Assembly (NCBI GenBank): GCA_021792335.1
Contig: JAJYUW010000006.1
Location: 1-42,583, forward strand
Reading direction: 5' to 3'
DNA: 42,583 bases
DNA from: Pseudomonadota bacterium
Lineage (GTDB): Bacteria; Pseudomonadota; Gammaproteobacteria; Burkholderiales; Sulfuricellaceae
Below, one piece after another: positions 1 through 42,583 of the stretch. Positions within the stretch are counted from its first letter, which is position 1. Each line of letters opens with the position of its first letter. The position numbers and the translations under genes are program-made. Below the pieces are notes generated by a model. That model searched no databases. It was not told the origin of the DNA and was given only the letters and a program-made list of their open reading frames with translations.

Positions 1-200
1 CGTACCGGTTGTCCAAATCAAAAAAACTGCTCTGCATGTCCGCTCGCTCCCGCCCTCAATACCATCTGAGCATTAACGCATCATGCGATAATTCGTGTAC
101 TACAAAACTGAATTTTTAGAAGTGCCCTTTATTCGTGAACATTCGTGTCATTCGTGGTTAATCGCCGTTTTTAGGATAATCCACACATGGGAATTTTTTG
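1..200. other. Upstream intergenic region with short repeat
   Basis: No convincing gene is seen. Positions 131-170 hold a near-tandem ATTCGTG motif (units near 131, 141 and 151) of a kind often seen as dispersed intergenic repeats in proteobacterial genomes. The last 20 bases carry the leader of the TauE/SafE gene. Confidence 0.5.
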
Positions 201-1007
201 ATGATCGGCTGGGAATTCATACTGCTTTATCTTGCCGCCGGCAGCATCGCCGGGTTCCTGGCCGGACTGCTGGGCGTGGGCGGCGGGATCGTGATCGTGC
301 CGATACTGATATTCATCTTCGCCGCCCAGCATTTTCCGCCAGACCACATGATCCATCTGGCGATCGGCACCTCGCTGGCCAGCATCATGTTCACCTCGGT
401 GTCCAGCCTGCGTGCCCACCACGCGCATGGCGCGGTCAACTGGGGCATCGTGAAGCGCATCACGCCGGGCATCCTGCTCGGCACCCTGGCCGGCACGTTT
501 CTGGTGGCGAAACTGCCGGCGGGCTTGCTCAAGGGCTTCTTTATCGCCTTTCTCTTCTACGTGGCGACGCAATTGCTGCTCAACCTCAAACCCAAGCCGA
601 CGCATCAGCTTCCCGGCGCGGGCGGAATGTTCGTCGCGGGCGGGATCATCGGCCTGGTTTCAAGCTTTGTCGGCATCGGCGGCGGCGCCTTGTCCGTGCC
701 CTTCATGACTCGGAGCAACGTCAAGATGCATAACGCCATCGGCACCTCGGCCGCGATCGGATTTCCCATCGCTGTCGCCGGAACCGTCGGCTACCTTCTC
801 AACGGCTGGCCGATTAAAAACCTGCCGCACTGGAGCCTCGGTTTCGTCCACCTGCCTTCCCTGGCCGGGCTGGTGGTGGCAAGCATGCTCATCGCCCCGT
901 TCGGGGCCAGGGCTGCCCACAGGCTGCCGGTGGCGACACTCAAGAAAATCTTCGCGCTGTTCCTCTACATCATCGGCACAAAGATGTTGCTGAATTCGAT
1001 TAACTGA
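201..1007 (+). CDS. Sulfite exporter TauE/SafE family permease
   Basis: A 268-residue polytopic inner-membrane protein of the TauE/SafE (DUF81) family, which exports small sulfur or organic anions; the substrate here is unknown. The two-fold internal repeat typical of the family is visible: a glycine-rich GVGGG motif near residues 25-29 after the first helix, and its counterpart GIGGG near residue 152. About eight hydrophobic segments fill the rest. The ATG at 201 is preferred over a TTG at 198 because GGGA lies just upstream. It converges with the EVE-domain gene, whose stop is only 3 bases away, so no room is left for a separate terminator. Family assignment is strong; substrate is not. Confidence 0.9.
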   Translation: MIGWEFILLYLAAGSIAGFLAGLLGVGGGIVIVPILIFIFAAQHFPPDHMIHLAIGTSLASIMFTSVSSLRAHHAHGAVNWGIVKRITPGILLGTLAGTFLVAKLPAGLLKGFFIAFLFYVATQLLLNLKPKPTHQLPGAGGMFVAGGIIGLVSSFVGIGGGALSVPFMTRSNVKMHNAIGTSAAIGFPIAVAGTVGYLLNGWPIKNLPHWSLGFVHLPSLAGLVVASMLIAPFGARAAHRLPVATLKKIFALFLYIIGTKMLLNSIN

Positions 1008-1010
1008 CTT

Positions 1011-1466
1011 CTACAGCAGCGACAGAATGAATTCCCACTCGCGCGGATCCACCGGCGTGATCGACAGCCGGTTGCCCTTCTGCAGGGTGCGCATCCGTTC
1101 CAGTTCCGGGTGGCTGCGCAGCTCTTTCAGGCTGACCAGCCGGGTCTTCTTCACCAGTTTGACGTCCACGTTGAACCAGCGCGGCGTTTCCGGCGTTGCC
1201 TTGGGATCGAAATATTTGTTCTTCGAGTCGAACTGGGTCTGGTCCGGGTAGGACAGCCGGCTCACCTCGGCCAGCCCGGCGATGCCCGGCTCGGCACAGT
1301 TGGAGTGATAGAAAAGAACGTGGTCGCCCACTTTCATCTGATCGCGCATGAAATTGCGCGCCTGATAGTTGCGCACGCCATACCATGCCACGGCTTGGCC
1401 GGGTAACGCGGCAAGGTCGTCGATACTGCAATCGGAAGGTTCGGATTTCATCAGCCAGTAACGCAT
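1011..1466 (-). CDS. EVE domain-containing protein
   Basis: A 151-residue single-domain EVE (PUA-like fold) protein. EVE domains are thought to bind modified bases in nucleic acids. The sequence starts with the characteristic MRYWLMKSEPS and carries WYGVRNYQARNFMRD, the VGDHVLFYHSN strand-loop and the late ITPVDPREWEFI segment, so it is full length. It lies about 80 bases downstream of the glucan phosphorylase gene on the same strand and may be its distal cotranscript. Fold assignment is firm; the biological target is unknown. Confidence 0.92.
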   Translation of the reverse strand: MRYWLMKSEPSDCSIDDLAALPGQAVAWYGVRNYQARNFMRDQMKVGDHVLFYHSNCAEPGIAGLAEVSRLSYPDQTQFDSKNKYFDPKATPETPRWFNVDVKLVKKTRLVSLKELRSHPELERMRTLQKGNRLSITPVDPREWEFILSLL

Positions 1467-1545
1467 ATATGTCCATTCTTATCCGCTTAACAGTGTACGT
1501 ATTGTACTGTTGCCTATGGATGCATGTAATCCATAAGGAAAAGAA

Positions 1546-4059
1546 TCAGCCGGGAAACCAGTGAATAAGGTTCGATTCCATCGGAACATGCGCTTCCGGA
1601 TGCCAGGCGACGACGCGCGGCGTGAAGTCGGTGGCGGGCCGTGCAGTGGCGATATGGCAATGGTAGACATAGCCGTGGGTAGCGCCGGGTATGCTGGCCC
1701 GGCACTCCATCACCTGGGGCACCGCCGCATCGTTATCCACCGGCTCGGCATACAATTGCACCTGCACCGATTGCGGCGGGATCTCCCCCAGGTAAACCTG
1801 CAGGGCGAAGAGCCACCCGTCCGGCTGTTGCTGCACCTCCAGGTTGGTCAGGTGTATTTCATGCCAATACCGCTTGAGCATGGATGCCCAGGCGGCGAGC
1901 TCTTTTGCCAGGCGGCCGCCATCTGCGCTGCGCCTCCGGTATGCAGTGGACAGCGGGAGATAGGCGTCGCTGACATATTCCTGCAGCATGCGGTTGCTGC
2001 TGAATCGCGGCGCAAGCCTGGACATGCTGGCACGTATGCGCGCCACCCATTCGTGCGGGATGCCCTGTGCGTCGCGGCGGTAAAACAGGGGTACGATCTC
2101 CTGCTCCAGCAGACGATATAGCTGCTCGGCTTCAACGTCGTCCCATTCCGGCTCCGTGTGTTCCAGACCATCGCCCAGCGCCCAGCCCACCTCCGGCACA
2201 TAGGCCTCGGCCCACCAGCCATCCAGCTCCGAAAGATTGAGACCACCGTTGACCAATACCTTCATGCCGGAGGTGCCGCTCGCTTCCCATGGCCGGCGCG
2301 GCGTATTGATCCACACGTCCACCCCCTGGACCAGCTCCTGTGCCAGATCCAGGTCGTAATCCTCGATGAACACCAGGTGCGCGCGCACATCGATGCGCTT
2401 CACAAACTCCGCCCACGCCTGGATAAAGCGCTTGCCTTCCTCATCCTGGGGATGGGCCTTGCCGGCGACGATCAGTTGTACCGGCTGCGACGGCCCTGTC
2501 AGCAGCCGCACCAGCCGCTCCGGATCATGCAGCAGCAAATTCGGGCGCTTGTACTCGGCAAAACGCCGTGCGAAACCGAGCGTGAGCATGTTCGGATCAA
2601 GGATATTATCGGCCTGGGCGATGGCATCCGGATTCGCGCCGTGCTGCCCCAGTTGGCGTGCCAGCCGCCGGCGTGCGTAATGCACCAGTTCTCGCCGCTC
2701 CTCGCCGCGAAACTGCCACAGCGCCTCGTCACTCAGATTCCGAATGGCGCTCGACAGGGTTTCCGGCGTTCCCAGCCAGCGCTCCTTGCCGCAGGCCGTG
2801 GTCCATATCTCGTCGGCCCAAGGCGAATCCCAGGAGGGAACATGCACGCCGTTGGTAATGTGGCCGACAGGCACTTCGCGCTCCGGCCAGCGCGGGAACA
2901 GGTCGCGAAAAATACGGCGGCTGACCGCACCGTGAAGCTGGCTCACGCCATTGACGCTGTCGCAAGTACGCATGGCCAGATAGGCCATGTTGAAAGGCCC
3001 GTCGCCGCCATCGGGGGGCCTGCTCCCCAGAGCCAGCAGGTCGCGCGGAGAAACGCCAAGCTGTTCGGCATAACGGGTGCCATATTCCTCAAGCAGCGCG
3101 CGGGGAAAGACGTCAAAGGCAGCAGCGACCGGTGTATGGGTGGTAAATACATTACCGGCCCGCGTCGCCCAAAGCGCTTCCCAGAAATTCACACTGTTGT
3201 CCAGCATAAAGCGCCGCGCCCGTTCCAGCGTCACCAGCGCGGCATGGCCCTCATTGAGGTGGCATACGTCCGGACGCAGGCCCAGTGCCTCCAGCGCCCG
3301 CCAGCCGCCGATCCCGAGCACGATCTCCTGCATCAGGCGCACCTCCACGCCGCCGCCATATAGCTTGCCGGTAATGCCGCGGTCGGCCGGGCTGTTCATG
3401 GGGTCATTACTGTCCAGCAGGAACAAGGCGACCCTTCCCACCTGCACCTGCCACACGCGCAGCACCAGCACACGGCCCGGAAGCTGGATAGGCACACCCA
3501 GCCAGCCGCCATTGCTGTCGCGTACCGGCGTAATCGGCAAACTGGTGGGTGCATTGTACGGGTAGACTTCGATCTGCCTGCCACGGGCATCGAGCATCTG
3601 GCGGAAATAGCCTTCCTGGTACAGCAAACCCACGGCGACCAGCGGCACGCCAAGATCACTTGCGGCCTTCAGGTAATCGCCCGCAAGTACGCCCAGCCCG
3701 CCGGAGTATAAGGGCAGCGCTTCCGCAAGGCCGTACTCCATGCTGAAGTAGGCAATCAGCGTGTCGCTGTCGGGGTGAGCGTCGCCGAACCATTCGGCTC
3801 CCGTGAGGTAATCACGCCGCGCCTGCAGCAGGCGCTCAAGTTCGGCGCGAAAATCCCACTCCTGCACCAGTTGCTCCAGACGCCGCTGAGAAACGCTCTG
3901 CAGGAGCAGCCACGGGTTCCCGGTTCGTTCCCAGACCGCCGGGTCGATCTGCTGCCACAGGCGGTCTGCCGCATGGCTCCAGGTCCAGCGCAGGTCAAGG
4001 CTGAGCTCGACCAGACCCTCCATGCCAGCCGGAAGCGGCCTCAAAAACGGATGCGTCAT
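1546..4059 (-). CDS. Alpha-glucan phosphorylase (GlgP-like, DUF3417 type)
   Basis: An 837-residue glycosyltransferase family 35 enzyme that phosphorolyses alpha-1,4-glucans to glucose-1-phosphate. The N-terminal ~110 residues form the DUF3417 region found in the alpha-glucan phosphorylase (TIGR02094) branch rather than in MalP. LNEGHAAL, TTHTPVAA and FARRFAEYKRPNLL are visible, and the pyridoxal-phosphate lysine is predicted at K600 in GTSGMK. The ATG at 4059 has an AGGAG ribosome-binding site. It begins 33 bases after the yqjK-like stop, so cotranscription with the yqj genes is likely. No other glycogen genes are in the window. Classical glgP is a related but different branch, so no symbol is given. 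Confidence 0.93.
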   Translation of the reverse strand: MTHPFLRPLPAGMEGLVELSLDLRWTWSHAADRLWQQIDPAVWERTGNPWLLLQSVSQRRLEQLVQEWDFRAELERLLQARRDYLTGAEWFGDAHPDSDTLIAYFSMEYGLAEALPLYSGGLGVLAGDYLKAASDLGVPLVAVGLLYQEGYFRQMLDARGRQIEVYPYNAPTSLPITPVRDSNGGWLGVPIQLPGRVLVLRVWQVQVGRVALFLLDSNDPMNSPADRGITGKLYGGGVEVRLMQEIVLGIGGWRALEALGLRPDVCHLNEGHAALVTLERARRFMLDNSVNFWEALWATRAGNVFTTHTPVAAAFDVFPRALLEEYGTRYAEQLGVSPRDLLALGSRPPDGGDGPFNMAYLAMRTCDSVNGVSQLHGAVSRRIFRDLFPRWPEREVPVGHITNGVHVPSWDSPWADEIWTTACGKERWLGTPETLSSAIRNLSDEALWQFRGEERRELVHYARRRLARQLGQHGANPDAIAQADNILDPNMLTLGFARRFAEYKRPNLLLHDPERLVRLLTGPSQPVQLIVAGKAHPQDEEGKRFIQAWAEFVKRIDVRAHLVFIEDYDLDLAQELVQGVDVWINTPRRPWEASGTSGMKVLVNGGLNLSELDGWWAEAYVPEVGWALGDGLEHTEPEWDDVEAEQLYRLLEQEIVPLFYRRDAQGIPHEWVARIRASMSRLAPRFSSNRMLQEYVSDAYLPLSTAYRRRSADGGRLAKELAAWASMLKRYWHEIHLTNLEVQQQPDGWLFALQVYLGEIPPQSVQVQLYAEPVDNDAAVPQVMECRASIPGATHGYVYHCHIATARPATDFTPRVVAWHPEAHVPMESNLIHWFPG

Positions 4060-4092
4060 AATGCGCTCCTGGAAGAGGGGGTGCAGAAGAAA

Positions 4093-4383
4093 TCAGCCGC
4101 CCGGCAATCTTTGTTTGACGACGCGGACTATGCGCCATACCATCCAGCCGCTTCTCAACCAGCCCATGACGCGCCTGGGGCGGATAACCGCCACGAACAC
4201 GGCAATTCCCGCCAACAATTCCGGATGGCTCTTGAGATAGCGGACGGCCGCCACACCCTGGTCCACGACTGCCAGCGGCACCCGCCATGGCGCAAGCTGT
4301 CGCGCAAGTGCCGCACGCTGCGCCGCGGCCCTCGCCGTCAGGGTCGCCCGGCGTTCGGCCAACTCAAGCAGTCTGGCATTCAT
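4093..4383 (-). CDS. YqjK-like family protein
   Basis: A 96-residue basic protein with an arginine-rich helical N-terminus (ELAERRATLTARAAAQRAAL) and a central hydrophobic stretch (LLAGIAVFVAVI, about residues 60-72). This resembles E. coli YqjK-like proteins encoded beside yqjD and yqjE. Its ATG overlaps the stop of the upstream yqjE-like gene as ATGA, indicating translational coupling. Molecular function is not known. The assignment rests on gene order and general composition. Confidence 0.75.
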   Translation of the reverse strand: MNARLLELAERRATLTARAAAQRAALARQLAPWRVPLAVVDQGVAAVRYLKSHPELLAGIAVFVAVIRPRRVMGWLRSGWMVWRIVRVVKQRLPGG

Positions 4384-4784
4384 GGACCCTGCCTTAACTG
4401 CTCGCGATCATTGGACAGCTCCGCCAGGCTCCCGGCAAACAAGCGGGGTTTGGCGCGTGCCTTGGCCAGAACGGCCAGCACCGCCAATACGGCCGCCAGC
4501 AGAAACGCCGCGGCCAGAACACCCAGCGCCAGCAGGCGATGGGTCTCCCAGTAAGCGACCACCACAAACACCGTCGCGAGCACGATCCCCATGCCAGCGC
4601 AAAACAGCGCAACCAGGGTCCATGCCAGCATGGAACCCAGCCACACCCGCTCTTCTTCGAGCTCCGTGGAGAGAAGGTCCAATCGGGTGTGGGCGATGGC
4701 AACAAGGGTGGCAGCCAGCGTTTTCAGCGAGTCAAACAAGCCGCCACGCCGGTCCCCGCCGGGATCAGGTGCCTCAAAAAGCAT
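4380..4784 (-). CDS. Phage holin family / YqjE-like membrane protein
   Basis: A 134-residue protein with two strong transmembrane helices (about residues 53-76 and 83-105). Flanking cytoplasmic segments are amphipathic: LFDSLKTLAATLVAIAHTRL at the front and an Arg/Lys-rich tail. It matches the YqjE / putative actinobacterial-holin-X superfamily. It sits between a yqjD-like and a yqjK-like gene as in the enterobacterial yqjCDEK operon, which is associated with stationary phase and stress. Despite the family name no lysis role is implied. Function is inferred from context only. Confidence 0.82.
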   Translation of the reverse strand: MLFEAPDPGGDRRGGLFDSLKTLAATLVAIAHTRLDLLSTELEEERVWLGSMLAWTLVALFCAGMGIVLATVFVVVAYWETHRLLALGVLAAAFLLAAVLAVLAVLAKARAKPRLFAGSLAELSNDREQLRQGP

Positions 4785-4793
4785 AAACCGGGA

Positions 4794-5129
4794 TCAGCGG
4801 CGCGAGATCAGTAGACCCAGCACAAACCCGACCGCCGTGCCGATTCCCACAGCCTTCCAGGGATTGGCCCGCACGTAATCGTCGGTGGCCTTGGCGGCCA
4901 CCTTGGTTTTCTCGACCACCACAGCCTGCGCTTCGGCAAGCCTGATCTTCGCCGCCTTCAGCGACTCCTCCGCCTTGGCGCGTGCCGCCACGATCCGCTC
5001 ACCTGTCTGGTTAGCAGTGGCCTTGAGCAACTCCTCGGCATCAGCCACCACCACCCGGAGGTCTCCCATCAGTTTTTCCTTGGTGACCTGTTCCAATTCT
5101 GCCGACACTGCCTGTTCTTGCGTAGCCAT
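4794..5129 (-). CDS. DUF883 family protein (YqjD/ElaB-like)
   Basis: A 111-residue protein of the DUF883 family. It has a long amphipathic, Ala/Lys/Glu-rich coiled-coil region (about residues 10-75), then the conserved NPWKAVGIGTAVGFVLGLLISRR tail, a C-terminal transmembrane anchor ending in paired arginines. In E. coli, YqjD and ElaB tether ribosomes to the inner membrane in stationary phase; the same role here is an inference. A strong purine-rich ribosome-binding site (AGAGAGGG) precedes the ATG. It is the first gene of the yqjDEK-like operon, with a promoter at 5196-5223. Confidence 0.88.
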   Translation of the reverse strand: MATQEQAVSAELEQVTKEKLMGDLRVVVADAEELLKATANQTGERIVAARAKAEESLKAAKIRLAEAQAVVVEKTKVAAKATDDYVRANPWKAVGIGTAVGFVLGLLISRR

Positions 5130-5195
5130 GATAACCCTCTCTTCTTGTTAACGTTTTGGACAAGCCCCTGTGCATAAAGCAACTTGCATATTTCC

Positions 5196-5223
5196 ATTAT
5201 AGGACACAATGCAATTCAATCCA
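5196..5223 (-). promoter_or_regulatory. Predicted sigma70 promoter of the yqjD-like operon
   Basis: On the minus strand a perfect -10 box TATAAT (5201-5196) lies 16 bases downstream of a partial -35 box TGGATT (5223-5218). The predicted start is about 60 bases upstream of the yqjD-like ATG. The promoter sits just after the fau stop, separating the two units. Confidence 0.6.
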
Positions 5224-5251
5224 TTCGGGATAGTCGAAACCCGCCCTTAGA

Positions 5252-5842
5252 TCATTTTCTGCTGGCGTAATAAATCCGCCGCTCGGTAATCACCGCATCG
5301 AGATGCATATCCCACGGGTCGACAGGAATCTCCCCCACCTTCTGGCATTCATAGCCGACGCCGACCAGAAACGGCTTGCGCCACACCGTGCGGCGCCGCA
5401 GATAGGCCAGGCTGGCATCGTAGAAGCCGCCGCCCATGCCGAGGCGGTGGCACGCCTCGTCAAAGCCGACCAGGGGGACAAACAGCAGGTCGAGCTGCCA
5501 GGCGCGCACCGGGCGTGGCGTCCAGTGTTCGTGTATGCCGAAGCGGTTGAGGTACCAGCGCGGCAGCGGCGTCAACCGGCTGAAACCGAGCCGGCGTTGA
5601 AATTTCCAGGGAACGATGGGCAAAAAGCACGCCTTGCCCAACCAGAGCGCCTGATTGAGCAAGGGCATCAAATTCATTTCTTCATGGGTTGAGGCATAAA
5701 AGCCGATGCGGCGACGGTTGAGCAACAGGCCTTGTGTCATGACCACCCGCCGCAGCCCGTCGGCAGCATGGCGGCGCTGCCGCGCGGAAAGCGCTCGGCG
5801 CACCCGGCGCAATCGTGCACGCAACTGCTTCTTGTTGTTCAT
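5252..5842 (-). CDS. fau: 5-formyltetrahydrofolate cyclo-ligase
   Basis: A 196-residue enzyme that converts 5-formyl-THF to 5,10-methenyl-THF using ATP. Family marks are the basic N-terminus (KKQLRARLRRVRRALS), GFYASTHEEMNLMPLL (substrate and phosphate contacts), the FVPLVGFDE strand and the glycine-rich GMGGGFYD nucleotide-binding loop near residue 135. It lies directly downstream of 6S RNA. The zapA - 6S RNA - fau (ygfA) order is the conserved proteobacterial arrangement, which supports both calls and suggests readthrough transcription from the 6S gene. Confidence 0.95.
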   Translation of the reverse strand: MNNKKQLRARLRRVRRALSARQRRHAADGLRRVVMTQGLLLNRRRIGFYASTHEEMNLMPLLNQALWLGKACFLPIVPWKFQRRLGFSRLTPLPRWYLNRFGIHEHWTPRPVRAWQLDLLFVPLVGFDEACHRLGMGGGFYDASLAYLRRRTVWRKPFLVGVGYECQKVGEIPVDPWDMHLDAVITERRIYYASRK

Positions 5843-5872
5843 GGCGCCAGAAGAGTTCTGGTAGGGAGAAAT

Positions 5873-6052
5873 AAAGTCCCCGCGAATGCCGTCAAGACCA
5901 GCATCTTGAACCTAGGGTTCAAGGTGGTCGCAGCCTGAGCGCATCAGGCACATCCGGGAAGGGACGCGCACAACAGCACTCTTCGTAGCCGCAACCAGTC
6001 TATGCGAATCGGTCAAAGAATATATGGCCTTGACGAACACCGCAGGGAGCAA
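5873..6052 (-). ncRNA. ssrS: 6S RNA (SsrS)
   Basis: Regulator that mimics an open promoter and binds sigma70 RNA polymerase. Evidence read from the sequence: the diagnostic foldback TTGAACCCTAGGTTCAA is at 5922-5906, flanked by ACCACC and ATGCTGG as in known 6S RNAs. A terminal stem pairs TCCCTGCG (6048-6041) with CGCGGGGA (5884-5877) and GTCAAG (6034-6029) with CTTGAC. The overall length is about 180 nt. Synteny agrees: zapA upstream, fau downstream. Exact ends are estimates from the closing stem. Confidence 0.9.
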
Positions 6053-6232
6053 ATCAAAGCAAGCCGATCAAAACAAGCGCACTTCACCATCGCTCCTTCT
6101 CCCTCTGGGAGAAGGTTGGGATGAGGGCGGCTCTCCTTCCAATGAGCTTCCCTCACCTCAACCCTCTCCCGCAAGCGGGAGAGGGAGCAAACGAAAAAGG
6201 CGCTTGTTTTGATCGGCTTGCTTTGATTTGCT
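6048..6232. repeat. Foldback element with perfect 33-bp inverted repeats
   Basis: Arms at 6048-6080 and 6200-6232 are exact reverse complements over 33 bases. They enclose 119 bases made of two GC-rich palindromic units (CTCCCTCTGGGAG near 6112 and CTCTCCCGCAAGCGGGAGAG near 6165). The internal units belong to the same REP-like family as those at 14324-14480 and 42456-42583. The left arm abuts and slightly overlaps the 5' end of 6S RNA; the right arm lies 26 bases from the zapA stop. No transposase or ORF is inside. Confidence 0.9.
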
Positions 6233-6257
6233 TCATGGGAAAAGATCGAGGAGGAAA

Positions 6258-6569
6258 CTAGAACAACTCGTCCTGATCGGTCATGGCCTGCTCGATCTGC
6301 AACTGCATGGCTTTCATTCTACGCTTGTATTCGCCGATGTCAAAACTGCCGGCGAGACGGGTGGAGAGGAATTCGTGGGCAATGTTCAGCGCCGCCATGA
6401 TGGCAATGCGCTCTACGCCGATGACTTTGCCGTCACCGCGGATTTCACGCATTTTCTTGTCGAGGTAATCCACCGACTCGAGCAGCGCCTGTTGTTCGCC
6501 TTCCGGGCAGGCGACGCGGAACTCCCGCCCCATGATGGTCACGTCCAAGCCCTTGATGTCACCGCTCAT
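6258..6569 (-). CDS. zapA: Cell division protein ZapA
   Basis: A 103-residue ZapA, which binds and bundles FtsZ at the division ring. The conserved N-terminal strand region (VTIMGREFRVACPEGEQ) is followed by LLESVDYLDKKMREI, then the VERIAIMAALNIAHEFL helix and a C-terminal coiled coil of about 35 residues. Its start overlaps the zapB-like stop (ATGA), so the two proteins are translationally coupled. It lies upstream of 6S RNA as usual. Confidence 0.94.
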   Translation of the reverse strand: MSGDIKGLDVTIMGREFRVACPEGEQQALLESVDYLDKKMREIRGDGKVIGVERIAIMAALNIAHEFLSTRLAGSFDIGEYKRRMKAMQLQIEQAMTDQDELF

Positions 6570-6766
6570 GCTTCATCCTCGGGGATCTTTTCGAGCAAGG
6601 CTTCGAGCCGGCCCTTGGCGCCGGTAATTTTTTCCACCAGGTGCTGATTTTCATTTTGCACATTCGCCAGCTGCTGACGCAACTGCAGGTTCTCCGAGCG
6701 CAGGCGCTGGTTCATCTGCACGAATTGCGTTATTTTTTCTTCGAGGGCTTTGAGTTCCGCTTCCAT
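6566..6766 (-). CDS. ZapB-like coiled-coil protein (TIGR02449 family)
   Basis: A 66-residue protein that is almost entirely one coiled coil with regular heptads (LKALEEKITQFVQMNQRLR, LRQQLANVQNENQHL). It matches the small ZapB-like family encoded before zapA in beta- and gammaproteobacteria. The first in-frame start is a TTG at 6802, but that codon is the -35 box of a good promoter. The ATG at 6766 is therefore taken as the start. The transcript would begin at or within a base or two of this ATG, so the message may be leaderless. The role in Z-ring organisation is inferred from family and neighbour. Confidence 0.82.
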   Translation of the reverse strand: MEAELKALEEKITQFVQMNQRLRSENLQLRQQLANVQNENQHLVEKITGAKGRLEALLEKIPEDEA

Positions 6767-6772
6767 TTTTAC

Positions 6773-6802
6773 ACTATAGTTTGAAAAATCCCTTGCAGTC
6801 AA
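6773..6802 (-). promoter_or_regulatory. Predicted sigma70 promoter of zapB-like/zapA
   Basis: TTGACT (6802-6797), an 18-base spacer, then TATAGT (6778-6773) on the minus strand. The expected +1 is at about 6767-6765, i.e. at the ATG of the zapB-like gene. No Shine-Dalgarno is seen between -10 and ATG. Confidence 0.7.
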
Positions 6803-6868
6803 CTGCTAACGGCACGTTTTAAAAGTGTTTTGCCAGATATGACAATAGCTTGGCAAGCATTCCGTCCG

Positions 6869-8323
6869 TCAGCCAAAGAATGGCTCCAGTTTTCCCCAGT
6901 CCAGGTACTGTTCCACCGCATCCGCCATTTGATCGATCCCGCGCTCGCGCAGCGCCGCGTAATCATGCTCGTGACCCGCCGCCAAACCGGCCCAGCGCAG
7001 CAGTGCGGCGCAGGCTTCGCCCTGGTCGAACAGACCATGAACATAGGTTCCCAATACCTGTCCGTTGGCCGACAAGGCGCCGTCGTCGCAGCCCTCCAGG
7101 TGTACGGCGGGACAATTCAGGGACGGCCCGGCGCTCACCCCGGCATGAATTTCGTAGCCGGTGACCGCCGCGTCAGCAAGCACCAACTTCCCGCTTACCC
7201 GTTTCAGCTGCTTTTCCGGCTTCAGCTCCGTTTCCATTTCCAGCAGGCCGAGGCCGTCGCTGCTGCCCGCCTCCCCCTCGATGCCGAGCGGGTCGTGCAG
7301 TTTGTTCCCCAGCATCTGGAACCCGCCGCAGATGCCGATGACTTTGCCGCCGTAGCGCAAGTGGCGCCGGATCGCATCCTCCCAGCCGTTGGCGCGCAGC
7401 CAGGCCAGATCGGCGCGCACGCTTTTGCTGCCGGGCAGCACGATCAGGTCGGCGGCGGGTATGGACTCCCCGCTCCTGACAAAATGCAGCGCAACTTCCG
7501 GGTGCAGGCGCAGCGCGTCGAAATCGGTGTGGTTGCTGATGCGCGGCAGCAGCGGCACCGCCACCCGCAGCGGACGCTCGCTGCGGGACGCAAAAGACAG
7601 CCTGCCGAGCCCGTCTTCCGCTTCCAGGTGGAGGTCGTGCAAATAAGGCAGCACGCCGATCACCGGTTTGCCGGTGCGCTGCTCCAGCCAGTCCAGGCCC
7701 GGCTGCAGCAGCCCGATGTCGCCGCGGAAGCGGTTGATGACGAAGCCGCGCACCCGCTCCTGCTCGGAAGCGGACAGCAGTTCCAGCGTCCCCACCAGGT
7801 GGGCGAACACGCCGCCGCGGTCGATATCGGCGACCAGCAGCACCGGGCAGTCCACCACTTCGGCAAAGCCCATGTTGGCGATGTCGCGGTCGCGCAGGTT
7901 GATTTCCGCCGGGCTGCCCGCCCCCTCCACCACCACGATCTCGTATTCTTCGGCCAGGCGGGCATGGGACTCCAGCACCGCCGCCAGCAATCGCGGCTTG
8001 AATTCATGGTAGCGGCGGGCGTCCATCTCGGTAACGGCTTTGCCGTGCACGATCACCTGCGCGCCGATATCGGTATTGGGCTTGAGCAGCACCGGGTTCA
8101 TGTCGGTGCGGGGCTCCAGCTTGCACGCATCGGCCTGCACCGCCTGGGCGCGGCCGATCTCGCCGCCGTCCACAGTCACCGCGCTGTTCAAGGCCATGTT
8201 CTGCGGCTTGAACGGAGCGACGCGCCTGCCGCGGCGGTAGAGGGCGCGGCACAGCCCCGTCACCAGCGCGCTCTTGCCGGCGTCCGAGGTGCAGCCCTGG
8301 ATCATCAGTGTTTTTGCAGTCAT
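6869..8323 (-). CDS. cobQ: Cobyric acid synthase CobQ
   Basis: A 484-residue glutamine-dependent enzyme that amidates four side chains of adenosylcobyrinic acid a,c-diamide to give adenosylcobyric acid. The N-terminal ATP-binding domain starts [15 protein letters not shown] (P-loop-like), with KPQNMALNS and [14 protein letters not shown] following. The C-terminal glutamine amidotransferase domain has the nucleophile C332 in [11 protein letters not shown] and the histidine in TYVHGLFD. The ATG at 8323 is chosen because longer forms would read through a repeat. It is last in the cobalamin locus, separated from cobD by a hairpin-forming repeat. Confidence 0.95.
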
Positions 8324-8356
8324 GTCGAATAAGCTCAAGAATATGAAAAACCCATA

Positions 8357-8430
8357 ACCGCAAAGGACGCAAAGGACGCAAAGGATATTTGATATTGATT
8401 TCCTTTGCGATCCTTTGCGTCCTTTGCGGT
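8357..8430. repeat. Hairpin-forming repeat between cobD and cobQ
   Basis: Left arm 8357-8385 and right arm 8401-8430 are complementary except for one unpaired base, with a 15-base AT-rich loop. The arms consist of tandem GCAAAGGAC units. It begins 7 bases downstream of the cobD stop (minus strand). A divergent copy of the same GCAAAG motif family lies at 11094-11222. It may act as an mRNA stabiliser or attenuator; there is no U-tract typical of an intrinsic terminator. Confidence 0.85.
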
Positions 8431-8436
8431 AAATAT

Positions 8437-9414
8437 CTAAATTTTTTCCAGCGCCGCCTCCAGCCGCTGCCACTGCGCCTCTTCCCCCGGCAGGCCGAAG
8501 CGCAGGCTGTCCGGGATATCGAAGCGGCGCAGCAAAATTCCCTGTTTAGCCAATGCATCCTGAATGGCTGCCGCCTGCCCGGTCGCCACCCATTGAAACA
8601 GACTGGTGCCGCCACAGGGCGCGATTCCCGCCCGGCTTAGGATCGCCCTCAGGCGTGCGGCTGCCTGCGGCAAGCAGCGGCGGGCCTCATCCTGCCAGCG
8701 GAGGTCTTCGAGGGCCAGCCGCGCCACCCGCCGCGCCGGGGCGGAGACCGTCCACGGCCCCAGCGTTTCGGCCAACTGCGCCAGCAACTCAGGCCAGGCC
8801 AGCGTGAAGCCGACTCGCGCCCCGGCCAGGCCGAAGAATTTGCCCAGCGACCGCAGCACCACCAGCCCTGCCATGCCGGCATGGGCGGCGAGGCTGTCCT
8901 GCGGCGTCACGTCCATGAACGCCTCGTCCACCACCAGCCAGCCGCCCCGCGCCGCGAGCCGCCGCTGCCAGGCCAGCAGGGTGGCCGGGGGGAAACACTC
9001 CCCGGTGGGGTTGTTGGGATTGATCAGCACCAGAACGTCCAGCCGACCGAGCGCGGCCTCGACTTCACCGGCAGCCAGCCTTTCCAGCGCATGGCCGCCG
9101 CGGGCCCAGGCATGGGCATGTTCCGCATAGCCGGGAGCAAGCACGCCGACCCGCCCGGCTGGGTGCAAGCCGGGCAGCGCCTGGATGGCCGCCTGGGAGC
9201 CGGCCGTAACCAGAATATCCCGGCAACCGTAATAGCTGCGCGCGGCGACTTCCAGCCCGTCATCCGCTTCCGGCAGGCGGCGCCAGCAGTCGGCGGGCAG
9301 CGCCGGCACCGGCCAGCCCAGCGGATTGATGCCGGTGGAAAGATCGAGCCACCCCGCTTCGGGGATGCCGTAGCGGTGCGCGGCCTCGCGGATTCTGCCG
9401 CCATGCTCAAGCAA
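8437..9414 (-). CDS. cobD: Threonine-phosphate decarboxylase CobD
   Basis: A 325-residue class I/II aminotransferase-fold PLP enzyme. It makes (R)-1-amino-2-propanol O-2-phosphate, the linker between corrin ring and nucleotide loop. [31 protein letters not shown] and the PLP lysine K192 in [11 protein letters not shown] are visible. The start is a TTG at 9414: it follows GGGGGAG by 8 bases and gives the usual N-terminus MLEHGG. It overlaps the end of cbiB by 8 bases. A longer TTG start at 9444 is possible but less likely. Confidence 0.93.
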
Positions 9415-10336
9415 GCGCCCACTCCCCCAGCGCCAGGAGGACAAGCAATGCCAGCCACAGCCCCATGCCCCGATTCACCAGCGCCACGGCACGCGAAATG
9501 TCGCCGGACGAGGCCTCGGCCCCCTCCCCCAGAACCGGACGGGATTCCGGCCGGCCGCGGTAGGATGCAGGCCCGCCCAGGCGCACCTTCAGCGCCCCGC
9601 CACCCGCGGCCATCACCGGCCCGGCATTGGGGCTTTCCCAGGCCGCAGCCTGGCTGCGCCAGCAGCGCCAAGCCGTCCTGCGGCTGCCGAGAAGCAGATA
9701 AGTGAGCGCGGTGAGACGCGCCGGAATCCAGTTGAGCAGGTCGTCCAGGCGCGCCGCCGCCCAGCCGTAATGCAGGTAGCGCCCGGTCTTGTAGCCCCAC
9801 ATCGCATCCAGGGTGTTGGCGAGGCGGTAGACCACCGCGCCGGGTGCGCCCGCCACGAAAAACCAGAACAGGGCGCCGAACACCGCATCGCAGCCGTTCT
9901 CCAGCACCGACTCGACCGCTGCGCGCGCCACTGCCGCCTCGTCCATGCCTGCCGTATCCCGGCTCACGATCTGCCCCACGCAGCGGCGTGCCTGGTCGAG
10001 ATTGCCGGCTTCGAGGGCGCGCCGGATTGCCGCCGCATGCTCGCCGAGGCTGGCCGCACCCAGGGCCAGGTAAAGCAGGAACGCATCCAGCAGCCAGGCC
10101 CATGAGCCGAGGCTGCGCTGCGCCACGCCCACCGCCAGCCCCAACCCGCCCACCAGCAACACCACGGCGGCAAGGCCGCGCAGGCGGCGGGTAAAGGAAC
10201 TGCTCGCGGCTGCGCCATAAAACAGCTTTTCGGCCTGCTGCGCCAGCCAGCCGAATCCCACCAGCGGATGCCACCGCCGCGGCTCGCCCAGCAAGCAATC
10301 CAGCAGCACGGCCAGCAAGGCGGCAAGCAAGACCAC
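9407..10336 (-). CDS. cbiB: Adenosylcobinamide-phosphate synthase CbiB
   Basis: A 309-residue inner-membrane protein that joins the CobD product to adenosylcobyric acid. LDCLLGEPRRWHPLVGFG near the N-terminus is a family signature, as are IVSRDTAGMDEAAVARAAVESVLENGCDAVFGALFW and the late GPVMAAGGGALKVRLGGP. Several hydrophobic helices are present. The GTG at 10336 is taken as start: it directly follows the cobS stop (TGA ends at 10339) and has CTGGGGG upstream. Confidence 0.93.
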   Translation of the reverse strand: MVLLAALLAVLLDCLLGEPRRWHPLVGFGWLAQQAEKLFYGAAASSSFTRRLRGLAAVVLLVGGLGLAVGVAQRSLGSWAWLLDAFLLYLALGAASLGEHAAAIRRALEAGNLDQARRCVGQIVSRDTAGMDEAAVARAAVESVLENGCDAVFGALFWFFVAGAPGAVVYRLANTLDAMWGYKTGRYLHYGWAAARLDDLLNWIPARLTALTYLLLGSRRTAWRCWRSQAAAWESPNAGPVMAAGGGALKVRLGGPASYRGRPESRPVLGEGAEASSGDISRAVALVNRGMGLWLALLVLLALGEWALA

Positions 10337-10338
10337 GA

Positions 10339-11073
10339 TCAGGCCCCCAGGACAACGGCAACGAGCGCCGCAACTTCGGTCAGCTCGACTGCCGCGCCCA
10401 TCGTGTCGCCGGTCATACCGCCGAGACGGTGCATCATCATCTGGCGCAGGGCCAGCCACGCGATTGCAGCGCCCGCCAGGGCGAACCCGCCCTGGCGGGC
10501 GTCAAAGAATAGGGCGGCGGCCAGGGCTAGAAGCAAAACCAGCCCCGCAGCCGTCCGGGGCAGATGGGCGGAGAGCGCCGACCCCAGTCCGCCGGGCCGG
10601 ACATAGGGCGTGGTCAGCAGCAAGGCCAGCAGCGCCGATCGCCCCAGCAGTGGGGCCAGCAGCAGCGCGGGCCAGGTGCCGGCCTTCGCCAGCGCCGCCA
10701 GGGCGGCGAACTTGAGCAGCAAGGCCAGCGCGATGGCGGAAACGCCCGCCGGTCCGCTGCGCGGGTCCTTCATGATCGCCAGAGTCCGCTCCCTGTCGCC
10801 GCGTCCGCCCACCCAGGCATCGGCGCTGTCGGCCAGGCCGTCGAGGTGCAGGCCGCCGGTGAGGAGAGTCCAGGTTATCGCCAGCAGCGCCGCCTGGAGC
10901 AGCGGATCGGCGTGGCCGACCAGCCGCTGCAAACCCGCCAGCAGCAGCCCGATCAGAAGGCCGATCAAGGGGTAGGCGAGCGCCGACCGGCCCCAATCCG
11001 CCGACCGGGGCTCGAAGCGCAGCGCAACGGGAATGCAGGTCAGAAACTGCAGCGCCAGCAGCAGCGCTTTCAT
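10339..11073 (-). CDS. cobS: Adenosylcobinamide-GDP ribazoletransferase (cobalamin synthase) CobS
   Basis: A 244-residue polytopic membrane enzyme that condenses adenosylcobinamide-GDP with alpha-ribazole(-phosphate) in the penultimate or last step of cobalamin assembly. The diagnostic acidic signature GGLHLDGLADSADAW (about residues 77-91) and IMKDPRSGPAG are present. The rest is alternating hydrophobic helices. It is followed immediately by cbiB and preceded by a repeat region that separates it from cobC. Confidence 0.95.
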   Translation of the reverse strand: MKALLLALQFLTCIPVALRFEPRSADWGRSALAYPLIGLLIGLLLAGLQRLVGHADPLLQAALLAITWTLLTGGLHLDGLADSADAWVGGRGDRERTLAIMKDPRSGPAGVSAIALALLLKFAALAALAKAGTWPALLLAPLLGRSALLALLLTTPYVRPGGLGSALSAHLPRTAAGLVLLLALAAALFFDARQGGFALAGAAIAWLALRQMMMHRLGGMTGDTMGAAVELTEVAALVAVVLGA

Positions 11074-11093
11074 CCTAAAAACCGCAGTTCATT

Positions 11094-11222
11094 AACCGCA
11101 AAGACGCGAAGGCGCAAAGAGAATAAGGACATAAAATCCATCGGGTATTCACCTATCCGGTGACTGGACAGATTCAGATAACACATTGTTTTCCCTTTGC
11201 GTTCTTTGCGCCTTTGCGGTTC
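11094..11222. repeat. Imperfect inverted repeat between cobC and cobS
   Basis: Arms AACCGCAAAGACGCGAAGGC (from 11094) and the complementary stretch ending GCGCCTTTGCGGTT (to 11221) face each other across about 70 bases. The arms are made of the same GCAAAG-type units as the element at 8357-8430. The repeat fills nearly the whole cobC-cobS gap. No ORF is supported inside. Confidence 0.8.
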
Positions 11223-11238
11223 AAATGCTTTTTTAAGT

Positions 11239-11853
11239 TCATGGCTGCGGACTCCCGTGGAACACCAGTTGTGGCAGGGCTTCGGCGCCGCTGCCGAGCA
11301 CCCGGATGCGGCTCATGGCGGCAAAGGGCACTTCCAGCCGGAACATGTTGTGGAGCGGGATTTGCAGGGCATGACAGAGGATCACGCGGTTCACGCCGCC
11401 GTGGGCCACCAGCAGGATTTTCCTGCCTTCATGGCGGCGCAGCAGCTCGCTCCATCCCGCCTCCACCCGCGCCGCAAAAGCTTCCAGCCCCTCCCCGCCG
11501 GGCGGCGTGTTGCGGGCCGGATCGCGCCACAGGCGGTCGAGGCGATCGGGGTCGCTGTGCATCAGTTCCTCGGGGGTGCGCCCCTCCCAATCGCCGAAAC
11601 CGATTTCCCTGAAACGCGGCTCGCTCTCCCAGGGCAGGCCGAGCCTTTCGGCCAGCTCCCCGGCAAACACGGCACAGCGCAACAGCGGAGAGGAAACCAC
11701 GGCTTCCCACTGCTTTTCCCCTTGCACGGCCGCGCGCATCTGCGCCCAGCCCTGACCGCTCAGGGGGTCGTCGGTGTGGCCGCGGAACTTGACCCCGCCC
11801 ACGGGTTCGCCGTGGCGCAGGAGGTCTACCAGCGTGGACGACACTTCAGCCAT
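11239..11853 (-). CDS. cobC: Histidine phosphatase, probable alpha-ribazole phosphatase CobC
   Basis: A 204-residue branch 1 histidine phosphatase. The phosphohistidine motif LLRHGEP is at about residue 13 and the second catalytic histidine is in [19 protein letters not shown] and [13 protein letters not shown] also fit the family. Position among cob genes supports dephosphorylation of alpha-ribazole-5'-phosphate or cobalamin-5'-phosphate. The ATG at 11853 overlaps the cobT end by 8 bases. Family is certain, substrate is from context. Confidence 0.9.
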
Positions 11854-12904
11854 TGTTCTTCCCGGCCACGCCGGCCTCGGCGAAGGTCGCCATCTGGCCG
11901 TGCAGGGCGGCGGCGAGGCGCAGGATGGGCAAGGCCACGGCCGCGCCGCTGCCCTCGCCCAGGCGCAGCCCCAAGTCCACCAGGGGCCGGGCATGCAGGG
12001 CCGCCATCAGGTGCAGGTAGCCCGGCTCGGCCGAAGCATGGCCGAAGAACAGCCAATCCGCGGCATCGGGCCGCAGGCGCAGGGCTGCCAGCGCAGCGGC
12101 GCTGGCGATGAAGCCGTCCACCAGAACGGGCAGGCCGGCCTGGGAGCAGGCGATGTAGGCGCCGGCAAGGGCGGCGATTTCGAAGCCGCCGACATGGCGC
12201 AGCACTTCCAGCGGGGAGGTCATCGCCGCGCGATGCAGCGCCAGGGATGCCTCGATGACGCCCGCCTTGTGCGACACGCCCGCGCTATCCAGCCCCGTGC
12301 CCGGCCCGGCGATCTCGGCAGCGGAACGTGCCAGCAAGACGCAGGCCACGGCCGTGGCGGAGCTGGTGTTGGCGATCCCCATCTCGCCGCCGATGAAGAG
12401 TTGCGCGCCCGCGTCCAGCGCCCGCTTCACGGCATCCCGCCCGGCCTGGAGGGCGGCGGCAAGCTGCGCCGCGGTCATCGCCGGGCGGCGGCGGAAATTG
12501 GCCGTGCCGTTCCCGGCCTTCTGCACGATCACGCCGGGCATGGCTGCGCTGTTCGCCACGCTGCCCACGTCCACCACCTCCAGGGATGCGCCCAGGTTGC
12601 GCGCCAGCACGCTGATTGCAGCGCCTCCGGCAGCGAAGTTGCCGATCATCTGGCCGGTCACGGCCTGAGGAAAGGCCGAAACGCCCTCCACCGCGATGCC
12701 GTGGTCGGCGGCGAACACCGTGATGTGCACCCGGTCGAGGACGGGTTGCTGGGTGCCCTGCATCGCGGCGAGGCGGACGGCGATCTCTTCCAGATAACCC
12801 AGGGAACCGGGCGGTTTGGTCAATTGCCCCTGGCGCGCCCGCGCCGCTTCCAGTACGGCGGCGTCGAGCGCCTGTGCCGGTGTTTCCAGCCACTTGAAAC
12901 TCAT
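11846..12904 (-). CDS. cobT: Nicotinate-nucleotide--dimethylbenzimidazole phosphoribosyltransferase CobT
   Basis: A 352-residue enzyme that activates the lower-ligand base to alpha-ribazole phosphate. Key stretches are TKPPGSLG (about residues 32-39), [30 protein letters not shown], and the C-terminal [17 protein letters not shown] with the catalytic glutamate. The start ATG overlaps the cobU stop by 4 bases. It is intact although the neighbouring base-synthesis gene (bluB) appears destroyed, so its base must be imported or made elsewhere. Confidence 0.95.
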
Positions 12905-13416
12905 AGCGTGTTTCCTTTCAAAATTAGCGGCAGGCCCGCCGCCACCAGGCTTACCCGGTCGCATCGCTGCGCCAGGTCCTGATGCAGGCGCCCCGCCTCG
13001 TCACAATAGCGCCGGGTCAGTTCCCCCAGCGGGACTATCCCCATGCCCACCTCGTTGCTCACCAGGATGACCCGGCCAGGCAGACCGGGCAGCGCCTCCA
13101 GCAGGGCGAACCGTTCCTGTTGAAACAGCGCCTCGTCAGCGATCACGTTGTTCAGCCACAGGGTGAGACAGTCTACCAGCAGGCAGCGGTCCGAAGCCGC
13201 CGCGCCCCGAAGCGCGGCAGCCAAGCGCAGCGGCTCCTCCACCAGTTCCCACCTTGCCGGACGGCGCGACCGGTGGTGGGCGATGCGCTCCGCCATTTCA
13301 GCATCGCCTGCCGTTGCCGTGGCGATGTAGACAACATCAAGCCCGCTTTCTGCGGCGAGGCGCTCCGCCAGGGCGCTCTTGCCGGAGCGGGCGCCGCCGA
13401 GTATCAGTTCCTTCAT
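12901..13416 (-). CDS. cobU: Adenosylcobinamide kinase/guanylyltransferase CobU
   Basis: A 171-residue bifunctional enzyme that phosphorylates adenosylcobinamide and transfers GMP to it. The P-loop [12 protein letters not shown] begins at residue 5. The guanylylated histidine lies in [14 protein letters not shown] and the late motif [11 protein letters not shown] is present. Length is normal. Its ATG overlaps the stop of the upstream cobB/bluB remnant (ATGA), which shows that the deletion left the operon's coupling intact. Confidence 0.95.
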
Positions 13417-13691
13417 GCCGGATTCCCCCAGGCATCGGAAAACACCATCTCTTCCAGCTTGCGCTGCAGGGTGTCCGGATCTACCGGGCCGGGCCGGAAA
13501 TGGCGCATGTCGCGGCGCTCGGCGATGGCGCGATAAACGGCGGCGCGGTCGGCCTCGCTGTAGCGGTGATCGTCCTGACTCAATGGCAGGAACAACCCCG
13601 CCGCCGCTGCCGGGTTGGAGGGCAAATGGCAGCGTCCACACGAGGCGGAAGCGCTGACGAACAGGGCCGGGCAGCGGCGCACAGCCATCAC
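13413..13691 (-). pseudogene. Chimeric cobB/bluB remnant
   Basis: A 92-codon ORF that appears to be the residue of two collapsed genes. Residues about 6-16 (RCPALFVSASA) resemble the start of CobB/CbiA (typically CPALFVSAPASGQGKTT), but the P-loop is lost. Residues about 43-76 (RYSEADRAAVYRAIAERRD, then MRHFRPGPVDPDTL) match the N-terminus of BluB, the flavin enzyme that makes 5,6-dimethylbenzimidazole. The remaining ~150 residues, including the flavin site, are missing; the frame ends in an unrelated tail DAWGNPA. It begins over the cobO stop and ends over the cobU start. It could encode a short nonfunctional peptide. BluB similarity is clear by eye; the CobB part is less certain. Confidence 0.7.
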
Positions 13692-14290
13692 AAATCCACG
13701 CCCTTCTGCGCCTTGACCCCCGCGCGGTAGGCGTGTTTCACGTCGGCGATTTCAGACACGGTGTCGGCCAGTTCAATCAGCTCGGACGAGGCGCCGCGTC
13801 CGGTGACGACGACATGCTGCATGGGCGGGCGCCCGGCGATGGCATCCAGCACGGCATCCTGGTCAAGGTAGCCGTATTTCAGCAGATAGGTGAGCTCGTC
13901 CAGCACCACGAGATCGATGGCCGGATCGGCCAGCATGCGCTCCGCGACTTGCCAGCCACACTGGGCGGTGGCGATGTCGCGTTCGCGGTCCTGGGTGTCC
14001 CAGGTGAAGCCGTCGCCGAGCACATGCCATTCGACGCCGGGCTGGCGGCTGAAGAAGGCCTCTTCGCCCGTGTCGGTGCGGCTCTTGATGAACTGGGCCA
14101 CGCCCACTTTCATGCCGTGGCCCAGGGCGCGGGCGACCATGCCGAAGGCGGACGAGCTCTTGCCCTTGCCGTTGCCGGTGAGCACGATCAAGAGGCCGCG
14201 CTCGTCGGTGGCGCGGGCGATGTTCGCGTCAATCGCCGCTTTCTTGCGCGCCATGCGGGCGCTGTGGCGGGTGTTGATGTCGTCGCTCAT
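13688..14290 (-). CDS. cobO: Cob(I)yrinic acid a,c-diamide adenosyltransferase CobO
   Basis: A 200-residue CobO/BtuR-type enzyme that attaches the adenosyl group to the corrin cobalt using ATP. The P-loop GNGKGKSSSAFGMVARALGH is near residues 39-58. GVAQFIKS, WQVAERML, DLVVLDELTYLLKYGYL and VVVTGRGASSELIELAD follow in the family order. An AAAGG ribosome-binding site lies 8 bases before the ATG at 14290. It is separated from btuM by a REP-like block. Confidence 0.95.
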   Translation of the reverse strand: MSDDINTRHSARMARKKAAIDANIARATDERGLLIVLTGNGKGKSSSAFGMVARALGHGMKVGVAQFIKSRTDTGEEAFFSRQPGVEWHVLGDGFTWDTQDRERDIATAQCGWQVAERMLADPAIDLVVLDELTYLLKYGYLDQDAVLDAIAGRPPMQHVVVTGRGASSELIELADTVSEIADVKHAYRAGVKAQKGVDL

Positions 14291-14323
14291 AACTAGTGCC
14301 TTTCACCATTGTCCCCAAATCGG

Positions 14324-14480
14324 AACAAGCGCCTTTCTCGTTTGCCTCCCCTCCCGCTTGCGGGAGAGGATTGAGGAGAGGGCGGCCCCTTGTGGGAGAG
14401 GGTTAGGGAGAGGGGGCTGCGGTTGATTAGCCAGCCACCCCCTCTCCCCCAGCCCCTCCCCCGCGAGGGGGGAGGGGAGC
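14324..14480. repeat. REP-like palindromic repeat block between btuM and cobO
   Basis: Contains GC-rich palindromic units (CTCCCGCTTGCGGGAG near 14350 and CTCCCCCGCGAGGGGGGAG near 14455). The leading segment AACAAGCGCCTTTCTCG (from 14324) recurs with one or two changes in reverse orientation at 6183-6208, inside the element next to zapA. The block fills the btuM-cobO gap and could modulate the downstream cob message. No coding sequence is supported. Confidence 0.85.
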
Positions 14481-14483
14481 GAA

Positions 14484-15053
14484 TTAACCGGCACGCTGCG
14501 CTTCGCCGCGCAAGCCGGCGACGGCAACATGAATCACGGCAGCCAGGCCCAGATAGGTAGCCATGGTCGACAGCATGTGAGGGAAATACCTCACCAGGCG
14601 CGGGATGAACTCGCCCAGGCCGGGTTCGGCAAACCGCCCGGAGAAGAAATAAAACCCGCCGCTGGAGAACAGCTCCGCCAGCACCGCGCCCGCCAGCGCG
14701 CTGCCCAGCAGCCACGGCAGCGCCGCCCAGGACAGGCGATGATGGCAGGCATAGGCGCGGCCGGCCAGGAACAGGGCGGCATAGGTCGGGATGAGGAACC
14801 AGTAGGCCGGCGAAACGCAGAAGCCGCTCACCCCGCCCCAGGTGATGGCGGCATAATCAACCAGCGCGGCCCCCAGCATCAGGGCAGGCGCTATCCAGAA
14901 TGCGCGCAGGTAGACGCCGGCGAGAAAAAACACCGCCCATGAAGCGTCGGGCAGGGAATGCATCGCCGCCCAGTGATGGCCGCGCGTGAGGGCCATCAGC
15001 AGGGCGAGAGCTATTCCAATAGCGAGTTGCTGGCGGGAAGTCAGGGACAACAT
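14484..15053 (-). CDS. btuM: BtuM-like cobalamin transporter
   Basis: A 189-residue membrane protein with about six helices. It resembles BtuM, the S-component-like vitamin B12 transporter known from Thiobacillus denitrificans that works without an ECF module and decyanates cyanocobalamin through a cobalt-coordinating cysteine. C79 (in GVSGFCVSPAYW) is at nearly the same position as the reported Cys80. It starts 10 bases after the btuB stop and is downstream of a cobalamin riboswitch, which strongly supports a B12 role. Identification rests on length, topology, cysteine position and context. Confidence 0.82.
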   Translation of the reverse strand: MLSLTSRQQLAIGIALALLMALTRGHHWAAMHSLPDASWAVFFLAGVYLRAFWIAPALMLGAALVDYAAITWGGVSGFCVSPAYWFLIPTYAALFLAGRAYACHHRLSWAALPWLLGSALAGAVLAELFSSGGFYFFSGRFAEPGLGEFIPRLVRYFPHMLSTMATYLGLAAVIHVAVAGLRGEAQRAG

Positions 15054-15063
15054 GACGGGCTCC

Positions 15064-16896
15064 TTATTTTGCAGGTTGATAACGCAGGGTCACGAACAGG
15101 CTACGACGAGGCTGATTGTAGAGATATACCGTCTCGTAGTCCCTGTCAAACAGGTTCTCGACCCGGGCCTGAAGACGCAAGTCCCTGGCCAGCCGGTATT
15201 CGGCGCGCAAATCCACCAGGCCGTAGCCGGGCAGCTTGACGGTATTGGCCAGGTTGTCATAGCGCCGTCCCTCGGCCCGCAGGGTGGTACCCATCCGGTA
15301 GGGGCCGAAATCCCGGTCGAGATCCAGGCGCACGCTCTGTTCCGCGCGACGGTTCAGCAGCTTGCCGTAATTGGCGGTGTTGGAGCGGTTTTCCGGGTCT
15401 TGCAGGGTGAGGTTCAGGCGGGTGTCCCAATCTGCCAGACGCAACGAGGAGATGGCCTCCAGACCGCGAATGCGGGCAGAAGCATTCACCGGATTGGTGA
15501 CGCCGTCGAAGCCGATGAGATCGGTCACCCGCGTCTCGAAAGCATTGAGCGACCAACGGCCCGCGCCGGCCTTGCCGCTGAGTCCCGCTTCCAGGCTACG
15601 CGAGTGTTCCGGCTTGAGATTGGGGTTGCCGAAACCGGGGTAGTACAACTGGTTGAAGGTCGGCGCCTTGAAGGCCGTGCCGTAGGCCAGTGTCACGCGC
15701 AGATCGTCCGCCAGCGCCCTACCCCAGGCGGCGTTGCCGGTGGTGTAGGCGCCGAACTGGCTGTTGTCGTCCCGGCGCAGGGAGAACTGGAAATCCTGCT
15801 TGCCCGCCCGGCCCTGGTATTGGGCGAACAGCCCGGTGGTGTCGCGGCTCGTCACGGTATAGGCCGTGGTGCTGGAAACCGCATCTTCCTGGCGATCCAG
15901 GCCCAGGGTGAAGAGGTGGTCGGGTGCCAGGGCCAGGTCGTTTTGCCAGGACAGGGTGTTGCGGCGGGTGTTGAAGCGGCTCTTGAAGACGCCGTTGAGG
16001 AAATTGTCCGAATCATCGTCGCCCTGCCCGGCGGCCAGCTTCAAACTCCACAGCTCGCTGGCCTGGTGCTTCAGGCTGAGGCCGGCAGCCTGCTGCACGG
16101 ACGTGCTCTGGTTCTGGGAGCTGCCGTCGAAATCGTTGTGGCCCTGGGCGCGCAGCAGGTGGAAGTCGACTTCGCTGCCGGGCTGGAAACGGTAGCCTGC
16201 GCGCAAATTAAGGCTGGTGTTGCGGTAGCCGTCCTTGTCCGGTTCGATGGTATAGCAACCCGCCTTCAACGAGCCTTTGCAGGCATTGAAGCCATCCGTT
16301 TCCAGCTGGCTCAGCCCCAGGTTGAACCAGCTATTTTCTCCGCCGCCGGAAAGATGCGCCGTAGCCTGCCGGGTGTTGTAACTGCCCAGCATGACGCTGG
16401 CGGAAGGCATCAATGCGCCGCCGCCCTTGCGGGTGAAAATCTGGATTACGCCGCCGATGGCCTCGGAGCCGTAAAGGCTGGAACGCGGGCCGCGCACCAC
16501 CTCGATGCGCTCGATCTGTTCCACGGGGAAATCCTGGAACGCGGCGGTTCCCAAGGTAGCCGAGCCCACCTTGACGCCGTCGACCAGCACCACCACATGG
16601 TCGGAGTTGGTGCCGCGCAACAAAACCGAGGTGGCCTTGCCCGCGCCGCCGTTGTTGGCGATGGACACGCCCGCCAGTCCTTGCAGCAAATCCTGCACCG
16701 AGGTGGCCTGGCTGCGTTCGATGTCGCGGCGCGTGATGACCGTGGTGGCAGCCAGGGTCTCGTCGGCGGTTCGCGCCGTGCGTGTGGCCGTGACGACGAT
16801 TTCATCACCGCGGTAAAGTGGAACTTCTTCGGCGGAAGCCGCGGGCGCCAGAATGGCAAGAGAGATCAGACTAAACTTGAAGGGGGATTTCATCAT
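15064..16896 (-). CDS. btuB: TonB-dependent vitamin B12 receptor BtuB
   Basis: A 610-residue outer-membrane receptor for cobalamin. An N-terminal signal peptide (MMKSPFKFSLISLAILAPAASA) precedes the TonB box region DEIVVTATRTA. The plug domain follows, with VLLRGTNSDHVVVLVDGVK and IEVVRGPRSSLYGSEAIGGVI. The barrel ends with aromatic-rich strands (ETVYLYNQPRRSLFVTLRYQ). The start pair ATGATG at 16896/16893 has GGAAAA upstream; an ATG at 16905 is also in frame. Expression should fall when B12 is abundant, through the riboswitch at 17016-17201. Confidence 0.95.
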   Translation of the reverse strand: MMKSPFKFSLISLAILAPAASAEEVPLYRGDEIVVTATRTARTADETLAATTVITRRDIERSQATSVQDLLQGLAGVSIANNGGAGKATSVLLRGTNSDHVVVLVDGVKVGSATLGTAAFQDFPVEQIERIEVVRGPRSSLYGSEAIGGVIQIFTRKGGGALMPSASVMLGSYNTRQATAHLSGGGENSWFNLGLSQLETDGFNACKGSLKAGCYTIEPDKDGYRNTSLNLRAGYRFQPGSEVDFHLLRAQGHNDFDGSSQNQSTSVQQAAGLSLKHQASELWSLKLAAGQGDDDSDNFLNGVFKSRFNTRRNTLSWQNDLALAPDHLFTLGLDRQEDAVSSTTAYTVTSRDTTGLFAQYQGRAGKQDFQFSLRRDDNSQFGAYTTGNAAWGRALADDLRVTLAYGTAFKAPTFNQLYYPGFGNPNLKPEHSRSLEAGLSGKAGAGRWSLNAFETRVTDLIGFDGVTNPVNASARIRGLEAISSLRLADWDTRLNLTLQDPENRSNTANYGKLLNRRAEQSVRLDLDRDFGPYRMGTTLRAEGRRYDNLANTVKLPGYGLVDLRAEYRLARDLRLQARVENLFDRDYETVYLYNQPRRSLFVTLRYQPAK

Positions 16897-17015
16897 ATTT
16901 TCCATCGTTCGGCATGCGACCCCGCATGTCGTGGATTCAATCAATGGAAACACCGCGGGAATGGCGCAAAACTGCCACTTCGGCTACCGTCACCCCGCGG
17001 CATTTCCGTACTTTA

Positions 17016-17201
17016 AGCTCCAGGCCGGTCTCCGGGCTCGTGAAAAAACGCACCGCCTTCCCATGGCTTACACCACAGTGGCCTGTTGATACGTTCGCGC
17101 TCACTTACCGTTGCGGGGGCAGCACAGGCTTTATCCATTGTCGGACTCACCTGTTTCCCGTTTAACCCGTCCGCCGGAAGGCGGGACGGGCACCTGGAAC
17201 T
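17016..17201 (-). promoter_or_regulatory. Cobalamin riboswitch upstream of btuB
   Basis: The leader carries the conserved B12 box core (GCTGCCCCCGCAACGGTAAG within 17129-17104). It also has GCCACTG with GGGAAGGC and the late AGCCCGGAGACCGGCCTG. A P1 stem pairs AGTTCCAGG (17201-17193) with CCTGGAGCT (17024-17016). It lies about 120 bases before the btuB start. By analogy it shuts down btuB-btuM and possibly the cob genes on binding adenosylcobalamin. Confidence 0.95.
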
Positions 17202-17210
17202 CAGGCGGGC

Positions 17211-17220
17211 ATTCTACCAT
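17211..17220 (-). promoter_or_regulatory. Possible extended -10 promoter for btuB
   Basis: On the minus strand TGG precedes TAGAAT (17216-17211), an extended -10 arrangement. The start would fall about 3 bases before the P1 stem of the riboswitch. No good -35 box is seen. Confidence 0.45.
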
Positions 17221-17225
17221 ACAAT

Positions 17226-17258
17226 CCCGCACGAGCCGGTTTTATGGCTCGTAGCGGG
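17226..17258. repeat. Strong hairpin upstream of btuB promoter
   Basis: CCCGCACGAGCC (17226-17237) pairs with GGCTCGTAGCGGG (17246-17258): a 12-bp stem with one bulged base and an 8-base loop. No U-tract follows on either strand. It lies in the 310-base gap between the riboswitch and the WaaQ-type gene. The rest of that gap holds a weaker foldback (about 17261-17321) and a REP-like unit. Confidence 0.7.
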
Positions 17259-17440
17259 TTGGAGTCCCCTTGTCTCGCCGCGGTCGCTGCGCAAGCAGCA
17301 GGCACCCGGCGGGGAGACTCCTTGCGGGTGTGGGGCAAAAGCCTCCCCGCCCGTCATGAAATTCTCGCGCCCATTGGGTAAGTCGCGAAATTTTGCTATT
17401 GTTCGCGTCATGCTTAACATGAAACTCGCGCAGCGATACC

Positions 17441-17479
17441 TCGTCCCCCTCGCCCTCTGGGAGAGGGCAGGGGTGAGGG
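17441..17479. repeat. REP-like unit before waaQ-type gene
   Basis: A single GC-rich unit (CGCCCTCTGGGAGAGGGCAG core) of the same general CTCCC/GGGAG family as other repeat blocks in the window. It directly adjoins the 19-bp inverted repeat at 17481-17537. Confidence 0.75.
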
Positions 17480-17480
17480 A

Positions 17481-17537
17481 AACGGTCATGGCGAATCGTT
17501 GTTTCATTATTCGGGGCGACGATTCGCCATGACCGTT
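17481..17537. repeat. Perfect 19-bp inverted repeat spanning the waaQ-type start codon
   Basis: Arms at 17481-17499 and 17519-17537 are exact reverse complements with a 19-base loop. The right arm includes the ATG (17529-17531) and first codons of the heptosyltransferase gene. In RNA the stem would sequester the start codon. Confidence 0.9.
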
Positions 17538-18614
17538 AAAGACGCCATCGATTTGTCCACCGTGCGCCGGGTTCTGGTGATCAAGCTGCGCCACCACGGC
17601 GACGTGCTGCTGACCTCGCCGGTTTTCAGCGTGCTGCAGAACCACGCGCCGCACCTGGAGATCGATGCGCTGGTTTACCGGGATACGGCGGAAATGCTGA
17701 GCCTCCACCCCGCCATCAACCAACTGCATACCATAGACCGGAAATGGAAATCAGCCGGGATTCTGGCGCAGGCCAAGGCCGAGTGGGCGCTACTGTCGGC
17801 GCTGCGGGAAAGACGTTACGACCTGATCGTCCACTTGACCGAGCATCCGCGCGGCGCCTGGCTCAGAAGATTGACCGGGGCGCGCTGGGGCGTGGCGCCC
17901 CAACTGGCTGGCGGGGCGCGCTTCTGGAAAAGCAGCTTTACCCATCTCTATCCGGTGGTAGGCGCCAACCGGCGCCATACGGTCGAGATCAACCTCGATG
18001 CCCTGCGCCGCATCGGCATCCAACCCGACGAGGAAGAGCGTCGGCTGACGCTGGTTCCGGGAAATGATGCAGAGAATTTCGTCGATGGATTACTGGCTGA
18101 ACATGGGCTGAAGGAGGGGGGATTCGTCCACCTTCATCCCACTTCGCGCTGGCTGTTCAAGTGCTGGCCGATGGAGCGCATGATCGCCCTGATCTCCGCC
18201 CTGCAAACACAGGGCCATCGCATCGTCGTCACCGCCGCACCGGCGGCGGCGGAAATGGCCATGGCCAAAAACATCCTGGCCGAACTCCCTCAGCCTGCAG
18301 TGGATCTATCCGGCCGTCTCTCGCTCAAGCAGCTTGCTGCGCTGACAGCGCGTGCCAAACTTTTCATCGGCGTGGACTCTGCCCCGATGCATATTGCCGC
18401 CGCCATGGGAACGCCCACGGTCGTCCTGTTCGGACCGAGCGGCGACAAGGAATGGGGGCCATGGCAGGTGCCGCATCGCATCCTGACCTCCGCTCACGCC
18501 TGCCGGCCATGCGGCAACGACGGCTGCGGCGGCGGCAAAATAAGCGAATGCCTGTCCGTTATTCCCGTCGAGCGGGTGCTCGATGCTGTTCGCGAGGTGA
18601 TGGGCTGTGAGTGA
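17529..18614 (+). CDS. Glycosyltransferase family 9, WaaQ-type LPS heptosyltransferase
   Basis: A 361-residue GT9 enzyme most like the WaaQ (RfaQ, heptosyltransferase III) group. It is expected to add L-glycero-D-manno-heptose to the LPS inner core at the cytoplasmic membrane face. N-terminal VLVIKLRHHGDVLLTSPVFS and RRHTVEINLDALRRIGI are typical. The C-terminal domain has LHPTSRWLFKCWP, LFIGVDSAPMHIAAAMGTP and a cysteine-rich segment (CRPCGNDGCGGG). The ATG at 17529 gives the standard N-terminus but sits in a perfect inverted repeat. It opens the plus-strand surface-glycan operon and overlaps the next gene by 8 bases. Confidence 0.9.
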   Translation: MTVKDAIDLSTVRRVLVIKLRHHGDVLLTSPVFSVLQNHAPHLEIDALVYRDTAEMLSLHPAINQLHTIDRKWKSAGILAQAKAEWALLSALRERRYDLIVHLTEHPRGAWLRRLTGARWGVAPQLAGGARFWKSSFTHLYPVVGANRRHTVEINLDALRRIGIQPDEEERRLTLVPGNDAENFVDGLLAEHGLKEGGFVHLHPTSRWLFKCWPMERMIALISALQTQGHRIVVTAAPAAAEMAMAKNILAELPQPAVDLSGRLSLKQLAALTARAKLFIGVDSAPMHIAAAMGTPTVVLFGPSGDKEWGPWQVPHRILTSAHACRPCGNDGCGGGKISECLSVIPVERVLDAVREVMGCE

Positions 18615-19794
18615 TGCGCAACGGGAAGCCGATCTTCATCACTCATCACCCATAACCCATCACCCGCTACACCTCGCCCTGGTGCGCCAGCGCTACACCG
18701 ATTTCGGCGGTGCCGAGCGCTTCGTCGCCAATGCCGTGGAAGCCCTGCGCCAGGAGGGCGCGCAGCTCACTCTTGTCACCCGCCAATGGAAGCAGGGTGG
18801 CGGCGGCCAGGCGCTGATCTGCGACCCCTTCCACATCGGCAGCTTGTGGCGCGACTGGGGTTTCGCTCGCTGCGTCTGCAATACCCTGAAGAAACATTCC
18901 TTCGATCTGGTGCAGTCCCACGAACGCATTGCCTGTTGCGACATCTACCGCGCCGGCGACGGCGTGCACCGGGAATGGCTGAAGCAGCGCCGGCGCTCGA
19001 TGGGCTTGCTCGGCAGGATAGGCATTGCGCTCAACCCCTACCATCATTACGTCATGGCAGCGGAACGAAGCTTGTTCGACAGCCCCCGGCTCAAGGCGGT
19101 CATCTGCAACTCGCGCATGGTGAAGGATGAAATCCGGCGCTACTTCGGCACACCGGAGAACAAACTGCACGTGATCTATAGCGGCGTGGATACCGCCGCA
19201 TTCCACCCCGGGTTAAAGACATTGCATCGGGAAAGCGTCCGTGCACAATACATGATACCGATTGAAGCGCCCCTATTCCTGTTCGTCGGCTCCGGCTTCG
19301 AGCGCAAGGGAGTCGGCACACTGCTTGCCGCCTTTGCCAGACTGCCTGGTGCGCCCTATTTAATGGTGGTGGGCAAAGACAAGAATCAGGATCAATTTCA
19401 GCGCATGGCCATTCGGATGAAAATCCAGGATCGCATCCGCTTCACCGGCGGCCAGGCCGACACCAAGCCTTATTATGGCGCGGCCGATGCGTTTGTCCTG
19501 CCGACGCGCTACGACCCCTTCCCCAATGCCGCGCTGGAGGCGTTTGCCAGCGGTCTGCCCGTTATCACCAGCACAAAGTCAGGCGCGGCGGAATTGATAG
19601 AAAACGGCAAAAACGGCTACGTCTGCGATGCGCTGGATGAACGCTGTCTTGCCCACGCTATGGCCGCGGCGCTGGGTCCCGGGCAGGCGGAACGGCAGGC
19701 GGCCGCCCGCGCTACCGTTGAGGCGCTGGATATCCGGGCTACCACCCCGCAGTTGCTGCAGCTTTATCTCGATCTGGCCGCCCCATCCGGATAA
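18607..19794 (+). CDS. Glycosyltransferase family 4 (WaaG-like)
   Basis: A 395-residue GT-B retaining glycosyltransferase. The N-domain has LVRQRYTDFGGAERFV; the middle IYRAGDGVHREWL and VICNSRMVKDEIRRYFG segments resemble WaaG, the LPS core glucosyltransferase I. The C-domain has LFVGSGFERKGV, DAFVLPTRYDPFPNAALEA and the donor-site glutamate. The GTG at 18607 overlaps the previous stop region. The first ~20 residues are encoded by a low-complexity CATCACCCA-like stretch, so a later start is possible. The acceptor is inferred from position. Confidence 0.85.
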   Translation: MSDAQREADLHHSSPITHHPLHLALVRQRYTDFGGAERFVANAVEALRQEGAQLTLVTRQWKQGGGGQALICDPFHIGSLWRDWGFARCVCNTLKKHSFDLVQSHERIACCDIYRAGDGVHREWLKQRRRSMGLLGRIGIALNPYHHYVMAAERSLFDSPRLKAVICNSRMVKDEIRRYFGTPENKLHVIYSGVDTAAFHPGLKTLHRESVRAQYMIPIEAPLFLFVGSGFERKGVGTLLAAFARLPGAPYLMVVGKDKNQDQFQRMAIRMKIQDRIRFTGGQADTKPYYGAADAFVLPTRYDPFPNAALEAFASGLPVITSTKSGAAELIENGKNGYVCDALDERCLAHAMAAALGPGQAERQAAARATVEALDIRATTPQLLQLYLDLAAPSG

Positions 19795-19823
19795 ACCTAA
19801 AAACCGCGGTTGGCGAACTGCCA

Positions 19824-19941
19824 GCCCTTCGATACGCCCGCTGCGCGGGCTACTCAGGGCGAATGGGGTATTCACCAGCCGGGTGAGAAGCCGTTCGTGG
19901 TGAGTAGCCTTGCGTAGCAAGGCGTATCGAACCATGAATGG
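19824..19941. repeat. Pair of inverted palindromic repeats
   Basis: Two related hairpin units face each other, at 19824-19863 and 19891-19941. Each has outer TTCGATACG / CTACTCA.. motifs around an inner stem (CCCGCTGCGCGGG in the first, CCTTGCGTAGCAAGG in the second). The type is common between proteobacterial genes. It occupies most of the 300-base gap before msbA and could terminate or stabilise the upstream message. Confidence 0.8.
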
Positions 19942-19996
19942 CCTGCAACTGCCGAATTTAAACACACCTGCGCTTATACTCCGGCTTTGCTTACTG

Positions 19997-20002
19997 TATA
20001 AT
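19997..20002 (+). promoter_or_regulatory. Possible promoter -10 box before msbA
   Basis: A consensus TATAAT lies 95 bases upstream of the msbA ATG, after the palindromic repeats. The best -35 candidate 17 bases upstream (TTATAC) is poor. This would allow msbA and downstream genes to be expressed apart from the waaQ-type gene. Confidence 0.4.
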
Positions 20003-20097
20003 TCCTTATTTTTCAAGACCCGGCCCGACTCAATTGACGCCATTCTTCTTTGCGGCACAAGCGGCGCCCCACACGACGATCTCCAGTATCCAAGCCC

Positions 20098-21861
20098 ATG
20101 AGCAGTAAGCAACTCTATTTGCGCCTGTTGCGCTACATCCTGCCCTACTGGCGGATATTCGCCATTTCCGTGCTCAGCACCATCGCTGTTGCAGCCACCG
20201 AACCGGCACTGCCGGCACTGCTGAAACCCATGCTGGACGGCAGCTTCGTCAGCCGCGACCAGACCCTCATCAAATTGGTCCCCCTGTTGCTGATCGGCCT
20301 GTTCCTGCTGCGCGGGGTATTCACCTTCATCAGCAACTACACCATCAACTGGGTATCGACCCGGCTGGTGATGGATCTGCGCAACCTCATGTTCCAGAAA
20401 CTCATCACCTTGCCCACCCCGTATTATGATAACGCCTCCTCCGGTGCGGTAATCGCCAATGTCGCCTTCAATGTGAATCAGGTCACCTCCGCCGGCACCA
20501 ACGTGATCACCGTGCTGGTGCGGGATTCCTTCACCATCCTGGGTTTGCTGGGATGGATGCTTTATCTCAACTGGAAGCTGACCCTGATTGCCCTCGTCAT
20601 GGGACCTCTCATCGCCCTGATTGTCACGCTGTTCAGCGGCAGACTGAGAGAAATGAGCCGCAGCCTGCAAAACTCCATGGGTGACATTACTCACGTGCTG
20701 GACGAGACTTTGGACGGCCACAAAGTCGTCAAGATTTTTGGCGGCCAGGACTATGAAAGACAGCGCTTCCACGAAGCCAACAACAGCAACCGCCTGTTCA
20801 GCATGAAGTACACCATCGCCGCCAGCGCCAATGTCCCCATGGTCCAGTTGCTTGCCGCCATTGCGTTGGCGCTCATCGTCTATATCGCCACCCTGCAATC
20901 CAGCACCAACCAGACCACCGTGGGCGGGTTCGTGTCCTTCATCACCGCCATGTTGATGCTGCTTGCGCCGATCAAGCGCCTCACCGGCATCAGCGAATCC
21001 CTGCAAAAAGGTCTTGCGGCTGCCGAAATCGTGTTCGATCTGCTCGACCGCGACTCCGAGCCCGACAACGGCACACTGGAAATCGCACGGGCAAAGGGCG
21101 CCCTTGAATTCAGGAATGTCGGCCTGCGCTACGAGGAAAACACCGCCAGTGCGCTCAAAGATTTCTCCCTCAAAATCGAGCCGGGCGAGACGGTCGCGCT
21201 GGTAGGCCAATCCGGCAGCGGCAAAACCTCGCTGGTCAACCTTGTTCCCCGATTTTACCATCCCAGCAGCGGCCAGATTCTGCTGGATGGCTGCGACATC
21301 GAAACCATCCGCCTCACCAGCCTGAGGGACAACATCGCCTTCGTCAGCCAGGACGTGGTGCTGTTCAACGACACCATTGCCGCCAACATCGCCTATGGCC
21401 GCAAAGTCAAGGCAGGCGAAGACGAAATCATAGCCGCCGCCGAAGCAGCCCATGCCATGGAATTCATCCGGGAAATGCCGCAAGGCCTGCAAACCCTGGT
21501 TGGCGAAAACGGCGTCAAACTCTCGGGGGGGCAGCGCCAACGCATCGCCATCGCCCGCGCCATCCTCAAGAATGCACCGATCCTGATCCTCGACGAAGCC
21601 ACCTCCGCCCTGGACACCCAATCGGAACGTCACGTGCAGGCGGCCCTGGAAAACCTGATGCAGAACCGCACCACCATCGTCATTGCCCACCGGCTTTCAA
21701 CCATCGAAAAGGCCAACCGCATCATCGTCATGCGCAAAGGCGAAATTGTCGAAATGGGCACTCACCGCGAACTGCTTGAACAAGATGGTGTTTATGCCAA
21801 TCTGTATCGCATACAGTTCACCGCCGCGGAAGCGGCCTGCCCCCACAATCCCGCCGAGTGA
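20098..21861 (+). CDS. msbA: Lipid A export ATP-binding/permease MsbA
   Basis: A 587-residue ABC exporter half-transporter that flips lipid A-core across the inner membrane as a homodimer. The N-terminal ~320 residues form six transmembrane helices, including the EPALPALLKPMLDGSF segment typical of proteobacterial MsbA. The nucleotide-binding domain has Walker A GQSGSGKTS, Q-loop FVSQDVVLF, signature LSGGQRQRIAIARA, Walker B ILILDEATSALD and the H-loop histidine in IVIAHRLST. The ATG at 20098 is chosen over an upstream in-frame start lacking family similarity. It overlaps the following GT4 gene by 4 bases. Confidence 0.95.
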   Translation: MSSKQLYLRLLRYILPYWRIFAISVLSTIAVAATEPALPALLKPMLDGSFVSRDQTLIKLVPLLLIGLFLLRGVFTFISNYTINWVSTRLVMDLRNLMFQKLITLPTPYYDNASSGAVIANVAFNVNQVTSAGTNVITVLVRDSFTILGLLGWMLYLNWKLTLIALVMGPLIALIVTLFSGRLREMSRSLQNSMGDITHVLDETLDGHKVVKIFGGQDYERQRFHEANNSNRLFSMKYTIAASANVPMVQLLAAIALALIVYIATLQSSTNQTTVGGFVSFITAMLMLLAPIKRLTGISESLQKGLAAAEIVFDLLDRDSEPDNGTLEIARAKGALEFRNVGLRYEENTASALKDFSLKIEPGETVALVGQSGSGKTSLVNLVPRFYHPSSGQILLDGCDIETIRLTSLRDNIAFVSQDVVLFNDTIAANIAYGRKVKAGEDEIIAAAEAAHAMEFIREMPQGLQTLVGENGVKLSGGQRQRIAIARAILKNAPILILDEATSALDTQSERHVQAALENLMQNRTTIVIAHRLSTIEKANRIIVMRKGEIVEMGTHRELLEQDGVYANLYRIQFTAAEAACPHNPAE

Positions 21862-23033
21862 ACCGGTTAATGCCCTCATTTCCCCCTCCCGCAGGCCAGG
21901 CAACCATCCCCGCTGCAGCAGCGAAGCTGCGCATCCTGCACACCGAGTGGTCTGACGGCTGGGGTGGTCAGGAGAGGCGGATTATCGGTGAAATGGCCGG
22001 CCTGACGGCACGTGGACACCATGTGGTCCTGGCAACACGGCCCCAGTGCAAAATTGCCGGCAAAGCGGCCAAGATCGGCATTCCTGTTCTATTTCTGCCG
22101 ATGCGGAATAAGGCAGATCTCCGTTCTATCATCCCGCTGGCCCGTTACCTGCGCCGCGAAGCCATTCAGGTGGTCAACACCCACAGCGGCGTTGACAGCT
22201 GGATCGGAGCGTTCGCCGCGAAGCTCGCGGGCACCCCGGTGCTGGTCCGCACCCGGCACCTGAACATCCCGCTCAAGCGCAGCTGGCTCAATTTCGTCCA
22301 CTACCTGGCCGACCAGATCATCAGCTGCGGCGAAACCATGAAAACCCAGTTGGTGGAGGGCTGCCATTTCCCGCCAACACAGGTCACCAGCATCCCGACG
22401 GGCATCGACTTCACCCGTTTCACCCCGTCCCATTCCCGTCAGCAGGTACGCCAGGCGCTGGCTTTGGCTCCCGAAGATTTCGTCGTCCTGATGGCAGGCA
22501 TCATCCGCTCCGTCAAGCGCCATGCGATTGCGCTCCAGGCATTCCAGCACCTGTTGCAGCGGCACCCGGCAGCGCAATTGCTCCTGGCGGGAGAAGGCCC
22601 CATGCTTGAGCGCATGCAACAACTTGCCGCGGAACTGCACATCGCCGACAAGGTGCATTTTCTCGGCCACCGTGAAGACGTGCCCGACCTGATGGCTGCC
22701 GCAGACCTCCTGCTGCTCACCTCCAGCTCGGAAGGCGTGCCCCAGGCTGTGACCCAGGCGCTCGGACTGGGCGTCCCGGTGGTCGCAACATCTGTCGGCG
22801 GCGTGCCGGAGCTGATCAAACATGAGGAAACCGGGCTGCTGGTCCCCGCCGAAAATCCGCAGGCAACCGCCGACGCACTGCTCCGCATCGCCGAAGATCC
22901 CGCATTGGCAGCACGGCTGGGAGCGGCCGGGCGGGCGCATGCCCTTGCCAACTACAGCCATACAGCCATGCTGGACAAGACCGAGGCGCTGCTCAACGCG
23001 CTGCTGGCGGCAAAAGCGGGAGAGCCGGCATGA
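21858..23033 (+). CDS. Glycosyltransferase family 4
   Basis: A 391-residue GT-B enzyme. The N-domain begins ILHTEWSDGWGGQERRI, with THSGVDSWIGAFAAKL and VLVRTRHLNIP following. The linker region has IPTGIDFTRF. The C-domain has VVLMAGIIRSVKRH, LLLAGEGPMLERMQ, and the donor-site stretch LLLTSSSEGVPQAVTQALGLGVPVVATSVGG with the catalytic glutamate. It starts at a GTG overlapping the msbA stop and ends over the deacetylase start. Sugar and acceptor are unknown; an outer-core or surface glycan is likely from context. Confidence 0.88.
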   Translation: MNRLMPSFPPPAGQATIPAAAAKLRILHTEWSDGWGGQERRIIGEMAGLTARGHHVVLATRPQCKIAGKAAKIGIPVLFLPMRNKADLRSIIPLARYLRREAIQVVNTHSGVDSWIGAFAAKLAGTPVLVRTRHLNIPLKRSWLNFVHYLADQIISCGETMKTQLVEGCHFPPTQVTSIPTGIDFTRFTPSHSRQQVRQALALAPEDFVVLMAGIIRSVKRHAIALQAFQHLLQRHPAAQLLLAGEGPMLERMQQLAAELHIADKVHFLGHREDVPDLMAAADLLLLTSSSEGVPQAVTQALGLGVPVVATSVGGVPELIKHEETGLLVPAENPQATADALLRIAEDPALAARLGAAGRAHALANYSHTAMLDKTEALLNALLAAKAGEPA

Positions 23034-23857
23034 AAGCCGCAAAGGCTGTGCCGGTGCTGATGTACCACCATGTCAGCCCCAAACCGGGGCTGGTAACAGT
23101 AGCGCCGGCAACCTTCCGGGCTCACATGGAAACCCTCGTCAAGGATGGATATTCCGCCGTCTCCGCCGATGATTTCCTGAATTTCCTGCTCGGGCGGAAC
23201 GGTTTGCCGCCGAAAAGCGTGCTGATCACCTTCGACGACGGTTACCTCGACAACTACGTCCATGCTTACCCCGTTCTGCGGGAACTGGGGCTGCGGGCCA
23301 CCATTTTCGCCGTCACCGGCTGGATCGGCGACGGCCCGGCCCGGAACTGTGCCGGAGAAGGCGGGGAGCCCCCCCTTTGCCTCGACCATCGGGCCTGCAT
23401 GACCGCCATCGCGGAAGGGCGGGCGGACGAAATCATGCTGCGCTGGTCGGAAATCGAAGCCATGGAAGCATCCGGAGCCATCGAAATTCATTCCCACACG
23501 CATACCCATACACGCTGGGACAAGACCATTTCCGACCCATCCGCCCGCCGCGACGCTTTGGCCGGCGACCTCGCCCGATCACGGGATACTCTGCGGCAGC
23601 GCCTGGGCCGGGAGACCCGGCATCTGTGCTGGCCCCAGGGCTATTTCGACGACGACTATGTGACGGTGGCGGGGAAACTGGGATACGAAGCCCTCTACAC
23701 CACCCTCAAGCACGTGAACACGAGACAGACGCCACCCTATGACATCGGCCGCATCGTCACCAAGGACCGCTCCGACAACTGGCTTTCCCGGCGCCTCTCG
23801 ATCTATTCCAGCCCCTTGCTGGGCCGGCTGTACACCGCAATGCGGGGAGAAAAATGA
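23030..23857 (+). CDS. Polysaccharide deacetylase family protein
   Basis: A 275-residue NodB-homology (carbohydrate esterase 4) protein. The metal and base motif TFDDGYLDN is near residue 67. The histidine motif is in a run of alternating histidines (HSHTHTHT) near residues 155-162, and a late motif is in LCWPQGYFDD. It has no signal peptide, so it probably acts in the cytoplasm on a lipid- or LPS-linked N-acetylhexosamine. About 60 residues between the two metal motifs are longer than in minimal NodB domains. It overlaps both neighbours by 4 bases. Confidence 0.88.
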   Translation: MKAAKAVPVLMYHHVSPKPGLVTVAPATFRAHMETLVKDGYSAVSADDFLNFLLGRNGLPPKSVLITFDDGYLDNYVHAYPVLRELGLRATIFAVTGWIGDGPARNCAGEGGEPPLCLDHRACMTAIAEGRADEIMLRWSEIEAMEASGAIEIHSHTHTHTRWDKTISDPSARRDALAGDLARSRDTLRQRLGRETRHLCWPQGYFDDDYVTVAGKLGYEALYTTLKHVNTRQTPPYDIGRIVTKDRSDNWLSRRLSIYSSPLLGRLYTAMRGEK

Positions 23858-24939
23858 CCTCCGCCCTCCGCATTCTGGTCATCAACGTTTCCCGCATCGG
23901 CGACACGCTGCTCGCCACCCCCGCCATCCGGGCCCTGGCGGAAGCCTTTCCCGGAGCGCACCTCACCTGCCTCGGCCACCCCAAGCGGGTGGAGGTGCTC
24001 GATCACCTGCCTTTCGTCCAGCGCATCGGCGCCATCACCAAGTATCGCGCTTTCTGGCTGGGCCGCCTGGGCGGCAAGCGCTACGACTGGGCTTTCGTCT
24101 ACGGCTTCGACCGCGCCCTGGTCAAGTACGCCCTGCGCGTGGCGGCCAAAGTAGTCGCCTTCCGCCAAGGCGACCCGGCGATAGATGCCCGCCTCTACCG
24201 CGCAGTTACCCCGCCGGAATTCCAGAGCGATCACGCGGTTCCCATGCAACTCGCCCTCCCCGCCGCGATCGGGGCGGCGCCTGCCGGGCTCCGATTGGCT
24301 TACCGGGTCAGCGAAGAAGAAAAGGTTTGGGCTCAAAACACGCTGAAACACCTGCTGCCCGCCGGATGCAAGCCGCTGATCGGTTTGCAGGTTGCCAGCT
24401 TTCCCACCAAGGCCTTCCGGGATTGGCCCCTGGAACACTTCATCGCGCTATGCGAGCGCATTCGCGCACACTACCCTCATGCCCACTTCCTGATTTTCGG
24501 CGGGCCCCTGGAGAAGGAGCGTACCGAGGCCCTGCACCGCCGCTTCCCGGAATGCTCCTCGCTGCTCGCCGGCCGCCTCACGCTGAGGCAAACAGCGGCG
24601 CTGATGGATCGGCTTGACCTCTACATCGGGGTGGATACCGGCCCTACCCACATCATGGGCAGCCTGCACCGGCCTCTGGTGGCCCTCTTTCACCCCACCT
24701 CCCCCAGCCGCCTGCTCGGGCCGCTGGAACACCCCTGCTTTTATCCGGTCGATCATCCCCTGGCCGGCAAGGGCGCCACCTTCGACACCCCCATGGCCGA
24801 CATCGGGGTGGAGGCGGTTTGGCGTCAGGTGGCCGCAGCACTGGCACAATCGGGGCAGCCATCTCAATCGGCCATGCTGAACCCCGAAAATACCGAAACA
24901 TCCAATAATGACGATTTGACCGGAGGGCCGTCAAAGTGA
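23854..24939 (+). CDS. Glycosyltransferase family 9 (heptosyltransferase-like)
   Basis: A 361-residue GT9 protein. ILVINVSRIGDTLLATPAIRAL opens the acceptor domain. The donor domain has GLQVASFPTKAFRDWP, FLIFGGPLEKERTEAL and LYIGVDTGPTHIMGSL with the conserved DTGPTH. It is distinct from the WaaQ-type protein at 17529 and lacks its cysteine cluster. The last ~30 residues (rich in Ser, Gln and Asn) look like an unstructured tail. It overlaps the flanking genes by 4 bases each. The donor may be a heptose, but this cannot be read from sequence. Confidence 0.87.
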   Translation: MTSALRILVINVSRIGDTLLATPAIRALAEAFPGAHLTCLGHPKRVEVLDHLPFVQRIGAITKYRAFWLGRLGGKRYDWAFVYGFDRALVKYALRVAAKVVAFRQGDPAIDARLYRAVTPPEFQSDHAVPMQLALPAAIGAAPAGLRLAYRVSEEEKVWAQNTLKHLLPAGCKPLIGLQVASFPTKAFRDWPLEHFIALCERIRAHYPHAHFLIFGGPLEKERTEALHRRFPECSSLLAGRLTLRQTAALMDRLDLYIGVDTGPTHIMGSLHRPLVALFHPTSPSRLLGPLEHPCFYPVDHPLAGKGATFDTPMADIGVEAVWRQVAAALAQSGQPSQSAMLNPENTETSNNDDLTGGPSK

Positions 24940-25859
24940 AAGTTCTGATCATCGGTGGCGCAGGTTTTATCGGCAGTCAGGTTGTTCAGGAGTGCCTTGC
25001 TGCAGGGCATTCGGTCCGGGTCTATACCCGGCCGACCCATTCACTGGAGCGGCTGGTCAAGGTGCTGGACGAGATTGAAGTTTCCTATGGCGATTTCATG
25101 GATGATCATGCGGTCTTCGAGGCATTGGAAGGTATCGATGCTGTGGTTCACGCGCTCTCGACCACCTTCCCCAAAACGGTGATTCAGTCGGCGGCCTACG
25201 ACGTCATGTCGAATCTGCTGCCAACCATGCGCCTGGTCGATCATTGCCTGAAGCTCAAAATCCACAACCTTACCTTTTTATCTTCGGGAGGCACCGTCTA
25301 CGGAGAAGCGCTCTATCTTCCCCTCGATGAAAACCATCCGCGAACTCCGATCAGCCTTTATGGCCTGAGCAAACTTACAATCGAAAACTATTTGCGGTTT
25401 ATCTCCGAAACCCAACCCATCGCGGTGAAAATACTCCGGATTTCCAACCCCTACGGCCCCAGTCAAAATTTCTATGGCGTTCAGGGAATTGTTGGCGTCG
25501 CGCTGGGATGTCTCGCCAACAACCGCCCGTTCATGGTCTTTGGGGACGGGCAATACCTCCGGGATTACATCCATGTACGGGATGTGGCTCGCGCGGTCAG
25601 ACTTGCCGTCGAACACGCCGGCAACGCCACACTGAACATCGGAACCGGCATAGGCACGAGCATTCTTGACCTGCTCGACGCACTGGAATCTGCCGCCGGC
25701 CGCAAACTCGAACGAAAATTTGTTCCCGACAGAGGCATCGATGTACGCCGCAACGCGCTCGACAACAGGTTGGCCCGCGAAGTGCTCGGCTGGACGCCTG
25801 AATATACCCTGCAAGAGGGGCTGTGCGAGGTGGTCGCATCGGCCAGGGAAGCGCGGTAG
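24936..25859 (+). CDS. NAD-dependent epimerase/dehydratase family protein
   Basis: A 307-residue extended short-chain dehydrogenase acting on a nucleotide sugar. The N-terminal Rossmann motif is GGAGFIGSQVV. Catalytic SSGGTVYGE and YGLSK (Y and K spaced by three) are present. The substrate region has RISNPYGPSQ and RDYIHVRDVARAV. The closest functional class is UDP-hexose 4-epimerase-like (WcaG/GalE). The start is a GTG overlapping the GT9 stop (GTGA). AT content is slightly higher than in the neighbouring transferases. The specific substrate is unknown. Confidence 0.87.
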   Translation: MKVLIIGGAGFIGSQVVQECLAAGHSVRVYTRPTHSLERLVKVLDEIEVSYGDFMDDHAVFEALEGIDAVVHALSTTFPKTVIQSAAYDVMSNLLPTMRLVDHCLKLKIHNLTFLSSGGTVYGEALYLPLDENHPRTPISLYGLSKLTIENYLRFISETQPIAVKILRISNPYGPSQNFYGVQGIVGVALGCLANNRPFMVFGDGQYLRDYIHVRDVARAVRLAVEHAGNATLNIGTGIGTSILDLLDALESAAGRKLERKFVPDRGIDVRRNALDNRLAREVLGWTPEYTLQEGLCEVVASAREAR

Positions 25860-26986
25860 TGGAATCGGGCAAGCGCAGGATACTGCATCTTTTTGTCACC
25901 CTGCCCATGGGCGGCGCGGAAAACCTGCTGCTCAGCACGTTAAGGCGTCTGAACCCCGAGCGTTTTTCGTCCACGGTATGCTGCATCGGCGAGCGCGGGG
26001 CTGTTGGCGACCAGGTCACGGCCATGGGCGTGCCGCTGGTGGAACTGCACCTGCTAGACAAAGGCGGATTCGACCGGCGCATCGTGCCGGCCTTGGTTGA
26101 CCTTATCCGGCGCGAAAGGATAGATCTGGTGCACAGCCACCTCTATCACGGCAATTTCTACGGGCGCCTGGCGGCAAAGCGGGCCGGTGTGCCGGCAGTG
26201 GCTTCTTTCCACAACACCTATAGCCACCCCAAGCTGCACCGCCGTCTCATCAACTGGTACCTGGCTCGCCACCACACAGCAGCCATTATTGCCGGGTCTG
26301 AGGAAATCAGGCGGGACGTGATCCGTTATGACCATGTGCCGGATTCCCTGGTTGAACTGATCCCCAACTCGGTGGATCTCGCCCGCTCCGAATCGACGCT
26401 ATCGAAAGTGCGGGCACGAAAAAACCTCGCTTTGCCGGAAAATGCTCTGGTGCTGGGAACGGTCGGGCGCCTGGAAGAACAGAAAGGGCATCGCCATCTT
26501 ATCGAGGCACTCGGCTTGATCAACCGGCGCGGAGTGAATGCCTGCCTGCTGCTCATAGGGGATGGGCGCGAGCGCCTGGCGTTGAAGGAATTGACTGAAC
26601 AGCTTGGCCTCGCGGAACGCGTCCTGTTCCTCGGCACCCGCAGCGACCTGGGCGACCTGTTCCGTGCGATGGATCTGTTTGTCATGCCATCGCTGTGGGA
26701 GGGGCTGTCCCTGGCCATGCTGTCGGCGATGGCGGCAGGCCTGCCGGTGGTGGCCACTGCCGTGGGAGGCGTCGGCCAAGTACTGGGGGACGACGAATAT
26801 GGCTACACGGTATCCCCCGGGAACGCCGAGGCGCTGGCATCCGTAATCCAGAACGCGCTTGCTGACTGGGAGAACGCTTTGCGAAAAGCGGCAAAAGGCG
26901 CGAAGCATGTGCGTGTACACTATAGCGATGTAGCCATGGCACGGCATCTGGAAGACGTATATGACCGTGTTTTAACTGGTCTTTGA
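25859..26986 (+). CDS. Glycosyltransferase family 4
   Basis: A 375-residue GT4. The GTG at 25859 overlaps the epimerase stop by one base (TAGTG), which is preferred to a longer in-frame start at 25823. The N-domain has ILHLFVTLPMGGAENLLLST and LVHSHLYHGNFYGRLAAK. The C-domain has LGTVGRLEEQKGHRHLIEAL, LLIGDGRERLAL and FVMPSLWEGLSLAMLSAMA, with the donor glutamate in WEGL. It belongs to the plus-strand surface-glycan operon. Donor and acceptor are not predictable. Confidence 0.88.
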   Translation: MESGKRRILHLFVTLPMGGAENLLLSTLRRLNPERFSSTVCCIGERGAVGDQVTAMGVPLVELHLLDKGGFDRRIVPALVDLIRRERIDLVHSHLYHGNFYGRLAAKRAGVPAVASFHNTYSHPKLHRRLINWYLARHHTAAIIAGSEEIRRDVIRYDHVPDSLVELIPNSVDLARSESTLSKVRARKNLALPENALVLGTVGRLEEQKGHRHLIEALGLINRRGVNACLLLIGDGRERLALKELTEQLGLAERVLFLGTRSDLGDLFRAMDLFVMPSLWEGLSLAMLSAMAAGLPVVATAVGGVGQVLGDDEYGYTVSPGNAEALASVIQNALADWENALRKAAKGAKHVRVHYSDVAMARHLEDVYDRVLTGL

Positions 26987-27021
26987 ATCTCGGCCCGCAC
27001 CGCACTTTTCCCCTTTATTTC

Positions 27022-28188
27022 ATGACAACTTCGGCAAAAGACAAAAAACGCATCGGCATCCTGGTCGACTCCCTGATCGGCGGCGGCGCCGAGCGAGTCG
27101 CGCTCAATTTTGCGCAAAAATTCACGGAACTTGGCCATGACGTGCACATCTTCATCGTCCGGAACGAGATCGAGCACGATACTGGCGGCCACTCCATTCA
27201 TCCCCTGTCCGACAACGGCGTGCTGGCGAAATCCCGCGCCCTCAACAAACTGCTGCTGGCGCGCCGTTTGCGGGAAATCGTCACCGCCATCGAGGCAGAC
27301 GGCAAGCGCTTCGATTTCTTCATATCCAACGCCGAGGAAATGGACCGCCTGTCGGGCATTGCCCGCCTGCCCAACGTATTCATCCGCTACCGCAACTCCA
27401 TGATGCACTTCCTGGGATGCAAGATCGGCGACAAGACCGGCATCAAGCGCGCCATCCGCCGCTTCCGCTGGCTGCACAAGTTCCGGCGCATCTACAGCGG
27501 GCGTCACATCATCGCCATCACCGAGGCGATGAAACGGGAGTTGCTGGAAGAGGTCGGCCTGCGTCCGGCTTCCATAACCGTCATATACAACCCATTCGAC
27601 TTCGACGAACTGCGCCGCCTGGCCGAGAAACCGGCGCCGGTTCCGCAAGAGCCTTATATCGTCTACCCGGCCCGGATCAGCGGCCGCAAAAATCAGGAAC
27701 TTCTCATACGCGCCTGGCTGGAAGCGGATATCCCGCACAAGCTCGTGCTGGTCGGAGGCACCACGGCCGAAAAGGAGGAGCATTATCTAAACCACCTGAA
27801 GGCGCTGGTACAAGAACTGGGGGTGGAAGACCGCGTCATTTTCACCGGCTTCCAGAAGAACCCCTACCCGTGGGTGAAGCACGCGGCACTTTTTGTCATG
27901 TCGTCCGAAAGCGAGGGGCTGCCCACAGTGCTCATCGAATCCCTCATCCTCGGAACACCCGCGGTGAGCACCGACTGCCCCACCGGACCGAGCGAAATTC
28001 TTACCGGAAAATTTGCCGGCTTCCTCTCTCCGGTCGGAGACGTGTCGGCGCTGGCAAGCAATATCCGAAAAGCACTGGAACAATACCCTGACATCGACGA
28101 CGAATTTTTGTCGCAGTTCCGAAACGACTATGCTATCCGGCGCTATCTGGAGCACATTGAGAAAGTAACGCAAGGCGCCACTCCATAA
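27022..28188 (+). CDS. Glycosyltransferase family 4
   Basis: A 388-residue GT4, last gene of the plus-strand operon. The N-domain has IGILVDSLIGGGAERVALNF. The linker has VIYNPFDFDEL. The C-domain has IVYPARISGRKNQELLIRAW, LVLVGGTTAEKEEHYLNHL and FVMSSESEGLPTVLIESLILGTPAVSTDCPTGPSEIL, typical of the N-acetylhexosamine-using RfaB/PglJ-like group. The ATG at 27022 lacks a clear ribosome-binding site. A TTG at 26983 overlapping the previous stop is an alternative. It converges with the sialyltransferase-like gene across 34 bases. Confidence 0.87.
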   Translation: MTTSAKDKKRIGILVDSLIGGGAERVALNFAQKFTELGHDVHIFIVRNEIEHDTGGHSIHPLSDNGVLAKSRALNKLLLARRLREIVTAIEADGKRFDFFISNAEEMDRLSGIARLPNVFIRYRNSMMHFLGCKIGDKTGIKRAIRRFRWLHKFRRIYSGRHIIAITEAMKRELLEEVGLRPASITVIYNPFDFDELRRLAEKPAPVPQEPYIVYPARISGRKNQELLIRAWLEADIPHKLVLVGGTTAEKEEHYLNHLKALVQELGVEDRVIFTGFQKNPYPWVKHAALFVMSSESEGLPTVLIESLILGTPAVSTDCPTGPSEILTGKFAGFLSPVGDVSALASNIRKALEQYPDIDDEFLSQFRNDYAIRRYLEHIEKVTQGATP

Positions 28189-28222
28189 TCTGGACTAGCG
28201 ACGATAACGGAAAATGCCTGTG

Positions 28223-29131
28223 TCACTCAGGCGATGCGAAATATGCTTTGAAGCGCGGATAAAGCGCCGAGGTCTCCTTGGCAACACTCAAGGCAACCCC
28301 CCGCGGCTGCAAGACAAGCCGGTCGAAGATGTCGAGAATCGCGCTGATGGTCACCTCGCCATGCGCAGGATTGTTGGTTTTGTGGATGGCCCCTGACTGA
28401 TATTCGGGGGGGATACACAGATTGGGCGGGGCAAGGAATTCATCAGCCCTGAAAAAATAATTCGTATTGTTCAGGTCCACCCCGCACAGAACGATGTTTT
28501 TGTAGCCCGCCCGGACGGCCAGGTTGATGGCAAAGAACAAGGTGGCTCTTTTTTTCGGAATCGCCCAGTGGCGCCTCCCCGTGAAGACACCGGCACGACT
28601 CAGGCTGATCACGGAGCGGGTGAAATCCTGCAGAGTGTCCCCGGGAATTTCAGCGTCCCAAACAAGATGGATGGCTTCTTTTATATGGCCTGGGAGCGCA
28701 CTGACAGCGTCATTTATTGTGCTCTTGTCAAACCTCTCCGCATCCTTCAAATAAATGCACGATTTTGACGCAAGGTCCGTTCGTGCCACAAGATTCTTCG
28801 TGATGCATGCCAAATCCCAATCGTATTTGGTGAGTTCGAAGATGTAATGCGTCGGTACGAACGGGTGCAGTATCCAATAGTTGAATCCCAGGGAATCATG
28901 ATCAGCAATCGTTTGCCATTCCTCGCTCGTATAAGTGAGCACAGAAGAGCCACTGCCTAGAATAAACAGCGTGTCCGAGGATTTTTTGTGGCGCAGCGGG
29001 TTGAAATCCAAGCGTGGGAGGCGCTGCTCATGAACAACCGAATCAAGTTTCCGGTACGAGCGCAGGGATTTATTCAGAAATCGAACCCACGGCGGCAACA
29101 GCATACGCCGCGCTGTTTTTACGAATATCAT
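28223..29131 (-). CDS. Sialyltransferase-like (GT42/MptE-like fold) protein
   Basis: A 302-residue protein, last in the ulosonic-acid operon. A Rossmann-like opening SSDTLFILGSGSSVLTY (about residue 51) and the later ATLFFAINLAVRAGYKNIVLCGVDLNNTNYFF recall the NGPSL and AIxLGYKxIYLxGID motifs of GT42 CMP-sialic acid transferases and related MptE/DUF115 proteins. It has no signal peptide or membrane helix; a basic N-terminus could bind membrane. By position it is the natural candidate to use the CMP-sugar made by the operon. This is a fold-level guess, not a confident family hit. The ATG at 29131 follows the SDR stop by 22 bases. Confidence 0.6.
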   Translation of the reverse strand: MIFVKTARRMLLPPWVRFLNKSLRSYRKLDSVVHEQRLPRLDFNPLRHKKSSDTLFILGSGSSVLTYTSEEWQTIADHDSLGFNYWILHPFVPTHYIFELTKYDWDLACITKNLVARTDLASKSCIYLKDAERFDKSTINDAVSALPGHIKEAIHLVWDAEIPGDTLQDFTRSVISLSRAGVFTGRRHWAIPKKRATLFFAINLAVRAGYKNIVLCGVDLNNTNYFFRADEFLAPPNLCIPPEYQSGAIHKTNNPAHGEVTISAILDIFDRLVLQPRGVALSVAKETSALYPRFKAYFASPE

Positions 29132-29153
29132 GTGAGAGCGTTTGCGGGGCGAC

Positions 29154-29981
29154 CTACCAGGCGCTTCTGCCGCCGTCTGCTGCCAGCACCGCACCATTCA
29201 CATAGCTGGACGCCGCGCTGAGCAGAAACAGCAACGTGCCCTGATACTCGTCCGGCCTGGCTAGGCGGCCCATGGGAATGCGGCTGGAAACTTCCTGGAG
29301 GAAAGCCGGATTCTGGTTATTTTCCACCCCGCCCGGGCACAGCGCGTTGCAGCGTACGCTACGGTCAGCCCAGTAGGTTGCCAGATAGCGTGTGAGACCG
29401 ATCAGGCCGGTCTTGACCACGGAGTAGGTGACCGGCTTCACCGGCTGCTGGTCATCCGGGAGGCCGGTCTTGCGATACAGGCGCTGGTCCGGGGCGATCA
29501 GGCCCAAGTCCGATGAAATGTTGACGATGCTGCCGCCTTGCGGGTTGCGGCTGATTGCCGTGCCGTAATGTTTGGCGCAGAGGAAAGCGCCAGTCAGGCC
29601 AACCGCCACGTCGGCCTGCCACACTTCCAGAGGAAAGTTCTCCAGCCGGGAAAATTTCTTGCTGCCGTCCCCTTCCACCTTGGGATTGTTCGCTGCGTTA
29701 TTGACCAGGCCGTCGATGCGGCCGTGCCGTGCCAGAATCGCAGCACAGTTCGCCTCGATTTCCGCCTCCTGGGTGATATCCACCGCCCAGCCGCTGGCCG
29801 GGACACCGTATTGGGCAGCCAGGTCGGCGGCCATTTGCGCCACGGGTTGGGCATGGAGATCCAGCAACACCGGCGTGCCGCCCGCCCGCGCCACCGCTTC
29901 GGCATGCTGGCGGCCAAGCAGGCCGGCCGCCCCGGTGATGACGACCACTTGAGACTTCAATGAGAACAGGGCATCGTTCAT
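29154..29981 (-). CDS. Short-chain dehydrogenase/reductase (operon gene 7)
   Basis: A 275-residue classical SDR. The cofactor motif is VVITGAAGLLGRQHA (about residues 11-25). LVNNAANNP, NISSDLGLI and the catalytic Y-x-x-x-K in TYSVVKTGLIGLTRYLA are visible, as is the C-terminal VLAADGGRSAW. It resembles the oxidoreductases encoded with neuB-type genes, such as PtmA of Campylobacter flagellin glycosylation loci. It starts 16 bases after the second SDR. The substrate is unknown; a sugar or ulosonic acid oxidation or reduction is inferred from the cluster. Confidence 0.85.
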   Translation of the reverse strand: MNDALFSLKSQVVVITGAAGLLGRQHAEAVARAGGTPVLLDLHAQPVAQMAADLAAQYGVPASGWAVDITQEAEIEANCAAILARHGRIDGLVNNAANNPKVEGDGSKKFSRLENFPLEVWQADVAVGLTGAFLCAKHYGTAISRNPQGGSIVNISSDLGLIAPDQRLYRKTGLPDDQQPVKPVTYSVVKTGLIGLTRYLATYWADRSVRCNALCPGGVENNQNPAFLQEVSSRIPMGRLARPDEYQGTLLFLLSAASSYVNGAVLAADGGRSAW

Positions 29982-29997
29982 TTGGGTAATATCTCCT

Positions 29998-30771
29998 TCA
30001 AAACAGACTGACAGTCTGCCCACCATCCACCACCAGGCAGGCACCGGTGATAAAACTGGCGCGGGCGGAACAGAGGAAGACAGCCGCATCGGCCATTTCC
30101 TCTGGCGTGCCGAATCGCCGCATGGGAACAGTGGCCTCGATCAACGCGTCCACGCGCCCGGCATCCGATCGTATCTTTGCGTCCCAACTGCCGCCCGGAA
30201 AATAGACATTGCCGGGGGCAAGGCAGTTGACCCGCACCCGCGGCGCAAGTTTGCGGGCCAGTTGCTTGGATAGGGCGACCAAAGCGGTCTTGGCCACCGA
30301 GTAATCGGTCGGGGCGCCGATCGCCTCCAGGCCCGCAATTGAGGAAACGAACAACAGGCAGCCCTGGCTTTCTTCCAGCAGGGGCAAGGTGGCGCGGGCT
30401 GTCTGCTCAGCCGTGGCGAAGTTGGAGCGCCAGGTTTGTGCAAAGCGGTCTGCGTCCGGCATGGCATCCGGTACGCTGCGGCCATCGCCCACGTTGGCGA
30501 TGGCAATATCCAGACCGTCCCAGGCGGTCTGAAGCCGGTTCAGAATACCGGGCCAGGCATCCGCATCGGAACAATCACAGGGAAGGGCCAGCACCCGGTT
30601 CTGGCCATGCTGCGCAGCAAGACGTTCTGCCGTTTCCAGCAGGGGCCCGGCCGAGCGTGCCAGTATGGCGACCCGCGCACCCTCCCGGAGAAACCCCTCG
30701 GCAATGGCAAGGCCGATGCCGCGCGAAGCACCCGTGATCAGGACGCGCTTGTCAGTAAGATCGAGGTTCAA
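29998..30771 (-). CDS. Short-chain dehydrogenase/reductase (operon gene 6)
   Basis: A 257-residue classical SDR. VLITGASRGIGLAIAEGFL binds the cofactor. IAIANVGDG, FVSSIAGLEAIG and the catalytic DYSVAKTALVALSK follow, and CLVVDGGQTVSLF ends the protein. It is distinct in sequence from the neighbouring SDR at 29154, so the pair is not a recent duplication. It lies 51 bases downstream of the TIM-barrel gene. Two dehydrogenases in sequence suggest an oxidation/reduction epimerisation, but this is inference. Confidence 0.85.
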   Translation of the reverse strand: MNLDLTDKRVLITGASRGIGLAIAEGFLREGARVAILARSAGPLLETAERLAAQHGQNRVLALPCDCSDADAWPGILNRLQTAWDGLDIAIANVGDGRSVPDAMPDADRFAQTWRSNFATAEQTARATLPLLEESQGCLLFVSSIAGLEAIGAPTDYSVAKTALVALSKQLARKLAPRVRVNCLAPGNVYFPGGSWDAKIRSDAGRVDALIEATVPMRRFGTPEEMADAAVFLCSARASFITGACLVVDGGQTVSLF

Positions 30772-30822
30772 TGTTTATGCTCTCGATAATCAGGCGGGTT
30801 GACCATTGGTATGCCGTATCGT

Positions 30823-31668
30823 TTATTTCAAATAACGCTGGCGAACCCACTCCAACTGCTGGCGAAACACCGCGACTCCCTCATCATCGCGATAAACCTG
30901 CATGATGAAAGGACCCTTGTAGTCGAAGGGGCGCAGGGCTTCAAAGAACCGATCGAATTGCGTATTTCCGCTCCCCAGCACGACCGAGCCGCCACCGAGC
31001 ACGCGGTCCTTGATGTGGATGTCCGTGATGCGGCCACCATAGCAGGCCAGTTCTTCGGCGGGATCGAAGCCCAGTGCCGCGCTGTTGCCGGTATCGTAGT
31101 TTACCGTCACGCGGCGCGAATCAAAACGGGCAAGCAGCGCTGCGAAGGACTGCGGAGCCAAATCCGTTTCCAGCGACAGGTTGATGGCGGCCGCCTCGGC
31201 CTCGGCCAGCAGCGGCTGCATGGCCGACACGAAGCGATCCTGCGCGGCCTGGTCGCGCATCGAGGATTGATCGACACAGGGGATGACAACATCCGTCAGC
31301 CCCAGCCGTTTCCCGTGAGCCAGCAAGCGCCTGAGAACCCCCTGACTGTGGGCGGCAATCTTTTCGTCAGGGTGGTGCAGCGGCGCTTCCATGAAATAGT
31401 CGGCGCAGACGGTATGTACCTTCACGCCCGTTTCCGCGCTCACGCGCAGGATTTCGTCGGGGCCCTCCGGTCTCAGCAGCGGGTTGGCTTCAGCATCGTT
31501 GAAGTCCAGGATGAACTCGATACACTGCAAGCCCAGTTCCGCCGCCCGTGGAAATTCGTCCTGCCAGTATCCGACAGGGTGTGCCTGATAGCGGCCCTGA
31601 TACTTGGGCAATAACCGGCCTTGCATGACGCCGATGGGGTTGCGATATGCTCCGATGCCTTGGCTCAT
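30823..31668 (-). CDS. TIM-barrel sugar phosphate isomerase/epimerase family protein
   Basis: A 281-residue AP-endonuclease-2-like (xylose isomerase-like) TIM barrel. The opening IGVMQGRLLPKYQGRYQ and EFPRAAELGLQCIEFILDF are typical. Likely metal-site residues lie in CVDQSS, LSLETDL, VNYDTGNSAALG and ITDIHIKDRV (conserved E, D, H). The ATG at 31668 overlaps the SIS gene stop (ATGA). Members isomerise or epimerise keto/aldo sugars or their phosphates. The specific substrate is unknown. Confidence 0.85.
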   Translation of the reverse strand: MSQGIGAYRNPIGVMQGRLLPKYQGRYQAHPVGYWQDEFPRAAELGLQCIEFILDFNDAEANPLLRPEGPDEILRVSAETGVKVHTVCADYFMEAPLHHPDEKIAAHSQGVLRRLLAHGKRLGLTDVVIPCVDQSSMRDQAAQDRFVSAMQPLLAEAEAAAINLSLETDLAPQSFAALLARFDSRRVTVNYDTGNSAALGFDPAEELACYGGRITDIHIKDRVLGGGSVVLGSGNTQFDRFFEALRPFDYKGPFIMQVYRDDEGVAVFRQQLEWVRQRYLK

Positions 31669-32249
31669 GAAGCCTCCCGGCCAAAATAGATGCTCTCCAC
31701 CAATCCGCAAAGAATATGCCCAAGCAGGATGTGCCCCTCCTGTATACGTTCAGTACGGCCGGAGGGCACGTGCAGGCAAGGGCAAACCGCTGCGAGACGG
31801 CCGCCGCTCTCGCCGGTGAAGCCCATGGTTCGGATGGACAACTCCTGCGCCACTTCCACGGCAGCCAGGATGTTGGGGCTGTTTCCGCTGGTCGTGAAAG
31901 GAATGAACACGTCATGGGGTCCCGCCATGGCCCGTAATTCGCGGGCGAACACCTGGTCGTAACCGTAATCGTTGCCGATGGCACTCATGGAAGAACTGTT
32001 GGTGGCCAAGGCAATGGACGGCAGCGGGGCGCGGTCGAACTGGAGGCGGGAGACGAATTCCGCCGCCAGGTGCTGCGCATCGGCAAAGCTGCCGCCATTG
32101 CCGGCGAACAGTATCTTGCCGCCATTGCGCAGCGCATCGAGGCACCATTCGGACAGTTCGGCAATCTGTGCGTGCAACGCGGTATCAAGCAACAAAGCCT
32201 GATGCACAGCGAGGGCATTCTGCAAATCGGTTTGTATCTGCTGTTTCAC
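31665..32249 (-). CDS. SIS domain protein, GmhA-like phosphoheptose isomerase
   Basis: A 194-residue SIS protein closely resembling GmhA, which converts sedoheptulose-7-phosphate to D-glycero-D-manno-heptose-7-phosphate. ILFAGNGGSFADAQHLAAEFVSR (GNGGSxADAQH), TNSSSMSAIGNDYGYDQVFARE and FTTSGNSPNILAA are family motifs. The GTG at 32249 has GGGAG 6 bases upstream. An ATG at 32285, overlapping the aminotransferase stop (ATGA), would add 12 residues. A GmhA paralogue inside a neuB-type operon suggests a heptose-like or ketose phosphate precursor; alternatively it simply supplies core heptose. Confidence 0.87.
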   Translation of the reverse strand: MKQQIQTDLQNALAVHQALLLDTALHAQIAELSEWCLDALRNGGKILFAGNGGSFADAQHLAAEFVSRLQFDRAPLPSIALATNSSSMSAIGNDYGYDQVFARELRAMAGPHDVFIPFTTSGNSPNILAAVEVAQELSIRTMGFTGESGGRLAAVCPCLHVPSGRTERIQEGHILLGHILCGLVESIYFGREAS

Positions 32250-32281
32250 TTGGTCTCCCGGGGCATATGAGTGCCCCAAAA

Positions 32282-33265
32282 TCATTTCTTCTTGAACCGG
32301 TAGGGCGTCGGCGCATCCGAGGAGGATGTCGAATCGACCGCATTCCACGCCTTGATCTGCTGTTCGACATCGACGCCGATGTTCTTCGACCAGCGCGCAA
32401 GAATCGCCTTGAAAGCCGGCCCGACCCGCCCGTCACCTATCGGCAGGCCGTTAAGGTGCGTCACCGGCAACATGCAGAATGGCGTGCCGGTCATAAAGGC
32501 CTCGTCCGCCGTGTAAACATCGTAAGGCTCAATGTTCTTCTCGACCACCGGCATGCCGAGCTGGGTAGCGAGCTCTTCCATGACGTAAGCGCGGGAGATG
32601 CCGCGGAGAATATTGCGCCCCTCGGGAGTGATGACGGCGCCATCCTTGATGATGAAAAAGTTGTCGCCCGTGCCCTCCGCGATGAAACCATCGGGGTCGA
32701 GCAGGAGCGCCCAATTGTCGTCGCCGCTGACATTGGAGGCCTCGATGTTCGCCATCAGGTAATGGATACGGCTGCGGTTCTTGATCTTCGGGTCGAGCAG
32801 GGAACCGGGTATGGCCCGCTGCGAAGTGATGACGGCATTGATGCCGGTGTCGAACAGGTGCCCCATGCCGGCAACCGTCCAGCGCAGAGGAAAGTCTGCA
32901 ATGATGACATTCGGCCCCTTGCGCAACCCCTCGACGCCCTGATAAATACCCAGCGTACCGCGAGAAACATCGATCATCAGACGATGCTCGTCGTCACCCG
33001 AGAACAGAGGATCGTTCGCCTCGATCGTTTCATGGCAGTGCCTCTCCATCTCGTCGATCGTCATTTCCAGCGGGATGTGCAGTATCTTGATGCCCGCATA
33101 AAGCCGCTCGAGGTGCTCGCGCAATTTGAACTGTTTCTTGCCGAACGAACGCGTCATCTCGAACACCATGTCACCGAACATAAGCGCCGAATCATAGACG
33201 GAAATCTTTGCATCAGACTCCGGAACAAGCGCCCCATTCATCCATATCACACGACCGCTAGCCAT
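32282..33265 (-). CDS. Class IV (fold type IV) aminotransferase
   Basis: A 327-residue PLP enzyme of the branched-chain/D-amino-acid aminotransferase and ADC lyase superfamily. ISVYDSALMFGDMVFEMTRSF, FKLREHLERLYAG and the PLP lysine region LLDPKIKNRSRIHYLMANIEA are visible. FIAEGTGDNFFII contains the conserved glutamate, and AFMTGTPFCMLPVT follows. These enzymes normally act on amino or keto acids, not on nucleotide sugars. Its location 12 bases after neuB is therefore notable. Possible roles are supplying an amino acid for glycan decoration or aminating the ulosonic acid keto precursor. Both are inference. Confidence 0.88.
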   Translation of the reverse strand: MASGRVIWMNGALVPESDAKISVYDSALMFGDMVFEMTRSFGKKQFKLREHLERLYAGIKILHIPLEMTIDEMERHCHETIEANDPLFSGDDEHRLMIDVSRGTLGIYQGVEGLRKGPNVIIADFPLRWTVAGMGHLFDTGINAVITSQRAIPGSLLDPKIKNRSRIHYLMANIEASNVSGDDNWALLLDPDGFIAEGTGDNFFIIKDGAVITPEGRNILRGISRAYVMEELATQLGMPVVEKNIEPYDVYTADEAFMTGTPFCMLPVTHLNGLPIGDGRVGPAFKAILARWSKNIGVDVEQQIKAWNAVDSTSSSDAPTPYRFKKK

Positions 33266-33277
33266 CGCCGCCCCCCC

Positions 33278-34135
33278 TCAGTTCCTGAATTCGCTTTCGA
33301 AGGGGATATGGGCGCGCAACTTCTCAGCGATTGGCGCCTCCTTCGGGTTCATTTCAAGACGGCCGTCGCCCATCGCTTTTTCGATCTTGCGCACCGCACC
33401 GACCAGCATGCGGAAGCCTGAGGGCTCCACCGAGGCAGCCTGGTCGGAACCGTACATGGCGCGGTCGAGGGTGATGTGCCGTTCCAGAGAAGTGATGCCG
33501 AGCGCCGCTGCCGCATAGGAAACCGCCAGACCGACCTCGTGTCCGCTGTAGCCGATATCGCAATTGAAGCGCTCTCGCAGGGTCTTGATGCGGTTCAGGT
33601 TGGCATCCTCGTCGTCCATCGGGTAAGTGGAAACGCAGTGCATCAATTCGAAGGGGCAGCCCGCCTCGCGAAAGATAGTGACAGCACGTTCGATATCCGC
33701 CGTTTTACTCATGCCGGTGGAAATGAAGGTGTGCTTCTTCTCTTCCGCCACTTTGCGCAGCAGCGGCTCGTAAACGAGCATGGCGGATGCGATCTTGTTG
33801 TATTTCAGATTGAACTGCCGCAGAAAATCCTGGCTTTCCAGATCCCATGCCGAGGCGAACCATTCGATATCTTTCTCGCGGCAGTAACGGTCTATTTCCC
33901 GGTACTGCTCGATGCCGAATTCCAGGCCCTCCTTCTGCGCCCGCTGTGTCTTGCCCCATGTGCTCTCGCGAGGAGAATCGAGAAATTCCTGGGTATAGAC
34001 GAGATCTATGGTCCGTTTCTGGAACTTGACGGCATCGGCGCCCGCTTCTTTGGCCGCATCGACAAGCTGCCTGGCAATATCGAGGCTGCCATTATGGTTG
34101 ATGCCGATTTCGGCTATGACAAAAATGGCCATCAT
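33278..34135 (-). CDS. NeuB-family ulosonic acid synthase, short form without SAF domain
   Basis: A 285-residue TIM-barrel synthase of the NeuB family, which condenses phosphoenolpyruvate with an aldose (or aldose phosphate) to give a nonulosonic acid. FVIAEIGINHNGSLDIA, AVKFQKR, FASAWDLESQDFL, FISTGMSK, CVSTYPMDD, IGYSGHEVGLA, ERHITLDRAMYGSD and VEPSGF follow the family order. Normal NeuB, LegI and PseI are about 335-350 residues with a C-terminal antifreeze-like (SAF) domain; this one stops right after the barrel. AAGGA precedes the ATG at 34135. The substrate is likely unusual because no NeuC, LegB or PseB gene is nearby. Confidence 0.88.
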   Translation of the reverse strand: MMAIFVIAEIGINHNGSLDIARQLVDAAKEAGADAVKFQKRTIDLVYTQEFLDSPRESTWGKTQRAQKEGLEFGIEQYREIDRYCREKDIEWFASAWDLESQDFLRQFNLKYNKIASAMLVYEPLLRKVAEEKKHTFISTGMSKTADIERAVTIFREAGCPFELMHCVSTYPMDDEDANLNRIKTLRERFNCDIGYSGHEVGLAVSYAAAALGITSLERHITLDRAMYGSDQAASVEPSGFRMLVGAVRKIEKAMGDGRLEMNPKEAPIAEKLRAHIPFESEFRN

Positions 34136-34164
34136 TAATATCCTTCTCTTTTAAGATTTCGGTT

Positions 34165-35361
34165 TCAGGTAGAGGCAGGCCCCAGCAAGGCCTCGGACAG
34201 TTCCTTGATCACGCCCTCCCCACCTCGTGCACGGGTAACGTGTTTCGCAACCGCAAGCACTGCCGGATGCGCGTCGGCTGGCGCGACCGGGAAACCGGCC
34301 AGGCGCATCGCGTCGAGATCGTTGACGTCGTTCCCGACATAGAGCACCCGGTCGAGCGCGACACCCCTGGCTTCGCAACAGGCGACCAGATCGCGTTGCT
34401 TGTCCCCGCTCCCCTGCAGCACTTCCAGCCCCAGCTTCTTAGCCCGCGCAGCAACGACAGAATTGATCTCGGTGCTCAGGATCATCTGCCTCAAACCGGC
34501 CTGGCGCAGCTGAGCGACGCCCCAGCCATCGGCACGGTTGGCGAGCACGCCCTCGCTGCCGTCCTGCAGAACGAGCACGCGATTATCGGTCATCACACCG
34601 TCGAAATCATAGACGATCAAATCGGGTTTAAACGCCGCAACCCCTCCCTCTCTCGCCAGCCAGCCCGCGAGCAGGTGCTTGCGGAAGAAATACTCGCAGA
34701 GTTCGATGTTTTCGACGGTATCGATCTCGAACGATTTCCAGAAGTCCATCGAGTAACGGGCAATCTTGCCGCCCAGCCGGTTGCATGTCTGCCGCAGAAG
34801 CGAGGGCTTGAACACGTAGATCGAGCCATTTTCGAGGTAAAGCGGCTTGCGGTCCTGACGGCGGCCGCGGTTGAACGGATCGAAAGTCTTGCCTTTCAAC
34901 GCGCCATCTTCTTCCTGCCAGGCACAAAAATCGTCCAGCACCGCATCCGAAAAAAGAGAGTCAGCCCCTTGCAAAACAAACGCCGCAACCGCACCGTCGA
35001 TATCCGACGGCTCGCGTAGCGGCGAAGTCGCCTGCAGGAACACGATACGCTCCGGTTCAGTCCCAAGGTCTGCGGCTATCACATCCAAGGCGTGCAACAA
35101 CGCCGATTCCGACGTGGCGGTATCTGTCGAGAGTTCATCCGGCCGCTTGATGATCCTGGCGCCATACTGCGCCGCCACATCGAGAATGACGTCACTATCC
35201 GAGGAAACATAAACATGATCCACCGATTCAGCAGCCCTAGCCTGAAGAATGGACCAAGCCAACAACGGTTTACCGGCGAAATCGATGAGGTTTTTATGGG
35301 GAATGCCCTTGGATCCTCCGCGTGCCAGGATAATAGCGACAGACTCAGTGGGAAAAGGCAT
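34165..35361 (-). CDS. CMP-ulosonate cytidylyltransferase fused to KdsC-like HAD phosphatase
   Basis: A 398-residue two-domain enzyme. Residues about 1-225 form a NeuA-type cytidylyltransferase with IILARGGSKGIPHKNL, SSDSDVI, FLQATSPLREPSDID and FEIDTVENIELCEYFF. Residues about 245-398 form a C0-type HAD phosphatase like KdsC: IVYDFDGVMTDN holds the nucleophile aspartate, and GDKQRDLVA and YVGNDVNDLDAM complete the site. The fusion suggests removal of a phosphate from a NeuB-made ulosonic acid phosphate, then CMP activation. The ATG at 35361 is chosen to match the family start. It is first in the operon. Confidence 0.9.
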   Translation of the reverse strand: MPFPTESVAIILARGGSKGIPHKNLIDFAGKPLLAWSILQARAAESVDHVYVSSDSDVILDVAAQYGARIIKRPDELSTDTATSESALLHALDVIAADLGTEPERIVFLQATSPLREPSDIDGAVAAFVLQGADSLFSDAVLDDFCAWQEEDGALKGKTFDPFNRGRRQDRKPLYLENGSIYVFKPSLLRQTCNRLGGKIARYSMDFWKSFEIDTVENIELCEYFFRKHLLAGWLAREGGVAAFKPDLIVYDFDGVMTDNRVLVLQDGSEGVLANRADGWGVAQLRQAGLRQMILSTEINSVVAARAKKLGLEVLQGSGDKQRDLVACCEARGVALDRVLYVGNDVNDLDAMRLAGFPVAPADAHPAVLAVAKHVTRARGGEGVIKELSEALLGPAST

Positions 35362-35563
35362 ATTCTGGAAATTAACGGGTAATTGGCTGTATTGCTGGCA
35401 ATAAATCAAGAGTGGCTATGTTACAGTAGTGCCCCGTATAATTCAAAAACAGTTTCAGCTTGCCAGGAGCCCGTCGGACTTGAAGAATCGCCATCGTAGT
35501 TTTAACCCGACATGTCGGGCTGAAGCCTGACCTAACATCCCGGAAATTCAACGTGACTGACTG
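35362..35563. other. Divergent intergenic region with small palindromes
   Basis: This holds the upstream region of the ulosonate operon (minus) and the far upstream of the O-antigen ligase gene (plus). A perfect 14-bp palindrome CCCGACATGTCGGG is at 35506-35519, part of a common intergenic repeat type (GTCGGGCTGAAGCC). A TATAAT on the plus strand near 35439 lacks a -35. No gene is supported. Confidence 0.5.
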
Positions 35564-35681
35564 CTAGGGAACCGCTGATTTATTCGTCGCACCGGCGAAA
35601 GCCGGTGTCCAGTGCTTTGAATTTTCTAGATTCCGGCCTTCGCCGGAATGACGATTTGTTATTTAATCAGCGCTTCCCTAG
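35564..35681. mobile_element. MITE-like element before O-antigen ligase gene
   Basis: A 118-base element bounded by inverted ends: CTAGGGAACCGCTGATT at 35564 and its near reverse complement AATCAGCGCTTCCCTAG ending 35681 (about 16 of 18 matching). Inside are two palindromic units, ACCGGCGAAAGCCGGT and TTCCGGCCTTCGCCGGAA. No ORF of its own. It ends 22 bases before the ligase ATG, so it forms most of that gene's leader. Confidence 0.8.
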
Positions 35682-35703
35682 GCCCCCACGGATACCCCAC
35701 CTG

Positions 35704-36972
35704 ATGAACGGAAAATCTTGCTCCCGGACAAATTGGAGCCCACCTTTATCTGCCCATGGACAGATAGCAGCCTGCGCCGCCCTGGGGCTGATGGCGGTCT
35801 ATTTATGGGTCCTCCCCACCGACCACTCCATCGCCCTACGCCATCTCGCCTTCTTCTCCCTGATAGTTCTTACCCTGTGGAGCGCCTGGCGCTATGAACT
35901 CCGCCTGCGCCTGCCTCTGGCCCTGCCGTGGCTGATTTACGGGGCAGTTGCCCTTTTTTCCGCGTTCTATGCCATCGACCCTCTCTTTTCTCTCGGAGAA
36001 GTCAAAAAGGAGGTCGGCTACGGCATACTCGTCCTGATGTTGACGGCATCCTGGGTGCGGAACGTTTCATCGCTGGAACGATTCATGGTCATCGTTATCG
36101 CCGGTGACGCTCTCCTGGTCGGCTCAGCCCTATTCAAGATTACGGTACTTGACCCGTTCTGGCATCATCCGGTTTCGCAAATTACATCCCTCCTGTACGG
36201 CGGCGCCGGCAAAGACCTGTATAACGGCGTCGGCAACTTCAGCACCTATCTGGTCACGGTCATGCCGCTGATTGCGGCCTACGCCTTTTTTCTGCCTCGA
36301 GTGCAGCGCACGGCGCGCCTTGCCCTGTTCACCCTGCTCGCCTTTAATGTTCTGGCTCTCTTTCTTACAGGCAACCGCATGGGGCTCATTGTCCTCATGG
36401 CAGAAATAATTTTCGCTGCGGGTTTTCTGCTGACGAAAGGGGCATCCGCCCGGCGAACCCTGATCGCCACGGCAATCATCCTGATCGTTGCAGGCGGCCT
36501 GACTTTGGGACAAATGAAGGTGCGCACTCCGGTTGACGATGTGCGCTGGAAAATGTGGTCCTGGGTCATTGCCGACATTCGCGCCGAACCCCTGACAGGG
36601 GCGGGCTTTGGCCGTACCGTCTTGTGCCTCCGCGACCCGGCATTCTGTCAGGCGTTTCCCGGTCTGGAGCATGCGCACAATATGCTGCTCGACAAAGGGA
36701 TACAAATGGGCCTGCCGGGCATCGCCGCCTTCCTGTTGCTGCTAGGCATGACACTCCGCACGCTATGGCCCAGCCGTACCCTGGGCACAGACCGACGCCT
36801 GTGGGGCTATGCGCTGGGGGCGACGACCATGGCCATCGGTGTTTTTCTGAAGAACATGACCGACGACTTTTTCGTCAACCACAACGCCCTCCTCTTCTGG
36901 ACGCTGGTCGGCGCAGTGCTCGGCACCCTGGCCGGTCACCGAGAGGAAGCCGTAGAAGCGCAGAACAGATGA
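35704..36972 (+). CDS. O-antigen ligase family protein (WaaL/Wzy_C)
   Basis: A 422-residue polytopic inner-membrane protein with about eleven hydrophobic segments. The Wzy_C domain pattern is visible late: MWSWVIADIRAEPLTGAGFGRTV then LEHAHNMLLDKGIQMGLPGIAAFL, with the conserved histidine in the large periplasmic loop. Such proteins ligate or polymerise undecaprenyl-linked glycans onto lipid A-core. The ATG at 35704 lacks a good ribosome-binding site. The open frame continues upstream through the MITE-like element (encoding LDSGLRRND), which is taken as an artefact. It overlaps the GT9 gene by 4 bases. Confidence 0.87.
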   Translation: MNGKSCSRTNWSPPLSAHGQIAACAALGLMAVYLWVLPTDHSIALRHLAFFSLIVLTLWSAWRYELRLRLPLALPWLIYGAVALFSAFYAIDPLFSLGEVKKEVGYGILVLMLTASWVRNVSSLERFMVIVIAGDALLVGSALFKITVLDPFWHHPVSQITSLLYGGAGKDLYNGVGNFSTYLVTVMPLIAAYAFFLPRVQRTARLALFTLLAFNVLALFLTGNRMGLIVLMAEIIFAAGFLLTKGASARRTLIATAIILIVAGGLTLGQMKVRTPVDDVRWKMWSWVIADIRAEPLTGAGFGRTVLCLRDPAFCQAFPGLEHAHNMLLDKGIQMGLPGIAAFLLLLGMTLRTLWPSRTLGTDRRLWGYALGATTMAIGVFLKNMTDDFFVNHNALLFWTLVGAVLGTLAGHREEAVEAQNR

Positions 36973-38021
36973 ATAAGGAACGCCTGAAATTCCTGGTCAT
37001 ACGCCGCGACAACATTGGCGACCTTGTCTGCACCACACCCCTTATCAGCGCACTGCGACAGCGCTTTCCCGACAGCGAAATCAGCGCACTCGTTAACAGC
37101 TACAATGCGGGGGTGCTGGAGAACAATCCCGATGTGGACGAAATCTACACCTACACCAAGGCCAAGCATCGCCCCGCAAATCGGTCGCTTTTCCAGGTGT
37201 TTCGGGAACGCATCAAGACATTTGCGCACCTCCGCCGCAAGCGCTTCGATTATGCGATTCTCGCCGGAGCCCCCTACCTGCCGAGAGCGCTCAAACTCGC
37301 TCGCCTGATCAATCCCCGTCACATCATCGGTTTTACCGAAGAGGGGAAACCCGGAATCCGGCACATCGACCTGCCCGTACCCTATGGGTTGCCACAACCT
37401 CTGCACGAAACCGAGGATATCTTCCGGCTGTTAACGCCTCTGGGTATTGAGGGCGCCCCCGGCCCGCTCAAGGTTGTGCCAAGCAGAGATTTGGCACTGA
37501 AAGCGGAGCAGGCACTGATTGAAAACGGCATCGATTTGAACCGCCCGCTGTTCGGCATTCATATCAGCGCCCGCAAGCCCAGCCAGCGCTGGCCGGCAGA
37601 AAACTTCATAGAACTCATCCGCCACTTGCACCAGCAATATCAGGCGGCATTCCTGCTGCTCTGGTCGCCGGGCGACAGCAGCAACCCGCTCCACCCCGGC
37701 GACGACGACAAGGCACGGGAAATCGTGCGCGCATTGGAAGCTCTACCGCTGACAGCCTACCCAACCCACAAACTGGCGGAACTCATCGGCGCGCTGTCGC
37801 TTTGCAGCGCTGTCGTCTGCAGCGACGGCGGTGCCATGCATCTGGCGGCCGGCCTGGCAAAACCGATTTTGTGTTTCTTTGGACAATCCGGCGCGGAACG
37901 CTGGCATCCATGGAGCGTGCCGCATGTGCTGCTGCAGCCGGAAAGCAGGGAAGTCGCCGACATCAGCGTCGCCGAGGCCCTGGCCGGATTTGACAAGGTG
38001 ATGGCTCATCGCATTTCTTGA
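36969..38021 (+). CDS. Glycosyltransferase family 9 (heptosyltransferase-like)
   Basis: A 350-residue GT9, third in the window. FLVIRRDNIGDLVCTTPLISALR opens it. FGIHISARKPSQRWPAENFIELI and VVCSDGGAMHLAAGLAKPILCFFG form the donor domain, with SDGGAMH in place of the usual SDSGPMH-type motif. The ATG at 36969 overlaps the ligase stop (ATGA), so the two are coupled. Its stop lies inside the -35 box of the following vapBC promoter. Donor and acceptor are unknown. Confidence 0.88.
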   Translation: MNKERLKFLVIRRDNIGDLVCTTPLISALRQRFPDSEISALVNSYNAGVLENNPDVDEIYTYTKAKHRPANRSLFQVFRERIKTFAHLRRKRFDYAILAGAPYLPRALKLARLINPRHIIGFTEEGKPGIRHIDLPVPYGLPQPLHETEDIFRLLTPLGIEGAPGPLKVVPSRDLALKAEQALIENGIDLNRPLFGIHISARKPSQRWPAENFIELIRHLHQQYQAAFLLLWSPGDSSNPLHPGDDDKAREIVRALEALPLTAYPTHKLAELIGALSLCSAVVCSDGGAMHLAAGLAKPILCFFGQSGAERWHPWSVPHVLLQPESREVADISVAEALAGFDKVMAHRIS

Positions 38022-38053
38022 CAACGAAAGAATAAATATACATTATGTGTATA
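38018..38053 (+). promoter_or_regulatory. vapBC promoter with overlapping operator palindrome
   Basis: A perfect -35 TTGACA (38018-38023), a 17-base spacer and -10 CATTAT (38041-38046). A near-perfect palindrome TATACATTATGTGTATA (38037-38053) covers the -10, the expected position for autorepression by the ribbon-helix-helix antitoxin. Confidence 0.75.
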
Positions 38054-38072
38054 CATCACAAGGAATATTATC

Positions 38073-38321
38073 ATGGTCAGAACTCAGATTTATCTCACGG
38101 AGCAGGAGCAATACGCCTTGCGGGACATTGCCGATAGAACCGGAAAAACCCAGAGCCAGTTGATTCGCGAGGCGATAGATCGGTTGATCGAACAGGTAAG
38201 CGCTAATTCTCGCGCTCAAATCATGGCTGAAGCGGCTGGTATGTGGCAAAGCCGTGCTGATTTGCCGGATTTCGCCGCGCTGCGGCGGGAGGCTGATCGC
38301 ATTGCTCCGGCAGGGGAATAG
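38073..38321 (+). CDS. Ribbon-helix-helix antitoxin (VapB/CopG-like)
   Basis: An 82-residue antitoxin. The N-terminal ribbon-helix-helix DNA-binding unit is MVRTQIYLTEQEQYALRDIADRTGKTQSQLIREAIDRLIEQ (beta strand, then two helices). The C-terminal ~35 residues (AGMWQSRADLPDFAALRREADRI) are the toxin-wrapping tail. AAGGA lies 9 bases before the ATG. It is 3 bases upstream of the PIN-domain toxin gene. Base composition is more AT-rich than the neighbours, consistent with separate acquisition. Confidence 0.9.
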   Translation: MVRTQIYLTEQEQYALRDIADRTGKTQSQLIREAIDRLIEQVSANSRAQIMAEAAGMWQSRADLPDFAALRREADRIAPAGE

Positions 38322-38324
38322 CTT

Positions 38325-38714
38325 TTGGCCGCCGCGCTGTTGTTAGACACCGACTTGTTGATCGACTACCTGAGAGGGCAAGCGGATGCCGTTTCCTTCC
38401 TCAGGCAATCCAGCCAGACTTTACAGGTTTCCAGTGTCACGGTGGCGGAGCTGTATGTGGGGGTGCGTGAGGGACACGAACGCGAAGTTCTCGACCGCTT
38501 TATCTCTCTGCTGGAAGTGATGGACATCAATACCGCCATCGCCGTGCAAGCCGGCCTGTGGCGGCGAAACTACGGTAAAAGCCACGGCACCGGTTTGATG
38601 GATGCCCTGATCGCCGCCACCGCGCATCATAACGGCAGCACCTTGGTCACCCTCAACACCAAGCACTTTCCCATGCTGGAAACAGTGCTGACGCCTTACC
38701 GGAAAAATCAGTAA
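38325..38714 (+). CDS. PIN-domain ribonuclease toxin (VapC)
   Basis: A 129-residue PIN-domain RNase. The acidic site is formed by LLLDTDLLIDYLRG (first Asp), VTVAELYVGV (Glu), and TGLMDALIAATAHHNG (Asp), followed by LVTLNTKHFPML. The start is a TTG at 38325, with GGGGA upstream and 3 bases after the antitoxin stop; a weak start fits toxin under-production. By family it would cleave tRNA or rRNA when free of antitoxin. Confidence 0.9.
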   Translation: MAAALLLDTDLLIDYLRGQADAVSFLRQSSQTLQVSSVTVAELYVGVREGHEREVLDRFISLLEVMDINTAIAVQAGLWRRNYGKSHGTGLMDALIAATAHHNGSTLVTLNTKHFPMLETVLTPYRKNQ

Positions 38715-38739
38715 GCTTGTTACGCCATGCCACCCTGGT

Positions 38740-39798
38740 TCAGCCGTTCTTGCTGCCCGACAGTTGCGGCCTGAAACGGCGAATGTACCACTCCGCCGCT
38801 TCTCGCATCCCCGCTCCTATGGTGTGGGTAGGCGCATAGCCCAACAAGCGCTGCGCCTTGCTGATGTCCGCAAGGGAATGCCGCACGTCGCCCGCACGAA
38901 AATCCTGGTAGACAGGCTCTGTATTTAGCGCAGCAGGATAAACCTCAACTACATTGTGTCGGATCAGTGCGAACAGCTCGTTCAAGCTAGTGCGCCCACC
39001 GACGGCAATATTGTAGACCTGATTCAACGCCGCTTTCTCGCTGGCGCAGGCGGCAAGCAGATTGGCCTGGACAGTATTGTCTATGTAACAAAAATCGCGG
39101 CTGGTTTCGCCATCGCCGTTGATGTACACGGCTTCCCCGCGCAGCAGGGCGGAGAACCACTTGGGGATCACCGCCGCGTAAGCGCCTTCGGGGTCCTGCC
39201 GGCGGCCGAAAATGTTGAAATAGCGCAAACCGATGGTTTCAAAACCGTAGCAGCGTGCGAATACGTCAGCGTACAGCTCATTGACGTATTTCGTCACCGC
39301 ATAGGGCGAAAGCGGCTTGCCGATATGCTCCTCCACTTTCGGCAGGGCGGGATGGTCGCCGTAAGTCGAACTGGACGCAGCATAGACGAAACGCTCCACA
39401 CCGGCGTCGCGCGCCGCAGTCAGCATCTTGAGGAAACCGGTGATATTGGTTTCGTTGGTGGTAAGCGGATCTTCCAGGGAGCGCGGCACGGAACCCAGCG
39501 CCGCCTGGTGCAGCACATAATCCACTCCTTCGCAGGCACGCTGACAATCCGCCGAATCGCGGATATCGCCTTCAATGAACGTGAAGTTGCGCCACTTCTC
39601 AGCGCCAACCAGCCCTTGGACTTCCGCCAGGTTTTCCCGCTTGCCGGTGGCGAAATTATCCAGGCCGACAACCCGCTGGTTGAGATTCAACAAGGCTTCC
39701 AGCAGATTCGAACCGATGAAGCCGGCCACCCCGGTGATCAGCCAGGTCCGGGGAGATGCCAGCAAGTCTGTTTTTACCCTGTCGTAAGCATTCGCCAT
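38740..39798 (-). CDS. wbpP: UDP-N-acetylglucosamine 4-epimerase (WbpP/TviC-like)
   Basis: A 352-residue extended SDR that interconverts UDP-GlcNAc(A) and UDP-GalNAc(A). It has the group's N-terminal extension before the cofactor motif [62 protein letters not shown] and catalytic [14 protein letters not shown] are near-diagnostic for WbpP/TviC. The ATG at 39798 shares one base with the preceding dehydrogenase stop. Together with that dehydrogenase it should supply UDP-GalNAcA for a surface polysaccharide. Confidence 0.9.
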
Positions 39799-41084
39799 CA
39801 CAGCCTCCACACGCGGAATCCGGCCGACTCGAAGTCCTGTTTCTGGAACAGGCCCTTCACGTCGATCAGCACCGGATTCCCGGCACACAACTGGCGCAGC
39901 CGCTCCGGCGTCAGCGATTTGAACTGCTCATGGGACACCGCCAGAATGACGGCCGCGGCAGGAACCATCTGCTCCAGCGGCTGCAAACGAATGCCGTATT
40001 CGGCCAGAGCCTCGTCCTGCTCCGCCAGCGGGTCATGCACCTGGACTTTGACGCCGTACTCCTCCAGCTCCCGCACAATGTCCACCACGCGGGAGTTCCT
40101 CAGGTCAGGGCAATTTTCCTTGAAAGTCAGGCCCAGCACCGTCACATGGCTCTCCAACATGGAATGGCCCGCATGGATCATTTCCTTGATGGCCCGCTGA
40201 GCGACGAATTTTCCCATGCTGTCGTTGATGCGCCGCCCAGCCAGTATCACTTGCGGGATGTAACCCAGCTTTTCCGCCTTGTGGGTCAGATAATAGGGAT
40301 CAACGCCTATGCAGTGTCCACCCACCAGACCCGGCCTGAATTTGAGGAAATTCCATTTCGTGCCGGCCGCTTCCAGGACTGCGTTGGTGTCGATATCCAT
40401 GCGGTCGAACAACACCGCCAATTCATTCATCAGGGCAATGTTCAGGTCGCGCTGGGTATTCTCGATCACCTTGGCGGCCTCGGCCACCTTGATGCTTGGG
40501 GCGCGATGCACCCCGGCGGTCACCACCGAGCCGTACACCCCGGCAACGATGTTCAGGCAGTCATCGTCCTGACCCGACACCACCTTCAGGATTCTGGTAA
40601 AGGTATGCTCCTTGTCACCCGGATTGATCCGCTCCGGGCTATAGCCAACCTTGAAATCGACGCCACACTTCAGGCCCGAAACACGCTCCAGGATCGGAAC
40701 ACACTCTTCCTCGGTAGCCCCCGGATAGACCGTCGATTCATAAACAACGATATCCCCTTTTTTGAGGGCTTTCGCCACTGTCTCAGACGCTTTGAAAACC
40801 GGGGTCAGGTCGGGCTGATGGGCATCATCCACCGGCGTAGGTACCGCCACGATATGGAAATCCGCCCCGCGCAAATCTTCCACCCGATCCGTATACAGGA
40901 TGTCGGCCGACTTCAGTTCATCATCCGTCACCTCGCCGGTACGGTCGTGCCCAGCTTTCAGCTCCGCGATGCGCTGGGCGTTGATATCGAACCCTACCGT
41001 CCGCTGAGCTTTGCCAAATGCCACGGCGACGGGCAAACCGACATACCCGAGGCCAACAACCGACACAATCCGCTTAATACTCAT
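39798..41084 (-). CDS. wbpO: UDP-N-acetyl-D-hexosamine 6-dehydrogenase (WbpO/TviB-like)
   Basis: A 428-residue nucleotide-sugar dehydrogenase that oxidises C6 of UDP-GalNAc or UDP-GlcNAc to the uronic acid. The cofactor motif is [62 protein letters not shown] and the catalytic cysteine in [16 protein letters not shown] are visible, and [14 protein letters not shown] marks the C-terminal domain. It is coupled to wbpP by a one-base overlap. The UDP-GlcNAc-specific WbpA cannot be excluded, but WbpO/TviB fits the partner better. Confidence 0.9.
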
Positions 41085-41193
41085 TTTCGCTCCAAATAAA
41101 ATCAAAAAAATGTAGGGTGGGCTCCCCCTAGAGGGGACAAGAGGTGATAGCCGTCTCACCGTGGTCGCCGCCAACCCCTATCGCAGTCTCAGT

Positions 41194-42357
41194 CTACCCA
41201 TCCAATGATGCGCACAATTGCGCCAATTCATTCGCCGGCAAAACCTCTACTTTTTCAGCAATCGGATAGCCCGTTTCAACAGGGGCAACGACATACGCTT
41301 GTTCGAGCTGCAAATCCTTCATCGCGGACCAGAACCCTTTTGACAAAGAGGGCGCGCTGGAAAGTTTGATCTCAAATCCTATTCTTCTCTCGCCACGTTC
41401 CGCCACGACATCCATTTCCGCACCCGTCGCCGTACGGTAAAAAGACAACCTCCACTGCGGCGACAATAACTGCGCAATCTGCTCCAACACCCACCCTTCC
41501 CACGATGGCCCGACGACGGGGTGTCCGGCAAGTTCATCCAGGCTGCGAATTCCGAGTAGCGCATGCAGCAACCCACTGTCGCGCAGATAGATTTTCGGAG
41601 ATTTCACCAAACGCTTGCCTGAATTGACATGTAGCGGGGGCAACCGCCTGACCATATAGGTCGCCTCAAGGATTTCCAGATAATGCTGCACGGTAGGCGC
41701 CGACACGCCGAAACCGGAGGCAAGCCGCGATGCATTCCACATCTGCCCATGCAGATGAGCCAGCATCTGCCAGAAGCGATGCAACGTCGGAGCGGGAATC
41801 CGGATGCCGAAAGCGGGTATATCACGCTCCAAATGCGTGAGGATAAAAGACTCACGCCACGCGAAAGAAGCCTCATCCGATTCGGCCAACCAGCTTAACG
41901 GATACCCGCCACGCAGCCAGAAATCGGCCAGCCCGGCATGTCCTGGCTTAATTTCGCTGACATCGAAAGGCGCCAACTCATGAAAAGAAATTCGACCAGC
42001 CAAGGATTCTGAAGTCTGCCTTAGCAACTGCGGCGAAGCCGAACCCAACAACAGAAACCGTCCAGGACGACGGTTCTCATCGATCAACGCGCGCAAAACG
42101 GGAAACAAGTCAGGCTGGCGTTGAATCTCATCAAGCACAACAAGTTGATCCGCGTGGCGAGACAAAAACAACTCCGGATCAGCCAACTTGGCCAGATCGG
42201 AAGGCCGCTCGAGGTCCAGATACAGGCTATTTGCGTGGCTTGATCCGACAGAACGCGCCAGCGTGGTTTTACCTGCCTGCCGAGGCCCCAAAAGAGCGAC
42301 AGCAGGGAATTGAACCAACGCTTTTTCGATATTTGGAAGAATTCGACGGCTTATCAT
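41194..42357 (-). CDS. AAA+ ATPase with DUF4143 domain
   Basis: A 387-residue orphan ATPase of a widespread family of unknown function. Walker A is GPRQAGKTTLAR near residue 24 and Walker B is LVVLDEIQRQP. LLLGSASPQLL is a sensor-like strand. The C-terminal DUF4143 half holds a winged-helix-like region (NASRLASGFGVSAPTVQHYLEILE). It ends in a PD-(D/E)XK-like strand pattern (GAEMDVVAERGERRIGFEIKL), suggesting a nuclease-like fold. No partner gene is adjacent. It is slightly more AT-rich than the cob region. No function is proposed. Confidence 0.88.
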   Translation of the reverse strand: MISRRILPNIEKALVQFPAVALLGPRQAGKTTLARSVGSSHANSLYLDLERPSDLAKLADPELFLSRHADQLVVLDEIQRQPDLFPVLRALIDENRRPGRFLLLGSASPQLLRQTSESLAGRISFHELAPFDVSEIKPGHAGLADFWLRGGYPLSWLAESDEASFAWRESFILTHLERDIPAFGIRIPAPTLHRFWQMLAHLHGQMWNASRLASGFGVSAPTVQHYLEILEATYMVRRLPPLHVNSGKRLVKSPKIYLRDSGLLHALLGIRSLDELAGHPVVGPSWEGWVLEQIAQLLSPQWRLSFYRTATGAEMDVVAERGERRIGFEIKLSSAPSLSKGFWSAMKDLQLEQAYVVAPVETGYPIAEKVEVLPANELAQLCASLDG

Positions 42358-42455
42358 TGTTGCATATTAAAAGGCGAGCTTTCTAAATGCAATACTTGTT
42401 CGCCGCGGGCATCGCCGAAGACTTTAACCCAGATGATCCATTAGAGCCAAAACAC

Positions 42456-42583
42456 CGCTGTGGGAGCGGCGCCAGCCCTCCCCTCAATCCCCTCCCGCGA
42501 GCGGGAGGGGAGGCGATCGCTCCTTCCCCCGCTTGCGGGGGAAGGTTGGGATGGGGGTTGGCCGCGATTTGCGGCCGCATTCG
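42456..42583. repeat. REP-like palindromic repeat block at window end
   Basis: Two GC-rich palindromes, CCCTCCCGCGAGCGGGAGGGG-type near 42490 and CTTCCCCCGCTTGCGGGGGAAG near 42522. These are followed by GTTGGGATGGGGG, which matches GTTGGGATGAGGG in the element at 6048-6232. A GTGGGAGCGGC motif begins the block. It continues to the edge, so its end is not seen. Confidence 0.8.

Follow-up and report, generated by a model that had tools for sequence, protein, structure and literature searches.

An operon of eight genes, all on the minus strand, occupies positions 28223-35361 of the 42,583-nucleotide stretch of DNA analysed here (the window). From the cytidylyltransferase gene to the last gene, the spacings are 32 and 12 bases, two 4-base overlaps, and 51, 16 and 22 bases. 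The overlap between the aminotransferase and GmhA genes is uncertain, since homologues, judged by eye, begin GmhA about 12 codons downstream, at GTG 32249. The start codon of SDR1 is TTG 30771, and the homologue in locus L006 has this start too.

Table 1 Genes of the window operon and the basis of their assignment
Gene product	Position	Strand	Basis
CMP-ulosonate cytidylyltransferase fused to KdsC-like HAD phosphatase	34165..35361	-	Pfam CTP_transf_3, Hydrolase_3
NeuB-type synthase without SAF domain (NeuB1 clade)	33278..34132	-	PF03102, tree
PLP fold-type IV (class IV) aminotransferase	32282..33265	-	PF01063
GmhA-like ketose/aldose phosphate isomerase	31665..32285 (start may be GTG 32249)	-	PF13580
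Xylose-isomerase-like TIM barrel; putative keto-isomerase or epimerase	30823..31668	-	PF01261 (AP_endonuc_2)
SDR oxidoreductase 1	29998..30771	-	PF13561/PF00106
SDR oxidoreductase 2	29154..29981	-	PF13561/PF00106
Sialyltransferase-fold protein, probable CMP-ulosonate transferase	28223..29131	-	AlphaFold model, Foldseek

The eight-gene minus-strand operon of the original prediction was confirmed by the gene calls and by the Pfam families of seven of the genes. The gene order is identical in two genomes of the same taxonomic order, L006 (G352) and L007 (G350), with protein identities to the window of 54-89% across the operon: 89/86% for NeuB, 86/85% for the aminotransferase and 54/65% for the last gene. 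L006 has two additional genes, one a methyltransferase by Pfam and the other methyltransferase-like by eye only. Searches with Pfam and NCBIfam models detected no NeuC-type epimerase, PseB/LegB dehydratase, DegT aminotransferase or acetyltransferase among the eight proteins, and the predicted lack of canonical precursor genes in this interval therefore holds.

The synthase clades and their phosphorylated substrate

The window NeuB (284 aa) matched PF03102 with 248.1 bits (cut-off 22.1) as its sole domain; the SAF domain of the canonical NeuB architecture is missing. The protein scored below the cut-offs of both the Neu5Ac synthase model TIGR03569 (258.7 bits, cut-off 399.65) and the PseI synthase model TIGR03586 (203.9 bits, cut-off 340.25). 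Twelve NeuB-type residues, which we take to be active-site residues, are kept in 56-58 of 58 sequences. Apart from a 134-aa fragment and a 573-aa sequence, NeuB1 members are 226-328 aa long vs 332-374 aa for canonical ones, and length is the criterion by which NeuB1 members other than that of the window were judged to be SAF-less. These two exceptions were left out of the tree, which was built from 97 of 99 sequences with groups assigned beforehand by similarity and length. NeuB1, NeuB2 and the canonical synthases each fell on one side of a branch, with support of 99/97, 100/99 and 100/97, respectively. NeuB1 and NeuB2 are thus two synthase clades distinct from the Neu/Leg/Pse type, and this separation backs the non-canonical CMP-ulosonate route that had been proposed for the operon. 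A match on contig C262, considered as a second NeuB of the window genome, was rejected as DAHP synthase-like by eye.

The two clades differ in their neighbours. A phosphatase accompanies NeuB1 in 37 of 60 loci (27 KdsC-like and 10 small HAD-like, the small HAD having a Pfam match below cut-off only) and NeuB2 in 0 of 13 (p 2.7e-5; KdsC-like phosphatase alone, p 0.0013). GHMP kinase, an HddA-like heptose kinase, was found in 13/13 NeuB2 loci vs 2/60 NeuB1 loci. For two NeuB2-linked kinases the best match was HddA (250.8 and 235.8 bits, cut-off 600), and both have HddC/GmhB-like genes as partners.

The best PDB matches of the GmhA-like protein are the phosphoheptose isomerases 2xbl and 2x3y (E about 1e-56), and its zinc/active-site residues H72, E76, Q182 and H190 are kept in 32/32 sequences. 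With TIGR00441 (cut-off 209.45) it reached 160.7 bits, and the housekeeping copy also stayed below, at 190.5 bits. That second gmhA of the window genome adjoins rfaE domain II on contig C168, as in G350 and G352; the operon gene is therefore additional to the housekeeping copy. Together with the NeuB-phosphatase linkage and the HddA/HddC/GmhB-like genes of the sister variant, the extra GmhA backs the predicted phosphorylated, probably heptose-type precursor.

According to PMC8053191, Kdn is a NulO branch that begins with mannose 6-phosphate and not with UDP-GlcNAc. In a Kdn-type reading of the operon, which we consider unlikely, NeuB would join mannose 6-phosphate and PEP, the HAD domain would release Kdn, and GmhA would serve an unrelated heptose; an SDR and the aminotransferase would then convert 5-keto-Kdn or a side-chain ketone to an amino-Kdn, perhaps even to unacetylated neuraminic acid. 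The phosphatase linkage is equally compatible with Kdn 9-phosphate. The HAD/cytidylyltransferase fusion scored below cut-off with the NCBIfam models for PseF (113.8 bits), KdsC (88.2 bits) and, in its HAD domain, KDN-9-phosphate phosphatase (NF058599, 80.5 bits, cut-off 180), and the last of these matches also speaks for Kdn. What argues against it is the additional GmhA inside the operon and the heptose-type genes of the NeuB2 variant. The window operon resembles the Kdn pathway in a proposed phosphorylated aldose, a HAD phosphatase and CMP activation, and differs from it in the extra GmhA, the class IV aminotransferase, the TIM barrel and the two SDRs.

The aminotransferase and its gene neighbourhoods

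The window aminotransferase matched PF01063 with 161.5 bits (cut-off 28.5) and stayed below the cut-off of the branched-chain aminotransferase (BCAT) model TIGR01122 (188.6 bits, cut-off 245.55). Its PLP residues K162 and E197 align with those of BCATs and are kept in 80/80 relatives (the best 80 of 167); F30 and M37 were part of the scan patterns used to find the relatives and were excluded from conservation claims. The Tyr and Ala of BCATs, presumably part of the carboxylate pocket, are Glu and Pro in this subfamily. The BCAT/D-amino-acid aminotransferase ancestry would suit a scheme in which the aminotransferase, SDRs and TIM barrel build an acyl or side group, e.g. a D-amino or hydroxy acid, on an ordinary ulosonic acid. 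We regard this as improbable, given the altered pocket and the fact that Pfam and NCBIfam models identified no gene of the operon as a ligase, carrier protein or acyltransferase.

This tight subfamily occurs in Betaproteobacteria, Bacteroidota, Bacillota, Chloroflexota, cyanobacteria and SAR11, as well as in ammonia-oxidising and methanogenic archaea. Among the best 80 of 167 relatives, NeuB lies within 8 kb in 75, a CMP transferase in 72 and both in 69; the nearest NeuB1/2 is on the same strand in 70/73, at a median distance of 1.1 kb. Neighbours were called with a home-made caller and tblastn labels, not curated annotation; the queries for SDR3, class III aminotransferase, NeuB2, GHMP kinase, radical SAM and small HAD came from the counted loci, so that self hits are included, and L036, L038 and L053 are the same contigs as L006, L007 and L023.

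In the same 80 loci, the TIM barrel was found near 54, SDR1 near 48 and SDR2 near 50, and the step assigned to them below would thus not be universal. A radical SAM/SPASM gene is present in 9/26 loci without the TIM barrel vs 0/54 with it, an exclusivity expected if either can supply a ketone. Eleven of these 26 have less than 2.5 kb on one aminotransferase flank and may be cut; the 15 with fuller flanks contain 8 radical SAM genes. The TIM-barrel residues E170, D195 and H221 are kept in 53/53 sequences and Q260 in 51/53 (numbering from 31677). A TIM-barrel search of a Bacteroidota sample returned 3/296 genomes, one of them the centre itself. The best NCBIfam model for SDR2 is NF006619/PRK09186, below cut-off. 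A third SDR lies near 8 of the 80 loci (3 of the 8 with the TIM barrel), a DegT aminotransferase near 14, a class III aminotransferase near 2 and NeuC near 1. LIC12162-type transferases lie near 16/80; two members tested of this 587-aa neighbour exceed the cut-off of the NCBIfam LIC12162-family transferase model. GmhA is near 33/80, with a weak post hoc excess in taxa without LPS (9/14 vs 24/66 others, one-sided p 0.05).

Canonical NulO genes in carrier genomes

The operon could also yield ordinary Neu5Ac, Leg or Pse from precursor genes elsewhere in the genome, a reading to which we give very little probability. In the window assembly, which is 74.7% complete, NeuC, PseB and LegB all stayed below threshold: NeuC (TIGR03568) had 0 matches, PseB (TIGR03589) none at E 1e-30, and the best match to TIGR04180, which we take to be LegB, had 151.9 bits (cut-off 475). 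PF02719 was too broad as a LegB/PseB test, with matches in all 36 carrier genomes, and the PseB and LegB models were used instead. No DegT aminotransferase (PF01041) dedicated to the route is present in the operon. In the whole assembly, four PF01041 matches reach 24-32 bits and a single one is strong (390.5 bits); the latter is ArnB/PseC-like below cut-offs and has an Arnt_C protein and a GT2 nearby.

What favours an ordinary product is that NeuC, PseB or LegB exceeded the curated cut-offs in 16 of 36 hand-picked carrier genomes (G000, G350, G352, G550, G658 and those of 31/80 loci), in some on the operon's own contig. The check suggested with the original prediction, whether carriers consistently lack canonical precursors, thus had a negative outcome; in the incomplete window assembly itself none exceeded threshold. 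Ten canonical loci were fetched from carriers and yielded 7 NeuB sequences. Six of these had sufficient length for the tree, in which they all grouped with the canonical clade, apart from the window NeuB, and these loci therefore look like separate pathways. Also counting against an ordinary product, we know of no role for a class IV aminotransferase, GmhA or phosphatase in the Neu5Ac, Leg or Pse routes.

A proposed route to an aminated CMP-ulosonic acid

At a threshold of E 0.001, neither Pfam nor NCBIfam gave a match for the last gene, and so no GT42 family either. Its AlphaFold model (pLDDT 84.8) gave Cst-I as the best Foldseek match (E 4.9e-6, TM 0.45/0.48) and aligned with Cst-II at Z 11.9 (194 aligned, rmsd 3.9), tied with Maf (11.2) and followed by HPPK (10.9); the sialyltransferase-type fold is common to GT42, Maf and HPPK. 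The 'sialyltransferase-like' label of the original prediction thus lacks sequence support but agrees with the predicted structure, from which the protein is probably a CMP-ulosonate transferase. This fold and the location of the operon in an LPS gene region are in line with the predicted surface-glycan setting.

Taken as a whole, the operon probably produces a CMP-activated amino-ulosonic acid and transfers it, along a route other than those to Neu5Ac, Leg, Pse and Kdn. The type of route is well supported; we infer its substrates, the amination site, the carbon number, the product, the LPS acceptor and the order of the third to sixth steps. The extra GmhA-like isomerase would start from a ketose phosphate, with sedoheptulose 7-phosphate as the likeliest candidate, and convert it to an aldose phosphate, which the SAF-less NeuB would join to PEP; the HAD domain would then take off the phosphate. 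The SDR and TIM-barrel enzymes would oxidise and isomerise or epimerise a carbon to a ketone, the fold-type IV aminotransferase would aminate it, the cytidylyltransferase would form the CMP sugar, and the sialyltransferase-fold protein would attach it to LPS. Against this scheme, GmhA is near only 33/80 relatives and a phosphatase near 37/60 NeuB1 loci; we assume that the other loci may use housekeeping enzymes. The non-universal TIM barrel and SDRs, the DegT, class III aminotransferase, third-SDR and NeuC neighbours, the incompleteness of the window assembly and the canonical genes of 16/36 carriers also count against it. Possibly, though less likely than not, the product is an aminated ten-carbon 3-deoxy-dec-2-ulosonic acid made of heptose 7-phosphate and PEP, with its amino group added by a sugar-acting fold-type IV aminotransferase; it would then be a sialic-acid-like class of surface sugar that gene transfer has spread among Bacteria and Archaea.

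Like the Leg, Pse and Neu5Ac pathways, the window operon has a NeuB-family synthase, CTP_transf_3 activation and a CMP-sugar transferase; unlike them, it is without NDP-sugar dehydratase, DegT aminotransferase, acetyltransferase and NeuC, and its NeuB belongs to a separate clade. The lack of an N-acyltransferase sets it apart from known amino-NulO routes and counts against the proposed one. In the Shewanella KdnAB route to 8-amino-Kdo, the ulosonic acid Kdo is oxidised and then transaminated by a DegT-type aminotransferase. The proposed route shares this oxidation and transamination and differs in substrate and aminotransferase type. The NulO locus of Leptospira interrogans, as described in PMC3438082, comprises a synthase (YP_002104), an aminotransferase (YP_002103) and a CMP synthetase (YP_002102); the synthase is NeuB-type, carrying what is described as an endonuclease-like domain at its C-terminus, and the authors proposed a phosphorylated intermediate. 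By that description, the Leptospira locus resembles the window operon in its NeuB-type synthase, additional aminotransferase, CMP synthetase and proposed phosphorylated intermediate. The window operon departs from it in a stand-alone NeuB with no SAF domain and in a KdsC-like HAD joined to the cytidylyltransferase. The Leptospira synthase may share its architecture with the NeuB2-SAF-TIM protein of L028, and the LIC12162-type transferases near 16/80 loci are a further point of resemblance. Oxidoreductases acting on NulOs are also known from EpaA/EpaB and AciE, which epimerise pseudaminic or acinetaminic acid, one being fused to CTP_transf_3 and, in the part of the paper available, none being paired with an aminotransferase (PMC12053666).

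Among the literature matches listed, no publication on such a cluster was found; most subscription journals lay outside the search, so absence in print is unproven. This is probably a widespread, uncharacterised CMP-ulosonic acid pathway, derived from heptose 7-phosphate, aminated and feeding LPS, with a defined gene set testable with purified enzymes. To our knowledge, its fold-type IV transaminase would be the first with a sugar role. Sialic-acid-like sugars, which genome surveys predict via Neu, Leg, Pse and Kdn genes, help to determine surface charge, phage binding and immune recognition. If the ten-carbon product is true, surveys would miss it because they assume a nine-carbon sugar made from UDP-GlcNAc or mannose. 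If the pathway is true, a common surface sugar, made by two further synthase clades with their own aminotransferase, is missing from survey predictions.

The eight-gene operon and its distribution

All eight genes of the minus-strand operon were confirmed where the original prediction had placed them, in the order cytidylyltransferase-HAD, NeuB, class IV aminotransferase, GmhA-like protein, xylose-isomerase-like TIM barrel, SDR1, SDR2 and sialyltransferase-like protein. The same order is kept at 54-89% identity in two other carrier genomes from the same taxonomic order, G352 (locus L006) and G350 (L007); in L006, an extra methyltransferase gene is inserted between the GmhA and TIM barrel genes, and a second additional gene, methyltransferase-like by eye, stands ahead of the last gene. 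On either side of the operon, the window carries genes of LPS type, which encode GT9 and GT4 transferases, an ABC transporter that we label as MsbA type, a UDP-sugar dehydrogenase and a Wzy_C/O-antigen-ligase protein.

Coordinates of the operon and of other features in the window and in fetched loci (L-numbers)
Location	Position	Feature
Window	28223-35361	Eight-gene operon, minus strand
Window	6869-13641 and 15064-16953	Cobalamin synthesis genes (CobQ/CbiA-like, CobS, DBI_PRT, CobU) near a TonB-dependent receptor
Window	38073-38714	Small ORF (no Pfam match), then PIN-domain protein; VapBC-like toxin-antitoxin layout
Window	41194-42357	AAA_14/DUF4143 protein at the window end
L028	6309-8216	NeuB-SAF protein fused to a PF01261 TIM barrel
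L040	16469-17988	HpaI-type aldolase adjoining KdsB-like CMP transferase
L056	15985-18188	HpaI-type aldolase adjoining KdsB-like CMP transferase
L039	14192-16753	HpaI-type aldolase adjoining KdsB-like CMP transferase

The aminotransferase was found at E 1e-70 in one of 274 genomes of the class, our own genome alone, and at E 1e-50 in 3 of 250 genomes of the order, our own included. A genome_contigs scan of 84,980 species genomes gave 167 relatives, of which the best 80 (58-86% identity) were taken; all counts out of 80 refer to these best 80 of 167. They come from Pseudomonadota, Bacteroidota, Bacillota, Verrucomicrobiota, Chloroflexota, Omnitrophota, Patescibacteria-type lineages, Prochlorococcus, SAR11, Nitrosopumilus, Methanomicrobiales and others. 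The window enzyme shares 81% identity with that of Daejeonella (Bacteroidota; L040), which points to horizontal transfer. Within 8 kb of the aminotransferase we found a NeuB at 75/80 loci (none at L059, L082, L087, L112 and L114), a CMP transferase of the NeuA or SpsF type at 72/80 and both at 69/80, along with the TIM barrel (54/80), SDR1 (48/80), SDR2 (50/80) and GmhA (33/80); the closest NeuB1 or NeuB2 (the synthase clades described below) lies on the aminotransferase strand in 70 of 73 loci. This co-location and shared orientation strongly argue that the fold-type IV aminotransferase is functionally tied to ulosonic acid synthesis. Since sugar aminotransferases are handled as fold type I in passages of PMC9309667, it would be an unusual sugar enzyme.

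Synthase clades and probable precursor

The original prediction came with a proposed check, whether canonical precursor genes are consistently absent; this is the case in the window genome and 19 others, but not in 16 of the 36 carrier genomes. In our own assembly (74.7% complete), searches returned no NeuC, no PseB at 1e-30 and no LegB over cut-off; one strong DegT match is probably aminoarabinose-type, because it lies near an Arnt_C protein, and four others are weak (24-32 bits). Across the 36 carriers, matches over cut-off were obtained for NeuC in 9, PseB in 10 and LegB in 4 (any in 16, none in 20). G350 and G352 have a NeuB of the canonical clade on other contigs (L119, L123). Close to the aminotransferase (up to 8 kb), NeuC is labelled at 1/80 loci and DegT at 14/80.

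A tree of 97 NeuB sequences falls into three groups, each set off from the rest by a single branch: 66 NeuB1 that lack SAF, including that of the window (support 99/97), 15 NeuB2 that have SAF plus a C-terminal TIM barrel (100/99; domains Pfam-checked in L028 only), and 16 canonical synthases (100/97), six of them retrieved from the surroundings of NeuC, LegB or PseB matches (ten such loci, NeuB in seven, one a fragment left out of the tree). A phosphatase accompanies NeuB1 in 37 of 60 loci (KdsC-like in 27, a small HAD-like one in 10) and NeuB2 in none of 13 (p 2.7e-5; KdsC-like alone, p 0.0013), and a CBS-GHMP kinase accompanies them in 2/60 and 13/13, respectively. The simplest reading is that the NeuB1 substrate is a phosphorylated aldose whose phosphate is removed afterwards. 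Both kinds of synthase work with much the same aminotransferase (81% identity between window and L040), so their products are probably identical or similar.

The NeuB2-linked kinase, nucleotidyltransferase and HAD proteins of L028, L040 and L048 have as best matches the GDP-heptose enzymes HddA, HddC and GmhB; the HddA and HddC matches are below cut-off, and one of two HADs is over the TIGR00213 cut-off. The kinase is near all 13 NeuB2 loci, the nucleotidyltransferase near 11, GmhA near 8 and GmhB near 4. In the NeuB1 type, GmhA is inside the operon; a second gmhA adjoins rfaE domain II in the window genome, G350 and G352, and the operon copy is therefore extra. It aligned with phosphoheptose isomerases (E about 1e-56) and keeps the zinc-site residues. 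Among the best 80 loci, 9 of the 14 from taxa presumed to be without LPS (archaea, Clostridia, Chloroflexota, Actinomycetota, Patescibacteria) have GmhA nearby, versus 24 of the 66 others, a weak, post hoc difference (one-sided p 0.05). A phosphorylated precursor, probably of heptose type, is favored by the extra GmhA and the HddA/HddC/GmhB-like partners of NeuB2. If the heptose reading is right, we infer that NeuB would form a ten-carbon acid; a ten-carbon amino acid sugar as the product is possible but less likely than not.

Proposed ketone formation, amination and transfer

Thirteen stretches of Pseudomonadota DNA were examined around the TIM barrel gene (search positive in 12 of 398 genomes, our own included). 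The slot beside NeuA/NeuB holds the class IV aminotransferase in two, a class III aminotransferase with VOC and methyltransferase proteins in three, a third SDR in five and none of the three in three; two alternatives together occur in 0/13. This exclusion is not strict among the best 80 loci, where two have a class III aminotransferase nearby (L063, L081) and eight a third SDR, three of these eight also with the TIM barrel. In the similar NeuA/TIM/SDR clusters of L025, L032 and L034, class III aminotransferase, VOC (glyoxalase-like) and methyltransferase genes take the place of the class IV enzyme. A radical SAM/SPASM gene is present in 9 of the 26 loci lacking the TIM barrel and 0 of the 54 having it; contig ends may truncate 11 of the 26, and the gene is in 8 of the other 15. 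It adjoins the aminotransferase in L072, L080, L084, L089 and L095, is one gene off in L092 and L104, and lies elsewhere within the locus in L065 and L081. These patterns fit a ketone that would be made by the SDR/TIM enzymes or by the radical SAM protein and then aminated or reduced.

The PLP-binding Lys162 and Glu197 of the aminotransferase are kept in 80/80, as are Glu93 and Pro262, for which the branched-chain aminotransferase equivalents are Tyr and Ala. Since these two replace residues that help hold the amino acid carboxylate, the enzyme probably acts on something other than a plain 2-keto acid. The TIM barrel has three metal-type residues in 53/53 sequences and Gln in 51/53 where sugar 3-epimerases have a fourth such residue, Glu; judging by this substitution, its reaction is probably other than ordinary 3-epimerization.

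For the last gene, Pfam and NCBIfam searches gave no family match. Its AlphaFold model (pLDDT 84.8, built on a 5-sequence alignment) is nearest to the GT42 sialyltransferases Cst-I and Cst-II (Foldseek E 4.9e-6, TM 0.45/0.48; Z 11.9), in line with the proposed sialyltransferase likeness at the level of fold but not of sequence family. Because Maf is tied (Z 11.2) and HPPK close behind (Z 10.9), the donor is not settled by fold alone; the predicted fold, combined with the presence of a CMP transferase among the operon genes, supports a CMP-ulosonate transferase. A homologue is near only 4/80 loci, and an LIC12162-type transferase takes its place at 16/80 (two tested, both over cut-off).

Possibly related routes

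The HpaI-type aldolase/KdsB-like pairs in the table and at similar loci, often with a 2-hydroxyacid dehydrogenase, occur within 8 kb of the aminotransferase at 8/80 loci; the TIGR02311 match of the L056 aldolase is below cut-off, and the L040 KdsB-like protein is over subfamily cut-offs. They perhaps represent a second CMP-ulosonate route via a pyruvate aldolase.

No publication on such a cluster was found in the literature searched, partly as listed matches and with most subscription journals outside its scope. The nearest published case found is a Leptospira locus whose synthase, as described in PMC3438082, is fused to an endonuclease-like domain called a phosphatase by the authors. The NeuB-SAF-TIM protein of L028 may correspond to it, and since the like domain in L028 is a PF01261 xylose-isomerase-like TIM barrel, the phosphatase reading may merit a second look.

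The operon is real, conserved and widespread, and as for the type of route, we consider an uncharacterised CMP-ulosonic acid pathway likely.
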